Shown in pieces: positions 1-64,000 of a stretch of 64,000 nt of DNA. The stretch comes from Pelagerythrobacter aerophilus (lineage in GTDB: Bacteria > Pseudomonadota > Alphaproteobacteria > Sphingomonadales > Sphingomonadaceae). The notes beneath the pieces were generated by a model. That model searched no databases and was not told the origin of the DNA. It saw nothing but the letters and a program-made list of their open reading frames with translations. Position numbers and translations under genes: made by a program. The stretch's first letter is position 1; each line of letters begins with the position of its first letter. The stretch is from contig NZ_QXFK01000019.1 in assembly GCF_003581645.1 (NCBI RefSeq), positions 310,001-374,000 on the forward strand. The letters run 5' to 3'.

Positions 1-680
1 GCCACGCCCAGCGCGAGCGCGAAGACGCCGGCCGGGGCGATCCACAGCACCCAGCCGATGATCGTCAGCATCGCGTTGGCGAGCGCCTGGAACACACCGA
101 GCAGCGTGGCGCGCTGCGTCTCCGGCAGGCGCGCCACCGCGACGGCGAACAACGCGAAGAAGATCGTCAGCGGCAGCATCGTCGTTTCCGCCGCCGCGGC
201 GATCACGTTGGGCGCGATCAGCGAGGTGACGAACTCGCTGACGCCGGGCACTTCCTGCGGCGCGATGCCGGCCGTCTCCAGCAGCGTGTCGGCGGCTGCG
301 GGGATCGGAAAGATATCGAGCAGCAGCGGCATGAATACGGCCGCGACCAGACCCGAGAAGACCAGCACCGCGAAGACCCAGCCAAGCATCCGCCGCGCCG
401 CAGCGCCGGCGCGCGCCGCGCGGACCATCTGCGCGATCCCGATCACCAGCAGCGCGGCGACGAGCGGAATGATCGTCATCTGCAATGCACGCAGCCACAG
501 GGTGCCGGCCGGCTCCGTTACCGCGAGCACCGGCGCTAGCGCATCGGTGCCGGCGAGGACGAGTCCCGCCAGCAGACCTGCGACAAGCCCGCCGAAGGTC
601 CACCAGACCGGCAGGCGGATCGCCAGGAGTTCGTTCGATTCTGCCTTTTCGACGGCCATCCGATTGCGGGTCCCTTCCAT
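1..680 (-). CDS. Dicarboxylate/amino acid:cation symporter (partial, N-terminal part)
   Basis: The minus strand is open from an ATG at 680 (a second in-frame ATG lies at 659) to the window edge, so only about 226 N-terminal residues are visible. The translation is strongly hydrophobic, with several membrane spans. The stretches LRALQMTIIPLVAALLVIGI and AETTMLPLTIFFALFAVA match the DAACS (GltP/DctA) sodium- or proton-coupled dicarboxylate/glutamate symporter family, which works in the inner membrane. It is divergent from glmM with about 57 bp between starts. The hairpin-loop and substrate-binding regions lie outside the window, so the substrate is unknown. The family call is firm; the start could be either ATG. 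Confidence 0.85.
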   Translation of the reverse strand, partial: MEGTRNRMAVEKAESNELLAIRLPVWWTFGGLVAGLLAGLVLAGTDALAPVLAVTEPAGTLWLRALQMTIIPLVAALLVIGIAQMVRAARAGAAARRMLGWVFAVLVFSGLVAAVFMPLLLDIFPIPAAADTLLETAGIAPQEVPGVSEFVTSLIAPNVIAAAAETTMLPLTIFFALFAVAVARLPETQRATLLGVFQALANAMLTIIGWVLWIAPAGVFALALGV

Positions 681-737
681 TCGTCGCCTAACCGCGCCAG
701 AACTGCGTGGCAAATCGCATCGGGATAGATTTCGAAC

Positions 738-2075
738 ATGACACGCAAGTTTTTCGGCACCGACGGCATCCGCGGCCGCACCAACGAGGGCGTCATGACG
801 GCCGCCACCGCCATGCGCGTGGGCCAGGCGGCCGGCCGTCACTTCTTGCGCGGCGACCATCGCCACCGCGTTGTGATCGGCAAGGACACGCGCCTCTCCG
901 GCTACATGATGGAAAGCGCGCTGGTCGCAGGGTTCACCAGTGTCGGCATGGACGTGGTCACGACCGGTCCCTTGCCCACGCCGGCAATCGCGCTGCTCAC
1001 GCGCGAGATGCGCGCGGATCTCGGCGTGATGATCTCGGCCAGCCACAACAAGTTCGAGGACAACGGGATCAAGCTGTTCGGCCCCGACGGCTTCAAGCTT
1101 TCCGACGAGGACGAGCTGGCGATCGAGGCCTTGCTCGAGTGCGAGCCGCCGCTGGCGCAACCGGCGATGATCGGCCGCGCCCGGCGGATCGAGGATGCCC
1201 GCGGGCGCTATATCCACGCGGTCAAGCAATCGGTGTCGAGCGAAACGCGCTTCGACGGGCTCAAGGTCGTGGTCGACTGCGCAAACGGTGCCGCCTACCA
1301 GGTCGCGCCCTCTGCGATCTGGGAACTGGGCGCCGAGGTGATCACGCTCGGCGATGCGCCCAATGGCACCAACATCAACGACGGGGTCGGCTCGACCTCG
1401 CTCGAGGCGATCTGCGAAGCGGTCGTGCGCGAAGGCGCGGACATCGGCATTGCGCTGGACGGCGACGCCGACCGCCTGATCGTCGTCGACGAGAAAGGCC
1501 GCACGGTCGACGGCGATCAGATCATGGCGCTGATCGCCACCCGCATGGCCGAGAAAGGCGCGCTGCGCGGCGGCGGGGTCGTGGCGACGGTCATGTCCAA
1601 TCTCGGACTCGAGCGCTATCTTGCGGGCAAGGGCCTCTCGCTCGAGCGGACCAAGGTCGGCGATCGCCACGTGCTCGCGCGGATGCAGTCGGGCGGCTTC
1701 AACGTCGGCGGCGAGCAATCCGGACACATGATCCTGCTCGACCATGCGACCACCGGCGACGGCACCCTGGCGGCGCTGCGGGTGCTCGCCGGGCTCGTCC
1801 GGTCGGGCCAGCGCGCGAGCGAGTTGCTGCACGTGTTCGATCCGGTGCCGCAGCTCCTCAAGAACGTGCGCTACAACGGCGGCGCCCCGCTGGAGGCGGA
1901 GCGGGTGAAGGCCTGCATCGCCGCGGCGGAGGCGGAGCTTTCCGGCAAGGGGCGCCTTGTGATCCGCGCCTCTGGCACCGAGCCGCTGATCCGCGTCATG
2001 GCCGAAGGCGACGACGGGCAGCAGGTCGAACGCGTGGTCGACCGCATCTGCGCCGCGGTGCAGGAAGCGGCCTGA
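738..2075 (+). CDS. glmM: Phosphoglucosamine mutase
   Basis: This enzyme converts glucosamine-6-phosphate to glucosamine-1-phosphate in the cytoplasm, on the route to UDP-GlcNAc, peptidoglycan and LPS. At 445 aa it has the normal family length. The phosphoserine loop ISASHN is at residues 99-104 with catalytic Ser102. The metal loop DGDADR lies in the middle, the sugar-binding GEQSGH after it, and the C-terminal phosphate-binding [12 protein letters not shown] near the end. The N-terminus FFGTDGIRG is canonical, which supports the ATG at 738. The stop codon overlaps the ATG of the next small gene (TGATG), so the two are probably translated together. Confidence 0.98.
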
Positions 2076-2299
2076 TGCTCGAAATGCGCCCCGATTGCGA
2101 GCGCTGCGGCGCGGACCTGCCGGCCGAAGCGCCGGGGGCGTTCATCTGCAGCTTCGAGTGCACCTTCTGCGCCCCTTGCGCCGAGGCGCTCGACGATGTG
2201 TGCCCGAATTGCGGCGGCGAACTGATGGACCGCCCCACGCGCGCGAAAGCGCTCCACGCGAAGTACCCGCCGAGCGCCGAGCGCAAATTCAAGGGATAG
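2075..2299 (+). CDS. Small cysteine-rich zinc-ribbon-like protein (DUF1272 type)
   Basis: This is a 74-aa cytoplasmic protein whose ATG overlaps the glmM stop. It contains four Cys pairs or near-pairs in order: CERC, CSFECTFC, CAPC and CPNC. This matches the DUF1272 family of short, probably zinc-binding proteins of unknown function. The arrangement suggests two metal sites. The TGATG overlap with glmM indicates translational coupling, but nothing shows a role in amino-sugar metabolism. thiD follows 62 bp downstream. Confidence 0.85.
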   Translation: MLEMRPDCERCGADLPAEAPGAFICSFECTFCAPCAEALDDVCPNCGGELMDRPTRAKALHAKYPPSAERKFKG

Positions 2300-2361
2300 C
2301 CGGCTACCGTAGGCCCGTTCGCATCTCGACTTCGCCCCGCACCGGGGGCTAGGCGTGGCGC

Positions 2362-3156
2362 ATGACCACACCTCCGCGCATTCTCGCCATCGCCGGGTCC
2401 GACAGCTCGGGCGGCGCCGGCATCCAGGCCGACATCAAGACGATCACCATGCTCGGCGGCTACGCGATGACCGCGATCACCGCGATCACCGCGCAGAACA
2501 CCACCGGCGTGCAGGGTGTGGAACTGCTCCCCGTCGCATTCGTCGAGGAGCAGATCGAAAGCTGCCTGTCCGATATCGGTGCCGACGCAATCAAGATCGG
2601 CATGCTGGGCTCGCCCGAAATCGCCCATGCCGTCGCCAAGCGGCTCGCCGGGTTCGAGGGGCACGTCGTGTTCGATCCGGTGATGGTCTCGACCAGCGGC
2701 GCAGTGCTCGCGAGCGACGCGACGATCGCCGCCTTCGCCGAGCTCATGAAACGCGCGACGCTGGCGACCCCCAACCTGCCCGAGCTCGCCGCGCTCACCG
2801 GCATGCCATGCGAGACGCCCGACGAGATCGCAGCCGCAGCGCACCACCTCGCCGCGGAACACGGCTGCGCAGTGCTCGCCAAGGGCGGCCACGCGAGCGG
2901 CGAGCGGGTCGTCGACCGCCTCGTCTACGCCAGCGGCGATTTCGCGTCGTTCGACGATGCACGAATAGACACCCGCCACACGCACGGTACCGGCTGCACG
3001 CTCGCGTCGGCGATCGCGACCTTGCTCGGCCACGGGCAACCGCTCGACCATGCCATTCGCCTCGCACGGCGTTTCGTCATCGAGGCGCTGCACAAGGCGC
3101 CCGGCTTCGGCGCGGGCAGTGGCCCGCTCGGCCATCAAGCCGTGCGCGGAGGTTAG
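2362..3156 (+). CDS. thiD: Hydroxymethylpyrimidine/phosphomethylpyrimidine kinase
   Basis: A 264-aa ribokinase-fold kinase that phosphorylates HMP and HMP-P for thiamine biosynthesis. The N-terminus has IAGSDSSGGAGIQADIKT, the family signature. DPVMVSTSGA lies mid-protein, and the C-terminal anion-hole/catalytic motif is THGTGCTLASAIA. The length is normal for monofunctional ThiD. It converges with the LOG-family gene, and the two stop codons overlap by four bases (3153-3156). Confidence 0.96.
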   Translation: MTTPPRILAIAGSDSSGGAGIQADIKTITMLGGYAMTAITAITAQNTTGVQGVELLPVAFVEEQIESCLSDIGADAIKIGMLGSPEIAHAVAKRLAGFEGHVVFDPVMVSTSGAVLASDATIAAFAELMKRATLATPNLPELAALTGMPCETPDEIAAAAHHLAAEHGCAVLAKGGHASGERVVDRLVYASGDFASFDDARIDTRHTHGTGCTLASAIATLLGHGQPLDHAIRLARRFVIEALHKAPGFGAGSGPLGHQAVRGG

Positions 3157-4073
3157 GCCGGTTCGCTCCCCGGAGGAGCATAGTCTTCGAGCTGGTAGAA
3201 CCCGGCGATCTTCTCCCACGCTTCCTCGGCCGTCTCGCACCAGCGGAACAGCTCGAGATCCTTGTGGTTGATCGTGCCCTCGTCCGCCAGCGCCTCGAAA
3301 TCGACCACGCGGTTCCAGAAGTCCTTGCCGAACAGCAGGATCGGCATCGGCTTCATCTTGCCCGTCTGAATCAGCGTGAGCAGCTCGAAGAACTCGTCGA
3401 ACGTGCCGAACCCGCCCGGGAACACCGCCACGGCCTTCGCCCGCAGCAGGAAGTGCATCTTGCGCAGCGCGAAGTAGTGGAACTGGAACGAGAGATAGGG
3501 CGTGACGTAGGAATTGGGCGCCTGCTCGTGCGGCAGCACGATGTTGAGCCCGATCGACTCCGCACCGGCGTCGCTCGCACCCTTGTTGGCCGCTTCCATG
3601 ATCGACGGCCCCCCGCCCGAGCAGATCACGAACTGCCGCTTGCCATCCTCTATGATCGACTTTTCCGAGGCCAGCTTGGCCAGCTTGTAGGCCTCGCCGT
3701 AATACTTCGCCTTCTTGGCGAGGTTCTCGACCACGCGCCGCTCCGCCTCGGGCAGCTTCGCCGCCCCCTCCATCGCCTCGGCCACCGACTCGGGCGGCGG
3801 GATCCGGGCGGAGCCGTACATGACCAGAGTCGAGCCGACACCTGCCTCATCGAGCAGCATCTCGGGCTTCAGCAACTCGAGCTGGAAGCGCACCGGCCGG
3901 AGCTCGTCGCGCAGCAGGAAATCCGTGTCGCGGAACGCCAGGCGATAGGCCGGATGGCGCGTCTGCGGCGTGTCGGGGGATGCCCGATCGGAGAAAGCGG
4001 CTTCCTGGTCGGCGGGGTAGAACTTGCGATCGGCGAGATCGCGTTCGCTCTTTTTCGTTTCTTCGTCTGCCAT
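3153..4073 (-). CDS. LOG-family protein (cytokinin riboside 5'-monophosphate phosphoribohydrolase-like)
   Basis: The start is placed at the ATG at 4073 (306 aa); a longer reading from 4109 adds a basic, unlikely leader. The Rossmann-fold core carries SGGGPSIMEAANKGA and the signature PGGFGTFDEFFE with the catalytic Arg/Glu region. Family members remove ribose-5-phosphate from nucleotide monophosphates; many are still labelled lysine decarboxylase by mistake. The N-terminal ~90 residues precede the usual LOG domain, as in the longer bacterial subgroup. The natural substrate is not known from sequence. Confidence 0.88.
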   Translation of the reverse strand: MADEETKKSERDLADRKFYPADQEAAFSDRASPDTPQTRHPAYRLAFRDTDFLLRDELRPVRFQLELLKPEMLLDEAGVGSTLVMYGSARIPPPESVAEAMEGAAKLPEAERRVVENLAKKAKYYGEAYKLAKLASEKSIIEDGKRQFVICSGGGPSIMEAANKGASDAGAESIGLNIVLPHEQAPNSYVTPYLSFQFHYFALRKMHFLLRAKAVAVFPGGFGTFDEFFELLTLIQTGKMKPMPILLFGKDFWNRVVDFEALADEGTINHKDLELFRWCETAEEAWEKIAGFYQLEDYAPPGSEPA

Positions 4074-4133
4074 TGCCAGCGCCCTAGGCGCGCCGCCCCG
4101 GCCGGGCAAGCGTGATGCGCGGCGCGAGCGCCG

Positions 4134-4547
4134 TCAGCTGACCACCGCGGTGAGATAGCGCATCAGTCGGCGGGCCGCGCGCCACACGGCGTTGCGGCCG
4201 CTCAGGCCGACCATGTCGCGAACGAAGTCGTCGAATGCATCGCGATCGTTGCGCGCAGCGGCGGTGGCAAGGTCGACGAGCAGCATCTCATCGTAGCTGA
4301 AGAGCGGCTGGCACGGCGGGTTGAGCGCGATCGGATCGGGCCAGGCGCGGCCCGCCTCGTCGAGGAAGACGTGAAAGCTCTGGACCGCACATGGCGTGCC
4401 GAGCCAGCGGGCAAGGTCCGCGTGCGAGTAGGTTTCCGCCCGGCGCGCGACATGCGTGTAGCGCATCGCCCCGACGAGCCGTGCGTGGATCGGTGAGACA
4501 TCGCGCAAGTCGGGCGTGCTGGTCAGCGCGGCGAGATCAAAAGCCAT
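4134..4547 (-). CDS. Unrecognised protein, second gene of a probable Fur-controlled pair
   Basis: 137 aa from the ATG at 4547. I do not recognise the family. It has no signal peptide or membrane segment. The N-terminal half contains a basic HARLVGAMRYTHVARRAETY region and the C-terminal half a helical DAFDDFVRDMVGLSG stretch. Its start overlaps the end of the upstream gene by 11 bases, so the two are almost certainly co-translated. Together they diverge from a haem-type TonB receptor across a region with two Fur-type palindromes. The context suggests a role in iron metabolism or its regulation; this is inference only. Confidence 0.7.
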   Translation of the reverse strand: MAFDLAALTSTPDLRDVSPIHARLVGAMRYTHVARRAETYSHADLARWLGTPCAVQSFHVFLDEAGRAWPDPIALNPPCQPLFSYDEMLLVDLATAAARNDRDAFDDFVRDMVGLSGRNAVWRAARRLMRYLTAVVS

Positions 4548-5022
4548 GGAGCGCCTCCATCCGGCGGTTACGTGGGGAGAATGGGCAGGTGGGAAGCGGT
4601 CCCGGCGAGGAATCGTCCGCACCATCGTCGGGCTCGGTCATGCCCAACGCTTGGCGCACGGCAATCACCGCCCAGATGATCGCGCCGGGAAGCCCATGGG
4701 GGACGGCAAGGGTGCCGGCGACCGCGGAGAGCGATGGCGCGACGCGAAGCACGCCGAGCAGCGCGCTTTCGTCGGGCGACAACCGCCGGCTGCAGCAGGA
4801 TTCTCGGATGAGCCGGCGCCCGAGATGCCCTTCGATCAGTTCGAACAGGCTTGCACAGGCGATCGCCGTTTCGTCGGGCAGGCCCAGCGGCGCGACGATC
4901 TCCTGCAGACGTTTCATGGGTGCATGGTCTGCCTCGACCTGCGCGGACCAGGCACGGAAGAGCCTGATGACAATTCCCTGCGCGAACGTGTTCCTGCCTA
5001 TCGCCACATCGCTCTCCTGCAT
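4537..5022 (-). CDS. Unrecognised protein, first gene of a probable Fur-controlled pair
   Basis: The start is placed at ATG 5022 (161 aa); a longer reading to 5076 would cross the Fur-like palindrome at 5031-5045, so it is unlikely. I do not recognise the family. The protein is helical, with a Cys-Cys pair in RESCCSRRLSPDESALLGVL and a C-terminal hydrophobic stretch PGAIIWAVIAVRQALGM. The C-terminus is acidic and proline-rich. Its promoter region is shared with the divergent TonB receptor at 5288. A sensor or accessory role in haem/iron uptake is plausible but not shown. Confidence 0.68.
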   Translation of the reverse strand: MQESDVAIGRNTFAQGIVIRLFRAWSAQVEADHAPMKRLQEIVAPLGLPDETAIACASLFELIEGHLGRRLIRESCCSRRLSPDESALLGVLRVAPSLSAVAGTLAVPHGLPGAIIWAVIAVRQALGMTEPDDGADDSSPGPLPTCPFSPRNRRMEALHGF

Positions 5023-5030
5023 CGCATAAT

Positions 5031-5045
5031 TGCGAATTATTCTCA
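5031..5045. promoter_or_regulatory. Fur-type palindrome upstream of the 5022 gene
   Basis: TGCGAATTATTCTCA is a 7-1-7 inverted repeat with one mismatch. It lies 9 bp upstream of the ATG of the minus-strand gene pair. It resembles the boxes at 5249 and 8713, and all three are at iron-uptake promoters. Fur (or a Fur-family) repression is inferred from the pattern. Confidence 0.65.
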
Positions 5046-5248
5046 TTAGCGCAGATATGGCAAGGGCTGTGTACAAAAAGACCTGCGAATCCAGGCAAAG
5101 CGGTCCCTTTGGGTAGTAAGGCGCACCGCCGGTCTCGCGGAAGCATGCCGCTGAAAAACTTACACTTATCTAGTCCCGACCCGTCTCGCTGAGCTCCTCG
5201 TCCTCGCCTCTTGGGATCACCCTTGACGCGCCCTCACACTGATTCTAG

Positions 5249-5263
5249 TGCGAATCATTATCA
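5249..5263. promoter_or_regulatory. Fur-type palindrome upstream of the haem-type TonB receptor
   Basis: TGCGAATCATTATCA has the same 7-1-7 layout and is close to the classic GATAATGATAATCATTATC Fur consensus. It lies 24 bp before the ATG at 5288. Iron-dependent repression of the receptor is the likely consequence. Confidence 0.72.
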
Positions 5264-5287
5264 ATAAATGATCAAGCGGGGGTTCAG

Positions 5288-7567
5288 ATGAGTAGCGGAA
5301 TGAGGGACAGGCTGCGGATCGCAGTGCGGTCGGGCAGATGGTCGTGCACATCGGCGGGGATTGTGCTCGCAATGCTCGGCGCGGGGGCCGCGCAGGCAGC
5401 CGAGGGTGCGGCGGACGATGCGGGCGCCGCGCACGGTCCGCACATCGTGGTCACCGCGACCCGCACGCCCGTGTCGATCGACGACGTGCCAGCGACCGTT
5501 ACCGTCATCACCGACGAGGAGATCGCGGACACCATCGCGACCGACATCAAGGATCTCGTTCGCTACGAGCCGGGTGTCTCGGTCCGCCGCGCGCCGGCCC
5601 GCTTCGGTGCCGCGCTCGGCACCACCGGCCGCGCGCGTAACGAGGACTTCGTGATCCGGGGAATCGGCGGCAACCGCGTGCTGATCCAGGTCGACGGCAT
5701 CCGCAGCCCGCAAGGCTTCACCTTCGGCGCGCAGGAAGCCGGCCGCGGCGGATATACCGATGTCTCGCTAGTCAAGTCGGTCGAGATCCTGCGCGGCCCC
5801 GCCTCGGCGCTCTACGGCAGCGACGGCCTGGCCGGTGCGGTCAGCTTCACCACCAGCGATCCCGCGGATCTGATCGACGCCGGCAAGTCCATCGGGGGCT
5901 TCGTGCGTGCCTCATACTCGAGCGCCGACGAGGAGTTCGCCGAAACCGCCGCGCTGGCAGGCCGCAGCGGCGAGTGGTCGGCGCTGGTCGCCTACACTCG
6001 CCGCGATTTCGAGGAGCTCGACAACAAGGGCACCATCGGCGGCATCGGCGAGGAACGGACCCTTCCCAACCCGCAGGATGGCCACTCCAACGCGCTGCTC
6101 GGCAAGCTCGTGTGGGAAAGCGGGGCGCACCGGGTGCGACTGACGGGCGAGTACCTGCAAAGCGAGCTGTCCAGCGACATCCTCTCGGGCCAAGGAGAGC
6201 AATACCTCAGAGGCAAAAGGCCAGGGGTGGATCCCGATTGGATCGTTGACGCCTTGACGGCCCGAGACAAGACCGACCGCACCCGCGTTTCGCTGGACTG
6301 GACGTTCACGGGCGAAGGCGGAGGCGCGATCGACTACGCCCACGCCGCTGTCTACTATCAGGATGGCAAGGACGTGCAGTTCACGCGCGAGGATCGGACG
6401 CCGGTGCCCGACCGCGAGCGCCTCAACACGTTCGAGAACCGTGTTTACGGCGCTGCCGCCGAAGCGCGCAGCACGTTCGCGACCGGGCCGGTTGCACACA
6501 CGCTCGCTTTCGGGGGGGACGTCAGCTTCACCCGGCAGGACGGTCTGCGCGACGGCACTGAGCCGCCGCCGGGCGAGACGTTCCCGACTCGCGCCTTTCC
6601 CGTCACCGACTTCACACTTGGCGGCGTGTTCCTCGCCGACGAGATCGGGCTGTTCGACGGTGCGCTGACGATCTTCCCCGCGCTCCGCTTCGATTTCTAC
6701 GAGCTCGACCCGACCGACGATCCGCTGCTGCCTAGCTTCCAGGGCGCCGGACAGAAGGACAGCCGCCTGTCTCCCAAGCTCGGCGTGACCGCGCGGCTGG
6801 CGGAGGGCGTGCTGCTGTTCGGCAACTACGCGCAGGGTTTCCGCGCCCCGACGCCCAGCCAGGTGAACAACTTCTTCGGCAATATCGCCCACGGCTACAT
6901 CTCCGCACCCAATCCCGATCTCGGCCCGGAGCGCAGCGAAAGCTGGGAAGCCGGCCTCCGCTTCACCGGCAAAGCGGTCTCGCTCTCGCTGGCGGCCTTC
7001 CATGCGGATTACGACGACTTCATCAGCCAGCAGGTGGTGAGCGGATCGTTCACCCCGGCCGATCCCGCGATCTACCAGTTCGTCAATTACGATCGGGTGG
7101 AGATCGAAGGGCTCGAGGCCAAGGCGACCTACACCATGGACAGCGGCGTCTACGGACGGTTCGCGATCGCCTATGCCGACGGCGATATCCTCTCGCCGGG
7201 AGAGACGCGGCGCCCGCTCGATACAGTCGACCCGCTCAATCTCGTCGCCGGGCTCGGCTATCGCGAGCCGGCAGGCCGCTTCGGCGCGGAGCTGATCGCG
7301 ACGCACCATGTGCGCAAGTCGCTCGATGACGCGGAAGGCGTCTGCTCCACCGAGTGCTACCGGCCCGGCGCCTTCACCATTCTCGATGCAACCGCCTTCG
7401 TCGCGCTGACCGACGCGATCAAGCTGCGCGCGGGCGTCTTCAACCTGACCGACGAGACCTACGCCTACTGGTCCGACGTGCGCGGGCTGGGCGCCGATGC
7501 GCCCGCCATCGACGCCTACACGCGGCCCGGCCGCAACGCGAGCGTCTCGCTCAGCTTCCGATTCTAA
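5288..7567 (+). CDS. TonB-dependent receptor, haemoglobin/haem type
   Basis: A 759-aa outer-membrane receptor. A signal peptide (hydrophobic IVLAMLGAGAAQA, cleavage near residue 38) is followed by a TonB-box-like VVTATR. The plug domain contains EDFVIRGIGGNRVLIQVDGI and EILRGPASALYGSDGLAGAV. A 22-strand barrel follows, ending in the typical C-terminal aromatic (SVSLSFRF). The plug motif matches the haemoglobin/transferrin/lactoferrin receptor group. It is followed 14 bp later by a DUF6607 gene, a usual partner of such receptors. A Fur-type box precedes it. The iron carrier (haem, haemoglobin or another) cannot be fixed from sequence. Confidence 0.88.
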   Translation: MSSGMRDRLRIAVRSGRWSCTSAGIVLAMLGAGAAQAAEGAADDAGAAHGPHIVVTATRTPVSIDDVPATVTVITDEEIADTIATDIKDLVRYEPGVSVRRAPARFGAALGTTGRARNEDFVIRGIGGNRVLIQVDGIRSPQGFTFGAQEAGRGGYTDVSLVKSVEILRGPASALYGSDGLAGAVSFTTSDPADLIDAGKSIGGFVRASYSSADEEFAETAALAGRSGEWSALVAYTRRDFEELDNKGTIGGIGEERTLPNPQDGHSNALLGKLVWESGAHRVRLTGEYLQSELSSDILSGQGEQYLRGKRPGVDPDWIVDALTARDKTDRTRVSLDWTFTGEGGGAIDYAHAAVYYQDGKDVQFTREDRTPVPDRERLNTFENRVYGAAAEARSTFATGPVAHTLAFGGDVSFTRQDGLRDGTEPPPGETFPTRAFPVTDFTLGGVFLADEIGLFDGALTIFPALRFDFYELDPTDDPLLPSFQGAGQKDSRLSPKLGVTARLAEGVLLFGNYAQGFRAPTPSQVNNFFGNIAHGYISAPNPDLGPERSESWEAGLRFTGKAVSLSLAAFHADYDDFISQQVVSGSFTPADPAIYQFVNYDRVEIEGLEAKATYTMDSGVYGRFAIAYADGDILSPGETRRPLDTVDPLNLVAGLGYREPAGRFGAELIATHHVRKSLDDAEGVCSTECYRPGAFTILDATAFVALTDAIKLRAGVFNLTDETYAYWSDVRGLGADAPAIDAYTRPGRNASVSLSFRF

Positions 7568-7581
7568 GAGGGGAAACGACT

Positions 7582-8574
7582 ATGACCAGGACCAGGACTT
7601 TCATCGGCTCCGCACTGCTCGCCATCGCGCTCGCCGCCACACCGGCACTCGCCGATGGGCCGATCGCCGACCGCGGCGAAGCGGTCGAAACTGCGATGTT
7701 CGAGCAGGATCGCGCCACGATCCTCGCCATGGCGGGTGACTACAAGGTGCGCTTCGACATGCAGGAATCCACACCGTGGATGGAGAGCTACCAGCCGCTC
7801 GAGCGCAAGATCTCCGGCGGGCATGAATCGGTCCGGGTGATCGAGGATACCGGCACGAAGATCGTCCTCCAGCACCTGCTCGTCGCCGAGCATGAGGGCG
7901 AGACTTTCGTCATCAAGCACTGGCGGCAGGACTGGGAGTACGAACCCGCGAAGATCCTCGCCTATACCGGCCCCGGCCGCTGGGAATGGACCGATGTGCC
8001 CGAGCGCATGCGCAACGGCCGCTGGTCGCAGACGGTCTATCAGGTCGATGACAGCCCGCGCTACGCCGGTTGGGGCGAATGGGAGACGACGCACGGCATC
8101 CGCCGCTGGCGCTCCAACTGGAGCTGGCGTCCGCTCGCCCGGCGCGACGCGGTGCGCGATCCGATCTACGATCGCTACGCCGCGATCAACCGACACCAGC
8201 TCACCCCCACCGGCTGGATCCACTGGCAGGACAACACCAAGATGATGCCCGCCGAAGGGGCTGCCGACGGCTTGCAGCCGGTGGTGCAGGAATACGTGCT
8301 CAACACCTATACCAAGTTCGGCGGCTACGACGTCTCGGCGGCCGACGCGTACTGGGCGGCAACGAAGGACTACTGGGCTGCAGTGCGGGCCAAGTGGGAC
8401 GACATCGCGGCCGCGAAAGGCGGGATCGTCATCGAGGAGGAGGCAAACACCGGGACGGTCATCAGCGGCCGCCTGCTCGAACTCGCGAACGAGATCCAGG
8501 ACGGCACCATCACCGCGCGCGATGCAATCACCGAGGCCACCAATCTGATCGAAACGCATACCGGCACGCTTTGA
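7582..8574 (+). CDS. DUF6607-type exported protein linked to haem-type receptor
   Basis: 330 aa with a clear signal peptide (FIGSALLAIALAATPALA) and a good ribosome site (AGAGGGGAA) before the ATG at 7582. The mature part is rich in Trp (repeated WxWxW-like patterns such as WRSNWSWRPLARRD). I assign it to DUF6607 from the general pattern of the family. Its function is unknown. It sits 14 bp after the TonB receptor and ends at a strong terminator, so the two form one iron-regulated operon. A periplasmic role in substrate handling after receptor passage is a guess. Confidence 0.75.
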   Translation: MTRTRTFIGSALLAIALAATPALADGPIADRGEAVETAMFEQDRATILAMAGDYKVRFDMQESTPWMESYQPLERKISGGHESVRVIEDTGTKIVLQHLLVAEHEGETFVIKHWRQDWEYEPAKILAYTGPGRWEWTDVPERMRNGRWSQTVYQVDDSPRYAGWGEWETTHGIRRWRSNWSWRPLARRDAVRDPIYDRYAAINRHQLTPTGWIHWQDNTKMMPAEGAADGLQPVVQEYVLNTYTKFGGYDVSAADAYWAATKDYWAAVRAKWDDIAAAKGGIVIEEEANTGTVISGRLLELANEIQDGTITARDAITEATNLIETHTGTL

Positions 8575-8609
8575 TCGAAGCGCCACGCGCGCGGGGACCG
8601 CGCGCTGAA

Positions 8610-8639
8610 AGGGGCGGCGTCCTGCGTCGCCCCTTTTTT
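8610..8639 (+). terminator. Rho-independent terminator after the receptor/DUF6607 operon
   Basis: A GC stem (AGGGGCGGCG paired with CGTCGCCCCT) and short loop are followed by a run of six T. It lies 36 bp after the stop of the DUF6607 gene. Confidence 0.9.
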
Positions 8640-8712
8640 GTGTTCCAGCAGGCGGCAGACGCATGGGTTCGCCACCCATCCTCACAAAAAATAAATATCC
8701 TCCACTTGCAAG

Positions 8713-8727
8713 TGAGAGTGACTCGCA
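8713..8727. promoter_or_regulatory. Fur-type palindrome upstream of the siderophore receptor
   Basis: TGAGAGTGACTCGCA is a 7-1-7 inverted repeat with one mismatch, 38 bp before the ATG at 8766. It has the same spacing as the boxes at 5031 and 5249, although its half-sites are more diverged. Confidence 0.6.
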
Positions 8728-8765
8728 TTAGCCGTCGCGCCCACATTCAGGTTCGAGGGGTATTC

Positions 8766-10868
8766 ATGCGACTTTTCCGGCTCTCCATTCTCTGCGCGAC
8801 CGCTCTGGTTCCAGCGCCTGTCCTTGCAGCGGATGCTGCGGCCGAGACAGTTTACGCCGCGGACCAGCAGCGCCAGATCATCGTCACCGGCGCGCGCCAG
8901 GAAAGCAGCACTGCGACCAAGACCGACACCCCGATCATCGAGACGCCGCAGCCGATCACGATCATCGACGACGAGCTCTACCTCGCGCAGGGCGCCATCT
9001 CGGTCAGCGACACGCTCAACTACGTATCCGGCGTCACCGCCAACCCCTACGGGCCGGACAGCCGCGTCGACGGCGCCTTCGTGCGCGGAATCAACGCCCT
9101 GCAGTTCCGCGACGGCATGCGCGACGTGTTCAGCTACTACGCGACCATCCGTGCCGATCCGTACAACTTCGACCAGGTGGAACTGGTGCGCGGCCCCGCT
9201 TCGGTCCTGTTCGGCCAGGGCGCGCTGGGCGGGATCATGAATCTCGTCTCCAAGCGGCCCGAGTTCACGACCGGCGGCGAGGTCTCGATCCGCTACGGCT
9301 CCCACGATCGCAAGGAAGCGCTTGCCGACCTGACCGGGCCACTGACCGACAACCTCGCCGGCCGCCTCGTCGCGCGGGTGCGCGATGCGGACACCCAGAC
9401 CGACTTCGTGCCGGACGACCGGGTGCTCATCTCGCCCTCACTGACCTTCCAGCCCTCGCCCGACACCGATTTTACGCTGATCGGTCTCTATCAGGAGGAC
9501 GATGGCGGCTCGACCTCGCAGTTCCTCCCGCTGGTCGGCACGATCCTGCCCAATCCCAACGGACGGCTTCCGAACGACCTGTTTATCGGCAAGCCCGGCT
9601 GGGACCGCTACGACGGCCGCCTGCTGCAGGGCACCGCGCTGTTCGAGCATCGGTTCGGCGAGAGCGCGACGCTGAATCTCAAGGCGCGCTATATCGACAG
9701 CGACCTCACTTATCTGACGCATTACCCGAACAGCTACGCAAATCCGGCGAATCCCTATCTCGACGAGGAACAGCGTACGATCGGCCTCTACGCCGACGGC
9801 AGCCGCGCGCGGATGGAAATCTTCTCGACCGACAACAACGTCCAGCTCAACTTCAACACCGGCGCGAATGTCGAGCATGTGATTCTCGCCGGCATCGACT
9901 TCAGCTTCAACCGGGTTCGCAAGACCAGCGGCATGGGCATCGAGTACATCGATATCTACGACATCGATTACGACGCGCTGTCCGATTTCGATGGCGGGCT
10001 GCCGCAGCCCTCAGGCCCTTCGGACGACGTGAAGCAGGACCAGGTCGGCCTCTATCTGCAAGATCAGATCCGCTTCTTCGACAGGGTCTCGGTCGTGCTC
10101 GGCGCTCGGCGCGACTGGACCAGCTCGCGCAGCTTCAGCGATCCCCGGCGGAAAGATGCCGCGACAACGTTCCGCGCCGGCGTGATCGCCGAGGTCCTGG
10201 ACGGAGTGTCGCCGTTCTTCAGCTACACGGAGAGCTTCGAGCCGATTGCCGGCACGGCGAGCGATGGCAGCCCGTTCGTGCCGAAGATGGGCCGGCAGTA
10301 CGAAGCGGGCGTCAAGTTCCATCCGACCGACGCCGTCCTCGTCACTGTGACCGGCTACCACATCAAGGAAAGCAATCGCCCGGTCTCCGACGACAGCACG
10401 CCCGACCCGTTCGACCAGATCCAGATCGGTTCGATGACCTCCAAGGGCGTCGAGTTCGAAGGCAACGCCACTTTACCCGGCGATCTGAACCTGATCGCCA
10501 ACCTCAGCTACAACGAGGCCGAGGTCGACGGCACGGACCAGCAGCTCGACAACGTACCGAAGTTCAACGCTTCGCTCTGGACGACCAAACGGTTCGCCTT
10601 GTCCGACGAGGCCGCGCTTCTGCTCGGCGGCGGCGTGCGCCACGTGGGCAAGAACCGGTCCTACGGTCCCGCCTTCCCCGAAGGGATCGTCACCCCCGCC
10701 TTCACGTTGGCGGACGCATTCGCCGAAGTGAGCTGGAATCGCTGGAGCTTCGCGATCAACGCGACGAACCTGTTCGACAAGCGCTACTACTCCGCCTGCC
10801 TCGCGCGCGGCGACTGCTTCATGGGCAGCGAGCGCAACGTGTTCGGCACCGTGAGCTATCGTTTCTGA
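8766..10868 (+). CDS. TonB-dependent siderophore receptor
   Basis: 700 aa from ATG 8766. The signal peptide is FRLSILCATALVPAPVLAA. Next come a TonB-box region (QIIVTGAR), a plug with TPIIETPQPITIIDDELY and FDQVELVRGPASVLFGQGAL, and a barrel ending NVFGTVSYRF. The ETPQPITIID and VRGPASVLFGQG patterns are typical of the FhuA/FpvA-type ferric-siderophore receptors. The stop overlaps the ATG of the next membrane gene (TGATG). Two inner-membrane genes follow, as in many siderophore receptor operons. The ligand is unknown. Confidence 0.92.
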   Translation: MRLFRLSILCATALVPAPVLAADAAAETVYAADQQRQIIVTGARQESSTATKTDTPIIETPQPITIIDDELYLAQGAISVSDTLNYVSGVTANPYGPDSRVDGAFVRGINALQFRDGMRDVFSYYATIRADPYNFDQVELVRGPASVLFGQGALGGIMNLVSKRPEFTTGGEVSIRYGSHDRKEALADLTGPLTDNLAGRLVARVRDADTQTDFVPDDRVLISPSLTFQPSPDTDFTLIGLYQEDDGGSTSQFLPLVGTILPNPNGRLPNDLFIGKPGWDRYDGRLLQGTALFEHRFGESATLNLKARYIDSDLTYLTHYPNSYANPANPYLDEEQRTIGLYADGSRARMEIFSTDNNVQLNFNTGANVEHVILAGIDFSFNRVRKTSGMGIEYIDIYDIDYDALSDFDGGLPQPSGPSDDVKQDQVGLYLQDQIRFFDRVSVVLGARRDWTSSRSFSDPRRKDAATTFRAGVIAEVLDGVSPFFSYTESFEPIAGTASDGSPFVPKMGRQYEAGVKFHPTDAVLVTVTGYHIKESNRPVSDDSTPDPFDQIQIGSMTSKGVEFEGNATLPGDLNLIANLSYNEAEVDGTDQQLDNVPKFNASLWTTKRFALSDEAALLLGGGVRHVGKNRSYGPAFPEGIVTPAFTLADAFAEVSWNRWSFAINATNLFDKRYYSACLARGDCFMGSERNVFGTVSYRF

Positions 10869-11443
10869 TGGGCGCCGGGGGGAGCATCATCGCCGGGTCG
10901 GCACTCGCGATCGTGGCCGTCGCGGTCCTGCGTGTCTCGTGGGGGCAGAAGGGACGCTCGGCGGCGCTCAACGCCGCGGGATGGGGATTTGCGCTCGCCG
11001 CTCTCATTCTCGGATGGACAGCCGCCGGGGCTTGGGGTGCCAGCGTGGTTGCGCTCTGGGCCATGGGCGCGGCCTGCGCGGTTCTGGCGTGGGAGGGTTT
11101 CCGCTCACCGGCGAGCCGCGCCAAGGCGTCGAACCGCCGGGCCGGCATGATGCCCGAAGGTCCGGCTCCGCTTCAAATCGGCGCGCGCCTGACGACCTTC
11201 ACCCTCGTCGCCATTGTCGCCCTGCTGAGCTCGATCGCCTTCGCCGTGGGTGTTCGCTGGCTCGCTGCCGCGATGGGCGCGGGTGAGGCGAATGCGAACG
11301 TCCTCGCCCTCTTCGCGACGCCCGTGGTCTGGACCGTCCTCGCCTTCATGCTACTCATGACCGCGAGCCGGAAGCGACAGATCGTCTATCTCGCCGTCAC
11401 CGCCAGCGCGGCCCTGCCCGCGATCCTTGTGGGAGCCGCATGA
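10868..11443 (+). CDS. Inner-membrane protein of siderophore operon (DUF3649/DUF3325-like)
   Basis: 191 aa with about six membrane segments in two blocks of three, split by a polar linker around residues 76-100 (RSPASRAKASNRRAG). Small membrane proteins of the DUF3649 and DUF3325 types commonly lie between a siderophore receptor and a PepSY protein; this looks like one of each fused, but I cannot confirm the family. Its ATG overlaps the receptor stop and its stop overlaps the next gene's ATG, so the three are translationally coupled. A role in periplasmic reduction or release of ferric siderophore is inferred from context. Confidence 0.65.
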   Translation: MGAGGSIIAGSALAIVAVAVLRVSWGQKGRSAALNAAGWGFALAALILGWTAAGAWGASVVALWAMGAACAVLAWEGFRSPASRAKASNRRAGMMPEGPAPLQIGARLTTFTLVAIVALLSSIAFAVGVRWLAAAMGAGEANANVLALFATPVVWTVLAFMLLMTASRKRQIVYLAVTASAALPAILVGAA

Positions 11444-12750
11444 TGAGCGCAACCATCGAACCGGGCACCGTGAAGCGTGCGCTGTCCGCCCACGCCGCGA
11501 TCGGCCTGATCGCCGGGGCTCTGCTCTACCTCGTTTCGCTGACCGGCACCCTCGCGGTGTTCTACAACGAGCTTCAGCGCTTCGAGCAACCCGGCGCGCC
11601 GGAGATGACCTCGATCGCGCCCGAAGCCGTCCAACGCGGTGTCGAGCGCGTGCTCGCAGCCGAGGACGCCGCCGGGCTGCCGACGACCACCCACCTCTAC
11701 GTCCATATCCCGGTCGAGGAACTGCCGCGCGCAACCGTTACGACCGACAACCAGGCGTTCCATCTCGATGCGCAGGGCAATCTCGCCATGCCCGAGGAGA
11801 TCGCGTGGAACGATTTCCTGGTCCAGCTCCACTACACGCTCAATCTGCCGAGCCTCGTCGGGCTCACGATCGTTGGCGTGCTTGGCGTGATGATGCTGGC
11901 GCTGGCGCTCTCGGGCGTGATCGCGCATCCGCGCATCTTCCGCGACGCCTTCCGCCTGCGCGCCCGCGACAAGGGCGGCGTGGGCCTGGTCGACTGGCAC
12001 AACCGGCTGAGCGTCTGGACCCTGCCCTTTACAATCGCGATCGCGCTGACCGGCGCACTGATCGGACTTGCGGTCGTCACTGCCTACGGTGTCGCCGGAA
12101 GTGCCTACGATGGCGACGTCGAAGCGGTCTACGGTCCGATCTTCGGCGAAGAAGGCGCGCCCGACGCCAGCCCGGCCCCGGCGCCCGATCTCGCCGCCGC
12201 CCTGCGCCACATGGCCGCGGAGTATCCCGAGGTGCGGCTGACGTATGCCGTGCTCCACGATCCCCTCACGGCCGGGCAGCACGTGCAGATGGTCGGCGAG
12301 CACGAACAGAGGCTGATCTTCGGCGAATACTACACGTTCGACAGCGAAGGCCGCTTCGAAGGCACCGCCGGGCTCGCCGACGGCGCGCTGGGCCAGCAGG
12401 CCGCGGCATCGACCTACAAGCTCCACTTCGGCAACTTCGGCGGGTTCTGGGTCAAGATCGCCTACGTGATCTTCGGCGCGGCGCTGACCGCGATCTGCGC
12501 CACCGGCACTTATATCTGGCTCGGCAAGCGCCGTCGCCGCGGGATCGAGGAACCGCGCCTGCGCGCCGCCTGGACAGGAGTGATCGTCGGCAACCCGGTC
12601 GCGCTGGCCGCAACGGTCGTGGCGCGCTTCACGATCGGCAACGAAGCGCCCTTCGTGGCGATCTTCTGGATCGGCCTCGCGCTCTATATCGCCGCCTCGG
12701 TCCTGGCCGCATCGCGCAAACAGGCCCGCGGGCGGCCTTTGCCCGCATAG
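11440..12750 (+). CDS. PepSY-associated TM protein (PiuB-like)
   Basis: 436 aa starting ATGATG at 11440. There are four main membrane spans: residues about 17-37 (AIGLIAGALLYLVSLTGTLAVFY), about 143-165, about 195-215, and near the C-terminus. LVDWHNRLSVWTLPFTIAIALTG contains the conserved Trp-His region. This is the PepSY_TM family found with TonB siderophore receptors and thought to take part in ferric-siderophore reduction in the inner membrane. It is the last gene of the operon, and the next gene is convergent. Confidence 0.85.
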   Translation: MMSATIEPGTVKRALSAHAAIGLIAGALLYLVSLTGTLAVFYNELQRFEQPGAPEMTSIAPEAVQRGVERVLAAEDAAGLPTTTHLYVHIPVEELPRATVTTDNQAFHLDAQGNLAMPEEIAWNDFLVQLHYTLNLPSLVGLTIVGVLGVMMLALALSGVIAHPRIFRDAFRLRARDKGGVGLVDWHNRLSVWTLPFTIAIALTGALIGLAVVTAYGVAGSAYDGDVEAVYGPIFGEEGAPDASPAPAPDLAAALRHMAAEYPEVRLTYAVLHDPLTAGQHVQMVGEHEQRLIFGEYYTFDSEGRFEGTAGLADGALGQQAAASTYKLHFGNFGGFWVKIAYVIFGAALTAICATGTYIWLGKRRRRGIEEPRLRAAWTGVIVGNPVALAATVVARFTIGNEAPFVAIFWIGLALYIAASVLAASRKQARGRPLPA

Positions 12751-12766
12751 ATCGCGGCAGGCTCGG

Positions 12767-13537
12767 TCAGGCCCACGCCGCCGCGAGCATGATGACGATG
12801 GCGACTTCGGTGAAGTTGCCCATGCCGTGCGCCACGATGGGGACGAGCAAGCTTCTGGAGCGCTCCATCAGCCAGACGTAGGTCAACCCCCACACGAAGG
12901 CATAAGTCTGCTGGGCCAGCGCCTGGTGAAGCGGGTCCACCACGAACGATTGCCAATGCGCCAAAGCGAAAAGCAGCGCGACGATGTACGCGGCCACCGG
13001 GAGGTCGACGGCCCCGATCCGGAGCCGCCCCGGCACCAGCACGACGAGAAGGCCGACGAGGAGCCCGCGAAAGATGGTCTCCTCGGCGAGGCCGGTCGTC
13101 AGCATTCCCAGAAGAAAGCCGGCCGAATCGAGCGGTGTCGTAGAGTATTGCATGGTGGGCGGCGTCTGGCTCAGCAGCGCCGGCCAATAATCGGCAATCA
13201 GCATTATCAGGCCCATGGCCAGGCCGGTCACGAGCGCGAGGCCGACATATGTGCGCTCCGGAGGCCAGCGCAGATGCGCATCCATCTCGGGCACCAGGCG
13301 CTTTGCGACCGCAATGCCGGCCAGGCCGAATAGCGCCTGGAACGCGATCGCCAGAAGCAGGAAGATGGAAACGTGACCCTCCCACGCCGCCGGGCCGCTC
13401 TTGTAGAACCATCTGGCGATTTCCCGCCCGCCGGTAAGGATGCCATGCATCAGGAGCGCGGCCAGCACGATGGGCCAGATCCGGAAACGGAAATCGTAGA
13501 GCTGGATGAAGCGGTGTGGAGCTGCGAGCTGGGTCAT
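12767..13537 (-). CDS. CPBP-family intramembrane glutamic protease
   Basis: The ATG at 13537 is chosen because AGAGGGG lies just upstream; a GTG at 13552 is the alternative. The 256-aa protein has about eight membrane segments. The CAAX/CPBP motifs are present in order: LAEETIFRGLLVG (catalytic Glu-Glu and Arg), FALAHWQSFVVD, and the later VAHGMGNFTEV. Bacterial members act in bacteriocin self-immunity, protein maturation or membrane proteolysis. Nothing here identifies the substrate. It is convergent with the PepSY gene and lies just after the AraC-type gene. Confidence 0.85.
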   Translation of the reverse strand: MTQLAAPHRFIQLYDFRFRIWPIVLAALLMHGILTGGREIARWFYKSGPAAWEGHVSIFLLLAIAFQALFGLAGIAVAKRLVPEMDAHLRWPPERTYVGLALVTGLAMGLIMLIADYWPALLSQTPPTMQYSTTPLDSAGFLLGMLTTGLAEETIFRGLLVGLLVVLVPGRLRIGAVDLPVAAYIVALLFALAHWQSFVVDPLHQALAQQTYAFVWGLTYVWLMERSRSLLVPIVAHGMGNFTEVAIVIMLAAAWA

Positions 13538-13588
13538 ACGCCCCTCTTTCACGACCGCCGCCGCGATTGTCTTGAACGAATGTGATCC

Positions 13589-14299
13589 CTAGCTCACGGC
13601 TATCTCGCCCGTCGGTTCTTGCCTCGAAGACGAGCGCTGCGCCCACTTCCGCCAAGCGGTCGGCGTGGTGCCGGTGAAGCTTCGGATCGCCCGCGCCATG
13701 TGGGCCTGGTCCGCAAATCCGGCGTCCGCCGCGACAGCCGCAAGGCTGGCATTGCCCGCGACGATCATTTGCCAGGCGTTCCTCGCACGAGCTTCGCTGC
13801 GGTAGCGCGCCGGCGACACGCCGTAGACCGCGCTGAACGCGCGCGAGACATGCTCTCTCGTGCGACCGGCGGCTTCGGCCCATCCACCGATCGCTGGCGC
13901 CTCGACGCCCGCCAGCGCCTTGGCCAGTAGATCGGGGATATCCTCTCCGTCATCGCAAACCGCCCTGAATTCCTTCAGGGTATATTCCACCGCGCTCCGC
14001 CGATCGGTCTGCGAAAGGCGGACCAGTTCATCGGGATCGGCAATCCGCCCCTTCGCCGGCCAGAAGGACGCGTAGAGCGGCAGCGGCAAGTCCAGGACGG
14101 TCGCCACCTCGCCGGAAATGCGGTCGAGGTGGGCAGAGAACGGCCGATGGAGCAGCACATCGCCGGGCTCGACCTTGAACCGCCCGGCGTCGCCCGCTTC
14201 CTCGTAGCGCCCGGACAGGACAACGGTCGCATACGGCCGGGCATGGCGATGTCGTGCGATAACGGAGGATTGCAGTCGGCTGGGCTGGTAAAGAAGCAT
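13589..14299 (-). CDS. AraC-family transcriptional regulator
   Basis: 236 aa from ATG 14299; a TTG-started longer form reaches 14350. The N-terminal half is a cupin-like sensor (RYEEAGDAGRFKVEPGDVLL). The C-terminal ~100 residues hold two helix-turn-helix motifs: TREHVSRAFSAVYGVSPARY, and SLAAVAADAGFADQAHMARA followed by FTGTTPTAWRKW. The target is unknown. The neighbouring CPBP protease gene, 51 bp downstream on the same strand, may be its target or may be independent. Confidence 0.88.
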   Translation of the reverse strand: MLLYQPSRLQSSVIARHRHARPYATVVLSGRYEEAGDAGRFKVEPGDVLLHRPFSAHLDRISGEVATVLDLPLPLYASFWPAKGRIADPDELVRLSQTDRRSAVEYTLKEFRAVCDDGEDIPDLLAKALAGVEAPAIGGWAEAAGRTREHVSRAFSAVYGVSPARYRSEARARNAWQMIVAGNASLAAVAADAGFADQAHMARAIRSFTGTTPTAWRKWAQRSSSRQEPTGEIAVS

Positions 14300-14495
14300 G
14301 GACGGGCTGAAACCGAGGCTCGCTGCAACGAAACCGCACCATGGACGCAAGCGCTGCCCGCGTCCACCCGAGACGCTTGGCAGCAGTCAGCATAGCTCCG
14401 CATTGACTGTCGATCTTCAGCCGCCGCGACCCGTCGGCTCAATCGTCACTTCATTCGACCTCGATGAGCGAAGGCCCTAGCGTGGTTGAGCGCTC

Positions 14496-16498
14496 TTAAC
14501 CAAGCGCGCCATCACAAGCCATTCCGGCTCGGGCGGCATTGACGAGAGCCACCGCCCGGCGAAGGCCACCGATCCCGGCGCCCACCGCAAATTCAGGAAT
14601 CTGCGCCAATGACGTGAGTGTGTTCGACGTGATGTTGACCGCGTGCGTTTGTGGCCACGAGAGGAGGAAGTTGATGTAGATTTCCGCGATCTTGTCGCGC
14701 CACTTGGGCTTTGCGACTTTCTCCGCGACAGCGTTGAACTTGCCCGGACCCATCTCGACCGCATCCAATAACACGTTGGCCGCTTCCTCAAGCCGATCCT
14801 GCCCGCCACCACCACGCACGAATGCCTCAAGAATATCGCGCCGAACCTCTCGGCTGTCGGCAGCCATGCGGAATTGCCCGAGCGCCCGTCCGGCCTCTGC
14901 CGTTGCGCCAGCGACCTGTTCTTGAATCGCCGAATGCCGCACCAGCGCTTGCCGAAATTGCGCGAGCAACTCGCCATCGGGAAAGTCGCCTGCTTGCTTC
15001 ACACGCTTGGCGAGGTTGACCAATTCGTTACCCGACTTCGCGAGGATGCGGCGCGCGGCCAGCGCCTCCTCTGCATTCATCGCCTGCCCCTTGCGGCGCG
15101 ACAGCAGTTGTTCGGGCGTCATGTTCAGGTCAGACGCGAGCAGTCCGGTTTCAGCCTGGGTGATCCGTCCGCGCGTGGCAGCGTCGAAGCCGCCCATCAT
15201 GTCGCTGGTGGCCTTCAAGGCACGACTGATATCCTGCGGCGAATCCAGTTTGGTGACATCGATATTGCCGACTTGCTGGACCGCGTCGACGCCTGCCCAA
15301 TCGTCATATGCTTCAGCCGGCGGGAACGGCAGAGGTTCGCCAGCCGGGGTTGCAGCATCTTCATAGACCGGCCCGCCAACTTCCTCTTGGCGCTGCTCCA
15401 GATCGTAGCGATCACCCTGCATACTGTAGTAGCGTTCAAGCTCCGGCAGATCGGCTGGCAGGAACCGGCGTCCGCGCGTGCCCTCGTAGGTTTCGCGCAG
15501 CGCGTCCAGGAACGCGCTCACATCGGGGCGTTCTAGGCGCTCGGGGAAGAACCCGGCTTCCCATGCCTGCAACGCGGCTTCGTCCAGCGTCAGGCCATTG
15601 TCGTTCACCATCGGGCCAAAGCGCGTCTCTTGCCCAACGAAATCCATTCCCTTGCGGGCAGCGTTCGACGTGATCCCCATCGCAGAAAGTTCGCCGTCCT
15701 GATCGACTAAGCCACCCCGCGTGCGGAGCCAGCCGACCATATCCATGGGGCCAACTTTGGGGACGGGCGCACCCACGTAATTCCTGATCGTGGTGCGGGA
15801 GAGTTCGACCCTTTCGTTGGGCGCCCTCGCTTCGACGAACCGACCTGCATCCTTGGCAATGGCTTCCTCGACCCCGCCTAGCGTGTTCGCAGGCAGGGGC
15901 AACACATCGCTCGGCTGGAGGTTGGCGGCGGCAGCCATGCGCTGGGCATCGCTAAGGGGATCGGAAAGAAGCGTGGGACGCACCGCCTGGACATCGAGGT
16001 AATCGCGCTCGCGCGTCGGGGCGGACAGCGATGGTCCGGGGGCGGCGTTCACCGCGATCGTGCGTTCGTCTACCACGCGGCCCGGCCAGCCATCGGCAGT
16101 GCCCAACGCTGCATCTTCTACGGCACCGCGCGCTGTGTCGTCCGCATAGTCTATGCCGGCTTCGCCAGCCGTCTCAGCCGCAGCAATCGCCGTCGGGGAA
16201 GCCTCACGACCGAGGCGGCCACGCACAGCGCCCGCAGCGCGACCGAGCAGCGGCGCAGCAGCTTCGAGGGCCTTGCCGCCCGCCGCGTTGATGATCGCCC
16301 CCGCAGGCGCTCCTATGGCCGCTCCAGTAAGGCGCTGCGGCACGGTACCATCAGTCCCCATGAAGCCCTCGGTCCCGCCATAGACGGCACCCACGCGGGC
16401 AAGCTGGGGCACGGTGCGAGCTCCCTGTCCGTAGGGGATGAGAAAGCCCGAGGTGAGAGCACCGCCGATCTCGCCGACAAGTGAGGCGTTCGGGTGGA
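14496..16498 (-). pseudogene. Truncated phage virion/structural-type protein
   Basis: The minus frame is open from about 16498 to the stop at 14496, about 665 residues, but has no credible start: upstream it runs into sequence coding on the other strand. The protein is Ala-rich with long helical stretches (ARAGRLGREASPTAIAAAE-like; MNAEEALAARRILAKSGNEL) and ends abruptly in ARAGMACDGALG. It resembles large internal virion or tail-associated proteins of podovirus-like prophages, but I cannot name the family. Both ends look cut, so I call it a remnant. It marks the left end of the mobile element. Confidence 0.6.
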
Positions 16499-16636
16499 CA
16501 CCACGCCATCTTTGAGGCCGAGGCCGCGATGAAAGCCGCCCGCTTCGTCGAGATGGATCCGGCACAATTGATCGCCTTCCCCTCCCCCAAGGTTTGCCGC
16601 GCCATTGCAGCAGACCGCGCAGCAGGGAGGGCATGA
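16498..16636 (+). pseudogene. C-terminal remnant of an unidentified plus-strand gene
   Basis: A plus-strand frame reading HAIFEAEAAMKAARFVEMDP and ending in a TGA at 16634-16636 overlaps the ATG of the next small gene (ATGA), as a coupled upstream gene would. It has no start because it is joined at about 16498 to the reversed virion-type gene. About 45 residues remain. The codon use and the ATGA coupling argue that this is a true gene end. Its family is unknown. Confidence 0.45.
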
Positions 16637-16944
16637 GCATGGGTAAGCCCATCAACCGCCGCGACCTGTTCGCCGGAACCGCAGCAGTGGGGGCAGCACT
16701 TGCGCTCCCCTTGCCCCATGGTGCGATTGCCCTCCAAGCGCAAAGCAGGCCCGACGCCGCATTGGAGGCAGCATGGCAGCGCATAGTCGCAGCAGCCGAC
16801 ACGCTTGATGTTATCGGGGTGGACTTCGACACCGAGGCCGAGCGCGACCAATACGCGATCATGGACGAGGCCGAGAATTTCATACAATCCACGACCGCAC
16901 AGACGCCCCACGGCGCGGCAATTCAGCTTTGGCTTGCCCTGTAG
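16633..16944 (+). CDS. Small mobile-element protein with Tat-like leader
   Basis: 103 aa from ATG 16633. The N-terminus KPINRRDLFAGTAAVGAALA has the twin-Arg and hydrophobic pattern of a Tat signal, followed by a short acidic helical domain (VDFDTEAERDQYAIMDEAE). I do not know its function. It is the only clearly intact plus-strand gene in the element and converges on the truncated primase. A plain hydrophobic leader that merely resembles a Tat signal is possible. Confidence 0.6.
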   Translation: MSMGKPINRRDLFAGTAAVGAALALPLPHGAIALQAQSRPDAALEAAWQRIVAAADTLDVIGVDFDTEAERDQYAIMDEAENFIQSTTAQTPHGAAIQLWLAL

Positions 16945-17448
16945 AGGCCCCTCAGGTGATGATACGCAGCAAACGAGGCACGGGAGCGCCCGACCGCGCT
17001 TTCCATACGGAAGGACGCTGTAGCGGACGCTCAGGGGCGCAGGGATCGAGATACCCCGCCACCGCAGGTAGGATTCCGCAGGCGTACCCTCGACCGGCCC
17101 GGCAGCGCGCCAGATCGAGCGGGCTTCCTCCACCCGATCGCTCGCGTCGTCCGCAGGAGGGAGGGGGGCGACTTGGACCTTGGGGAGTTCCTCGCCGGTC
17201 AGCATCTCAGCAGCCTCGCGCAGCCCGACACCATGCAGCGCCCCAATGAAATCGAGAACGTCGCCGCTGGCACCGCACCCGAAACACTGGAAGCGCTTGC
17301 CGTCGTCGAAGATCGTAAACGAGGGCGAGCGATCGTTATGCAGCGGACAGCAGGCCTTCCACTCCCGCCCGGCACGCTGGAGCTTCACGACAGCCCCCAC
17401 GACTTCCGGCAGGGCGTGAGATTGCTTGATCGCTTCAAGGTCGATCAT
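16945..17448 (-). pseudogene. DNA primase, CHC2 zinc-finger part only (3' truncated)
   Basis: From ATG 17448 the frame encodes a CHC2-type primase zinc finger (CCPLHNDRSPSF, then FQCFGCGASGDVLDFIGAL). A linker and the start of the catalytic region (YLRWRGISIPAPLSVRYSVLPYG) follow. Homology-like sequence ends near 16945 where the opposite-strand gene ends. The Toprim catalytic domain is missing and no stop is met until far inside other genes. It was part of a phage or satellite replication module. Its ATG overlaps the stop of the gene upstream. Confidence 0.72.
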
Positions 17449-17687
17449 GCCGCACCTCCCCGCGACAGGCTCGCGAAGTATGCCTTGCAGTCCCAGAACC
17501 CCTTTGCCTCCCGCCGGGTGACTTGGCCCCCGTCCGCGATGCGTTGGAGAAGCTGCCACTCGGCCTCACTCCAAAACGGAGCAAGAGCCAGCAGCGTTTT
17601 CGCTTCCTGCCGATAGTAGGGGGCGAGGCTGTAATCGCCGTGCCTCAGGACGTAGCGCCCCGCTGGCGTTCGAATAGACAGGATCAT
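17445..17687 (-). CDS. Small mobile-element protein (80 aa)
   Basis: 80 aa from ATG 17687, a start that overlaps the stop of the previous gene (ATGA). Its own stop overlaps the primase ATG. The sequence (SLAPYYRQEAKTLLALAPF, WSEAEWQLLQRIADGG) looks like a small helical protein. The family is unknown. Tight coupling on both sides supports it as a real gene of the replication module. Confidence 0.65.
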   Translation of the reverse strand: MILSIRTPAGRYVLRHGDYSLAPYYRQEAKTLLALAPFWSEAEWQLLQRIADGGQVTRREAKGFWDCKAYFASLSRGGAA

Positions 17688-17968
17688 GCTACGGCTCCCC
17701 GGTTCCAGAAGCATTCCCGAAGGCCCGCTAACCGCACCCTACTTGCCAATGAGGGAGACGGATCGTTCACCGCCTGCCGCAAGAACAGGTTGTCGCAGCG
17801 ACCCCACTTGAAGCTGGTTTGAAGCAGACAGCGGGCAAGGCGTTGGTGGTCTGTTTCCCCCTCTTGCCAGAACGGGGCAGGGCGACACTTCGCCCCGACC
17901 ATGTGAGCCGACAGCGGCCCGAGCGCGGCAGCGAGCCGGGCACGTTCCCGAGTATCGAGCGCGGTCAT
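17684..17968 (-). CDS. Small mobile-element protein (94 aa)
   Basis: 94 aa with ATGA overlaps at both ends, between an upstream 115-aa gene and the 80-aa gene. It starts TALDTRERARLAAALGPLSA and contains Cys and Trp residues around HQRLARCLLQTSFKWGRCDN. No known domain is recognised. The operon position suggests early replication or regulation functions. Confidence 0.62.
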   Translation of the reverse strand: MTALDTRERARLAAALGPLSAHMVGAKCRPAPFWQEGETDHQRLARCLLQTSFKWGRCDNLFLRQAVNDPSPSLASRVRLAGLRECFWNRGAVA

Positions 17969-18312
17969 ATTGCACCCCCGGGGCTTGCGTCTTCCAGGGC
18001 GGCAAATGCCTTCCTCAGCAGCTTGTCGGCGTCGGCAGGCTTGATGCGCCCTCGCCCGAACAGACCGACCCCACGGATCCAGCCGTCAGCATCGGAAGGA
18101 AGGGCGCGGCGGGCTATGTCCCAGCGATTCCTCGCCGACCACAGCGCATCCTCGAAGCGTTGCAATTCGCTGCGGTTTCCGCTATATTCAGGTTGCTCAC
18201 CGCCTCCAAGCAGAGCATTTTTTTCGGAGCCGTTCGATCCCCTCTTTAAGGTCAGGATCGGGCGGCTTCGGCCTTTACGGCTGGCCGAATAACCATCTCT
18301 GATGCAGACCAC
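17965..18312 (-). CDS. Mobile-element protein of unknown function
   Basis: Up to 115 aa, starting at a GTG at 18312 just after the AlpA-like gene; the start is uncertain. The C-terminal half (FEDALWSARNRWDIARRALP, KPADADKLLRKAFAALEDA) is the convincing part. It overlaps the next gene by four bases. No function is recognised. Confidence 0.55.
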   Translation of the reverse strand: MVCIRDGYSASRKGRSRPILTLKRGSNGSEKNALLGGGEQPEYSGNRSELQRFEDALWSARNRWDIARRALPSDADGWIRGVGLFGRGRIKPADADKLLRKAFAALEDASPGGAI

Positions 18313-18315
18313 CGT

Positions 18316-18501
18316 TCATGCGGCTTCGCGCTGTTCAAGCCGGCGGGCGACATATGCTCGAACGCTCTCAGTGGTTACGCGAGTGGCGCGCCCGATCTTG
18401 AACGTCTGAAGCTCGCCAGCGTTGATGAGTTCATATCCCTTGGTAACGCCAACGCCGATTGCTGCGAAAGCATCCTTGGGGGCTAAAGCCAGTGGTTCCA
18501 T
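18316..18501 (-). CDS. AlpA/excisionase-like helix-turn-helix protein
   Basis: 61 aa from ATG 18501. The pattern APKDAFAAIGVGVTKGYELI, then INAGELQTFKIGRATRVTTE, is the winged-helix MerR/AlpA-type DNA-binding fold used by excisionases and element regulators. It is the first gene of the coupled replication cluster, so it may act as excisionase, regulator, or both. Confidence 0.82.
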   Translation of the reverse strand: MEPLALAPKDAFAAIGVGVTKGYELINAGELQTFKIGRATRVTTESVRAYVARRLEQREAA

Positions 18502-18653
18502 TTCTTATTCTCCGTCACCGTTGCTGCCGCGAAGGCTAGCGGGTGACGGAGTAAGTAGGCGAAAGATCGCCCTATTCGCCAATCAAACAGAGGCGTTCAT
18601 TCTTTAAAAGCTAGGCGCTTACTGTCCTGGCAAAAACTGAAGTGGCGGTTTTT
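18502..18653. promoter_or_regulatory. Intergenic region upstream of alpA-like gene
   Basis: 152 bp without a gene. It contains two close GGCGAA/TTCGCC half-sites around 18556-18582 that form an interrupted inverted repeat, a plausible binding site for the AlpA-like protein or integrase accessory factors. No clear promoter boxes were assigned. Confidence 0.35.
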
Positions 18654-19355
18654 TCAAACCACCGCAAATTGCCGCTTCATCTCGTTCTTGAAATCCTGAC
18701 CATCGAGCGCCAGCGCGGCCAGCGCCTCTTCGCCGGTCGAGTATGGGAACGCTCGATTGGGATATCTGACACGGCAGGACGCGACCTCCAACGCTACTTG
18801 AAGTTCTTGCTCACCAAGAGCGTTCGCGACAGCGGCCTTCCATGCCTTGATCGTCGTCCAGTCCTGCCCGTAGGCAGACGAAACAGCATTGTGACGCTCA
18901 AAAGGCTTGTTGCCATTGGCTTCAAGGAACGCATCCCACTGAAGCGCCCGAAGCCTATGCCTAGCTAGCCGTATCGCGTTGTTGTTCTTAAGTCCGTGAT
19001 AGGGGGCGGGCGCAACTATTTGTGCTTTGTCGCCCAAGGCTATCGCCCGAAGTTCGGTCGCCAGCGAGGCGAGGGAAAGCCGATCCTGCGGGACAGCTGC
19101 GGGCGGGGGCGCGAACAATTCTACGCGATCCGCTAGGCACTCCAATCGCGCCTTCGCATCTGTCTCGGCAGGACTTTCGCCCCAAGCCGCAGCCAAGACG
19201 TCAGGACCAACCTTCGCACAAGCCGCCTCTATGAAATGCGACAGGGCGCGCCTCGCAGCGGACGCCCGCGCTTCCGGCGCTTCCGCCTCCGCGAACTCCC
19301 GAAGCCAAGCCTCACCATCAAGGCGAGCCTCGCGTTCAATCAAATCAAAATCCAT
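18654..19355 (-). CDS. Mobile-element protein of unknown function (233 aa)
   Basis: The ATG at 19355 (MDFDLIEREARLDGEAWLRE) is preferred over one 12 codons upstream. The protein is helical and soluble. Its middle contains NNNAIRLARHRLRALQWDAF, and the C-terminal part GQDWTTIKAWKAAVANALG resembles a short helix-turn-helix. No family is recognised. It lies between the integrase and AlpA-like genes on the same strand, typical of the accessory slot of small integrative elements. Confidence 0.65.
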   Translation of the reverse strand: MDFDLIEREARLDGEAWLREFAEAEAPEARASAARRALSHFIEAACAKVGPDVLAAAWGESPAETDAKARLECLADRVELFAPPPAAVPQDRLSLASLATELRAIALGDKAQIVAPAPYHGLKNNNAIRLARHRLRALQWDAFLEANGNKPFERHNAVSSAYGQDWTTIKAWKAAVANALGEQELQVALEVASCRVRYPNRAFPYSTGEEALAALALDGQDFKNEMKRQFAVV

Positions 19356-19452
19356 TATCAACCCCTCCGTAGGGCTTCCGCTGGCATTCAAAGTGGGGCG
19401 GCAGGTCGGGCGGAAACCGACCTTTCGGGAGCTACCCTAGCCGCCCCACCCG

Positions 19453-20634
19453 TCATGCTCCCAGCCTAAGCGGGAGCTGGACCACATCGCCCGGCTGACC
19501 GGAGGCATAGCGCCCCCAAGCATCGAGCAGCGTTCGGCGCATGTCGTTGAACTTGGCGCGATTGTAGGCACGGATAACCTTATCGGGGATGGTATGCGAC
19601 AAGGCCGCTTCCGCCACCGCCTCAGGAACGCTCGGCATACGCTCGGCAGCCCAAGTGCGGAAAGTGGAGCGGAAGCCGTGAACCGTGAAACCCAAGGGGC
19701 GAACCATCTTCGACAGCGTCATGTCGGAAAGAGGCGCACCACCCTTCCCTGGAAAGACGAGACAATCCCGCGAACAGGTCCGCAACGCCTTCGCCCTTGC
19801 GAGGATCGCCAGAGCCTGCGGGGAGAGCGTAACCATGTGTGGCTCGCCATTCTTCATGATCGACCCAGGGCGGTGCCATTCCCCCGCTTCAAGGTCGAAG
19901 TGCGACCACAGCGTCTGCCGTGTCTCGCCTTGCCGCGCGGCGGTGTAGATCGTCAGCAGCAGCGCGAGCCGACCCATCGTCTCTGTTTCCGCCTCTAGTT
20001 TACTGACGAACGGCGGCAATTCCTGATAGGGCATCGACGCGAAGTTGCCCGCCTTGGCCTGCCGCGACAGGAGCGGACGTAGGCCATCACGAGGCGCACC
20101 AGTCGCGCGCCATCCCATCCCTTTGGCATAGTCGAGAACCACCCCGAGGCGCTGGCGCATCTTGCGTGCCGCTGCGGGGGTCCGTGCCCACATAGGCGAC
20201 AGGACGGTGAGCAGATCCTTTTCGTCGATCGAATCTACCCGCAGTCCGCCTATCTTCGGGAATGCGTGGAGCTTGAGGGTAGAGAGGAACGCGCCAGCGT
20301 GGCGGTCGCCCCATCCAGGCGCCAAGGCTGCATGAGCTGCCTGTGCAGCGTCCTTGAAGGACGGGGGTGCGGTTTCGCGCTTGTCTCGCGCTGCTATAGG
20401 ATCGCCGCCGGCGCGGGCCACCTTGCGAAGCCCGCGTGACTTCTCCCTCGCCTCTTCCAGCGACAGGTCGGACAGGGCGCCAAGCCCTATGTCACGGCGT
20501 TTGCCGCCTTTCACGCTGACACGCAGAACCCACGACTTCGCCCCGGTCGGTGACACCAGCAGATATAGGCCCTCACCGTCTCCATGGCGGCCGGGCTTTG
20601 CATTCTTCACCTTCAAGGCAGTTAGTTTGGGCAG
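19453..20634 (-). CDS. Tyrosine-recombinase integrase (P4 type, DUF4102 arm domain)
   Basis: About 390 aa. The N-terminal arm-binding domain reads KVKNAKPGRHGDGEGLYLLV. The catalytic domain has the first Arg in YTAARQGETRQTLW, the HxxR box HGFRSTFRTWA, and the late His and Tyr in LSHTIPDKVIRAYNR. It catalyses site-specific integration, usually at a tRNA 3' end, and a tRNA-Gln lies 141 bp upstream. No ATG exists at the expected N-terminus: family proteins begin MPKLTALKVK, but here the first codon is CTG (20632-20634) and the next candidate is TTG (20614-20616). The start is therefore non-canonical or mutated. Confidence 0.88.
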   Translation of the reverse strand: MPKLTALKVKNAKPGRHGDGEGLYLLVSPTGAKSWVLRVSVKGGKRRDIGLGALSDLSLEEAREKSRGLRKVARAGGDPIAARDKRETAPPSFKDAAQAAHAALAPGWGDRHAGAFLSTLKLHAFPKIGGLRVDSIDEKDLLTVLSPMWARTPAAARKMRQRLGVVLDYAKGMGWRATGAPRDGLRPLLSRQAKAGNFASMPYQELPPFVSKLEAETETMGRLALLLTIYTAARQGETRQTLWSHFDLEAGEWHRPGSIMKNGEPHMVTLSPQALAILARAKALRTCSRDCLVFPGKGGAPLSDMTLSKMVRPLGFTVHGFRSTFRTWAAERMPSVPEAVAEAALSHTIPDKVIRAYNRAKFNDMRRTLLDAWGRYASGQPGDVVQLPLRLGA

Positions 20635-20774
20635 GGGAGCGCTCCCTCAATCGCTCCCACAATATTGGGCGACTTTAGGCGAATGTCAACGAAGGAGCGC
20701 GAAGAACATGCAGAGAACCCCGGCGGAAGCCCCAAGGTTCTGCGAAGGCTGGCGAATGTTGGAGAATTTCGGTT

Positions 20775-20848
20775 TGGATGCCCCGCGAGGATTCGAACCT
20801 CGATTGACGGAGTCAGAGTCCGTAGTCTTACCATTAGACGACGGGGCA
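20775..20848 (-). tRNA. tRNA-Gln (anticodon CTG)
   Basis: Read on the minus strand, the acceptor TGCCCCG pairs with CGGGGCA, with a discriminator base and encoded CCA. The anticodon loop is CTCTGAC with CTG at positions 34-36 in a GACGGA-type stem. The T arm GAGG-TTCGAAT-CCTC is canonical. U1-A72 is typical of glutamine tRNAs. Its 3' end faces the integrase gene, which makes it the likely attachment site of the element. Confidence 0.93.
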
Positions 20849-21006
20849 ACGCGCGAGCGTGGTCGCGAGGGGGCGCATCTAGTTTTGCGCGGGGCCGAGG
20901 TCAAGCCCGGTTTGGTCTGGGCGCTTGCCCCCGCCTGCTCCGCACGCTAGCATCGCCGCCAGGTCCCCGCGCAAGCACGTGCGGGCGGAATTGAAAGTAT
21001 TGAAGT

Positions 21007-22200
21007 ATGGCGGATTTTTCTCCGCCGGACAGTGACAGGAGACCAGGCGCACGACGGGGCAAGACGTCCGGCAAAGTAGCCGATTTTCGCTACAAGCGCC
21101 CCGCGCCTACCGACAAGAGCAAGCCCGGGAGCCGTCCCGTCCGCCGCTCGGACGCACGTTCCGACGCCAGGGGCGAGCCGCGCAGCGCTCCGCACCGGAA
21201 CCAGGCCTATGCTGCACTCGACCTCGGCACCAACAACTGCCGTCTGCTGATCGCGCGGCCCGCAGGTGAGAACTTCACCGTGATCGACGCCTTCAGCCGT
21301 GTCGTGCGCCTCGGCGAAGGGCTCGCGATGTCGGGACGGCTCAGCGATGCGGCGATGGACCGTGCGCTCGGCGCGCTGCGGATCTGCGCAGAGAAGCTGC
21401 GCCGCCGCCACGTCTATCTCGCCCGTTCGGTCGCGACCGAGGCCTGCCGCCGCGCGGTCAACGGCGCCGAATTCATCGAGCGCGTCCGGCAGGAAACCGG
21501 CATCGTGCTCGACGTGATCTCGGCGCAGGAAGAAGCACGGCTTGCCGTACTCGGCTGCCATATCCTGCTCGAACGCGGAGAAGGGCCGGCCGTGATCTTC
21601 GACATCGGCGGCGGATCGACCGAGCTTGTCCTGATCGAGCCCGAAGGTCCGGTGCCGCGCATTCTCGACTGGCAGAGCGTACCATGGGGCGTCGTCTCGC
21701 TGACGGACATGGTCGCCAGGGGCGAGAGGACGGCCGAAGGGCGCCTCGCCCGTTACGCGGAAATGCGGCGCGTCGTCGCGGAAAGCTTCGCCCCGTTCGC
21801 CGAGCGGATCGCTGGCGCCGCTCAGACCGAGCGCGAGATCCGGCTCCTCGGCACCAGCGGCACGGTGACGACGTTGGCCAGCGTCCATCTCGAACTGCCG
21901 CAATATGACCGGCGCGCGGTGGACGGTCTGATCGTCCCCTCAAGCGACATGCGCGCCATCAGCACGCGGCTCGCCGGGATGAGTGCGGAGGAGCGCGGGC
22001 GGCTGCCGTGCATCGGCAACGACCGTGCGGAACTGGTCGTGGCCGGCTGCGCGATCCTCGAGGCGATTCTGGACATCTGGCCGGCCGAGCGGCTCGGGGT
22101 GGCGGATCGCGGGATTCGCGAAGGCATCCTGCGCAGCCTGATGGCGGCCGGGGTCGCCCCTGCGTCCCGTCAGGCCCCGCAAGCATCGGCGAGCGCCTGA
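21007..22200 (+). CDS. Ppx/GppA family phosphatase
   Basis: 397 aa. After a basic, low-complexity N-terminal extension (residues 1-65, rich in Arg, Lys, Pro and Ser) comes the actin-like ATPase fold: YAALDLGTNNCRLLIA, then VIFDIGGGSTELVLI and LLGTSGTVTTLASVHLEL. The family hydrolyses exopolyphosphate or pppGpp. It lacks the C-terminal HD domain of long Ppx proteins, so it is the short form. The stop overlaps the rlmE start, forming an operon usual in sphingomonads. Confidence 0.9.
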   Translation: MADFSPPDSDRRPGARRGKTSGKVADFRYKRPAPTDKSKPGSRPVRRSDARSDARGEPRSAPHRNQAYAALDLGTNNCRLLIARPAGENFTVIDAFSRVVRLGEGLAMSGRLSDAAMDRALGALRICAEKLRRRHVYLARSVATEACRRAVNGAEFIERVRQETGIVLDVISAQEEARLAVLGCHILLERGEGPAVIFDIGGGSTELVLIEPEGPVPRILDWQSVPWGVVSLTDMVARGERTAEGRLARYAEMRRVVAESFAPFAERIAGAAQTEREIRLLGTSGTVTTLASVHLELPQYDRRAVDGLIVPSSDMRAISTRLAGMSAEERGRLPCIGNDRAELVVAGCAILEAILDIWPAERLGVADRGIREGILRSLMAAGVAPASRQAPQASASA

Positions 22201-22865
22201 TGGCACGTTCCGGCCGCAATCCCGACAAGCGCCTGCGCAGCGCGCGCGGGCGCACCGCGTCGTCCACCCGCTGGCTCGAGCGACAGCTCAACGACCCCTA
22301 CGTCCAGCAGGCCAAGGCCGAAGGCTACCGCAGCCGGGCGGCCTACAAGCTGATCGAACTCGACGAGAAGTTCGGCCTGCTCAGGGGCGTGCGCCGCGTG
22401 GTCGATCTCGGCATCGCGCCCGGCGGATGGAGCCAGGTCGTGCGCAAGCAGGTCCCCAAGGCGGCAATCGTCGGCATCGACCTGCTCGAAGTGGAACCGA
22501 TCGAAGGCGTCACGATCCTGCAGATGGATTTCATGGCCGACGCGGCGCCCGCCGCACTCGAAGCGGCACTCGACGGCCCGCCCGACCTCGTCATGTCCGA
22601 CATGGCGGCGAACACCGTGGGCCACAAACAGACCGACCACTTGCGCACCATGGGCCTGGTCGAAGCCGCGGCCTGGTTCGCGGTCGAGAACCTGGCCGAA
22701 GGCGGCACGTTCCTGGCCAAAGTGCTGGCCGGCGGCACCGATGCCGAACTGCTCGCGCTGCTCAAGAAGCACTTCCGCACGGTCAAGCACGCCAAGCCCC
22801 CGGCGAGCCGCAAGGGTTCGTCCGAATGGTACGTCGTAGCGCAGGGCTTCAAGGGGCGGGGCTAA
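22200..22865 (+). CDS. rlmE: 23S rRNA (uridine2552-2'-O)-methyltransferase
   Basis: 221 aa, starting at the ATG that overlaps the Ppx/GppA stop (TGATG). The SAM-dependent FtsJ/RrmJ fold is clear: SRAAYKLIELDEKFGLL, VVDLGIAPGGWSQVV, DLVMSDMAANTVGHKQTDH and LAEGGTFLAKVLAGG. It shows the K-D-K-E catalytic set (K in AAYKL, D in MSDM, K in LAKV, and E in SSEWYVVAQGF). It methylates U2552 in the ribosomal A-loop during 50S maturation. Confidence 0.96.
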   Translation: MARSGRNPDKRLRSARGRTASSTRWLERQLNDPYVQQAKAEGYRSRAAYKLIELDEKFGLLRGVRRVVDLGIAPGGWSQVVRKQVPKAAIVGIDLLEVEPIEGVTILQMDFMADAAPAALEAALDGPPDLVMSDMAANTVGHKQTDHLRTMGLVEAAAWFAVENLAEGGTFLAKVLAGGTDAELLALLKKHFRTVKHAKPPASRKGSSEWYVVAQGFKGRG

Positions 22866-22902
22866 CCGACCGTCACAACGGCAAGTGAGACTGCGGGGAG
22901 CG

Positions 22903-22922
22903 ATCCCGGCTTCGGCCGGGAT
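22903..22922. terminator. Hairpin between convergent rlmE and cytochrome c genes
   Basis: A perfect 8-bp stem (ATCCCGGC with GCCGGGAT) is closed by a TTCG loop. It lies between convergent genes. There is no clear T-run on either side, so termination may be weak or Rho-aided. Confidence 0.6.
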
Positions 22923-22934
22923 AGGGAAATCGCC

Positions 22935-23570
22935 TCAGGCGCCTTCGCCGACCGGGTTGATCTGATCCGCGCCGGGAACGGCTTCTTCGGCCTCGGGCGT
23001 TTCGGTGTCGCCGCCGGCCGCCGCTTCGGCTTCCTCCACCGCCGGAGCGGGCTCGGGAAGTGCCGGGCCGCCGCCGTTCTCGTACAGGAAGCGGATGATG
23101 TTCGCGCGGTCTTCGGGGCTCGAGAGGCCGGCGAAGCTCATCTTCGTGCCAGGCGCGAAGGAGCGCGGGCTTTCCAGCCATGCGAACATGTTTTCGTAAG
23201 TCCACGTGCCACCGTGGCTGGCCAGGGCATCGCTGAAAGTGAAGCCCGGAATGCCTTCGCCGACCGGCTCGCCCATGACGCCGTAAAGATTGGGGCCCTG
23301 GCCGTTCGCACCACCCTGATTGAAGGTGTGGCAGGTGCCGCAACGCGCCGTGGCGGCCGCTTCGCCCACGGCCGGGTCGGCGTTCGCGAGCAGCGTACCG
23401 ATGTCGAGTGCTTCCTCGCCCCCGCCTTCTTCGATCGCACCTTCGATCGGATAGCCGCCCTCTTCCGGTACGTGCGTGGCGAAATAGCGCGAACTCACAC
23501 TCGACAAGCCAAGGCCGACGATACCCGCGAAAAGAAGCCATCCGGCGGCGGTGTTGAAACGGTCGTTCAT
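22935..23570 (-). CDS. Membrane-anchored c-type cytochrome (CycM/c552-like)
   Basis: 211 aa from ATG 23570; a TTG two codons upstream is less likely. An N-terminal uncleaved anchor (WLLFAGIVGLGLSSV) precedes the periplasmic class I cytochrome domain. This has haem motif CGTCH in TARCGTCHTFNQGGANG and distal Met in FAPGTKMSFAGL. The C-terminal tail is Pro/Glu/Ala-rich. Such proteins carry electrons from the bc1 complex to terminal oxidases. Confidence 0.92.
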   Translation of the reverse strand: MNDRFNTAAGWLLFAGIVGLGLSSVSSRYFATHVPEEGGYPIEGAIEEGGGEEALDIGTLLANADPAVGEAAATARCGTCHTFNQGGANGQGPNLYGVMGEPVGEGIPGFTFSDALASHGGTWTYENMFAWLESPRSFAPGTKMSFAGLSSPEDRANIIRFLYENGGGPALPEPAPAVEEAEAAAGGDTETPEAEEAVPGADQINPVGEGA

Positions 23571-23692
23571 GCGCAAAGAGTTCCGAGGAATACGATTGTG
23601 GCTGTTTCGCGCGCCGCTCTAATCGGCACCCCTCGCAAGCGCAAGCCATAGTTCTTGCCCGCCGCGCAGGGCGCGCTTAGGGCCCAGTCCCC

Positions 23693-24601
23693 ATGCAAAG
23701 CTTCCCCGCCCCCGCGCTCGCCATGGTCGAGCGAATGCGCGCCGCGGCCGCGCAGGATCCGACGCGCGCGATCGCCTTTCAGGGCGCACCCGGCGCCAAC
23801 TCGCACCGCGCCGCCGGCGAGGCCGCGCCCGACTATCTGCCGCTGCCGTGCTTCGGATTCGAGGACGCGCTGGAGGCGGTGAAGGACGGGCGCGCCGGCT
23901 GCGCCATCATCCCGATCGAAAACAGCCAGCACGGCCGCGTCGCCGACATCCACTTCCTGCTGCCCCACAGCGGCCTGTCGATCGTGGGCGAGCACTTTAT
24001 GCCGATCACCCACGCGCTGATGGCGATTCCCAATGCCGACGGCAGCTTCGGCCCGTTCGAGGCAGCCTATAGCCACCCGCAAGCGCTCGGCCAGTCGCGG
24101 ATGTTCCTGCGCGAGCGGGGGATCGTCCCGCTGAGCCATGCCGACACCGCCGGCTCGGCCGCCTTCGTCGCGGAAAAGGGCGACCCCCGACTGGCCGCGA
24201 TCGCGCCGAAGCTCGCCGCGGAACTCTACGGATTGCAGGTGGTGGAGGACCGGGTCGAGGATGCCGCCGACAACACCACGCGCTTCGTCGTCCTCGCGCG
24301 CGAACCGCTCGATCCGGCGAGCCTCGAGGGCGATGCGGCGATGACGACTTTCGTTTTCGAAGTGAAGAACGTGCCCGCCGCGCTCTACAAGGCGCTCGGC
24401 TGCTTCGCGACCAACGGCGTCAACATGACCAAGCTCGAAAGCTATCAGCAGGGCGCGAGCTTCGCCGCGACGATGTTCTACGCCGACATCGTGGGGGCGC
24501 CGGGTGACCCGCGGGTCGACGGCGCGTTCGAGGAACTGGCGTTCCACTGCAAGGACTTGCGCCTGCTCGGCAGCTACCGCCAAGCACGCCCGCGACCCTG
24601 A
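23693..24601 (+). CDS. pheA: Prephenate dehydratase
   Basis: 302 aa, monofunctional with no chorismate mutase domain. It converts prephenate to phenylpyruvate in phenylalanine synthesis. The N-terminus has IAFQGAPGANSHRAA. The catalytic TRF motif is DNTTRFVVLAR near residue 200. The C-terminal ACT domain (TTFVFEVKNVPAALYKAL, NGVNMTKLESY) mediates Phe feedback inhibition. Confidence 0.95.
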   Translation: MQSFPAPALAMVERMRAAAAQDPTRAIAFQGAPGANSHRAAGEAAPDYLPLPCFGFEDALEAVKDGRAGCAIIPIENSQHGRVADIHFLLPHSGLSIVGEHFMPITHALMAIPNADGSFGPFEAAYSHPQALGQSRMFLRERGIVPLSHADTAGSAAFVAEKGDPRLAAIAPKLAAELYGLQVVEDRVEDAADNTTRFVVLAREPLDPASLEGDAAMTTFVFEVKNVPAALYKALGCFATNGVNMTKLESYQQGASFAATMFYADIVGAPGDPRVDGAFEELAFHCKDLRLLGSYRQARPRP

Positions 24602-24655
24602 CCGGGCGCCGATCGCGCTTGCACCGCGCCCGGCGACCTGCCACCACTCATCCCC

Positions 24656-25315
24656 GTGGCACGGGGCGCTGGGGACATCGCAGAGGGCGGAGCGGCGCCG
24701 GCAGAGACCGGCTGGGACGCCGTTCGCGCCGATGACACGATCCAGTTCACCCCGATCGATCTGCCCGAGCAGCAGGAGCCCCCTGGCTGGCTGACGGCGA
24801 TTTTCGAGGCGCTGGGCGACTTTTTCGCGCCGATCGGCCGGGCGCTCGGCATGTCGTGGCCAGTGTTCAAATGGGTGTTGCTCGGCGTGGGCGTGCTGCT
24901 GGCCGGTTACCTGCTTTGGCGACTGCTTGCGCCGGTTTTCGTCAGGCCCCGTCGGGTGAAGGCGGAAGAGCCCGAATGGGTACCGGACCGCGCCGAAGCG
25001 CTTGCACTGCTCGAGGATGCGGACCGGCTCGCCGCGGAGGGCCGCTACGACGAGGCCACGCACCTGCTGCTCCAGCGCAGCGTCGGCCAGATCGCCGCCG
25101 CCCGACCCGACTGGGTCGAACCGTCGAGCACGGCGCGCGAACTCGCCGCGCTGGCAGCCCTGCCCGATGCGGCCCGCACGGCCTTCGCCGCGATTGCCGA
25201 GCGGGTCGAACGGAGCCTCTTCGCTTTGCGCAGCCTCGGGGCCGAAGACTGGCAGGCCGCGCGCGCGGCCTACGCCGAATTCGCGCTCCAGCGCCTTCCG
25301 GGCCGCGCCGCATGA
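24656..25315 (+). CDS. DUF4129-type membrane protein, first gene of MoxR/DUF58 operon
   Basis: 219 aa from GTG 24656. One membrane span (residues about 74-95, WVLLGVGVLLAGYLLWRLL) separates an N-terminal region from a cytoplasmic C-terminal DUF4129-like domain (AEGRYDEATHLLLQRSVGQI). Its stop overlaps the next ATG. It opens a six-gene block of overlapping genes that recurs in Proteobacteria. The molecular role is unknown. Confidence 0.72.
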   Translation: MARGAGDIAEGGAAPAETGWDAVRADDTIQFTPIDLPEQQEPPGWLTAIFEALGDFFAPIGRALGMSWPVFKWVLLGVGVLLAGYLLWRLLAPVFVRPRRVKAEEPEWVPDRAEALALLEDADRLAAEGRYDEATHLLLQRSVGQIAAARPDWVEPSSTARELAALAALPDAARTAFAAIAERVERSLFALRSLGAEDWQAARAAYAEFALQRLPGRAA

Positions 25316-26600
25316 CCGGCCAGGGTGCGCCTGCGTTCAACCCCAGGGTCGTGCTCGGCCTGCTGCTGTTCGGCGCCATCGCGTTCGCCGCCACGCTCTA
25401 CTTCATCGGTGCGGGAGAGACCTCGCGCGGGCCCAACGACGGCGGCAGCCACGCCGCTGCGAAGGGCCTGACCGGGTACGCGGCGCTCGCCGAGATTCTC
25501 GAAGCGGAAGGGCACGAGGTTTCGCTCTCGCGCAGCCCCGGGGCGTTCGACGACGAAGCGCTCCTGATCCTGACCCCTCCGGTCTTCGCCGACGGAGAGG
25601 AGATCGTCGAGCTGATCGGCAGTCGCCGTTACGCCGGCCCTACGCTAGTAATCCTGCCCAAGTGGCATGCGATGACGATCCCCGATGCGATTCCGGTCGA
25701 GAAGGAGGACGGGTGGGTCGTCCTCGGCGGTGCAAGCAAGCCGTCGTGGATAGAAGCCCTCGAAGGGCAATATGCGACCGAGCTCGCACTCGGCGAACTC
25801 GATCGGACGCAAGGGCCGGATTGGCAATCGGGTGCGCACCGGGGCGAATTGCCGGACCCGAAGCACGTTCAGACGATAGCCAACGCGACGATGATCCCGC
25901 TGGTGACCGCAAGCAACGGCAACATCCTCGCCGGATACTACGACGACGGCGGATACTATCCGGTGCTCGACGAGGCAGCGGGGCTGCCACCGGCGGACGA
26001 GGAGGATCTCGACACCAGCCGCTGGAACTTCATGGTTGTGGCCGAGCCCGATCTGTTCGACAACTACGGCATGGCCGACCGCGAGCGCGCTGCGCTCGCG
26101 CACGAGATCGTCGATCTGGCGATGGAGGGGCAGGATCTGCCGATCGTGTTCGATCTGACGCTGAACGGCCTTGGGCGAACGCAGAACCTGCTCACGCTCG
26201 CTTTCGCACCGCCCTTCCTGGCCGCGACGCTGTGCCTCGCGCTGGCGATGATGGTGGTTGCCTGGCGCGCCTTCCGCCGCTTCGGTCCGCCGCTCGCGGA
26301 GGCGCGCGCGATCGCCTTCGGCAAGCGGCGGCTGGTTGCGAACAGCGCTGCCCTGATTCTGCGCACGCGGCGTCTGCACCTGTTGACCGGGCCCTACGTG
26401 GAGACCGTCCGCCAACGCCTCGTCGCTGCCCTCCGGCTGCGTCGGAGCGACGACGAGACGCTCGACCACGCCCTCGACCGGCGCGCGCCAGATGCGCCGG
26501 GCTTCGCCGAGAGCGCCGAGGCGCTGCGGCAGGCGACCCGCCCGAACGAGATCCTGCGCGCCGCGAGCGCACTCAAATCCCTTGAAAGGAAGCTGATCCG

Positions 26601-26604
<4 letters not shown>
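25312..26604 (+). CDS. DUF4350-domain membrane protein
   Basis: 430 aa from ATG 25312 (overlapping the previous stop). There is an N-terminal membrane span ([19 protein letters not shown]), a DUF4350-like extracytoplasmic domain ([29 protein letters not shown]), and a second span near residue 300 ([20 protein letters not shown]). A cytoplasmic helical tail follows. The role is unknown; it is always found with MoxR and DUF58 genes. Confidence 0.82.
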
Positions 26605-27559
<955 letters not shown>

Positions 27560-27563
<4 letters not shown>

Positions 27564-28903
27564 GATCAGGGGACCCGATCCTCCCCGTCGTCCCCACTGC
27601 CCGCACCGCGTGGCTCGCCGCTCTGGCGGCGCCGCTGGCGCTGGTGATCGCTGCAGCGGCGCCGGGGGCATGGGTGATCGCCCCCGCGGCCGGAGTGGCG
27701 CTGCTGGTGCTCGCATTGCTCGACGGCGCGCTCGCCGGACGGATGAGCGATTGGCGGCTCCACGCGCCGGCCGACGCCGAGGTCGGCGAGCCACTGACCG
27801 TCGCTCTGCTCGCGGAGATTGCCGGGCACGCCGCGCGCACGCCTGTCGAGGTCGCCCTCGCCGTCGATCCGCGGCTCGAACCGGGCGGCGGTGTGCAATT
27901 CGCCGCTCCGTTCGACCCCGCGACCGGCACCTGGCACGGAACGGCCGAGGTCACGCCCTCGCGCCGGGGCACCGCTCCCATCGAACGCGTCTGGCTCCGC
28001 TGGACCGGACCGCTTGGTCTCGGCGCGCGGCAGGTCAGCCATGAGCTGGACCGCGCGATCCGCATCTGGCCCGATCTCGCGCCGGTCCGCAGCCCCGAGT
28101 TGCAGACATTCCTGCGTGACGCCCAGTTCGGCCTCATCGCCCGCCGCATCCGCGGCGAAGGCACGCAGTTCGAGGCACTGAGCGAATACGAGCCTGGGAT
28201 GGACCGCCGCCGGATCGACTGGAAAGCGAGCGCGCGCCATACCCGCCTCTACGCGCGTGAGAACGAGAGCGAGCGCAACAACCAAATCGTATTCGCCTTC
28301 GACTGCGGCCAGGCCATGTGCGAGCCGGTCGGCGGTCTGCCGCGGATCGACCGCGCGGTCACCTCGGCTCTCACGGCGTCTTATGTCGCCCTCAAGGGCG
28401 GCGACCGCGTGGCGCTGTTCGGATTCGCCCAGCGGCCCGAACTGTCGACGCCGTTCATTAGCGATTCGCGCAACTTCCATCGCCTTCAGCACGCCGCGGC
28501 CGGGCTCGACTACCATGCAGAGGAGCCGAACTTCACGCTGGCGCTGGCGACCCTTGCCGCCCGGCTGATGCGCCGCTCGCTGATCGTGCTGTTCTCCGAC
28601 TTTACCGATCCGACCGGCGCCGAGCTGATGATCGAGAGCGTCGGCCGACTGGTCGACAGGCACCTGGTGCTGTTCGTCACCATGGAGGATGAGGACCTCG
28701 CTGCGATGTCCGCCGCCGAGCCCGACTCGCTCGATGCGCTGGCGACCGCCGTCACCGCCGACACGCTGCTGCGCCAGCGCGCGCTCGTGCTCCAGCGGCT
28801 GCGGCAGATGGGGGTCGACATCATCGAGGCGCCGTGGGACCGGATCGGCTACCGCCTCATCGACCGCTACCTCGAAATCAAGCGCGCCGAGGCGATCGGG
28901 TGA
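27560..28903 (+). CDS. DUF58-domain protein (MoxR partner)
   Basis: 447 aa from GTG 27560, which overlaps the moxR stop. Two N-terminal membrane spans (residues about 17-52) are followed by a DUF58 region with the signature [24 protein letters not shown]-like fold ([26 protein letters not shown]) comes next. DUF58 proteins are presumed MIDAS-containing partners of MoxR. The stop overlaps the next GTG. Confidence 0.9.
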
Positions 28904-29961
28904 AGGCGCCCATCCTCAAGACCCTCTTCGGCAAGGCCGAAGTCGCCCCGCCGCCCGACATCGAGGCGGCCGCGCTGCGTTCCGACCGTTTTCGGCTGGA
29001 GCGGGAGCACGACTGGCGGCGGCTCGAGGACATCGTCGTGCGGATGGAGAAAGGACGGCTGCGCGGCCTCTCGGACGAGGACGTCCTGGCGCTGCCCGCA
29101 CTCTACCGCACTGCCGCTTCCAGCCTCGCCGTCGCACGCGAGACCTCGCTCGACGCGGCCACGCTCGAGTATCTCGATTCGCTCATCCAGCGCGCCTGGT
29201 TTCAGGTCTATGGGCCGCGCCAGGGCTTCGTCGCCTGGCTACGCGGATTTCTCGGCGGCGGGCTCAGCCGTTCGATCCGGGAGATCTGGCTCGACATCTG
29301 CATCGCGCTGGCGGTGATGGTGGCGGGCACGATCACCGGCTGGCTGCTCGTCGCACAGGACAGGGAATGGTATTACGCCTTCGTCCCGGTCCAGTTTGCC
29401 GACACCCGCGTGCCCGGCGCCAGCCGCGAGGTGCTGATCGAAAGCCTCCAGGTCGAGAAGGACACGCAGGGCATGTCCGCCTTCGCCGCCTTCCTGTTCA
29501 GCAACAACGCCGGCGTTTCGATCCTCGCCTTCGCGCTCGGCTTCGCGTTCGGCATTCCCTCGCTGATGCTGCTGATGCACAACATGGCGGTACTCGGCGC
29601 GATGCTCTGGCTCTATGCAGACGCCGGACTGACACTCGAATTCGCGGCCTGGCTGAGCGTGCACGGGACGACCGAGCTGTTCGCGATCCTGCTCGCCGGG
29701 GCGGCCGGCATGCACATCGGCCGCTCTATGGCCTTTCCCGGCAACCGCTCGATCCTCGCCGCCGCCGCGGAGAGCGGACGCCGCGGGGCGCAGGTCATGG
29801 TCGGCGTGGTGCTAATGCTCGTCGCCGCTGCTCTGCTGGAGGCCTTTCCGCGCCAATTGCTGGGGACGGAGGGCCGGCTGATTATCGGCGGCGTCATGCT
29901 TCTCTTCTGGCTCGCCTATTTCTTCGCCTTCGGGCGCGAGAGAAAGGCGGAACCGGCATGA
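28900..29961 (+). CDS. SpoIIM-family membrane protein
   Basis: 353 aa from GTG 28900. A soluble N-terminal ~120 residues is followed by 5-6 membrane segments, including IALAVMVAGTITGWLLVA and AAFLFSNNAGVSILAFALGF. This is the stage II sporulation protein M family, here in a non-sporulating organism. In this operon context it is a conserved membrane partner of MoxR/DUF58. The function is unknown. Confidence 0.88.
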   Translation: MKAPILKTLFGKAEVAPPPDIEAAALRSDRFRLEREHDWRRLEDIVVRMEKGRLRGLSDEDVLALPALYRTAASSLAVARETSLDAATLEYLDSLIQRAWFQVYGPRQGFVAWLRGFLGGGLSRSIREIWLDICIALAVMVAGTITGWLLVAQDREWYYAFVPVQFADTRVPGASREVLIESLQVEKDTQGMSAFAAFLFSNNAGVSILAFALGFAFGIPSLMLLMHNMAVLGAMLWLYADAGLTLEFAAWLSVHGTTELFAILLAGAAGMHIGRSMAFPGNRSILAAAAESGRRGAQVMVGVVLMLVAAALLEAFPRQLLGTEGRLIIGGVMLLFWLAYFFAFGRERKAEPA

Positions 29962-30875
29962 CCGCTCGCGCCGCCCCGCATCTCGCGCACCGCGCTCGAC
30001 GCCGCCGCGACGTGGTGACGCCCGAAGGGATCGCGCTTCCCTTCACGGTCGCCAGCCGCAGCGCGCGCGCCGGGGCCCTGCTGCTCGATCTGACGCTGAT
30101 GTTCGTCACCGGCGTCGCCGTCACGTTGACGCTGATCTGGATCGCCGGCGGCTTGTTCGAGGCGGTCGGCGGCCCCGGCGGGACGAGCGGCGCGATGGAG
30201 TTCATCGCCGTGTTCTGGACCCTGTTCTGGTTCCTCCTCTGGAACGGCTATTTCATGGTCATGGAGATGGGGCCGCGCGGAGCGACGTTCGGCAAGCGCG
30301 CCGCCGGCATCCGGGTCGCCTCACGCGACGGCGGGCGGCTCACGCCAGAGGCGGTCGTGGCGCGCAATCTTCTGCGCGATATCGAGCTGTTCCTGCCGAT
30401 CGTGTTTCTGTTGAGCGCGCCGAGCGGCGAGGGCGGGGCTGCCGGCATCGCCGCCGCCGCGTGGTTCCTGATCTTCCTGCTGTTCCCCTTCTTCAACCGC
30501 GACGCCTTGCGCGCGGGCGACCTGATCGCGGGCACCTGGGTGGTCGAGGCACCGCGCGCCACACTGGCCGAAACGCTTTCGACCGAAGGCGCCGCGCGCG
30601 AGGGGGCGAGCGCGCTGACCGGCGCCGAATACCGCTTCGGTGAGGCGGAGCTGGCGATCTACGGCGAATACGAGCTGCAGACGCTCGAGCGCGTGTTGCG
30701 CGACGACCGGTCCGAAGCGCTCGAATCGGTTCACGACGCGATCTGCCGCAAGATCGGCTGGAACCCCGGCAACGGCGACGAGCGCGCCTTCCTCGAAGCG
30801 TTCTACGCCCAGCTCCGCGCCAAGCTCGAAAGCGACATGCGCTTCGGCAAGCGCAAGGCGGACAAGTTCAGCTAG
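29958..30875 (+). CDS. RDD-family membrane protein
   Basis: 305 aa from ATG 29958 (overlapping the previous stop). The RDD domain has SARAGALLLDLTLMFVTGVA, then GPRGATFGKRAAGIRV and FNRDALRAGDLIAGTWVVE. It has three or four membrane spans. The C-terminal ~100 residues form a soluble helical extension unique to this operon version. It is the last gene of the block. RDD proteins are little understood; some transport ions. Confidence 0.88.
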   Translation: MTARAAPHLAHRARRRRDVVTPEGIALPFTVASRSARAGALLLDLTLMFVTGVAVTLTLIWIAGGLFEAVGGPGGTSGAMEFIAVFWTLFWFLLWNGYFMVMEMGPRGATFGKRAAGIRVASRDGGRLTPEAVVARNLLRDIELFLPIVFLLSAPSGEGGAAGIAAAAWFLIFLLFPFFNRDALRAGDLIAGTWVVEAPRATLAETLSTEGAAREGASALTGAEYRFGEAELAIYGEYELQTLERVLRDDRSEALESVHDAICRKIGWNPGNGDERAFLEAFYAQLRAKLESDMRFGKRKADKFS

Positions 30876-30915
30876 ACGGCTTGCCGGCCGGCGCCGGGCG
30901 GCGCACAAGGCGGCG

Positions 30916-31377
30916 ATGGAATACCGGATCGCGCAAGACCCGCTGGAGGACGCCGAGGTGCTCGCGCTGCTCCAGCTCCACCTCGACGAAATGCATCGCT
31001 GGTCGCCGGCCTGCAAAGTCCACGCCTTGCCGGCCGAGCGGCTGCGCGAGCCGGACGTGACGTTCTACGTGGTGCGCGACGGCGACGGGCTGGCAGCGGT
31101 CGGTGCGCTCAAGGAACTCGCGCCCGACCGCGGCGAGCTCAAGTCGATGCGCGCGGCCCCGCCATACCGCGGGAAGGGCGCGGGCGAGGCGGTTCTGCTC
31201 CACTTGCTGGGTGAGGCGCAGGCACGCGGCTACCGCTGGCTCGGGCTGGAAACAGGGCGCCCCGAAGCATTCCGGCCGGCCTTGCGGCTTTACGAAAAGC
31301 ACGGCTTTGCCGAATGCCCGGCATTCGGCGACTATGTCTCCGACGAATTCAGCCTGTGCATGGAGAAATGGCTGTGA
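30916..31377 (+). CDS. GNAT-family N-acetyltransferase
   Basis: 153 aa. The acetyl-CoA binding motif is KSMRAAPPYRGKGAGEAVLL with downstream YRWLGLETG and LRLYEKHGFAECP. The substrate is unknown. It overlaps the beta-lactamase gene start by 10 bases, so the two may be expressed together. Confidence 0.88.
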   Translation: MEYRIAQDPLEDAEVLALLQLHLDEMHRWSPACKVHALPAERLREPDVTFYVVRDGDGLAAVGALKELAPDRGELKSMRAAPPYRGKGAGEAVLLHLLGEAQARGYRWLGLETGRPEAFRPALRLYEKHGFAECPAFGDYVSDEFSLCMEKWL

Positions 31378-32273
31378 CGATCGACCGAAGAACCGCGCTG
31401 GCGGGCGGCCTCGCGCTGGCGGCGAGCGCCTGCGTACCGGTCGAGCGTGATCTCGCCGGGCGCTTCGGCGCCCTGCTGCGCATCATCGAGGCGCAGGGCA
31501 ACGGCACGCTCGGCGTTGCAGTGCTCGACACCGGCACCGGCCGCGTCTGGGGCCATGCCGACTATGCGCGCTTCCCGCACTTGTCCTCGTTCAAGCTCTC
31601 GCTGGCCGCGCTGGTGCTGCACCTCGACGAGACCGGCGCGCTCGATGCCGGCGAGCATGTCACCTGGACCGAGGACGACCTGCTCTCCTATGCCCCGTTT
31701 GCGAAGGAGCGGCTGGAGGAAGGCGCCACGTTGCGCGAGCTGGCGGAGTTCACCCAGAAGCTGAGCGACAACACGGCCGCAAACGTGCTCCTGCGGCGGC
31801 TCGGCGGTCCCGAGCGGCTGACCGCGTTCTGGCGCGCGATCGGCGACGAGACGAGCCGACTCGACCGCTACGAACCCGAGCTCAACCTGGTGCCGCCGGG
31901 CGAGATCAAGGACACGACCACCCCCACCGCGATGGCGCGCACCTTGGGCAAGCTCCTTTACGGCGACGCGCTGGGCGAAGCGGCGCGCGCCACGCTGAAG
32001 CTGTGGATGGCAGAGACGCGCACCGGCACCAAGCGCGTGCGCGCCGGGCTTCCGCCCGAATGGCCCTCCGGCGACAAGACCGGCACGTCGCTCGCGCCGG
32101 GCATGGGCAGCGTCTATGTCGACGTCGGCTATGTCGAGCCGCCGGCCCGCGCGCCGTTGACCTTCGCCGCCTACTTCCGCGCCGCTCGCCAGCACACGGC
32201 AGCCGATCCGGCGTCCGAAGCCGTGCTGGCGGAAGTGGGACGCGTCATTGCGAGATACGCTCGCGCGACCTGA
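31368..32273 (+). CDS. Class A beta-lactamase-family serine hydrolase, Tat-exported
   Basis: 301 aa from ATG 31368 (a GTG at 31374 is possible). The N-terminus IDRRTALAGGLALAASAC combines a twin-Arg Tat signal with a lipobox, suggesting an anchored Tat lipoprotein. All class A motifs are intact: SSFK with Ser73 and Lys76, SDN at 133-135, EPELN with Glu169, and KTG at 237-239. The family hydrolyses beta-lactams through an acyl-serine intermediate in the periplasm. Spectrum and expression cannot be read from sequence. It lies in core-like surroundings with no mobile element. Confidence 0.92.
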   Translation: MAVTIDRRTALAGGLALAASACVPVERDLAGRFGALLRIIEAQGNGTLGVAVLDTGTGRVWGHADYARFPHLSSFKLSLAALVLHLDETGALDAGEHVTWTEDDLLSYAPFAKERLEEGATLRELAEFTQKLSDNTAANVLLRRLGGPERLTAFWRAIGDETSRLDRYEPELNLVPPGEIKDTTTPTAMARTLGKLLYGDALGEAARATLKLWMAETRTGTKRVRAGLPPEWPSGDKTGTSLAPGMGSVYVDVGYVEPPARAPLTFAAYFRAARQHTAADPASEAVLAEVGRVIARYARAT

Positions 32274-32288
32274 ATTTGACCGCCGCGG

Positions 32289-33293
32289 TCACTCCCCGGC
32301 GAAAATCGCCACTTCGTTCATACCCTCGCTGGTCGCACGAGCGCGGTACATGCCGGGGGTGTTGAAGCTGAACACGGCCTCGCCGTCCTTCGAGACGACG
32401 ATCACACCGCCGTCCCCGCCCAGTTCGCCGACGTCGGCGATCACCGCGTCGGCCGCCTGCTGCACCCCTTCGCCCGCCAGCAACATCCGCGCGCAGATCG
32501 CGTGCGCGACGCCGGCGCGAATGAAATATTCGCCCGAGCCCGTGGCGGAGACGGCGCAGGCGCGGTCGTCGGCCCAGGTGCCCGCGCCGATCACCGGCGA
32601 GTCGCCGATCCGGCCCCAGCGCTTGCCGGTCATCCCGCCGGTCGAGGTTCCGGCGGCGAGATGCCCCGCGGAATCGCGCGCGACCGCGCCCACGGTGCCG
32701 AACTTGAACTCGACGTCGAGCGCGGCGAGGTTCTCCGCCTTCATCTTCTCGAGCTGCTTGCGGCGATGCTCGGTCGGGAACCATTCCGGCGGGACGATTT
32801 CCAGCGCCTTCTCGGTGGCGAACTGCTCGGCGCCCTTGCCCGAAAGGAACACGTGACGCCCGTCCTCCATAACCGCGCGCGCGAGGCGGATCGGATGGCG
32901 CACGGTCGTCACTCCCGCGACCGCGCCCGCGGCACGCGTGCTGCCGTCCATGATCGAGGAGTCGAGCTCGTTCTTGCCGTCCCAGGTGAACACCGCGCCG
33001 CGCCCGGCATTGAACTTGGGGTCGTCCTCCAGCAGCACGATCACTGCCTCGACCGCATCCATCGCGCTGCCGCCCTCGCTGAGCACTTTCGCGCCCGCAT
33101 CGAGCGCAGCCTGCATGGCGGCACGATATTCGGCCTCCTGCTCGGCGCTCATGTTCTCGCGCTTCAGCGTGCCTGCCCCGCCGTGGATGGCGAGCGACCA
33201 GCCCCGCGGCGGCGCGGCCGCCTCCTGCGCTGACGGCGAAGCGGCGGGGAACAGGGCGAGAAACGCGAGAAGCGCGGCTGCAGGCTTGATCAT
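32289..33293 (-). CDS. Isoaspartyl peptidase/L-asparaginase (Ntn hydrolase), exported
   Basis: 334 aa with a signal peptide (LLAFLALFPAASPSAQ). The N-terminal part has SLAIHGGAGTLKRE. The self-cleavage site GTVGAVARD gives the nucleophilic Thr of the small subunit, followed by GTSTGGMTGKRWGRIGD. The enzyme removes beta-aspartyl residues or deaminates asparagine after autoproteolysis. The signal peptide suggests periplasmic action. It is convergent with the beta-lactamase gene. Confidence 0.92.
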   Translation of the reverse strand: MIKPAAALLAFLALFPAASPSAQEAAAPPRGWSLAIHGGAGTLKRENMSAEQEAEYRAAMQAALDAGAKVLSEGGSAMDAVEAVIVLLEDDPKFNAGRGAVFTWDGKNELDSSIMDGSTRAAGAVAGVTTVRHPIRLARAVMEDGRHVFLSGKGAEQFATEKALEIVPPEWFPTEHRRKQLEKMKAENLAALDVEFKFGTVGAVARDSAGHLAAGTSTGGMTGKRWGRIGDSPVIGAGTWADDRACAVSATGSGEYFIRAGVAHAICARMLLAGEGVQQAADAVIADVGELGGDGGVIVVSKDGEAVFSFNTPGMYRARATSEGMNEVAIFAGE

Positions 33294-33412
33294 GGCGATA
33301 GGCTAGCGCCCCGCCCGGCGGGAGCAAGGAGGTTTTCTCCCCCCAGCCGCAGGATTTTGTCTTTTTCTTGCTGCATGTTAGGTTTGCGCCGCCGCCATCG
33401 GGGAGAAATCCA

Positions 33413-34639
33413 ATGCGAATAGGTAATTATCGCTTCGACCAGGAACTGGCGATGCAGATCGGCGAAAAAGTGATCTGGGCCTTGCTGATCCTGATCGTCA
33501 CCTGGGCGCTGGCAGGCGCCGCCAAATGGACTTTCGCGAAACTGGTCGACAACGTCGCCCTGTTCCGACGCAGTACCGGCAGCGGAGCAAGCCTGGGAGA
33601 ATCGCTCGGCAAGATCGTGTCGCTGCTAATCTGGCTGTTCGGCCTGATGATCATCCTCAGCGTTCTCGGTCTCGGCAACGTGGTCGGACCGCTGGATACA
33701 CTGCTCGATAACGTCATGGCCTTCGTTCCGCGTCTGGTCGGGGCTGGGCTGATCTTCTTCATCGGACTGATGGTGGCGCGGATCGTCCGCGATCTCATCG
33801 TTACCACGCTGCAGACCTTCGATTTCGACAAGTGGGCCAACCGCGGCGGTGTCGACACGGTCACGGGCAACAGCGCGATCAGCAACACGATCGGTACGAT
33901 CGTCTATGCTCTGGTCGTGGTGTTCGCCTCGATCCTCGCGCTCGATGCCCTGAGCCTCGAGAGCGTATCGGAACCGGCGAGCAACATGCTTCAGCTGATC
34001 TTCGATGCAATCCCGCGGATTATCGGAGCCGCCCTGTTGCTGGGGATCGGCTATCTGATCAGCCGGTTCGTGGTGCAGCTCATCAAGGATGTGCTCGGTG
34101 GGCTCGGGGTCGATCGGGCCCTGGGCGCGACCGAGCTCCTGCCCGAGGGTGCCACGGCCACCGACGTGATCGCGCGTGTGGCGCAGATCGCGATCGTCCT
34201 GTTCTTTGCCATCGCCGCAACGCGGCTGCTTGGTTTCCCGGAACTTACGGCGATCCTCGACCAGGTGCTTGAACTCGGTGGCCGCGTGATCTTCGGCGCG
34301 GTGGTGATCCTGGTCGGCTTCCTGATCGCCCGGCTGCTCGTACGCATGACGTCGGGGGCCGGCGAGGAAAGCCTGGCAGGCACGATCATCAAGTGGGCGA
34401 CGATCTTCGTCTTCACCTTCATGGGCCTCAGCTTCATGCAGGTCGGCGACGAGATCGTGCGCATCTTCTTCAGCGCGCTGGTGATCGGCGGCGCGGTTGC
34501 CGCCGCCCTCGCATTCGGGCTCGGCGGCCGCGATTGGGCCGGCCGCAAGCTGAACGAGTGGGATGCAAAGGTGCCGTCCTCGACGACGGGCCCGCGGCAA
34601 GGCGGAACGTCCGACGAGCCGCTACCGCCCGGGACCTGA
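33413..34639 (+). CDS. TM-helix-repeat mechanosensitive-channel-like protein
   Basis: 408 aa with ribosome site GGGGAGA before ATG 33413. Three repeats of paired membrane helices are seen, for example RLVGAGLIFFIGLMVARIV, RIIGAALLLGIGYLISRFV and RVIFGAVVILVGFLIARLL. These TM_helix repeats are found in MscS-related proteins. The end has AFGLGGRDWAGRKL but no full MscS beta domain, so gating properties are unknown. Confidence 0.82.
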   Translation: MRIGNYRFDQELAMQIGEKVIWALLILIVTWALAGAAKWTFAKLVDNVALFRRSTGSGASLGESLGKIVSLLIWLFGLMIILSVLGLGNVVGPLDTLLDNVMAFVPRLVGAGLIFFIGLMVARIVRDLIVTTLQTFDFDKWANRGGVDTVTGNSAISNTIGTIVYALVVVFASILALDALSLESVSEPASNMLQLIFDAIPRIIGAALLLGIGYLISRFVVQLIKDVLGGLGVDRALGATELLPEGATATDVIARVAQIAIVLFFAIAATRLLGFPELTAILDQVLELGGRVIFGAVVILVGFLIARLLVRMTSGAGEESLAGTIIKWATIFVFTFMGLSFMQVGDEIVRIFFSALVIGGAVAAALAFGLGGRDWAGRKLNEWDAKVPSSTTGPRQGGTSDEPLPPGT

Positions 34640-34679
34640 CCGGATGTCCTGCCGCCGTTAGGCCGGCGGGATTAGAAAA

Positions 34680-34711
34680 GGGGGCGAGGCCTCGGGTCTC
34701 GCCCCCTTTTT
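34680..34711 (+). terminator. Rho-independent terminator after the channel-like gene
   Basis: The stem GGGGGCGAG pairs with CTCGCCCCC around a GC-rich loop and is followed by five T. It lies about 40 bp after the stop. The gene beyond is convergent, so it may serve both. Confidence 0.85.
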
Positions 34712-34721
34712 GTGCCGGCAC

Positions 34722-35462
34722 TCACGGAGAGAGGCCGACCTCAGGACCGCGGACCCCGCGCCCGCTTCGGCCCCGCCAGGCAGCATCGAACAGCGCCACC
34801 TGGATTAGAAACGCCACGCAGATCATTGCGAATTCGCCGCCGTCCTCGATGAAGGTTTCGACCTCGATCAAAGCCTGGGTGTGCGCCCCCCAGACGACGA
34901 TCAGGTCGACCACGACTCCGAAGAATGCCGCGGCGGCGATGCAACCCGACAGGATCAGGGATTCAACCGCGGCACGCAGCCGCGCATGGCGCAAGGCGGC
35001 GACCAGCGCGATCAGCCAGAATGCGCCGATCACCAGGAACAAGCTCGCCTCGCCGATGTCGTTCGGCGCGACCGGCAGCGACCAGCCGGCGAATGCCCCG
35101 GCAAAGGCATGGCCGAAGCGCTCGTGGATCTCGATACTGTTGTCGAGGGTCAACCAGGCGAACAGCAGCGCATTGGCGAGATAGACGCTCGCCCCGTCCC
35201 ACCGCCACATGACCAGCAGCATCGCCGCAATCGCGAACGTCAGCGAATATTCGAGCCATTCGCCGAAGCCCCCGTCCGAAGCGAGGAAGAACTGGACCGG
35301 CAGGTGCGCCTCGGTCAGTTCGCCGTAGTGGGCGGCCACGTCGAGCCCGACGAGTACGCCGGCATAGGGAAGCAGGAACAGCGCAGCCGTGCGCAGGCTG
35401 CGCGAGAACGCGATCTCGGTCAGGACCGAGTCGGCCTCGCGAAAGAGGGCCCTAGGCTGCAT
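34722..35462 (-). CDS. Polytopic membrane protein of unknown function
   Basis: 246 aa with about seven membrane segments (for example AALFLLPYAGVLVGLDVAAH, LEYSLTFAIAAMLLVMW, ASLFLVIGAFWLIALVAAL). Conserved-looking polar residues sit in the membrane: LDNSIEIHERFGHAFAG carries Asp, Glu and two His that could bind metal. I do not recognise the family. It stands alone between the channel-like and ZntB genes. Confidence 0.75.
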   Translation of the reverse strand: MQPRALFREADSVLTEIAFSRSLRTAALFLLPYAGVLVGLDVAAHYGELTEAHLPVQFFLASDGGFGEWLEYSLTFAIAAMLLVMWRWDGASVYLANALLFAWLTLDNSIEIHERFGHAFAGAFAGWSLPVAPNDIGEASLFLVIGAFWLIALVAALRHARLRAAVESLILSGCIAAAAFFGVVVDLIVVWGAHTQALIEVETFIEDGGEFAMICVAFLIQVALFDAAWRGRSGRGVRGPEVGLSP

Positions 35463-35587
35463 CGATGGGTCTCCGAAAGTTCCGCAGCGGGGCGGAAACG
35501 CCCGTCATAGTGCCCGGGTGCGGCAAGAACGGTTAAGCCGCATGCTTAACCTGGGCCTACCGCGCGAGGATCACGATGGTTACCCCT

Positions 35588-36604
35588 TCAGAGCCATTTC
35601 CACTTCCGGAACAGTGCGAGCTGCATGAGCATGATGGCTGCGCACAGGCCGACCACGATCCAGAACGCCGCACCGTCGTCAGCCCCCGGTATTCCCCCGA
35701 CGTTGATCCCGAGCAGGCCGGTGAGGAACGTCAGCGGCAGGAAGATCGCGGCCACGATGGTCAGCAGATAGTTGGTGCGTTCCGCGCCGGCGAGCGACCG
35801 CGCACGCAACTCGTCCATGAGCACGACCGCGCTTTCCTTGCTGATGTCCACGTCGTCGAGAAAGCGGCGCAGGAGCGCGATCGTTTCGGCAATTTCGCGC
35901 CGGTCGTGTCCTTCGAACCACTCCGGCGCCTCGCGAGCGATCGCCTCCAGCGCAACATGCTGCGGCCCCATGTGGCGCTGGAGCGCAAGGCAGTTCCGGC
36001 GGATGGCGACAGCCTTGGAGAGCACCTCGTCATTGCTCTCCTCTTCCTCCATGTCGAGATCTTCAAGCCGGTCGATCTCATCGTTCATGTCGACGATCGC
36101 CGCGTTCATCCGTTGCACCATGTGACCGGTCAGCGACGTGACGAGCGAGCCCGCGTCGACAGGGCCGGAACCCGCGTCGAATTCCAGCAGCGTGTCCCGC
36201 GGCGTCTGCAGCGGTACGCGGCGCAGGGTGACGAGCCGCCTCCCGTCGCTCCACAGCTGCATCGAGACCATGTCCTCCGGCGCCGCGCCGGAGTTGAAGT
36301 TGATCCCGCGCAGCACGGCAACCAGCGTTTCGCCCTCGCTGAAGGCCCGCGGGCGGGTCGCGTCGCTGGTGAGCAGCCGGGCGGTCGGCTCCGGAACGCC
36401 GAGCTCCGCCTGGAGCCAGTCGCACATGCCCGCCTCCGTTCGGCGCAGGTGAAGCCACAGGACCTCGCCCGGCGCCGCCGGCCGCCAGCCCTGCGCCTCG
36501 TCCCAGCCGATCGCCCGCGCGCCGCCCCGGCCGTCCAGCACCCGACCAAACAGCAGGGCGGTTTCGTCCTCGTTCTCGTCGGTCGGATCGGCGACATCGT
36601 CCAT
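35588..36604 (-). CDS. ZntB/CorA-family metal transporter
   Basis: 338 aa from ATG 36604 (an upstream ATG at 36640 is possible). A large cytoplasmic N-terminal domain precedes two C-terminal membrane helices. The pore motif is [10 protein letters not shown], the GxN form seen in ZntB rather than the strict GMN of CorA magnesium channels. The C-terminus KWKWL is typical of ZntB. It probably moves zinc. It diverges from ispG with 71 bp between starts. Confidence 0.88.
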
Positions 36605-36675
36605 CGCGCCTTCCTTGCCGCAAACGCCGGGCGCTGTCATTGCTCCTTCATCGGACCACGCCTATATGGCGGGCC

Positions 36676-37833
36676 ATGTCTGAGATACGTCCGTGGCGCA
36701 CGATCGCGCGTCGCCAGTCCCGCCAGATCATGGTCGGCAACGTGCCGGTCGGCGGCGATGCGCCGATCACGGTGCAGACGATGACCAATACCCCGACCGA
36801 GGATGCGGCGGCGACGATCGATCAGATCCGCCGCTGCGAAGAGGCTGGGGCGGACCTGATCCGCGTCTCCTGCCCGACCGAGGAAGCGACCGCCGCGCTG
36901 CCGCTGATCGTGCGTGCCTCGAACATTCCGATCGTTGCCGACATCCACTTCCACTACAAGCGCGCGCTCGAAGCGGCCGACGCCGGCGCGGCGTGCCTGC
37001 GGATCAACCCCGGCAACATCGGCAGCGACCAGCGCGTCGCCGAAGTGGTCCGGGCGGCCAAGGCGAACGGCTGCGCGATCCGCATCGGGGTCAACGCCGG
37101 GAGCCTCGAGAAGGACCTGCTCGAGAAATACGGCGAGCCTTGCCCCGAGGCGCTGGTCGAGAGCGCGCTCGACCATATCAAGCTGCTGCAGGATCACGAC
37201 TTTCACGAATACAAAGTGGCGGTGAAGGCGAGCGACGTGTTCCTCGCCGTCGCTGCCTACATGGGCCTTGCCGAAGCGGTCGACTGCCCTCTGCACCTCG
37301 GCATCACCGAGGCCGGCGGCCTGATCGGCGGGACGGTCAAGTCCAGCATCGGCATCGGCAATCTGCTCTGGGCCGGGATCGGCGACACGATTCGCGTCTC
37401 GCTGTCCGCCGAACCAGAGGATGAAGTACGCGTCGGGTTCGAGATCCTCAAAGCTCTCGGCCTCAGGACGCGCGGCGTGCGGGTGGTCTCCTGCCCGTCC
37501 TGCGCGCGGCAGGGCTTTGACGTAATCCGCACCGTCCAGGCGCTGGAGGAGCGGCTCTCCCACATCAAGACGCCGCTTTCGCTCTCAGTCCTCGGTTGCG
37601 TGGTCAACGGCCCGGGCGAGGCGCGTGAGACCGACATCGGCATCACCGGCGGCGGCAAGGGCAAGCACATGGTCTATCTCTCGGGGGTGACCGACCACCA
37701 CGTCTCCGACGCGGACATGCTCGACCACATTGTGGATCTGGTCGAGAAGAAAGCCGCCGAGATCGAGGCGGACATGAGCGACGCGGGCCAAGCCGCCCCC
37801 AAGGAGCACGAAGTGCCCGAGGCTGCGGAATGA
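36676..37833 (+). CDS. ispG: 4-hydroxy-3-methylbut-2-enyl diphosphate synthase
   Basis: 385 aa from ATG 36676. The N-terminal TIM barrel has [15 protein letters not shown]. The [4Fe-4S]-binding C-terminal domain shows [32 protein letters not shown]. It makes HMBPP from MEcPP in the MEP isoprenoid pathway. Confidence 0.97.
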
Positions 37834-37840
37834 TCCGCCG

Positions 37841-38326
37841 TCAGAAGTAGATGTCGACGTAGTCCGTCAGGTCGTCGCACCATTCGAATTCGCGCAGCCG
37901 CCAATACTGACGGCCCTGCGTCACGCCGAACCGCCAGACCTTGTCCGCGGCGCAGCGGCGGCCCGCGTCGGGCGTGTCGGTGATCGCCACTCGGCCGTCG
38001 AGCAGGAAGTAGTCGACGCCGATCTCCGTCACCACGCCATCGACCGTCACCCGTCCGGGTCCGTCTTGCGCACTTTGCGAGCCCGACAGGTGCCATACGC
38101 CGTTCGCGTCGACCGTCACCTCCACGTCGCCGCGCCGGTCCCAGGTGATCCATTGCAGCGTCATGCCGCTGTTGTTCCGCAACCGATGCGCGGCGTCCTG
38201 GCTGAGAATGCGGGTGGCGGCCGGAGCCGGCGTCGCGGTCTCGGGCGGCGAGGCGGTTTCGGGTGGCGGAGCGGCGGCAGTGCAGGCCGCGAGCGCCAGC
38301 AGCGCCGGCAGGGCGATGTGTTTCAT
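37841..38326 (-). CDS. Putative lipoprotein of unknown function
   Basis: 161 aa from ATG 38326, with lipobox-type leader ALPALLALAACTAA. A Pro/Thr-rich linker (residues 20-36) is followed by a globular domain with two Cys near the C-terminus (GRRCAADKVWRFG and FEWCDDLTDYV). The family is not recognised. It is convergent with ispG and divergent from the L,D-transpeptidase-like gene. Confidence 0.72.
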   Translation of the reverse strand: MKHIALPALLALAACTAAAPPPETASPPETATPAPAATRILSQDAAHRLRNNSGMTLQWITWDRRGDVEVTVDANGVWHLSGSQSAQDGPGRVTVDGVVTEIGVDYFLLDGRVAITDTPDAGRRCAADKVWRFGVTQGRQYWRLREFEWCDDLTDYVDIYF

Positions 38327-38403
38327 ATCCCGCAAACGTGTGGACGACGAAAGCCGTTCCCCGTTCACGCTCCCGTTACCGCTTGCTATGCTAGGGCCTA
38401 ACA

Positions 38404-39120
38404 ATGAACAGACGCGGCATCATCAAGGGCGCCCTTGCTTTGGGCGCAACCATGGCTCTTCCGACCCGCCTCCCGGCGCAAGTGCGCGCCGGAAACCCGC
38501 GTGACGCGATTCTGGCCGAGATCGCCAAGCGCGAGCAGGAGAAGGCCGGATCGATCCTGTGGCGCACCGACATCGTCGGCATCGCGGACTTCGGGCTGCG
38601 CAGTTCGGAGCCGCGCTTCCACTTCGTCAATCTCGAGGCGGGGCGGGTCGATTCGTACCTCGTCACGCACGGCAGCGGCTCCGATCCGGAGCACGACGGC
38701 TGGCTCAACTGGTTCTCGAACGTGCCCGAATCGCTCTGCACCAGCCGCGGCGCCTACATGACCTACGGCTGGTACACGGGCCGGTTCGGAACCTCGATCC
38801 GGCTGGAGGGGCTGGAGGCGGACAATTCCAACGCGCTCGATCGCGCGATCGTAATGCACCGCGCCGACTATGCCGAGCCGGCGCATCTCGCGCGCTGGGG
38901 CCGCCTCGGCCGCTCAAACGGCTGCTTCGCGATGGGCGACGCGGACTTCAAGCTGGCCCTGCTCCAGCTCGGCGGCGGCCGCGTGCTCTTCGCCGACCGT
39001 CTCGGCCTGGCAGCGGACGGCACGACCGTCCCGCGTCCCGCACAAGGCGCCGGCCAGATAACGCCGCTGACGCCCCAGCCCCCGCGCGGCGAGGATATCC
39101 TCAACCCGGGCGTCTACTGA
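38404..39120 (+). CDS. L,D-transpeptidase catalytic-domain protein with Tat signal
   Basis: 238 aa beginning MNRRGIIKGALALGATMALP, a Tat-type leader. The domain ends in the YkuD-like signature LGRSNGCFAM with catalytic Cys, and has an upstream His in IVMHRADYAE. It belongs to the murein L,D-transpeptidase catalytic-domain family that is less well studied than YkuD. Periplasmic cell-wall cross-linking or trimming is the likely role. Confidence 0.82.
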   Translation: MNRRGIIKGALALGATMALPTRLPAQVRAGNPRDAILAEIAKREQEKAGSILWRTDIVGIADFGLRSSEPRFHFVNLEAGRVDSYLVTHGSGSDPEHDGWLNWFSNVPESLCTSRGAYMTYGWYTGRFGTSIRLEGLEADNSNALDRAIVMHRADYAEPAHLARWGRLGRSNGCFAMGDADFKLALLQLGGGRVLFADRLGLAADGTTVPRPAQGAGQITPLTPQPPRGEDILNPGVY

Positions 39121-39167
39121 GACCGCTTCATCCTTCGTCATCCCAGCTGCCCCTGCCCGTCGACGTT

Positions 39168-39193
39168 ATTAGAGACCGGCATTAGAGACCGGC
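39168..39193. repeat. Two tandem copies of a 13-bp repeat
   Basis: ATTAGAGACCGGC occurs twice without a gap. It lies in the gap between the core genome and the catabolic cluster. A role (insertion scar, regulator site) is not evident. Confidence 0.85.
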
Positions 39194-39414
39194 TTCTCAC
39201 GGCGGTTACAGCAGTTGGGGGGCCATCGACATTCTCGATCGGCCGACGCCTGATATAGGCGCAGCTGCAATCGCGGCGCGTGCTGAGCGGATGGCTCAGA
39301 ATGCCGCAACAAGCCCTAATGCGCCGAAAGCAAGGCAGTTAACAAAGGACCGACGCGCTCGGGCCGAGCCCTTCAGAGACCCTTCGATGGGGCCAGATAT
39401 AACGGTTTTCACAA

Positions 39415-39433
39415 AACTATTTTATGTATATAG
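39415..39433. promoter_or_regulatory. Recurrent AT-rich element, copy 1 (before the M14 gene)
   Basis: AACTATTTTATGTATATAG lies 44 bp before the M14-type gene. Its reverse complement matches the copy at 47901-47919 at 16 of 19 positions. It may be a regulator site or part of a shared promoter type. Confidence 0.5.
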
Positions 39434-39477
39434 TAAATTGAGCTGAAAGTGCTGCGCAACGGCAAAGGGAGAGGTTC

Positions 39478-42045
39478 ATGCACCCTGCCAGGCTAATGTT
39501 GGGAGCGGTTTGCCTTCTTACAGCTCATCTGTTGGGAGGAGCTGCCGCGGCACAGGACGACTGGGTGCCGGGCAGCAGCTATTCCGATGTTCCGACGATC
39601 GAGGACGTACTCGGATTCAAACCGATCGAGCGATTTACGAGCTTCTATGAAACCGAGAAACTGCTTCATCGCTGGGCCGAGGTTTCGGATCGCGCCAAGC
39701 TGATTACCTATGGCGAAGATTACGAGGGCAAGAAGCTCTACATGCTGGTGGTCAGCAGCCCCGAAAATCTCGCCGCCCTGGACACGCACCTCGCGAATCT
39801 CGGCAAGTTGACCGATCCGCGCAAGCTGGGCGCCGGCGAACTCGATTCCATCGTCGCAAACACGCCAGCCACAGTCATGATCTCGACGATCGACACCAGC
39901 GAGGCTTCCTCGGTCGAGGCGATGCAGATCGTCGCCTATCAGTTGCTTGCCGGCACGGATGCACGCACCCTGCGCATACTCGACAATGTCCTGACCTATA
40001 TCATACCGGTCGAGAATCCCTCTCCTCGCGAGCGCTATGTCTCGTGGTACCACACGGCCCGCAGCCGGATTCCGAAGGCCGATCCGAACGCGGCAGAGCA
40101 CAACCCGCCGTGGGGCGTCGGCAACGATTCGAACCATTATCAGCTCGATCCGAACCGCGACATGGTGCCGCTGAAGATGCGCGAAGGCCGCGCCAAGGTG
40201 GAACTGATCCGAAGATGGCGACCCGAACTCGCTCTCGACATCCACGAGATGGGCGCCGAATCGACTTTCTTCTTCCCGCCCTATCCCGAACCCTACAACA
40301 CCAACCTACCCAACGACACGCTGAAGAAGTGGTGGGAGATCTATGCGAAGGACATGCGCGAGCAGTTCGACGCGCGTGGCTGGCGATACTTTTCCGGCGA
40401 TTCGTTCGGCTCGCCGTTCCTCGGCATGCATACGCTGTACACGCAGTATCACGGTATGATCGGCATCCTCTTCGAGCAGGCGGCCGGCAGCGGCGGGCTG
40501 GTACTCGAGCGGAAGAACGGTTCGCTGCTGACGCTCCGCGACCGCGTGCAGCACCATGTCACAGGCATCATGTCCTACCTCGATACGACAGTGGCGAAGC
40601 GGCAGGAACTGCACCGCGATTTTCAGGAATTCTTCCAGTCGTCGATGGATGGTGTGCCCGGCGTCCAGCAGAAGGCCTACGCCTTCCCGCCAGACGACGA
40701 TCCGAACAAGATGTCGCAGTTCATCGACAGCCTGCTCGCCCACGGCATCGAGGTGCAGCGCACAAGCGAACCCTTCTCGGTCGGCCGAGCGAGCGGATAT
40801 TTCTCCAACGAACCGGAGCGTCACGCCTTTCCGGCTGGCACTTACATCGTTTCGCTGAAGCAGCCGCTCAGCCGCCTGGCCAACGCGCTGCTGGAGAAGG
40901 AACCTTACCATTCGATTCCGGTCTTCTACGACATCTCCGTATGGGCTCTGCCTTACCAGTACGGGATCGACGGGTACTGGATGAACGATGTGCCGCACGT
41001 CGCGATGGAATCCGTTAGCGAACCGCCATCACCCAAGGGCGAGGTGGCCGGAGGCAAGGCGGGGTTCGCCTATGTCTGGCCGTATCGCGGCGCGCTCGAC
41101 GCCGCAGCCGCCTATCGCCTCGCGGAGAGCGGGGTGAACCTGTATCTGCATCCGGGCCCGGCCACCGTCGCCGGCACTTCGTACGACGCCGCCTTCATCG
41201 CGCCGGTCGACGAGAACGACGAATCGATCCACAATCTCATGCGCGCAGTGGTCGAGGATGTCCCCGTGCGGATCGAGGCCGTTTCGACTGGCCATGCCGC
41301 CGACGGATCGGATCTCGGCTCGGGCCTGCTCCAGCCCGTCGGCAAGCCGGCCGTTGCCGTGCTAACGCGCGAGGGAACGGACACCACCGCTTGGGGCAGT
41401 TTCTACTTCTTCTTCGACGAGATGTACCATCTGCCCTTCACCCCGATCGCGGTGCCGGAGCTCGCGGAAGTCGATCTGCAGCGATACAACACGATCATCA
41501 TTCCGGACGGCGGCCAGAGCGTCAGAGATGGCGAAATCCGCGGTAAGCCCTACGAATGGTATTTCCGGGAGGAAGGCACCCAACACCTGCGCGAATGGGT
41601 TGAGCGCGGGGGCACACTCATCACGGTCAAGGGCGGTACTGCCTTCGCCTCTGCGGACGGCGGCGGGCTGACGAGCACGCAATCGCTGGGCGTGACGCAA
41701 AAGACGCCCGGCGCGATCGTTCGCGTGGAAACCCGGGGCCGCTCGCCGCTGACGACCGGTTATCCGGACACCTTCCACGTCCTGTCGAGGAACACGCGGC
41801 TGTTCTCGGCCGGCGAAAGCGGCCGTTCCGTCCTCTCCTATGTCGATGCGGAGGGGTTGAATGTCGCCGGATATCTGCTCGACGATGACTCGGCCCGCCT
41901 TGCGACGACGGATTTCCTGATGACGGAGAATATCGGCCAGGGCCGAGTGATAATGTTCGGGGAGGACCCCAACCTGCGCAACCAGTGGACCCACCTGCAT
42001 CAGTTGCTGTTCAACGCAATCCTGTTCGGACCGCTCGTGCGCTGA
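39478..42045 (+). CDS. Exported M14-type zinc carboxypeptidase with altered zinc site
   Basis: 855 aa with a signal peptide (LLTAHLLGGAAAA, cleavage near residue 25). The M14 fold covers residues about 45-380: YEGKKLYMLVVSS, then the position of the first zinc motif reads TIDTSEASSVEA instead of the usual HGxE, the substrate-Arg region is YQLDPNRDMVPL, the third ligand is His256 in LALDIHEMG, and the catalytic-Glu region is GILFEQAAGS. A long C-terminal region (residues about 600-855) looks like a glutamine-amidotransferase-like domain. Asp139 replaces the zinc His. It opens the cluster next to an amino-acid permease, so peptide or amide cleavage in the periplasm is likely, if it is active. 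Confidence 0.8.
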   Translation: MHPARLMLGAVCLLTAHLLGGAAAAQDDWVPGSSYSDVPTIEDVLGFKPIERFTSFYETEKLLHRWAEVSDRAKLITYGEDYEGKKLYMLVVSSPENLAALDTHLANLGKLTDPRKLGAGELDSIVANTPATVMISTIDTSEASSVEAMQIVAYQLLAGTDARTLRILDNVLTYIIPVENPSPRERYVSWYHTARSRIPKADPNAAEHNPPWGVGNDSNHYQLDPNRDMVPLKMREGRAKVELIRRWRPELALDIHEMGAESTFFFPPYPEPYNTNLPNDTLKKWWEIYAKDMREQFDARGWRYFSGDSFGSPFLGMHTLYTQYHGMIGILFEQAAGSGGLVLERKNGSLLTLRDRVQHHVTGIMSYLDTTVAKRQELHRDFQEFFQSSMDGVPGVQQKAYAFPPDDDPNKMSQFIDSLLAHGIEVQRTSEPFSVGRASGYFSNEPERHAFPAGTYIVSLKQPLSRLANALLEKEPYHSIPVFYDISVWALPYQYGIDGYWMNDVPHVAMESVSEPPSPKGEVAGGKAGFAYVWPYRGALDAAAAYRLAESGVNLYLHPGPATVAGTSYDAAFIAPVDENDESIHNLMRAVVEDVPVRIEAVSTGHAADGSDLGSGLLQPVGKPAVAVLTREGTDTTAWGSFYFFFDEMYHLPFTPIAVPELAEVDLQRYNTIIIPDGGQSVRDGEIRGKPYEWYFREEGTQHLREWVERGGTLITVKGGTAFASADGGGLTSTQSLGVTQKTPGAIVRVETRGRSPLTTGYPDTFHVLSRNTRLFSAGESGRSVLSYVDAEGLNVAGYLLDDDSARLATTDFLMTENIGQGRVIMFGEDPNLRNQWTHLHQLLFNAILFGPLVR

Positions 42046-42071
42046 TGCGCGCATTGGCCCGCTCGATACAT

Positions 42072-42089
42072 TTCATACCTAAAATAATT
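42072..42089. promoter_or_regulatory. Recurrent AT-rich element, copy 2 (before the permease gene)
   Basis: TTCATACCTAAAATAATT lies 64 bp before the permease start. It shares the core TAAAATAATT with the copy at 47901-47919. It is the weakest match and could be just a promoter -10 region. Confidence 0.35.
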
Positions 42090-42153
42090 GGACCGGGACG
42101 CCGATGATGATAGGCCTGCCGATCCGGACAGAAGAAGAGTGCCTGGAGGGGTC

Positions 42154-43560
42154 GTGACCGAAGACGAAATCGTAGAACGGGAAAGCGGCCTCCAGAAAGG
42201 TCTCAGCAAGGCTCAGGTCGTGATGATCGGGCTGGGCGGCGCCATCGGCACCGGTCTCTTTATGGGTAGCGGCATCGCGATCAACTATGCTGGCCCCGCC
42301 GTCGTGCTGAGCTATCTCATCGCCAGCTTCGCTGCCGTCGTGATGGTCTTCAGCCTGTCCGAAATGGCGGTGATGCACCCTACGGCCGGATCGTTCGGCA
42401 CATATGCCGAAACCTACCTCAACCCCTGGGCCGGCTTCGTCGTTCGATACACCTACTGGATAGCGCAGGTGATCGCGATCGGGGGAGAGGCGGTGGCCGC
42501 CGGCGTTTACATGACCTACTGGATGCCGGACACGCCAGTGTGGGCCTGGTCGCTCGGCTTCGCCTTCATTCTCCTCTACGTCAATTCGCGCTCGGTCGGG
42601 GATTTCGGCACGTTCGAATACTGGTTCGCCTTCATCAAAGTGACAGCGATCGTCCTGTTCATCATTCTCGGGCTCGGCACCATCTTCGGCATTGGGACCG
42701 AGCCGGTCGGATTTCACAACCTCACCGACCTGCCGGGCGGTTTCATGCCCAACGGATGGACCGGCGTATGGATGGGGGTGCTTATCGGCATCTTCTCGTT
42801 CGTTGGCATAGAAGTCATCGCCGTCACCTCTGGCGAGACCAAGGAGCCGGAAAAGGCGATCCCCGCGGCGCTGCGCACGATGGCGCTGCGCCTTATCCTC
42901 TTCTACCTGCTGGCTCTGACGATCGTGGTGAGCTTCGTGCCGTGGACCGAATCCGGTGCCGAAGTCGTCGAGCAGAGCCCGTTCGTGAAGGTGCTGTCCT
43001 ATACGGGTATCGCACATGCCGCTGCGATCATGAATTTCGTCGTGATCAGCGCCGCCCTCTCCAGCATGAACACGAACATCTATCTCTGTTCGCGAATGCT
43101 GTTCTCGCTTTCGCGCGGTTCCTATGCCCCCAAGTTTCTCGGCAAGCTCAGCGCCAACGGAACCCCGGTCGGAGCGATCCTGACATCCGGCCTGTGCATC
43201 CTGCTCGCGGCAAGCGTTTCGGTGATAACGCCGCGCGCCTACAACTACCTGTTCGGCATTGCGATCTTCGGCGCCATCGTCGTGTGGATGACGATCCTGG
43301 TCAGTCACATCAGCTTCCGCCGACGGCACGACGTATCGCACTTGCCAGTGCGGATGCCGTTCTTCCCCTACCTCCAGATCGCCGGGCTGGCGCTTCTCGC
43401 TGCCATCCTTCTCACGATGGCCTTCGACACCGAGTTCTGGAATGTGTCGTGGATCGTGGGCGTGCCATGGCTGATCCTGATCTCCACCGCCTATTTCCTT
43501 TGGAAGCGGCGCAACCGCGCCGCCGCAGAGAGTGTGGCCCCCGACTCGCTGGTGTCCTGA
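42154..43560 (+). CDS. Amino-acid permease (APC superfamily)
   Basis: 468 aa from GTG 42154, preceded by GGAGGGG. It has 12 membrane segments. The family signature is VVMIGLGGAIGTGLFMGSG near the N-terminus, followed by ETKEPEKAIPAALRTMALR. This is the AAT group (aromatic, proline, GABA or similar amino acids) of inner-membrane proton symporters. It follows the M14 gene and probably imports the released amino acid. Substrate cannot be named. Confidence 0.9.
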   Translation: MTEDEIVERESGLQKGLSKAQVVMIGLGGAIGTGLFMGSGIAINYAGPAVVLSYLIASFAAVVMVFSLSEMAVMHPTAGSFGTYAETYLNPWAGFVVRYTYWIAQVIAIGGEAVAAGVYMTYWMPDTPVWAWSLGFAFILLYVNSRSVGDFGTFEYWFAFIKVTAIVLFIILGLGTIFGIGTEPVGFHNLTDLPGGFMPNGWTGVWMGVLIGIFSFVGIEVIAVTSGETKEPEKAIPAALRTMALRLILFYLLALTIVVSFVPWTESGAEVVEQSPFVKVLSYTGIAHAAAIMNFVVISAALSSMNTNIYLCSRMLFSLSRGSYAPKFLGKLSANGTPVGAILTSGLCILLAASVSVITPRAYNYLFGIAIFGAIVVWMTILVSHISFRRRHDVSHLPVRMPFFPYLQIAGLALLAAILLTMAFDTEFWNVSWIVGVPWLILISTAYFLWKRRNRAAAESVAPDSLVS

Positions 43561-43804
43561 AGGAGCTACAAAGGCGAAGAACCCAGGTCCCACCCCCTGC
43601 ACTCCAAAGCATTTCCTATACGCTGCATCCCCACTGACGGGCTGGCTTTGTATCAGGCCCGGAAACCCCTTGTAGCTGGTCCGAACCGTCGATTCCGTCG
43701 CTCCGTGTTCACGAAAATGCGCAACAGCATGAGTTGCGTGAACAAGCTCCCTTTCGAGGCCGGCTCCGGAACCATCGTCACGCTGCGAATAGCAAGCGGC
43801 GACG
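43561..43804. other. Convergent gap with an imperfect hairpin
   Basis: 244 bp with no gene between the permease and aminotransferase 3' ends. Positions 43706-43744 hold an interrupted inverted repeat: TGTTCACG ... GCAAC paired with GTTGC ... GTGAACA. It may act as a terminator for both genes, although no T-run follows. Confidence 0.45.
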
Positions 43805-44980
43805 CTAGCCTGTGAGATCGTTGAAGAAGCGGCTCATCCGGCTCATCGCCTCGTCCAATTGCTCGTGGCTGACCGAACCGAAGCAGATGCGCAGATGCCC
43901 CTCGCCGGCCGCACCGTAGAAGCTTCCCGCCTCGACCACCACACGGGCTCTTTCGAGGAGATCTTCCGCGAGGACCTGGGAAGGGCGGCCAGTCTGGGAG
44001 ACGTCCGCAAATGCGTAGATTGTGCCTTCGGGACGGGCGCAGCTCACGCCCGGCATTTGGTTGAGCGCCCTCACAACCGTATCGCGCTTCACGCGGTCGT
44101 CATCGACCATCCGCGAGACGGCTTCCATCCCGCCGGTTACGGCCGCGAGGCCGCCATATTGAATGAATGTATTGACATGGGTCACTTCGTTAGAGGTGAT
44201 CTTCATTAAGGCCGGAATAAGCTTGGCGTCGGCCGCGATATAGCCGAGGCGCCACCCATCCATCGCGTAGGCTTTGGTGAAGGCGAAAGTCGAGACGGTC
44301 CGCTCCCGCATTCCATTCAGCGCCGCAATGCTGACGTGCTCGCTGCCGTCGAACGTGATATATTCGTACACCTCGTCGGACAGAACGAACAGGTCGTGTC
44401 GGATGGCGACATCGGCGAGCCCCTCCAGTTCCTGCCGAGAGTAGACCCGGCCTGTCGGGTTGCAGGGGTTAACCAGCACGATCATCTTCGTTCTCGGCGT
44501 GACTGCCTGTTCAATCCAGTCCGACCGGATGCGGAAGTCATCAGCGGCGTCGAGCGGAACCGTGACCGCCGTACCTCCGGCCAGCTCGATCTTGCCCACA
44601 TGCTGGGGATAGTATGGTTCGAGGAGGATCACCTCGTCGCCCGGGTCAATCAGCGCGAAAATGGCCGCGAACGAAGCCTGGGTAAGCCCGTTGGTGACAA
44701 TCACCTCGTCGGGCGATGCGTCGATACGATTGAAGCTCCCGAGCTTCTCGGCGAGGGCCGCCCTGAATGCCGGTTCACCCTGGAGGTCGCCATAGTGCAC
44801 CATGCCTCCCTGAAGAGCGGCAATGGCCGCGTCCTTGATCGGCTGGGGCGTATCATGGATCGGCTTGCCAAGTTCGAGGTGTATCAAATCCTCGCCCGCC
44901 TTGCCCAATGCGGCAGCTCGCGCGAACATTCCGAAGCTCTTCTTCGAGGTGTCGGTAATTCGTCGGGCAAGCTTCGGCAT
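43805..44980 (-). CDS. PLP-dependent aminotransferase, class I/II
   Basis: 391 aa from ATG 44980. Fold-type I features: HLELGKPIHDTPQPI, IVLVNPCNPTGRVYS, LSDEVYEYITFDG, and the PLP lysine in TFAFTKAYAMDGWRLGY. It resembles the aspartate/aromatic aminotransferase group. It is the third gene of a minus-strand operon after two amidohydrolases. Likely use: transfer of the amino group from the released amino acid to give a 2-oxoacid. The exact substrate is unknown. Confidence 0.9.
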   Translation of the reverse strand: MPKLARRITDTSKKSFGMFARAAALGKAGEDLIHLELGKPIHDTPQPIKDAAIAALQGGMVHYGDLQGEPAFRAALAEKLGSFNRIDASPDEVIVTNGLTQASFAAIFALIDPGDEVILLEPYYPQHVGKIELAGGTAVTVPLDAADDFRIRSDWIEQAVTPRTKMIVLVNPCNPTGRVYSRQELEGLADVAIRHDLFVLSDEVYEYITFDGSEHVSIAALNGMRERTVSTFAFTKAYAMDGWRLGYIAADAKLIPALMKITSNEVTHVNTFIQYGGLAAVTGGMEAVSRMVDDDRVKRDTVVRALNQMPGVSCARPEGTIYAFADVSQTGRPSQVLAEDLLERARVVVEAGSFYGAAGEGHLRICFGSVSHEQLDEAMSRMSRFFNDLTG

Positions 44981-45029
44981 CGGGATCCTCGCGGCTGACC
45001 GCCACCGGCGGCCGAGTGTATGGCTGGAG

Positions 45030-46463
45030 TTAGCGCTGCTCGCGCCTGAGAGGGAAATTGCCGCCGGCAAGCGGCAGCTTGTCTTCATCGATCAACTCGC
45101 CGCCCTTCATCACCCACACAATCTGCTTGGCATTGTTGATGTCGACCGTCGGATCGGCGCTGAGCAGGACCATATCGGCGAGCTTGCCGGGCTCGATCGA
45201 CCCGAGTTCGTCCGCCTTGCCCAGATGCTTCGCGCCGTTGAGCGTCGCGATCGTGACAATGCGGGCAGCGGGAACCCCGGCGGCCTGCAACAACTCCATC
45301 TCGCGGTGGACGGCGGGCCCGAGCGTCTGGTCCGTCGCGATGGCGATCACGCCACCGGCGGCGTCGATCATGCGCATGTTCTCCTGCGCGACCGGCGTCA
45401 TCAGTTTCATCCACCAGGTCCAGCCGCGTTCCTTCCACGCGGGTAAGGTCTCGGTCTTGAGCTTGTCGATCTCCTCAGCGCTGTAGGACGCCTGGTAGAG
45501 CGGCTGATCGAGAAATTCGGGATGTTCGACCAGGCGGCTGTAGCCCTCGCCGATAGTCAGGGTGGTCGCCATCGGCGTCTTCTTGGCGCCCATCAGTTTC
45601 GCGAATTCCTCGGTGATCGGGCCCTGGATGACCGGATGGGCGAGGCTGTCGACCCCGGCGAAAATCGCCTCGGTCGCACGCAGTTCGCTTGAGGTATGGG
45701 CGGTGGTCCGGATGCCGTGCCGGTTCACCTCGAGGATGATGTCCTGCATGAGATCCAGGGGCAGAAGGCTGATAAGCGGACGCGTACCCCAGCCGTGCTC
45801 GTCGAGCGTCAGCTTCACGATATCGGGCTTCTGCTCCTTCAGGTATTCGAGAAGCGCCGGCTTGTCCTCGCTCCAGTCGTCGATCTCGATCGCCATGCCG
45901 CTGCCGTGGCTCCCCGGATAGGTGACGAGATTTCCGGTGGCGAAAATGCGCGGCGAGAGAATTTCTCCGGCGCGTTCTTCCGCGCGAAGACCGAGAATAT
46001 GCTCGGGCACGTTTCCGGCGTCGAAAACGGTGGTGACACCCGAATAGAGATAGCTAGCCAGCGCCTCGAGGCCGGCTTCGTGAGCGGTCGCCGCGTCCGC
46101 CGCGACCTGCGCCGGAGGAGGAGGCGTCGCCTGCGGGTTGGTCCGGTCTACGCCGACCATCCGCCGGCCATCGCCGCCGCGCGCACCCTTGAGATGGATG
46201 TGTACATCCATCAGCCCCGGGATCAGGTATCGGCCGGAACCGTCGATGTGCCGGCCGGGCACTTCGGGCGCGACGGCGGTCGGCGTGACGAACGTGATGC
46301 GGCCATCTTCGACGCCGACCGACATGTCCGTCTGGTTCGGCTGACCGGTGCCGTCGATGAGGGTTACGTTCTCGATCACGAGATCCTCGGCCAGGGCCGG
46401 GGTGGTCAGGACCAGCGCAAGCGCACTCGCGCACGCGGCGAAACGGGAGGGGAATCCGATCAT
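45030..46463 (-). CDS. Exported metal-dependent amidohydrolase 1 (imidazolonepropionase-like)
   Basis: 477 aa from ATG 46463 with ribosome site AAAGGAGT. A signal peptide (RFAACASALALVLTTPALA) is followed by the amidohydrolase barrel: metal HxH in GLMDVHIHLKG, then IVKLTLDEHGWG (possible metal Lys), RTTAHTSSE, DSLAHPVIQG and AIATDQTLG. Related exported enzymes cleave Xaa-Pro/Xaa-Arg dipeptides or N-acyl amino acids. Its start is 5 bp from the end of the paralogous gene upstream. Confidence 0.85.
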   Translation of the reverse strand: MIGFPSRFAACASALALVLTTPALAEDLVIENVTLIDGTGQPNQTDMSVGVEDGRITFVTPTAVAPEVPGRHIDGSGRYLIPGLMDVHIHLKGARGGDGRRMVGVDRTNPQATPPPPAQVAADAATAHEAGLEALASYLYSGVTTVFDAGNVPEHILGLRAEERAGEILSPRIFATGNLVTYPGSHGSGMAIEIDDWSEDKPALLEYLKEQKPDIVKLTLDEHGWGTRPLISLLPLDLMQDIILEVNRHGIRTTAHTSSELRATEAIFAGVDSLAHPVIQGPITEEFAKLMGAKKTPMATTLTIGEGYSRLVEHPEFLDQPLYQASYSAEEIDKLKTETLPAWKERGWTWWMKLMTPVAQENMRMIDAAGGVIAIATDQTLGPAVHREMELLQAAGVPAARIVTIATLNGAKHLGKADELGSIEPGKLADMVLLSADPTVDINNAKQIVWVMKGGELIDEDKLPLAGGNFPLRREQR

Positions 46464-46468
46464 CAGGG

Positions 46469-47857
46469 TCACTCCTTTACTTCCGCGCCGTCGCGCTTGA
46501 ACACGATGCCATCGCGCATGACGAAGCTGACGCTCGAGACAGCGTTGATGTCTGCGGTGGGGTCGCCGTCCAGGGCGATCACGTCCGCTACCATGCCCGG
46601 CGCCAGTGTGCCGCGATCCTTCAGGCCGGCCGCGTCTGCGGCGTTGACCGTCGCGGTCTTCAGTGCCTCGACCGGGGTCATTCCCGCTTCGACATATTCC
46701 ACCATCTCCTGCGCGTTGGTGCCGTGCGGCGCTATGCCGCTGTCGGTACCCAGTGCGATCGGTGTTCCAATCTCGATCGCCATGCGCACCAGCTTTTTCG
46801 GCTGATCTCCCAGCTTCAGCAGCTTGTTCAGTGATGCCGGATTGATGTCCTTCATCGGGCCCCGAAGGACTTTTTCCGGCGTATCGCCCACCCAGGTGAT
46901 CGGCCATACCGTCGGGATTAGGTAAGTCCCGCGCTGCTTCATCAGCTGCAGGCTTTCCTCGTCCGCCCACATGCCATGCTCGATGGAATCGTAGCCTGCC
47001 CGAACGGCCGCATCGATGCCGCCTTTGCCATGCGCATGCGTGGTAACTTTGCGGCCCATCGAGTGAGCTGCGTCAGCGATCGCCGTCAGCTCCTCGTCGG
47101 TAAACTGCTGCTCCGTGCCTGCGTCGGACGGATCGAGCACGCCCCCGGTGACGTGGACCTTGATCACGTCGGCGCCATACTTGATGGCGGCACGGGTGGC
47201 GCGGCGGCAATCGTCTGCACCGTCGCAGACATTGTCATGCGGCTCAGCGTCAAGAAATGCGCGTTTCATGCCGTGCGAATCGCCGTGTCCGTTTGTGGGA
47301 CTGATTCCCTCTCCTGCAGCAATGATGTGCGGGCCGGGGACAACGCCGTAATCGATCGCATCGCGAAGGGAGAAGATGGCGGCATTCGGCGCGCCGAGAT
47401 CGCGGATCGTCGTGAATCCGGCCATCAAGGTGGCGAGCGCGTTGGTATAGCCATTGAGTGCGAAAAAGGCATCTTCCTCCCGAAGGCGCAAGCCCGGGTA
47501 ATGCTCTGCAATACCGCTCCCTGTCACATGAACGTGGAGATCCATGAAGCCGGGCAGAACCCACTTTGATGACAAGTCGATCAACTGCGCGTCAGGAGGC
47601 AAGCCCAGTTCCGCTGCGCTCCTGAAACCCTCCTCGATCGACCGGACCTTGCCGTCCACCGTCACCAGCGTGGCGTTGGCCATCACAGGCTTTCCTGGCT
47701 CCACGATAAGATGCCCCGCATGGATTATGGCCGGCAGGGCCGTTCTCGCTGCCGGATGAGCTGGCTGGCCCGGCTCGACATTTCGCTGGGCCGCGGCCGG
47801 GATAGCCAGGCTAATGGCTGCGCAAGCAGTAAGGGTCAGGGCTTTGAACAGGCGCAT
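46469..47857 (-). CDS. Exported metal-dependent amidohydrolase 2 (imidazolonepropionase-like)
   Basis: 462 aa from ATG 47857 with ribosome site GGGGGAGT. Signal peptide LTLTACAAISLAIPAAAQ. The metal set is complete: MDLHVHVTG, DVIKVHVTGG (carboxylated Lys position), KVTTHAHG, SIEHGMW and ALGTDSG. The family includes Xaa-Pro dipeptidases, carboxypeptidase-like and aryl-amide hydrolases. It heads the minus-strand operon amidohydrolase 2, amidohydrolase 1, aminotransferase, and diverges from the class V aminotransferase gene. Confidence 0.86.
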   Translation of the reverse strand: MRLFKALTLTACAAISLAIPAAAQRNVEPGQPAHPAARTALPAIIHAGHLIVEPGKPVMANATLVTVDGKVRSIEEGFRSAAELGLPPDAQLIDLSSKWVLPGFMDLHVHVTGSGIAEHYPGLRLREEDAFFALNGYTNALATLMAGFTTIRDLGAPNAAIFSLRDAIDYGVVPGPHIIAAGEGISPTNGHGDSHGMKRAFLDAEPHDNVCDGADDCRRATRAAIKYGADVIKVHVTGGVLDPSDAGTEQQFTDEELTAIADAAHSMGRKVTTHAHGKGGIDAAVRAGYDSIEHGMWADEESLQLMKQRGTYLIPTVWPITWVGDTPEKVLRGPMKDINPASLNKLLKLGDQPKKLVRMAIEIGTPIALGTDSGIAPHGTNAQEMVEYVEAGMTPVEALKTATVNAADAAGLKDRGTLAPGMVADVIALDGDPTADINAVSSVSFVMRDGIVFKRDGAEVKE

Positions 47858-47900
47858 CTCTACTCCCCCGTTGACGCTGCGCAGACTCGGCAGCCTATTG

Positions 47901-47919
47901 CTATAAGCATAAAATAATT
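47901..47919. promoter_or_regulatory. Recurrent AT-rich element, copy 3 (divergent promoter)
   Basis: CTATAAGCATAAAATAATT lies in the 76-bp gap between divergent amidohydrolase 2 and class V aminotransferase genes. It is the best match to copy 1. One site could control both directions. Confidence 0.5.
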
Positions 47920-47933
47920 CTATTCCGCGCAGA

Positions 47934-49127
47934 ATGTCCAGTCTCGATTCCATTGCCCAGCAAACTTCGTCGCAAAGCGATCGTCTGGAGTTCGCGCGCC
48001 GCCGCTTCACGACGCTGGAAAGGCTCGCCTACATAAACAGCGGATCGTACGGCTTGCTGAGCGACACAGTGCGCTTGGCGATCGACGATTACATGGACCA
48101 CCGGGTGGCGGTCGGCGCGGACTGGGATCTCTGGGTCGCACGGGCGGAGAGCGTCCGCGACAAGATGGCGCGGCTGCTCAATGCGAAACGGGACGAGATC
48201 GCCATCACGGCGTCGGCTTCTGCCGGCATCAATGCGCTCGCAACAGCGCTCGATTTTTCCGGCGACCGGACCAAGGTCCTGGTGAGCAACTACGAGTTCC
48301 CGACGAGCGGACAGATCTGGCACGCGCAGGAACGTCGTGGCGCCGTGGTCGAACATGTGGCGGAAGACGTATCGGGGCTCATCCCTCCGGAGCATTTCGC
48401 CGACCTGATCGACGAGCGAACACGGATCGTGGTGCTGTCGCATGTTTGCTACAGGCATGGCGGCAAGTTTTCGGACGAGAGCATCAGGGCTATCGCCGAA
48501 ATGGCCCATCGTCAGGGCGCCTATGTGATCCTCGATTGCTTCCAGTCCGTCGGTGCCCAGGCGATCGATGTGAAGAAGCTGGGCGTGGATTTCGCGGTCG
48601 GCGGAATGTACAAGTACCTGCTGGGAACGGCGGGAAGTGGTTTCCTATACGCGCGGCAGGAACGGATCGCCGATCTGGTGCCCACGGCGTCCGGATGGTT
48701 CGCCCAAGACGATGTCGGCGCGATGAATATTTTTGCGAACGAGCCGAGCCGAGCGGCCAGCCGCTTTCAGGCCGGCACGCCGCCCGTCCTGAGCTGCTAT
48801 GCTGCCGATGCCGGACTCGAGATCATTCTGGAATACGGTGTCGAAGCGATCGCGGCGCGGGTAGCAGAGCTCACCCGCTACGCGCTCAACCGGTTCACCG
48901 CGGAAGGCTTTACCGTGATGACGCCCGCAGATGAGCGCTCGCGCGGGCCGATGCTGGCTCTCAAGGCGCAGGATCCCTCCACCCTCGTGGCCAGGTTGAT
49001 CGAACAGGGTGTAGTGACATCGTATCGCGAGAGTAATCTTCGAGCGGGCTTCCACTTCTACAACGATAAAAGTGATACCGACCGGCTCGTCGACGCCTTG
49101 CGGGCCAATCGAGACCTACTCGCCTAA
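47934..49127 (+). CDS. Class V aminotransferase / kynureninase-fold PLP enzyme
   Basis: 397 aa. Fold-type I class V features: AYINSGSYGLLSDTV, AITASASAGINALATAL, AYVILDCFQSVGAQAID, and the PLP lysine in VGGMYKYLLGTAGSGFLY. The family includes cysteine desulfurases, kynureninases and isopenicillin-N epimerases. I cannot fix the reaction. Position beside amidohydrolases and a CDGSH-cupin gene suggests amino-acid or kynurenine-like cleavage. Its stop overlaps that of the convergent CDGSH-cupin gene by four bases. Confidence 0.85.
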   Translation: MSSLDSIAQQTSSQSDRLEFARRRFTTLERLAYINSGSYGLLSDTVRLAIDDYMDHRVAVGADWDLWVARAESVRDKMARLLNAKRDEIAITASASAGINALATALDFSGDRTKVLVSNYEFPTSGQIWHAQERRGAVVEHVAEDVSGLIPPEHFADLIDERTRIVVLSHVCYRHGGKFSDESIRAIAEMAHRQGAYVILDCFQSVGAQAIDVKKLGVDFAVGGMYKYLLGTAGSGFLYARQERIADLVPTASGWFAQDDVGAMNIFANEPSRAASRFQAGTPPVLSCYAADAGLEIILEYGVEAIAARVAELTRYALNRFTAEGFTVMTPADERSRGPMLALKAQDPSTLVARLIEQGVVTSYRESNLRAGFHFYNDKSDTDRLVDALRANRDLLA

Positions 49128-50188
49128 TAATTTATGCTCGGATTATCGCCGGGGTAGATGACGCCGACCACGTCCATCCCCGCTGCCCCGATGCATTCGA
49201 GGGAATGGGCGTGCTTGCGAGGCAGGAAGATCACGTCCCCGGCTGTGACATCGGTACAGCTCTCCTCGTTCCACAGAATTCCTTCGCCCGAGAGCACGAT
49301 CAGCGCCTCCTCGTAGAGATGGCGATGCATCTCCGCACGGGACTGCGGGATATGCCCGATGAACTGCGCCGCGCCTTCGAGGCCGGCCGCCTTGTCGACG
49401 AGCATCTGAAAATAGCGCGGCCCCATTTCGGAGCGCATGGTTTGATCGACGCTCACCAAGCGATTTGGGAAGCGAGCGTCAAACTCGGACGTCGGCGTCG
49501 CTACCTGCTCAAGCTCCTCGACCCCGGGAAGAGTGGAGACGAAGAGCCGGCAGTCTGCCGGACTCGCAATGCGGAACCATTCATTGGGGTGCACGTGCAG
49601 ACCGTCTCCCTCTCGAACTGCGAAGTCGCGGCCGGAGATCGTGACCGATCCGGAGCCCCGCGCGAGGAACAGGACCATATCCGCCGATCCAGTGCCGAAG
49701 GCAGGTGAAGAACCGGACTTCAACTCGACAAGGAACAGCGCCTGATGCTCAGCACCCAGTGAGCGGCTGATGATCTTCAACGTACGGGAATGCGCGCCTT
49801 GCCCGCCCGCCATCCGAGCAGGACTTGCAACATAGCAGCGCCCATCGAGCCTTGCGATCCCATCGGCAGCCGTCGTCGAGCGGCGAAGTGCCCCGCGTTC
49901 TTCGTCGCTGCGCAAATCCGTGCTGTAGCCGCCGGGAAGATTGTTGTGTGTACCGTCGCAAAACGGCGGTGTGCCGGTACGCTTGCAGCCGCAGAGAAGC
50001 ACTTCTTCGTCTGCCCGCGGCCGGTACACGAGCGGTTTGAAGGCAGTTCCTTCATGCGATCGTCCATCACAAAACGGCTGGCGTTCCGACCGGCCGCAAC
50101 GACACCAGGCTATCGGCCGATTCGCTTTGAGCTCGCGGTAATAGGGTTTGGGGCTGGCGATCACCGCTTCTTGCAGAGCGTCGCTCAT
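49124..50188 (-). CDS. Tandem CDGSH iron-sulfur motifs fused to a bicupin
   Basis: 354 aa. Residues 29-45 read CRCGRSERQPFCDGRSH (Cys29, Cys31, Cys40; His45 one residue further than usual), and residues 66-81 read CGCKRTGTPPFCDGTH (Cys66, Cys68, Cys77, His81, canonical). Two cupin domains follow. The first (about 140-235) lacks a proper HxH metal pair. The second (about 260-354) has MHRHLYEEALIVLSGEG and LPRKHAHSLE, a complete 3-His/1-Glu metal site. A Fe-S/non-haem metal dioxygenase or isomerase is plausible. Its ATG overlaps the stop of the MarR gene, so the two are coupled. Function unknown. Confidence 0.82.
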   Translation of the reverse strand: MSDALQEAVIASPKPYYRELKANRPIAWCRCGRSERQPFCDGRSHEGTAFKPLVYRPRADEEVLLCGCKRTGTPPFCDGTHNNLPGGYSTDLRSDEERGALRRSTTAADGIARLDGRCYVASPARMAGGQGAHSRTLKIISRSLGAEHQALFLVELKSGSSPAFGTGSADMVLFLARGSGSVTISGRDFAVREGDGLHVHPNEWFRIASPADCRLFVSTLPGVEELEQVATPTSEFDARFPNRLVSVDQTMRSEMGPRYFQMLVDKAAGLEGAAQFIGHIPQSRAEMHRHLYEEALIVLSGEGILWNEESCTDVTAGDVIFLPRKHAHSLECIGAAGMDVVGVIYPGDNPSINY

Positions 50189-50706
50189 TGTCGAGGCTCT
50201 TCCGAAGAGGCAGCCAGCGAATCCTTGAGTTCTGCAAGGAGGTCGTAGAGCTGCTGGCTGTGATCGGCGGACATTCCGGCAAACATGTCGGCGATCCAGT
50301 GGTGGTGCCCCGCAGCAACCTCTTTGAAGTGTGCGCGCCCGGACCGGGTGATCCGCACCAGCCAGGAGCGACGATCCTGGGGATCACGTTCCATCTGCAG
50401 GTGGCCCTGCCGCTCGAGCTGTCGGACGAGCGCCGTCAGATTTCCGCCCGACACCAGCAGCGCACGCGACAGCTCTCCCATCGTCATCCCAGCGGCGCGG
50501 CGGTCGAGAGCGGCGAGCACATCGAATCGGGGCAATGTGGTGGCAAAATCTTCCGCCAGGCGCCGGCGCAGCCGCTTCTCTATCGTCAGCGAGCATGTGA
50601 GCAGCCGCAACCACAGCCGCACCGCGGCCGGCTCAGACACCGCGTCGTAGTGCTTTTCCGCCAGGACGTAATCCGGCGCGCGCGATTTCGAACGTTCCTG
50701 ATTCAT
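50185..50706 (-). CDS. MarR-family transcriptional regulator 1
   Basis: 173 aa. Winged helix-turn-helix: LPRFDVLAALDRRAAGMTMG, GELSRALLVSGGNLTALVRQ, ERDPQDRRSWLVRITRSG. MarR proteins are dimeric, ligand-released repressors, often of catabolic genes. It diverges from the TonB receptor gene across 391 bp that hold a strong palindrome, its likely operator, and is coupled to the CDGSH-bicupin gene. Confidence 0.92.
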   Translation of the reverse strand: MNQERSKSRAPDYVLAEKHYDAVSEPAAVRLWLRLLTCSLTIEKRLRRRLAEDFATTLPRFDVLAALDRRAAGMTMGELSRALLVSGGNLTALVRQLERQGHLQMERDPQDRRSWLVRITRSGRAHFKEVAAGHHHWIADMFAGMSADHSQQLYDLLAELKDSLAASSEEPRQ

Positions 50707-50788
50707 TGCAATTCCCCTGCGTGAGACCGGAGCCGATCAAAGGTAGCTCTTAGCACCGATCAACAATCCGATCTCTGATCCAGAACGG

Positions 50789-50820
50789 CAAGAAATTTCA
50801 AGCCTTGAAGAATTTTCTTG
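50789..50820. promoter_or_regulatory. Candidate MarR1 operator (palindrome)
   Basis: The inner sequence TTCAAG-C-CTTGAA (50797-50809) is a perfect 6-1-6 palindrome, nested in an imperfect outer repeat that begins CAAGAAA and ends TTTCTTG. It is 83 bp upstream of marR1. Operators of this form are common for MarR proteins; autoregulation is inferred. Confidence 0.6.
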
Positions 50821-50834
50821 AGCTCTCTCCAGGA

Positions 50835-50856
50835 TAGTTTATACATAAAGCATATT
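50835..50856. promoter_or_regulatory. Recurrent AT-rich element, copy 4 (before the TonB receptor)
   Basis: The 22-bp stretch starting TAGTTTATACATAAA shares TATACATAAA with the reverse complement of copy 1. Both copies are followed closely by ATTGAGC on the plus strand. It lies about 240 bp before the receptor start, which leaves room for a long leader. Confidence 0.42.
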
Positions 50857-51097
50857 GAGCCTCGCGTTGCCGGAAGCTCACGAACAGCCGAGGAGAGCAT
50901 GATCGCATGATCCTCATGAGCAAAGGCCGACAGCTTCCAGGGCCCCGTGGGCCGTACCCGAGCTTGTCGAACGAGATCGGTGGAAGCCGACGCGTGGCAT
51001 CCGTGGCGCTGCCCGGTCCGACCCGGACGCCCTCAGAAACACCGATCGCAGGAGAAGAATGAGCACACGCTCATGCACGCCTTTAGGGGAGGATACT

Positions 51098-54082
51098 ATG
51101 ACGAACGTGAAAAAGCTTCGCACGCACCTGCTGGCCGGGATTGCGTCGACACTATTCGTTGCCGGAGCAGCGACACCGGTCTTTGCTCAGGAAGACTCCG
51201 CCGAAGGGGAGGACGCGGTCTCGACCGCTCCGGAGGAAGCGGCCGCGCAGGACGAGGTGATCGTCGTCACTGGTTCCAGAATTGTCTCGAAGGCGCTGAC
51301 TGCACCCAATCCGGTCTCCCAGATATCATCCGAAGAGTTCGCCCTGACGAGTTCCGCGACAGCGGAAAACCTGCTCAATACTCTTCCTCAGGTGGTTCCG
51401 GGCGAATCGGGTTTCACGAACAACGAAAGCAGCGGCGTCGCGACGGTGAACCTTCGCGGACTGGGGGAGCAGCGCAACCTGATCCTAGTTAACGGGCGCC
51501 GGTATATTTTCTTTGACGCACGCCAGGTCACGGACCTGAACACCATACCCACCGCGCTGGTAGACCGGGTCGAACTGATTACCGGCGGTTCTTCGGCGGT
51601 TTACGGATCGGATGCCGTCAGCGGCGTGGTGAACTTCATTCTCAAGGATGATTTCGAAGGCGTCGAAGCCACCGCCCAATACGATATCACCGCCCAGGGT
51701 GACGCGGCCAAGGCGAATCTCGATCTGATCGTCGGTGGAAACTTCGCCGAGGATCGCGGCAACGCGACGCTCTATCTGAACTATTTCAAGCGAGACGGCA
51801 CGTTCGCGGACGCGCGCGCGCGCTCGCAGTGCTTCCTTGAGGATACAACGGTGAACGGACAACCCGCGCTTGCCTGCGGCGGCAGCGCCGGCATTCCGAA
51901 CGGCCGCTTCGCCGGTCTCCCGCTTGGCGCCGAGCTTGCGGCGCGGCCACAGGTCCAGGCCGCGCTCGACGCGCTTGGGCTTAGCGGATTGGACGCCAAT
52001 GGTTTCAAGTATGATGCGACTGGCACGCAAGTCAGCCCGTTCGTGGTCCCCGGAGATCGATACAACTTCAATCCGGACAACTATCTCCAGCTCCCCCAGG
52101 AGCGCCGGATCATCGGGGGGATGGTAAACTACGAAATCAGCGATGGCGCCGAACTGTATGTGGAGGGCGTCTATACCAACAATATCGTTCGAACGCAGAG
52201 AGCCGCAACGCCGATCGGGGGGAGCTACCGCTTCCAGGTGAACAGTCCCTTCCTCTCGAGCGGTGTCCAGGATTTGCTGCGCGCGCTCGATGAAACCGAA
52301 GCGGATGCCGCTACCCGGAACGACGGCTTTACCAATCTCAGCATTGGGCGGCGCATCTCCGAAGGGGGGACGCGCGATGTAACCTTTGAACGCGATGCCT
52401 GGCGTGTAGTAACCGGCGTGCGAGGCGACCTCGGATCCGTTAGCGACAACTTCCTCACCGATCTGAAATATGACGGCTATTATTCCTTCGCGCGGACCAG
52501 CAATTCCACGCAGTCGGAAGGGAATATTCTCGCGGCCGCCTTCACCCAAGGCGTGACGACCGTGTTCCGCGATCCGGCATCCGGCGCGACCAGCCCCTTT
52601 CCGTTCGCCGGCGTGCCTGGCGGCGGCGAACTCGTGTGCGAGAATGAATCCAATGGCTGCGTCCCGCTGAACATCTTCGGCCCCAACATTTCCCAGGAAG
52701 GCCTCGACTTCATAACGACCCGGTCGACCAGCAGCGAGGAAGCCGAGATGCAGGTTGCGACCGGCTATATCTCGGGCAATCTGACCACTCTGCCCGCGGG
52801 CCCGGTGGGATTCGCGGCGGGTGTTGAATGGCGCGACGTGTCTGCGTTCTTCATCCCGTCGCAGGGCGGCATCGGTGACGTCGGTGAAATCTCCGGAGGC
52901 GATTACAACGTAAAGGAAGTCTTCGGTGAGGTCCGTGTCCCCGTTTTTGAAGGCTTCGAGCTGAACGGCGCCTTCCGCTATTCGGATTACTCCCTCCCCA
53001 ATGTGAACGGGGTGTGGACATATGGCGGCGGTGCCACTTGGCAGATCTTCCCTGCGCTGATGATCCGCGGCCAGTACCAGCGCGCCGTTCGCGCGCCGAG
53101 CGTGGACGAGCTCTATCGTTCGCAGTCCACCATATCGGAAGCCGCGACCGATCCTTGCGCGCTGGCATCCGCAGCGGCGCCCGGGCCCATTCGCGATCTT
53201 TGCATCGCGACCGGGGTACCCTCGGCGGCGGTGGGCAACAGCGGAATCCAGCCCAACTTCCAGCTGACCGGCATCGTTGGCGGCAACCCGGATCTGGAAG
53301 AGGAGACCACCGACACTTACACGCTCGGGGCGGTGGTCCGTCCGATGGATCGAATGGCCATCACTGTCGACTACTATAATATTGACATCAAGGACGCCAT
53401 TTTCCGGGCGCCGCTCAACGTGGTGCTCGATCTCTGCTACAACGAGTTCCAGGACATCAACAGCTTCTACTGCCAGTCGGTCGCCCGTCTGCCGGACGGC
53501 ACGATCGGCAGTCCCGGCGGCGTTAGCGCCCTCTTCGCGAATATCGGCTCAATCCAGACCGACGGCATCGACGTTGGCTTCAGCTATTCGATGGATGTGT
53601 CGTCGATCTTCGGCGGGGACAGCAGTCTGAGCCTGGCTAGCTCCGTAAACTGGCTCAACAAGTTCGATAGGAACCCCGTGGTCGATGTCGAGGGTCTGGT
53701 GAACCATTGCGCCGGCGCTTATGGTCTGACCTGCGGAGAGCCTCTGCCCGAGTGGAAAGGCACGGCCCGTGCGAATCTCATGATCGACGGCTTCACCGCA
53801 AGTCTTCGCTATCGCTATGTCGGTAAGGTGACCGACGACCGGGTCACGCGCGAACTGCTCTCCGCAGCCGATCTCGCCGTCCCGACGATCGATCCGGAAC
53901 ATTATTTCGACCTTTCGCTTTCGTGGGATGTCGAGCGGTTCACCTTCTTCGGCGGGGTCATCAATCTCACGAACAACAAGCAGACCTTGATCGGTAGCTC
54001 GCAGGAACAGCTGAACACATTCCCGAGCACTTACGATCCTCTTGGCACGCGCTTCTTCGCCGGCGCGACGGTTAGGTTCTGA
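51098..54082 (+). CDS. Large TonB-dependent receptor of the catabolic cluster
   Basis: 994 aa from ATG 51098, with ribosome site AGGGGAGGAT. Signal peptide LLAGIASTLFVAGAATPVFA. After an acidic linker and TonB box (EVIVVTGSRI), the plug reads RGLGEQRNLILVNGRRYIFF and ITGGSSAVYGSDAVSGVVNF. The long barrel ends in TRFFAGATVRF. This class in sphingomonads imports oligopeptides, sugars or other carbon sources rather than iron. No Fur-type box is seen. Regulation by MarR1 is likely. Confidence 0.9.
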   Translation: MTNVKKLRTHLLAGIASTLFVAGAATPVFAQEDSAEGEDAVSTAPEEAAAQDEVIVVTGSRIVSKALTAPNPVSQISSEEFALTSSATAENLLNTLPQVVPGESGFTNNESSGVATVNLRGLGEQRNLILVNGRRYIFFDARQVTDLNTIPTALVDRVELITGGSSAVYGSDAVSGVVNFILKDDFEGVEATAQYDITAQGDAAKANLDLIVGGNFAEDRGNATLYLNYFKRDGTFADARARSQCFLEDTTVNGQPALACGGSAGIPNGRFAGLPLGAELAARPQVQAALDALGLSGLDANGFKYDATGTQVSPFVVPGDRYNFNPDNYLQLPQERRIIGGMVNYEISDGAELYVEGVYTNNIVRTQRAATPIGGSYRFQVNSPFLSSGVQDLLRALDETEADAATRNDGFTNLSIGRRISEGGTRDVTFERDAWRVVTGVRGDLGSVSDNFLTDLKYDGYYSFARTSNSTQSEGNILAAAFTQGVTTVFRDPASGATSPFPFAGVPGGGELVCENESNGCVPLNIFGPNISQEGLDFITTRSTSSEEAEMQVATGYISGNLTTLPAGPVGFAAGVEWRDVSAFFIPSQGGIGDVGEISGGDYNVKEVFGEVRVPVFEGFELNGAFRYSDYSLPNVNGVWTYGGGATWQIFPALMIRGQYQRAVRAPSVDELYRSQSTISEAATDPCALASAAAPGPIRDLCIATGVPSAAVGNSGIQPNFQLTGIVGGNPDLEEETTDTYTLGAVVRPMDRMAITVDYYNIDIKDAIFRAPLNVVLDLCYNEFQDINSFYCQSVARLPDGTIGSPGGVSALFANIGSIQTDGIDVGFSYSMDVSSIFGGDSSLSLASSVNWLNKFDRNPVVDVEGLVNHCAGAYGLTCGEPLPEWKGTARANLMIDGFTASLRYRYVGKVTDDRVTRELLSAADLAVPTIDPEHYFDLSLSWDVERFTFFGGVINLTNNKQTLIGSSQEQLNTFPSTYDPLGTRFFAGATVRF

Positions 54083-54093
54083 TGTGCGGATCA

Positions 54094-54122
54094 GCGAGGG
54101 ACGGGGGCGCCCCCTCCCTCGC
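54094..54122. terminator. Strong GC hairpin between convergent genes
   Basis: GCGAGGGACGGGGGCG pairs with CGCCCCCTCCCTCGC with one bulged base. It lies 12 bp after the receptor stop and before the 3' end of the convergent TPR gene. It is probably a terminator, bidirectional and without a T-run. Confidence 0.65.
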
Positions 54123-54168
54123 ATAGTTCAACAAGGCCAACCGTGCGTATGCCGGCAAAGGGCGGCAG

Positions 54169-55974
54169 CTACGTCGGCACAACGTCGAACGCGACCGTTG
54201 TTCTCTCACGTTCATCCGTAAATGGCACCGTGCCGTGATACAGGTATGAGGGGAAGAGGATCAGCTTCCCTACCTCCGGTTTGACAGTTCTCGCGATTGT
54301 TTCCCGTTCGCCCAGGCCCAGCCCTGTTTCGCCGAATTTTATCCAGCCCTCCTTGCGAACTTCGTCCGCAACCGACGCGGGCACTCCGACATAATAGCAG
54401 GAACTGATCCACCCTTCCGAGTGGACATGGTTCAGATGGAACCCATCCCGCCGAAGCCTCACGGACCAAGATCCGGAAAAGCGAAAGCCGTCTGCGCGAC
54501 GTTTCAGGAAGACGTGGTCCTCATCATGCGGCAGCGCCTCGATGAAATCGGCCACGGCGGCTTCGATCATCTGCTTCAGCGCCGCTATCTCGGGCTGATC
54601 CTTGTCGAAAAGGTTGCCCATGGTCTGTGTGCCGCCGCGAAGTGTCTGCTCGAGCGGATGCTGACTTGTCACATGCAGTTTCCCCAGCGCCCGCTCCAGG
54701 CGGGAATTGAACTGCGCAACGCTGCCCCACTCCGGAGGTGGCTGAAGGACCCGGGCCGAGATAAAGCGGTCATAGTCGTTCAAAATATCGGCACGCCTGT
54801 CGCCAAGCAGGCGCCAGGCAAGCCCTTGATAGGCGATGGCCTGCTGGTTGAACGGTTCATCAGCAAGTACCGGTTCGATCGCATCAAGTGCATCGTGATA
54901 GCGACCGAGAACGATCAGGGATCGCACCAACTCGAGCCGGCAATCGGCGCCGGGATCCGATTCCGATCCGGCTTCGAGATGAGCAAGGGCGGCTTGTGCC
55001 AACCCTTCTGCCCAGCAGGCTTGCCCTAGGCGATGCCGGATCGAGGCGTTGTCGATACCCCTGGAAAGGGCGTCTTCAAGCAGTCGGATGGTGTCTCCGG
55101 TCCGGCCACCCAGGTTCAGACGATTGGCCAGATCGGCCAGAAGGCCGGAATCGCCCGGATCGTCACGAAGCACCTCCAGATAGCTGCGAAGATAATGGCT
55201 TGTATCGCCGCGCTGCCACAGAAGACGGTTCAGCGAGTCGTGGGCGTCGCGGTAACCCGGCCTCGCGCCGATCGCCGCCCGATATGCAGCGGCCGCGTCG
55301 TCCAGCCGACCGAGATCGTAGTAGCAATGGCCTAGATTATACTGAATTTCGGCAGCGGCGGGATTCGCGGCGGCGCATTCTTCCAGCAGATCGGCTGCCT
55401 GTTCGGGCTTCCCGGCCAGACGAAGCGCAACTGCGAGATTGTGCCGCGTCGGAACGCTATTCGGGCGCAGCGCTAAGGCTTTGCCGAACGCCGCGACCGC
55501 TTGCTCGAGCTGCCCCGCCGCACGCAGCGCCCGACCAAGTGCAGACCAGGCTTTGGCGTTGGTGCTGTTCGTATCGATCGCCCGACGCAGCGTTTCGCAT
55601 GCTTTCCCGTATTCACCCGCGGCGATATAGGCGAGACCCAGATTGGTGAGCGCGTCCTCATGAGACGGCTGAAGCGCCAATGCGCCACGATAGGCTTCGA
55701 TGGCGCCGGCCGTCCGCTTCAGGTCGAGCAACGCGTTACCCAGGTTGTTGAGCACGTGCGGCTGATCGGGTCTGGTTTCAAGGGATTGCCGAAACAGCGA
55801 GGCCGCTCTTTCATGATCCTTGCGGGCCCGCGCCACCATTCCAAGAAGCTGCAGCGCATCGGGCTCTTTGGGGGTAGCGAGCAGGATTTCCTCGAGGAGC
55901 ACGCTTGCCGGCCCGAGCTGGCCAGCCCGAAGGAGCTCCATCGATCGTGCCAATGCATTGCTGACAGCCATCAT
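54169..55974 (-). CDS. TPR protein with C-terminal 2OG-Fe(II) oxygenase domain
   Basis: 601 aa. Residues about 5-370 form at least nine TPR repeats (pattern ALQLLGMVARARKDHERAAS, VLNNLGNALLDLKRTAGAIE). Residues about 480-601 form a putative 2OG-Fe(II) dioxygenase: FHLNHVHSEGWISSCYYVGV holds the first metal ligands, FPSYLYHGTVPF the distal His, and a later Arg binds 2-oxoglutarate. Such proteins often accompany TonB receptor loci. It begins 43 bp after iorB and may be the last gene of that operon. The substrate is unknown. Confidence 0.85.
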   Translation of the reverse strand: MMAVSNALARSMELLRAGQLGPASVLLEEILLATPKEPDALQLLGMVARARKDHERAASLFRQSLETRPDQPHVLNNLGNALLDLKRTAGAIEAYRGALALQPSHEDALTNLGLAYIAAGEYGKACETLRRAIDTNSTNAKAWSALGRALRAAGQLEQAVAAFGKALALRPNSVPTRHNLAVALRLAGKPEQAADLLEECAAANPAAAEIQYNLGHCYYDLGRLDDAAAAYRAAIGARPGYRDAHDSLNRLLWQRGDTSHYLRSYLEVLRDDPGDSGLLADLANRLNLGGRTGDTIRLLEDALSRGIDNASIRHRLGQACWAEGLAQAALAHLEAGSESDPGADCRLELVRSLIVLGRYHDALDAIEPVLADEPFNQQAIAYQGLAWRLLGDRRADILNDYDRFISARVLQPPPEWGSVAQFNSRLERALGKLHVTSQHPLEQTLRGGTQTMGNLFDKDQPEIAALKQMIEAAVADFIEALPHDEDHVFLKRRADGFRFSGSWSVRLRRDGFHLNHVHSEGWISSCYYVGVPASVADEVRKEGWIKFGETGLGLGERETIARTVKPEVGKLILFPSYLYHGTVPFTDERERTTVAFDVVPT

Positions 55975-56017
55975 TGCTACTCACGCGCGACGGGGCGCAC
56001 CTCCGGGATTCGCACCA

Positions 56018-57529
56018 TCACGAGGCGAACCGCAACTCCGCGATAGCGCCGTCCAATGTCGTGCCTGCCTCGTCCGCGAGCGCCGCTTCGCGCAAGCGGC
56101 GCAAAGTAGGCGCAGCGTCAGGTTCGAACTTGATTGTCTCCCATACATCCATGATCAGACCAAACCTCGACATTCCCCGCTCGAACGTGTCGCCGTAGCC
56201 CTTGATCAACTGCTGACACTCGACCAGCTCGGCCGCGGTGGCCGGATCTATCCGGGCCGCACTCCGGATGCGGTTTAGCCACAGGAGGATTCTCTCCTGT
56301 TCGATCGCGTAGCGAAGGGTGGTCCTGCGCCACCGGCGCATCCCGGAAAGCAGCGCAAGAATAACGAACCAGCGGATACTCGTTATCTCGACATGGCGCC
56401 CTTTTCGGAAGAGCGGCCGCAGCCAAGACGATAGAGTGCCGCTCGCGAGTATGCGGCGGCCAATCGCCGCGGGCAGGGTTTCGCACACCTCTTCCAGGCG
56501 GGGATGCATATACTCGATAACATCGAGAACATCCTGTGGCCGCGCCCTGACTTCCTCGCGTACGCGCTCGAAGCGGCTGGCCCTCACCTTGAGGTCTGCA
56601 ACGCGTATCGTGTCGTCATAGCTCATCCAGAGGGCGAGGTACCGCGCCGTCTCGCAGGTCAGCCGCCAATCCTCCTCACCGGTATCCAGTTCCCGAACCG
56701 ATGTAAGACGCTCGAGGTAGAGCTCCGCATAGGCAGCGTCCTGATAGTCCATCAAGCGCCGCACGGCGTGAATCGCGAATGCGTGAGCCGGCTCGGGTAG
56801 CGACTCGTGAATGCGCCGCAGAAAGGCGCGGCCCTTCTTCGTGGTGGGAGCGGGCAGGTGGTGTATCTCGGCGGGCCGTCCGGTCTCGCCAGCCAAGGCT
56901 CTGGCGCCGGCCTCGAAGGCTGCCAAGTTGGAAGCCACGGCTCTGCCGCCCGCGCGTATGGCTTGCTCGAATGCCGCCTGCGGGAAAGACAGCGCCCCAC
57001 TTCCGGCGAGCGCGCCGAACATGACCGCGCTTATCATGCTGCCGTGCTGCTCCGCGATCTCGTTCATATCGAAAGCGACGAAGCGCCGGGCTTTCCGTTT
57101 GGCCGCATCCAGAATGCGTTCACCGCTCGCCCGACCGTCGGCCATCGCCGACTTCTCGGAAATTGCGTAGACACGGTGGGTCGAGCCGATCAGGGTGGTG
57201 CGATCCTCGGCCACGAACCCTCGCAGGACGGCTCGACCGACCTCCATCAGTTCCGAGGCTATGACGATGTCGACATCGCCGGGCACCGGCATAAGCGCGA
57301 GAATCGGCTCACCGCCGCTCACCGAGGCGTGATCCTCCGGATAAAGCTCGATGTAATATACAGTAGCGCCCGTGCGCTGGGCCACCCCCGGCACGGAGGT
57401 GCTCTGCGCGATATAGCCTTGCTGCCGGCCGACTTCGGCGATCCACTCGGCAAGAACGCCGCCACCTTCGCCGCCCAGTGCGAGGATGGCGATTGTGATA
57501 CGCTGACGCGTCAGGGATTCACCCGCCAT
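56018..57529 (-). CDS. iorB: Indolepyruvate-type ferredoxin oxidoreductase, beta (gamma-domain) subunit
   Basis: 503 aa. N-terminal 2-oxoacid:acceptor oxidoreductase gamma domain: ILALGGEGGGVLAEWIAEVG, STSVPGVAQRTGATVYYIEL and HGSMISAVMFGALAGSGAL. The C-terminal ~280 residues are a helical extension seen in the long proteobacterial subunit. With IorA it oxidatively decarboxylates arylpyruvates to acyl-CoA, passing electrons to ferredoxin. It starts 3 bp after iorA. Confidence 0.88.
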   Translation of the reverse strand: MAGESLTRQRITIAILALGGEGGGVLAEWIAEVGRQQGYIAQSTSVPGVAQRTGATVYYIELYPEDHASVSGGEPILALMPVPGDVDIVIASELMEVGRAVLRGFVAEDRTTLIGSTHRVYAISEKSAMADGRASGERILDAAKRKARRFVAFDMNEIAEQHGSMISAVMFGALAGSGALSFPQAAFEQAIRAGGRAVASNLAAFEAGARALAGETGRPAEIHHLPAPTTKKGRAFLRRIHESLPEPAHAFAIHAVRRLMDYQDAAYAELYLERLTSVRELDTGEEDWRLTCETARYLALWMSYDDTIRVADLKVRASRFERVREEVRARPQDVLDVIEYMHPRLEEVCETLPAAIGRRILASGTLSSWLRPLFRKGRHVEITSIRWFVILALLSGMRRWRRTTLRYAIEQERILLWLNRIRSAARIDPATAAELVECQQLIKGYGDTFERGMSRFGLIMDVWETIKFEPDAAPTLRRLREAALADEAGTTLDGAIAELRFAS

Positions 57530-57532
57530 GAT

Positions 57533-59659
57533 TCAGAAGGCCCTTCGGGCAAGGGACTGGTGGGTCCATCGCTGCCACGCAGCGATCACCGATGTGCGCA
57601 TCCGGTTGCGAATACGATCCCAGCCAGTTGGATTGATCACGATCCGCGCCTTGTAGAAGGATGGGCAGAGGACGGCTGCGTGGCTGACCTCACCGCATAC
57701 GCCGCAACCGACGCAACTGTTCTCGACATGCGCTATCGGATCCTCGCGCAAGGGGTCCGGGTTGGGCTTGATCGTGAGTGAGGGACAGCCCGACAGCCGG
57801 ATGCAGCTGTGATCGCCCGTGCAAGTATCCGGATCTACCCCGAACCGCTCCCGAACTACCCGCTTCCCGGCACTGACGGCCTTCATCATCGCCGGCCGGA
57901 CGCGCCGCTGGCGATTGAGCTGGCATTCCGACTGCGCGACAATGACCTTCGGGCCCTTCTCCTTACTGGTCAGAGCCTCTCGCAACATGTCACGCATGCC
58001 GCCGACGTCGTATGTCCGCGTCAATGTCCTCACCCATCTCACGCCGATACCGCGCACCGCGCGTTCGATGGGATGACGGGTTCGGCGGACGGCATTTTCT
58101 GCGCGAGACGAAAGAATGTCCTGGCCGCCGGTAGCAGCAGAATATCCGTTGTCGACGATGATGGTGAGGTTGTCGTCCTTGTTGAAGACAGCGTTCCCGA
58201 TGCCCGACGTCAACCCGTTGTGCCAGAAGCCGCCGTCCCCCATGATTGCGATGGCCCTCTTGTCCCGCGGCTTGAAAGCCGAAGCTCCCGCCGTTCCCAG
58301 ACCATAGCCCATGGTCGTGTTGCCAATGTTGAACGGCGGCAGGATTGAGAAAAGGTGACAACCGATATCTGCAGAAACGTGGAACTGTCCGAGTTCACGC
58401 TGGACCAGTTTCATCGCCGAAAAAATGGGCCGCTCGGGACAGCCTGTACAGAAACCCGCCGGACGGGCCGGCACATCGGCGGGACCAAGCGGCGCGGGAG
58501 ATTCCGACTCACTCGCCGGGGCGAGGTCAGGCGCCCACTGGGCCAGAAACCGGGTCACCCCGTCCTGCAGGACGGCGCCGGTGTACTCGCCGGCACGCGG
58601 CAGAATCGCTTTTCCGAGCACCTGCGTCTGGAGGTCAGCGCGCCTGATCAGGGTATTCAGTTCATGCTCGATGAATTCGGGCTGCCCCTCCTCAATCACC
58701 AGCACAGCACGCTTTCCAGCGCAGAAGTCCTGCACCTCGTCCGGAATCAGCGGATAGGTTACGTTGAGGACGTAAACCGGCAATTTTGCGTTGCCGAAAG
58801 AATCGGAAATGCCGATCAGCTCGAGGGCTCGGTTAAGCGTGTTGAAAAGGCCTCCCTGAACGATGATGCCGACCTCCGCGTCGGCATCGGTCCCAAACCA
58901 TTCGTTCAGCCGGTGCTCCTGAATGAAGCGCACCGCCGCCGGCCAGCGATGTTCGATCTTCTCGGTCTCGTGCTGGAAATTCGCCGGCGGCAGGACGATC
59001 CGGTCGACGTCGCGGTGCGGCGCCTCGGCCGCCTCGCCGACGGTCAGTGGCGGGGACCGGTTCTCGCGTGCCGTGAATGTTCCGGTCTGATGGCAGCCCC
59101 GGACGCGCATCTCGAACAGAACGGGCGTGTGGGAAGCTTCCGAAAGTTCGAAGCTGCGCTCCACAAGATCGACGATCAATGAATGGTTCGGCCGGGGATC
59201 GATCAGCCACATCTGCGATTTCATGGCAAACGCGTGCGTGCGTTCCTGCATGATCGAGGAACCTTCACCGTAGTCTTCGCCAACGATCACGAGCGCTCCG
59301 CCCGTGACGCCGCCCGAGGCGATGTTGGAGAGGGCATCGGACGCCACATTCGTTCCGACAACCGACTTCCAGGCGACCGCGCCTCGAAGCGGATAGTTGA
59401 CCGACGCCGCCAACATTGCCGCGGCTGAGGCTTCGCTGGCGCTCGCCTCGAAATGAACGCCCAGTTCCTGCATGAGTTCGTTCGCATCCGCGAACACGTC
59501 CATAAGGTGAGATATCGGGGAGCCTTGATATCCGCCCACGTAGGCGACCCCGGACTGGAGGAGCCCCTTCGTTACCGCAAGGATACCCTCGCCGTGGAAG
59601 AGCTCGCCGTCACCCTTGCGGAGCTTCTCGACCTCGGATTTGAACGAACGCTCCGCCAT
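57533..59659 (-). CDS. iorA: Indolepyruvate-type ferredoxin oxidoreductase, alpha subunit
   Basis: 708 aa. N-terminal pyrimidine-binding region (YVGGYQGSPISHLMDVFAD). C-terminal TPP domain IMGDGGFWHNGLTSGIGNAV with IIVDNGYSAATGGQDI. At the end, two Fe-S cluster motifs: CTGDHSCIRLSGCPSL and CVGCGVCGEVSHAAVLCPSF. This domain order matches IorA. The reaction in other species converts indolepyruvate, phenylpyruvate or 4-hydroxyphenylpyruvate plus CoA to arylacetyl-CoA and CO2. It lies 3 bp after the cyclase gene. Confidence 0.92.
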   Translation of the reverse strand: MAERSFKSEVEKLRKGDGELFHGEGILAVTKGLLQSGVAYVGGYQGSPISHLMDVFADANELMQELGVHFEASASEASAAAMLAASVNYPLRGAVAWKSVVGTNVASDALSNIASGGVTGGALVIVGEDYGEGSSIMQERTHAFAMKSQMWLIDPRPNHSLIVDLVERSFELSEASHTPVLFEMRVRGCHQTGTFTARENRSPPLTVGEAAEAPHRDVDRIVLPPANFQHETEKIEHRWPAAVRFIQEHRLNEWFGTDADAEVGIIVQGGLFNTLNRALELIGISDSFGNAKLPVYVLNVTYPLIPDEVQDFCAGKRAVLVIEEGQPEFIEHELNTLIRRADLQTQVLGKAILPRAGEYTGAVLQDGVTRFLAQWAPDLAPASESESPAPLGPADVPARPAGFCTGCPERPIFSAMKLVQRELGQFHVSADIGCHLFSILPPFNIGNTTMGYGLGTAGASAFKPRDKRAIAIMGDGGFWHNGLTSGIGNAVFNKDDNLTIIVDNGYSAATGGQDILSSRAENAVRRTRHPIERAVRGIGVRWVRTLTRTYDVGGMRDMLREALTSKEKGPKVIVAQSECQLNRQRRVRPAMMKAVSAGKRVVRERFGVDPDTCTGDHSCIRLSGCPSLTIKPNPDPLREDPIAHVENSCVGCGVCGEVSHAAVLCPSFYKARIVINPTGWDRIRNRMRTSVIAAWQRWTHQSLARRAF

Positions 59660-59662
59660 CGG

Positions 59663-60442
59663 TCAGCCTTCGACGAAGGCCAGAACCCGCAAGGGGCTGC
59701 CCGACCCTCCCTCGATTTTCAACGGCGAGGCGACCACCAGCGAGCCGGTTGGCGGCAGCTGGTCAAGATTGGTCAGACATTGCAGGCCGTATCGACCCGC
59801 ACCGTGGAAGAGGGCGTGTGCCGGATAAGGCGGATCGAGCAAATGGGCCTGGCCCGCATCGGTGCCGATGGTTTCCACACCCAAGCCGTGGGCATCGCGT
59901 TCCTCGATCAGGAAACGCACAGCTTCCACCGTAGGTCCGGGGGTATGGGCGCCGTCTTCCTGCAGGTTCACGTATTCTTCGACCTGCCGCTTGGACCAGT
60001 CGGTACGAAGCAGAATCCAACTGCGGGAGGGAATGCGGCCGTGGACGCCTTCCCATTCCTGGATATCCGCGACCGTCAGAAGGTAATCCGGATTTTCGGC
60101 CGCAGCGGCCGAGATATCGATTACGACCGCTGGCGCGACAAAGTCATTCGGGTCAATGGCATCGAGGGTGTTCCTCGGGAGATCGCGCCCCGTCACCCAA
60201 TGAACGGGAGCATCGAAGTGCGTGCCGGTGTGCTCGCCTACAGTGAAGTTATTCCAGTACCAGGCAACCCCACGCTCGTCGTAACGGGATATCTCCTCCA
60301 TCGAGAAACCGGCGCATTGACCGAATTGGGGAGGCAGGACAAGAGTTGGCGTATCTGGTGAGAGGATCTGTGTTAGATCGACGGTCCGTATCCGTCCCGA
60401 CGCCATGCCTGAAGCGAATGCCTGCAATGTCTCCGCTGCCAT
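59663..60442 (-). CDS. Cyclase-family metal hydrolase (kynurenine formamidase-like)
   Basis: 259 aa with ribosome site AGAGGAGAGG before ATG 60442. The family metal motif is complete: GEHTGTHFDAPVHWVTG (HxGTHxDxPxH). Other signatures are VDLTQILSPDTPTL and GVETIGTDAGQAHL. Relatives hydrolyse N-formylkynurenine, isatin or cyclic amides. It heads the minus operon with iorA and iorB, so a link to indole/tryptophan-type substrates is attractive but not proven. Confidence 0.88.
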   Translation of the reverse strand: MAAETLQAFASGMASGRIRTVDLTQILSPDTPTLVLPPQFGQCAGFSMEEISRYDERGVAWYWNNFTVGEHTGTHFDAPVHWVTGRDLPRNTLDAIDPNDFVAPAVVIDISAAAAENPDYLLTVADIQEWEGVHGRIPSRSWILLRTDWSKRQVEEYVNLQEDGAHTPGPTVEAVRFLIEERDAHGLGVETIGTDAGQAHLLDPPYPAHALFHGAGRYGLQCLTNLDQLPPTGSLVVASPLKIEGGSGSPLRVLAFVEG

Positions 60443-60488
60443 GTTTCCTCTCCTCTTGGTCTGCTTGGCTCTTTATGTCAGATGAAAC

Positions 60489-60500
60489 TTGCAAATGCAA
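60489..60500. promoter_or_regulatory. Candidate MarR2 operator (TTGCAAATGCAA)
   Basis: A perfect 5-2-5 inverted repeat in the 118-bp gap between the divergent cyclase and marR2 genes. Its position suits control of both directions by MarR2. Confidence 0.6.
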
Positions 60501-60560
60501 TCAATTGGTCGGTCTCAACGGATCCGGGGTAACAAAATTGTGCGAGAAAGGGGGGAGCTG

Positions 60561-61088
60561 ATGCAGGACCCGCGGGAGCTTGGAGATCCCGGAACGGCGG
60601 CGTTCCAGCTCGAAAAATATCCGTTCTATCTGCTCAATCGTCTGGTGAGCCGGTACAATCTGGTGATCGAGGCCCGCTTGAAAGCGGTCGGAATAGATAT
60701 TCCCTACTGGCGGGTGCTCATGGTGCTGGGTGAAAAGAGCCCGCGAAGCGTCGGGCAGCTTGCCGAGGCTGCCGTGATCCCGCTTTCGACCATGACCCGC
60801 ATCGTCCAGCGGATGGTAACGGCAAGGCTCGTGGCGTGCCGCCCGCTTGAAAGGGACAACAGGGTGGTCAAGGTAACGATGACGGCTGAAGGCAAGCGGA
60901 AGCTTTCCGAAGCCCGGACGATCACCGCGCCGGTTTACGCGCAGATCATCCAGGGCTTCTCGATCGAGGATTTCGAGCATCTGACGAACAGCCTCGACCA
61001 GATGCACACAAATCTGGAAGTGCTCGTTCCCGGCAGAAGAAACGGTGATTCAGCGGCCGGAACCGAGTCTAGGATCCCGATCAGCTAA
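60561..61088 (+). CDS. MarR-family transcriptional regulator 2
   Basis: 175 aa from ATG 60561 with ribosome site GGGGGGAG. Winged helix-turn-helix: IPYWRVLMVLGEKSPRSVGQ, LAEAAVIPLSTMTRIVQRMV, ERDNRVVKVTMTAEGKRKL. It diverges from the cyclase-iorAB operon and converges on the RidA operon, overlapping the RidA 3' end by 8 bases. It probably controls one or both. Confidence 0.92.
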   Translation: MQDPRELGDPGTAAFQLEKYPFYLLNRLVSRYNLVIEARLKAVGIDIPYWRVLMVLGEKSPRSVGQLAEAAVIPLSTMTRIVQRMVTARLVACRPLERDNRVVKVTMTAEGKRKLSEARTITAPVYAQIIQGFSIEDFEHLTNSLDQMHTNLEVLVPGRRNGDSAAGTESRIPIS

Positions 61089-61491
61089 CGGGGTCGGGAA
61101 GTACCGCTGTCGTCTCGATCTCGATACGGGCGCTTGCCTCGACCAGCGCGGTCACCTCGACTACCGTCATCGCGGGGAAGACCTTCCCGATAAACTTTTT
61201 GTAGATCTGGCCGATCTCAGCCAGGTTGTTCACATATTCCGCTCTGTCGGTGACGTACCACGTCATTCTCACGATATGCTCCGGCCGCGCACCCGCCTCG
61301 GCGAGGATCGCCACAGTATTGACGAGCACCTGCTCGAACTGGCCCACCATGTCTTCCGAGACGAAGCGCTGTCGCTCGTCCCACCCGACGATACCGGCAG
61401 TGAATACAAGGCGGCCGTGCGCTGCCATGCCATTGGCGTACCCCCTTGGTCGGTCCCAGCCGGCGGGAAGAAGGGTCTGGTGAGCGGTCAA
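61081..61491 (-). CDS. RidA-family enamine/imine deaminase
   Basis: 136 aa starting at TTG 61491, whose codon overlaps the thioesterase stop (TTGA) and has AGGAG 8 bases upstream; a longer reading inside the thioesterase gene is unlikely. RidA features: GRLVFTAGIVGWDERQRFV, GQFEQVLVNTVAILAEAGA, VRMTWYVTDRAEYVNNL and VEVTALVEASARIEIETTA with the substrate-binding Arg in SARIEIE. RidA hydrolyses enamines to ketones plus ammonia. In a CoA-thioester operon this suggests an aminated intermediate. Confidence 0.9.
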   Translation of the reverse strand: MTAHQTLLPAGWDRPRGYANGMAAHGRLVFTAGIVGWDERQRFVSEDMVGQFEQVLVNTVAILAEAGARPEHIVRMTWYVTDRAEYVNNLAEIGQIYKKFIGKVFPAMTVVEVTALVEASARIEIETTAVLPDPVS

Positions 61492-61922
61492 GCGGAAATC
61501 TCCTGTTTTATTTTGGAAAATGCTATCAGCCGTTGCCGCCATTCAGTCGGCCAAGGCTCAGGTCTCATCGTCTTCATGCGGGTTAGGACCTGCGTAAATG
61601 TAGCACCGAAGCGGCGTTCTTTCTCGCTCGTCGCAGTGACAGCAAGTACGAGCGACGATCGTCCGACCTCCTCGACGACGACCGCAAGATCCAGCCAGTC
61701 GCCGAGACGGCTCGGCGCCGAAAATCCGGCGCGGAGATCGACCGTAGGCAAGGCAAGGCCCATCTCGAGATGAAGCGTCTTGCGTGACACGCCGAGCACC
61801 GTGTCGGTCCACTCCTCCACCGCGGCGTCGCACAGCTCGAAGTAGCGCGGATAATAGGCAATCCCGGCGGGGTCACAGTGGGCGAACCGGATCGGATAGC
61901 TGACTTGAAAACGCGTGCTCAT
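61488..61922 (-). CDS. Acyl-CoA thioesterase (4-hydroxybenzoyl-CoA thioesterase type, hotdog fold)
   Basis: 144 aa. The active-site pattern [20 protein letters not shown] is that of the 4-hydroxybenzoyl-CoA/YbgC group, with Asp as catalytic residue. It releases CoA from aromatic or acyl thioesters. It overlaps the acyl-CoA dehydrogenase stop (ATGA) and the RidA start, so the operon is strictly coupled. Confidence 0.9.
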
Positions 61923-63088
61923 TTGTTGGCTTCCGCAAGATGAGTGCGCGCGATTACCACTTTTTGTACTTCCGATGCCCCTTCGTAGATGCGCAGGGCG
62001 CGCACTTCTCGGTAGAGGCTTTCGACCGGCACGCCGTGGGTCACGCCGAGCCCGCCGAAAATCTGGACGGCTTTGTCGATTACGATCTGGGCGCGGTCGG
62101 TGGCGTGGAGTTTCGCGAGCGCGGCTTCGCGACTGTTGCGCTGACCCTTAACGTCCTTGAGCCATGCCGCCCGATAGATGAGCAGGGCCGACGCATCGAC
62201 ATCGAGCACCATTTCGGCGAGCTTCGATTGGGTGATCGGGTTATCCGCGAGTACCCCCTGGCCCAGCTTGCGACCGAGAGCGCGACCTGTGGCTTCGTCC
62301 AGTGCCCGCCGCGCGAACCCGAGCGCTGCGGCGCCGACGGTGGTGCGGAATATATCCAGCGTCGCCATCGCCTGCGCGAAGCCGCGACCGCGCTCGCCAA
62401 GGAGGGTATCAGCCGCAAGCTCCATATTGGAGAATTGCAGCGTCGCGAGAGGATGCGGCGCGATCACGCGGATGCGCTCGCTCATTTCGAGCCCCGGCGT
62501 GTCGGCATCGACGAGGAAAGTGGAGATGCCCTTCGCCCCCGGCGCCTCTCCAGTCCGCGCGAACAGCACATAATAATCCGCGATGCCGCCATTGGAGATG
62601 TAGGTCTTGGCGCCGTTGACGAGATAGCCATCCGGCGCTTCGTCAGCTGTGGTTTCCATGGATGCGACATCGGAGCCGGAGCGTGGTTCAGTCAGCGCGA
62701 AGGCGGCAATCTTGGTCCCCGCAGCAACGGCAGGCAGGTACGCCTGTTTCTGCGCTTCGGTCCCGAATAGCGTGATGGTCCCGGACCCGAGACCTTGCAT
62801 CGCGAAGGCAAAGTCCGCGAGGCCCGAATGGCGAGCGAGGGTTTCGCGGATCAGAGCGAGCGAACGGACGTCGAGCGTCTCGTGTACGCCGCCGTAAGCG
62901 GCCGGAACGCAATAGCGCAACCAGCCTCCTTCACCCAGCCGGCTGACCAGAGAACGGCAGGCGTCGTCGACGTCCTCTTCCCCATGCTCGTCGCAAAGCT
63001 CGGCAGCGCACCAACTCTCCAGCTCATCTGCGAGTTGCCGGTGGCTGTCATCGAAAAAGGGCCAGTCGAGAAAGGAACGGTCCACCAT
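61919..63088 (-). CDS. Acyl-CoA dehydrogenase
   Basis: 389 aa from ATG 63088 (overlapping the enoyl-CoA hydratase stop). FAD-dependent fold: [38 protein letters not shown], and the C-terminal [20 protein letters not shown] and [16 protein letters not shown]. The catalytic base is probably the Glu in YEGASEVQ. It introduces a double bond into an acyl-CoA. Here it may act on a cyclic or branched CoA ester. Confidence 0.94.
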
Positions 63089-63903
63089 CAGTCGCCCTCG
63101 AACTCGGGCTGACGCTTCGCGGCGAAAGCTTCGAACGCGCGCCTGAAATCCTTGGTCGTCATGCAGATCGCCTGGGCCTGCGCCTCCATCTCGATCGCCG
63201 TGTCGAGACTGACCGCCCACTCGGTATTGAGCTGTGTCTTGGTAATTCCGTGAGCGAACGTGGGCCCGCTCGCGAGCCCACGCGCGAGTGTAGCCGCTTC
63301 ATCCACCAGGTTATCGGCGGAGACGAGACGGTTGTGGAAGCCCCAACGCTCGCCCTCCTCAGCGGTCATGGCCCGTCCGCTGAACAGCAGTTCGGACGCC
63401 CTGCCTTGTCCGATGATGCGCGGCAGGATGGCGCACGCGCCCATGTCGCAGCCCGCGAGGCCGACGCGGGTGAACAGGAAGGCCGTCTTGGTTTCGGGAG
63501 TCGCCAGCCGGATATCGGAAGCCATGGCGAGAATAGCGCCGGCTCCAACGCACACGCCGTCGAGCGCCGCGATGATCGGTTGCGGGCAGGCACGCATGGC
63601 CTTGACCAGATCCCCGGTCATGCGGGTGAAGGCGAGCAGTCCCGGCATCTCCATCTCGGTCAGCGGGCCGATGATCTCGTGCACGTCGCCGCCGGAGCTG
63701 AAATTGCCGCCGGCACCGGCAATCACAACGACCTTCACTTCGGGAACGTAAACCAGTTGTCGGAACGTGTCGCGCAGCTCTGCATAGCTTTCGAAGGTGA
63801 GCGGGTTCTTGCGCTCGGGGCGGTTCAGCGTGACAGTTGCCACTCCGTCCTCGAAGCTCCAGCGGAAATGGACTGGAGCATATTCGTTAGGGTTCAGAGT
63901 CAT
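63088..63903 (-). CDS. Enoyl-CoA hydratase/isomerase family protein
   Basis: 271 aa from ATG 63903 with ribosome site GGAGGGG. Crotonase fold: [20 protein letters not shown], the oxyanion-hole [15 protein letters not shown], and [20 protein letters not shown]. The second catalytic Glu position near [12 protein letters not shown] is replaced, as in many specialised members. It hydrates or rearranges an enoyl-CoA in this operon. Confidence 0.9.
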
Positions 63904-64000
63904 ATTTCCCCTCCTGCAACGGCAACGGTCTGTCCGGTGATGGAACGGCTCTCCTTCTGGCACAGCCAGACGACGGCATTGGCAACCTCTACGGGATCGA
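63900..64000 (-). CDS. SDR-family oxidoreductase (C-terminal end, cut by window edge)
   Basis: About 32 codons to the TGA at 63900-63902 are visible. The text [20 protein letters not shown], then [11 protein letters not shown], is the typical C-terminus of short-chain dehydrogenases. Its stop overlaps the enoyl-CoA hydratase ATG (ATGA). In this context it may act as a 3-hydroxyacyl-CoA dehydrogenase. The catalytic part is outside the window. Confidence 0.85.

Follow-up and report, generated by a model that had tools for sequence, protein, structure and literature searches.

What is the function of a protein that joins two iron-sulfur motifs of the CDGSH type to a double cupin? The question is raised by a gene at 49124..50188 (minus strand) in a stretch of 64,000 nucleotides of Pelagerythrobacter aerophilus DNA, the whole of which we call the window. 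The initial annotation, made from the sequence alone, had suggested electron transfer from a 2Fe-2S centre to a mononuclear metal site, and thus a new type of oxygenase or a redox-switched sensor. We find that a relative of kynureninase is usually encoded close to the fusion, in clusters of catabolic appearance; the fusion is therefore probably an uncharacterised enzyme of the breakdown of tryptophan-like compounds.

The gene is a single open reading frame of 354 amino acids with zero internal stops. In Pfam, the protein matches zf-CDGSH (61.4 bits, cut-off 29.5) and Cupin_2 (58.0 bits, cut-off 27.2), each in two stretches, and the order along the chain is a tandem CDGSH part, a ligand-free cupin and a cupin with four ligands. 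Both zf-CDGSH matches in the source genome (E up to 0.001) lie inside this gene. The AlphaFold2 model has a mean pLDDT of 88.9 and matches bicupins in a fold search. The Pfam results contain neither a DNA-binding, signalling or output domain nor a Rieske family, and the 3-hydroxyanthranilate 3,4-dioxygenase family is absent from the matches in Pfam (E up to 0.1) and NCBIfam (E up to 0.001). The sole NCBIfam match, (R)-mandelonitrile lyase, reaches 24.9 bits against a cut-off of 140, and the fusion is not a member of that family.

The N-terminal pair of CDGSH motifs is as first described, including the extra residue before the His of the first one. By frame and alignment, motif 1 (50054..50104, minus strand) reads C29-x-C31...C40-D-G-R-S-H45, with R43 (codon 50060-50062) as the additional residue ahead of S-H, and motif 2 (49946..49993, minus strand) reads C66-x-C68...C77-D-G-T-H81. 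With two 3Cys-1His motifs separated by 20 residues, this part is a type-6 CISD. Among the 44 aligned rows that have a CDGSH domain, all four cluster ligands are found 43 times in motif 1 and 44 times in motif 2; in L117, motif 1 reads CDGSQ and the His is gone. In a tree of the fusion relatives (rows over 400 amino acids were trimmed to the last 360 residues) the CDGRSH insertion is confined to one sphingomonad clade, where 10 of 11 rows carry it and L007 does not. We thus see the extra residue as a clade trait and reject it as a functional novelty.

The two cupins also turned out to be one degenerate and one intact domain, as had been claimed. Pfam, alignment and the AlphaFold2 model place the first barrel at about residues 134-220 (49529..49789, minus strand), where the metal ligands are lost, and the second at about residues 258-345 (49154..49417, minus strand), where H288-x-H290-x3-E294 plus H328 are retained. 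The set H-x-H-x3-E...H is present in 46 of 46 rows (the mis-extracted L067 was excluded from the ligand counts). The profile score above the cut-off and the beta-barrel in the model assign this part to the Cupin superfamily (Cupin_2). Fold and sequence searches return hydrolases, decarboxylases and dioxygenases alike, and the bicupin alignment, used as a profile against the PDB, gave zero matches at 1e-6.

Next, we consider how common this layout is. One scan yielded 36 loci, of which 15 match both the CDGSH and the bicupin part with 43-70% identity; these come from Alphaproteobacteria, Gammaproteobacteria and an Acidobacteria MAG. The remaining 21 match the CDGSH part only, and neither a bicupin nor the kynureninase-like partner gene described below was found beside them at E 1e-4. 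Among 246 genomes sampled from the order, the fusion is present in 27, that is, in 26 as a full gene and in one as a stump at a contig end. The layout is thus a conserved architecture, and open full-length relatives across many genomes rule out an artefact of a single genome or a frameshift. Two loci, L124 and L125, have a bicupin that keeps the cupin ligands and lacks the CDGSH domain; the genome of L125 (G217) has a CISD match elsewhere. In the wider phylum (398 genomes, E 1e-12) we found no such CDGSH-less bicupin, only the full fusions of the source genome and G735. Note that the set of 35 genomes used below, defined by presence of the fusion or its bicupin, also covers G229 and G217, whose bicupin has no CDGSH domain, and the stump genome G277. 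The statement that no characterised protein has this layout held up among the matches listed for Pfam, NCBIfam, PDB sequence, PDB fold and the literature, where no paper on a CDGSH-cupin layout appears.

The partner gene, c1 (47934..49127, plus strand), is convergent with the fusion, and the ends of the two genes overlap by 4 bases. The frame, Pfam, NCBIfam and PDB matches identify a class V PLP enzyme that resembles kynureninase: the top PDB sequence match is kynureninase 1qz9, KYNU_C is matched, and Lys227 and the C-terminal Arg are invariant. It is not a kynureninase by the TIGR01814 model, for which it scores 105.6-106.1 bits against a cut-off of 246.4, and it has Gln (15 of 15 aligned c1 rows) where the canonical rows (n = 3) have His in DxxH and GWxGH. 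In NCBIfam the cysteine desulfurase model SufS scores higher (138.7 versus 106.1 bits), with both values far under their own cut-offs. Against SufS stand the best PDB match, kynureninase, and the sequence R-x-x-x-H-x-Y-N in the region that we take to correspond to the catalytic Cys of SufS. The source genome has a canonical kynureninase (285.4 bits) on another contig.

Of 47 fusion records, 34 have a gene of the kynureninase family in the vicinity; 30 of these genes are c1-type and four were assigned as canonical (L124 and L125 above the NCBIfam cut-off, L012 and a contig-end piece in L010 by alignment or BLAST only). For this count the duplicate loci L095, L099 and L115 were removed, the stump L126 and the plasmid record L133 were included, and a weak c1 match in L117 (24%) was left out. 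In the other 13 records, for example L007, L011, L014 and L113, the fetched flank contains no gene of this family. In 21 of 45 records the kynureninase-family gene directly adjoins the fusion; 13 of these pairs share a strand and are 8-35 bases apart, and such adjacency occurs in both Alpha- and Gammaproteobacteria (L009, L015). Of the 246 genomes, 27 have the fusion, 25 have c1 and 23 have both (Fisher p ~4e-26, kinship ignored), a value that is inflated since one genus gives 11 of the 23 co-occurrences. Four genomes (G218, G343, G204, G199) have the fusion without c1 above 370 bits, and two (G209, G276) have c1 without the fusion; in G215, the genome of L007, both are present on separate long contigs. 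This recurrent partnership of the fusion with a kynureninase-family enzyme is new.

What other genes surround the pair? Directly upstream of the fusion there is a MarR-family regulator (50185..50706, minus strand; Pfam), whose stop overlaps the start by 4 bases. Beside c1 we find an amidohydrolase resembling Xaa-Pro dipeptidase, under the cut-off of that model and with a true start that is probably further in (46469..48010), a second amidohydrolase with a long and probably untranslated 5' extension (45030..46970) and a class I/II aminotransferase (43805..45088), all on the minus strand and all from Pfam and NCBIfam, followed on the plus strand by an amino acid permease (42088..43560) and a member of the M14 zinc carboxypeptidase family (39478..42045). 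To the right lie, on the minus strand, the beta-type subunit (56018..57529, above the NCBIfam cut-off) and an alpha-like subunit (57533..59659, under it) of indolepyruvate oxidoreductase, both also seen in Pfam, and a hydrolase of the Cyclase family (PF04199; 59663..60442) that is far under the cut-off of the KynB model. A MarR-like frame (60489..61088, plus strand) with a BLAST match of 38% to a MarR of the c10 cluster precedes, again on the minus strand, a RidA-family protein (61081..61542), a 4HBT-family thioesterase (61488..61922), an acyl-CoA dehydrogenase (61919..63220) and an enoyl-CoA hydratase family member (63088..63963). The island contains an operon of the 2-aminobenzoyl-CoA type that extends beyond the right edge of the window, and a 2-aminobenzoyl-CoA monooxygenase/reductase-type enzyme is encoded 14.5 kb from the fusion. 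Some frames, here and in the relatives, come from crude frame picking rather than a gene caller.

The same flavoenzyme type is found in 34 genomes of the set of 35 defined above (G271 is the exception), in 12 of the 47 records within the fetched flank (weak matches of 26-28% identity in L102 and L121 were left out) and also in 6 of 15 fusion-free genomes; the comparison genomes for this count and for those of KynB and kynureninase were picked by hand. Haem enzymes of the tryptophan 2,3-dioxygenase (TDO) superfamily are nearby in five of the 47 records (TDO in L124 and L125, PrnB-type in L098, L105 and L133) and an SNF symporter in 15; the commonest conserved neighbours are enzymes and transporters. 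The presence of TDO as such is not a correlate of the fusion (28/35 versus 187/246 genomes). Another contig of the source genome encodes a canonical TDO and a canonical kynureninase, so this genome has a route besides the island. The early guess of amino-acid-derived substrates fits this neighbourhood.

We consider it quite likely that the fusion acts as a metal-dependent enzyme in the catabolism of tryptophan/kynurenine to anthranilate. The setting would be an aerobic catabolic island of the tryptophan/kynurenine type with 2-aminobenzoyl-CoA as its putative end product. The type-6 CISD is predicted to hold two [2Fe-2S] clusters, and one Fe or Mn ion would be bound in the second cupin by H288, H290, E294 and H328; this cupin may convert an aromatic amino acid, or the compound directly formed from it, at a step adjoining that of c1. 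Electrons would most likely go from the clusters to the cupin metal, and if they do, the reaction that we propose is an oxygenation. It is plausible that a CDGSH domain supplies an oxygenase with electrons, and we put forward the full mechanism tentatively, with somewhat less than even confidence. Doubtful, as a whole, is the most specific version, a Rieske-like oxygenase assembled from unrelated domains, in which the tandem CDGSH passes electrons to a mononuclear cupin site for the oxygenation of a kynurenine-class compound, with the divergent kynureninase as partner in a second tryptophan-to-anthranilate route. The CDGSH-less L124 and L125, which lie in loci with TDO and kynureninase and keep the cupin ligands, count against an electron relay as a strict requirement: the clusters can be dispensed with in some cases, unless a CISD on another chain assists. 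What the sequences bear out of the first interpretation is, besides the guess on substrates, the conserved layout with the ligands of the clusters and of a single mononuclear metal.

Potentially, the fusion could be a metal-dependent hydrolase, e.g. an N-formylkynurenine or N-formylanthranilate formamidase acting between a TDO/PrnB-type haem dioxygenase and the kynureninase-type enzyme, with a CISD that merely gates or stabilises it. A hydrolase would tolerate the loss of the CISD more easily, and in L124 and L125 the bicupin gene is divergently upstream of the TDO gene, with kynureninase further along the TDO strand; KynB above cut-off was not found in these two genomes (G229 is 66% complete). 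KynB above cut-off is present in 3 of the 35 genomes with the fusion or bicupin as opposed to 18 of 45 TDO-positive comparison genomes, chosen by hand, that lack both (Fisher p 0.002, or 0.005 when a split fragment in G218 is counted, kinship ignored), but it is missing in the other 27 of these 45 as well, and G201 and G021 hold the fusion and c1 together with a TDO-KynB-KynU operon elsewhere. The ureidoglycine aminohydrolases YlbA (1rc6) and DR1152 (1sfn) are among the top fold matches, but the YlbA ligand pattern is unlike that of the fusion, and the accessible portions of PMC5859297 and PMC3174974 describe no CISD-hydrolase fusion. We regard a hydrolase of this kind as unlikely. Still less probable is that the bicupin replaces TDO as a non-haem enzyme that cleaves the indole ring for c1. 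Seven of the 35 genomes have no PF03301 match; kynureninase scores above cut-off in six of these and below it, at 215 bits, in the seventh (G735). In L103 and L116 c1 and the fusion share an island with no TDO/PrnB-type gene in the fetched stretch. TDO is, however, present in the other 28 genomes, a PrnB-type enzyme accompanies the fusion in the three records named above, and the assemblies of G236 and G269, both among the seven, are fragmented and come from a genus whose other members here are mostly TDO-positive; this idea strikes us as very improbable.

The fusion may, on the other hand, be a redox- or metabolite-sensing accessory that controls c1 or the flavoenzymes, with labile clusters that respond to O2/NO or to the iron status and a bicupin that binds a kynurenine-type ligand. 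CISD clusters are redox- and NO-sensitive. The title of PMC10937110 speaks of destabilising effects of nitric oxide on CISD3, and the gene in the window overlaps that of a MarR regulator. A pure sensor is nevertheless less likely, since no DNA-binding, signalling or output domain was found in Pfam and the gene is often among catabolic genes, with mostly enzymes and transporters as conserved neighbours; the 3His-Glu site is also intact. We think a sensing accessory quite unlikely, and are about equally sceptical of an unrelated role, such as iron or cluster delivery, with the linkage to c1 due to shared islands only. The 13 records without a kynureninase-family gene would fit such a role, whereas the adjacency repeated in two classes and the presence of both genes on different long contigs in G215 speak against it.

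CDGSH proteins are known chiefly through human disease genes, and the role of their clusters is debated. A conserved bacterial protein that fuses CDGSH to the fold of a metal enzyme, and that is linked to both a pathway and a partner gene, would make it directly testable whether a cluster can drive or gate catalysis. The observations also draw attention to a kynureninase-like subfamily that is as yet uncharacterised, and to a tryptophan catabolism in sphingomonads with a step still unassigned.

How does the fusion compare with known systems? AllE is a bicupin with the metal in its C-terminal barrel, bound by Glu-x-His-x3-His. The fold matches to its family (YlbA/AllE 1rc6, DR1152 1sfn, 4e2q) have 15-18% identity, and where YlbA reads E-T-H-V-Q-E-H the fusion reads H-R-H-L-Y-E-E; the alignment to 1rc6 shares the middle His only, so that the fusion does not belong to this family. 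Quercetinase has a 3His-Glu metal site in a cupin, and quercetin 2,3-dioxygenase (YxaG 1y3t) and other bicupin dioxygenases share the fold at 14-15% identity, but they have no CISD, and the fusion has only one equipped cupin. Rieske ring-hydroxylating oxygenases such as anthranilate 1,2-dioxygenase would work alike if [2Fe-2S] electrons reach the mononuclear Fe, although the folds are unrelated and the cluster ligands are 2Cys-2His in Rieske and 3Cys-1His in CDGSH proteins. For residues 7-84 the top PDB sequence matches are the type-6 CISDs of Magnetospirillum (MmCISD, 3tbn) and human (CISD3/MiNT, 6avj), which have the same 3Cys-1His tandem about 20 residues apart; these are stand-alone proteins, whereas the fusion has a C-terminal bicupin and, in one clade, the insertion in motif 1. 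As far as the accessible portions of PMC5859297 and PMC3174974 go, other CISD fusion partners are Glu_synthase, Fer4_19, ferritin-like and Rieske_2 domains. A parallel in layout, from what is accessible of Lin 2011, is type-5 CISD, in which type 6 is joined to the FMN domain of glutamate synthase: in both cases a type-6 CISD serves as the N-terminal module of an enzyme, with a bicupin instead of a flavoenzyme as the partner here.

The gene at 49124-50188 on the minus strand (the fusion) is an open frame of 354 amino acids, and for the whole protein both zf-CDGSH and Cupin_2 score over the Pfam cut-off, each in two stretches. This bears out the initial annotation, which had described two CDGSH motifs joined to a bicupin, an extra residue ahead of the histidine of the first motif, and one degenerate and one intact cupin. 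Motif 1 spans C29-H45 with R43 inserted, motif 2 spans C66-H81, and 20 residues separate them; the first cupin is without metal ligands and the second has H288-x-H290-x3-E294 and H328. A spacing of about 20 residues is given for type-6 (tandem-motif) CDGSH iron-sulfur domain (CISD) proteins in an excerpt of Lin et al. 2011 (PMC3174974), whose type-6 protein, 3tbn, is together with human CISD3 (6avj) the closest solved chain to the CDGSH part in a PDB sequence search. An AlphaFold2 model of the fusion had a mean pLDDT of 88.9 with 29 rows and 82.6 with 15 rows.

No characterised enzyme with this layout had been known to the first annotator, and we were not able to find one either: Pfam, NCBIfam and PDB sequence and fold searches returned separate domains or folds only, and the literature searched gave no description of a CDGSH-bicupin layout. 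Cupin and CDGSH came up together in a single paper, which deals with a different subject, and hence not in the searched texts of two CISD surveys (PMC3174974, PMC5859297). The protein joins an established CISD type to an established fold; the pairing is conserved, and no description of it was found.

We read the ligands in 46 rows. Among the 44 that contain the CDGSH domain, all four ligands are present in motif 1 of 43 and in motif 2 of 44, and the cupin set H-x-H-x3-E...H is intact in 46 of 46. In L117 (3299-4447, genome G199), on a long branch of the tree, motif 1 reads CDGSQ and one cluster ligand is gone. An insertion in motif 1 is seen in ten rows (CDGRSH in 8, CDGKSH and CDSVSH in 1 each). 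Since it is confined to one clade of 11 and absent from the clade member L007, it is a tolerated trait and not the essence of the protein. Two loci of one genus, L124 and L125, lack the CDGSH domain; they branch within the family in a midpoint-rooted tree, which suggests a secondary loss, while an alternative root could make the absence the older state.

The distribution of the family, which the initial annotation had proposed to establish by an architecture search, is wide but patchy. One scan of a species-genome collection gave 36 loci, 15 matching both parts and 21 the CDGSH part only; carriers of the fusion outside the sphingomonads were Woeseiaceae, other Gammaproteobacteria MAGs, a Hyphomicrobiales MAG and an Acidobacteria MAG. 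In samples taken around its own genome, the full-length fusion occurs in 1/7 genomes of the genus sample, 6/199 of the family sample (its own genome counted), 26/246 of the order sample, with one further contig-end stump (G277), and 2/398 of the phylum sample, where a bicupin-only profile (E 1e-12) gave no further matches.

The commonest neighbour of the fusion is c1 (47934-49127, plus strand, in the window), a class V PLP enzyme. After removal of three duplicates, 45 records (the window plus 44 loci) were compared; c1 is present in 31 of them and directly adjacent in 21. A second, finer labelling of 47 records by BLAST gave a c1-type gene in 30, a canonical kynureninase in 4 (L010, partial; L012; L124; L125) and neither in 13. 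With c1 called above 370 bits (next best score 229.5), 25 of 246 genomes have c1, 27 the fusion and 23 both; c1 stands alone in G209 and G276, the fusion in G218, G343, G204 and G199. The Fisher p value of about 4e-26 is inflated by relatedness, because genus g112 contributes 11 of the 23 genomes. G215 has both genes, but on different long contigs.

The c1 protein matches KYNU_C in Pfam, and in the PDB it is most similar to kynureninase 1qz9, at 113 bits; it scores 105.6 against a kynureninase cut-off of 246.4, i.e. below it. Its genome also has a canonical kynureninase (285.4 bits) beside tryptophan 2,3-dioxygenase (TDO) on another contig. The DxxH and GWxGH histidines of three canonical rows are glutamines (Q204, Q258) in the 15 c1 rows aligned. 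The c1 proteins form a divergent but conserved subfamily of kynureninase-like enzymes, found in the same genome as the canonical one. The low score, the canonical copy elsewhere and the exchanged histidines make it probably a kynureninase-like hydrolase whose substrate or role has changed.

In the window, a MarR gene precedes the fusion, stop and start overlapping, and c1 is convergent with it. The island also holds two amidohydrolases, an aminotransferase, an amino acid permease, an M14 carboxypeptidase, indolepyruvate-oxidoreductase-like subunits and a Cyclase-family hydrolase, then members of the RidA, thioesterase, acyl-CoA dehydrogenase and enoyl-CoA hydratase families. The Cyclase-family hydrolase (59663-60442), which we take to be possibly isatin-hydrolase-like, is far under the cut-off for N-formylkynurenine formamidase (KynB) and adjoins the oxidoreductase subunits in the window, L105 and L133. 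A receptor-like frame (51059-54082, TonB type by eye) lies with a TPR-2OG-Fe(II) oxygenase gene (54169-55974), a pair repeated in L003, L004 and L101. Past the window edge there are an SDR and a flavoenzyme of FAD_binding_3 and Oxidored_FMN domains, which scores 1284 bits against the NCBI model 'bifunctional salicylyl-CoA 5-hydroxylase/oxidoreductase' (cut-off 1078); the copies of L098 and L111 (1010 and 999) are under it. A relative is present in 34/35 genomes that carry the fusion or its bicupin, and in 6/15 hand-picked genomes that do not. The Azoarcus 2-aminobenzoyl-CoA monooxygenase/reductase has the same two-domain make-up. Its pathway is treated in an excerpt of PMC4539516.

Among the 47 records we see near the fusion an SNF symporter in 15, TDO in 2 and a PrnB-type haem enzyme of the TDO superfamily in 3, the last also near c1 (L098:10482-11675, tested with Pfam; L105:13741-15030 and L133:15095-16276, assigned by BLAST). 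The genomes from which L098 and L105 come gave no PF03301 (TDO) match. A Novosphingobium plasmid brings together, within about 20 kb, SNF, c1, the fusion, the PrnB-type enzyme, amidohydrolases, oxidoreductase subunits and Cyclase. A Glu_synthase-family gene (L102:1681-3312) shares an island with the fusion and c1.

This gene setting argues for an enzyme whose substrate is a compound of the tryptophan or kynurenine class. Genomes with the fusion show no enrichment of TDO (28/35 vs 187/246). Two things favour redox chemistry. Many oxygenases have a 3His-Glu cupin site. CISDs, moreover, are elsewhere fused to domains such as Glu_synthase, Fer4_19 and Rieske_2, as excerpts of PMC5859297 and PMC3174974 describe.

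The main rival is that the fusion is a hydrolase. KynB over cut-off is rarer with the fusion (3/35 fusion genomes vs 18/45 hand-picked genomes), and the CDGSH-less bicupins (L124:1013-1738; L125:2419-3231) lie divergently beside TDO, with canonical kynureninase downstream of TDO and no KynB over cut-off in either genome. The bicupin fold also resembles that of ureidoglycine aminohydrolase, but the ligand pattern of that enzyme is not common to the fusion.
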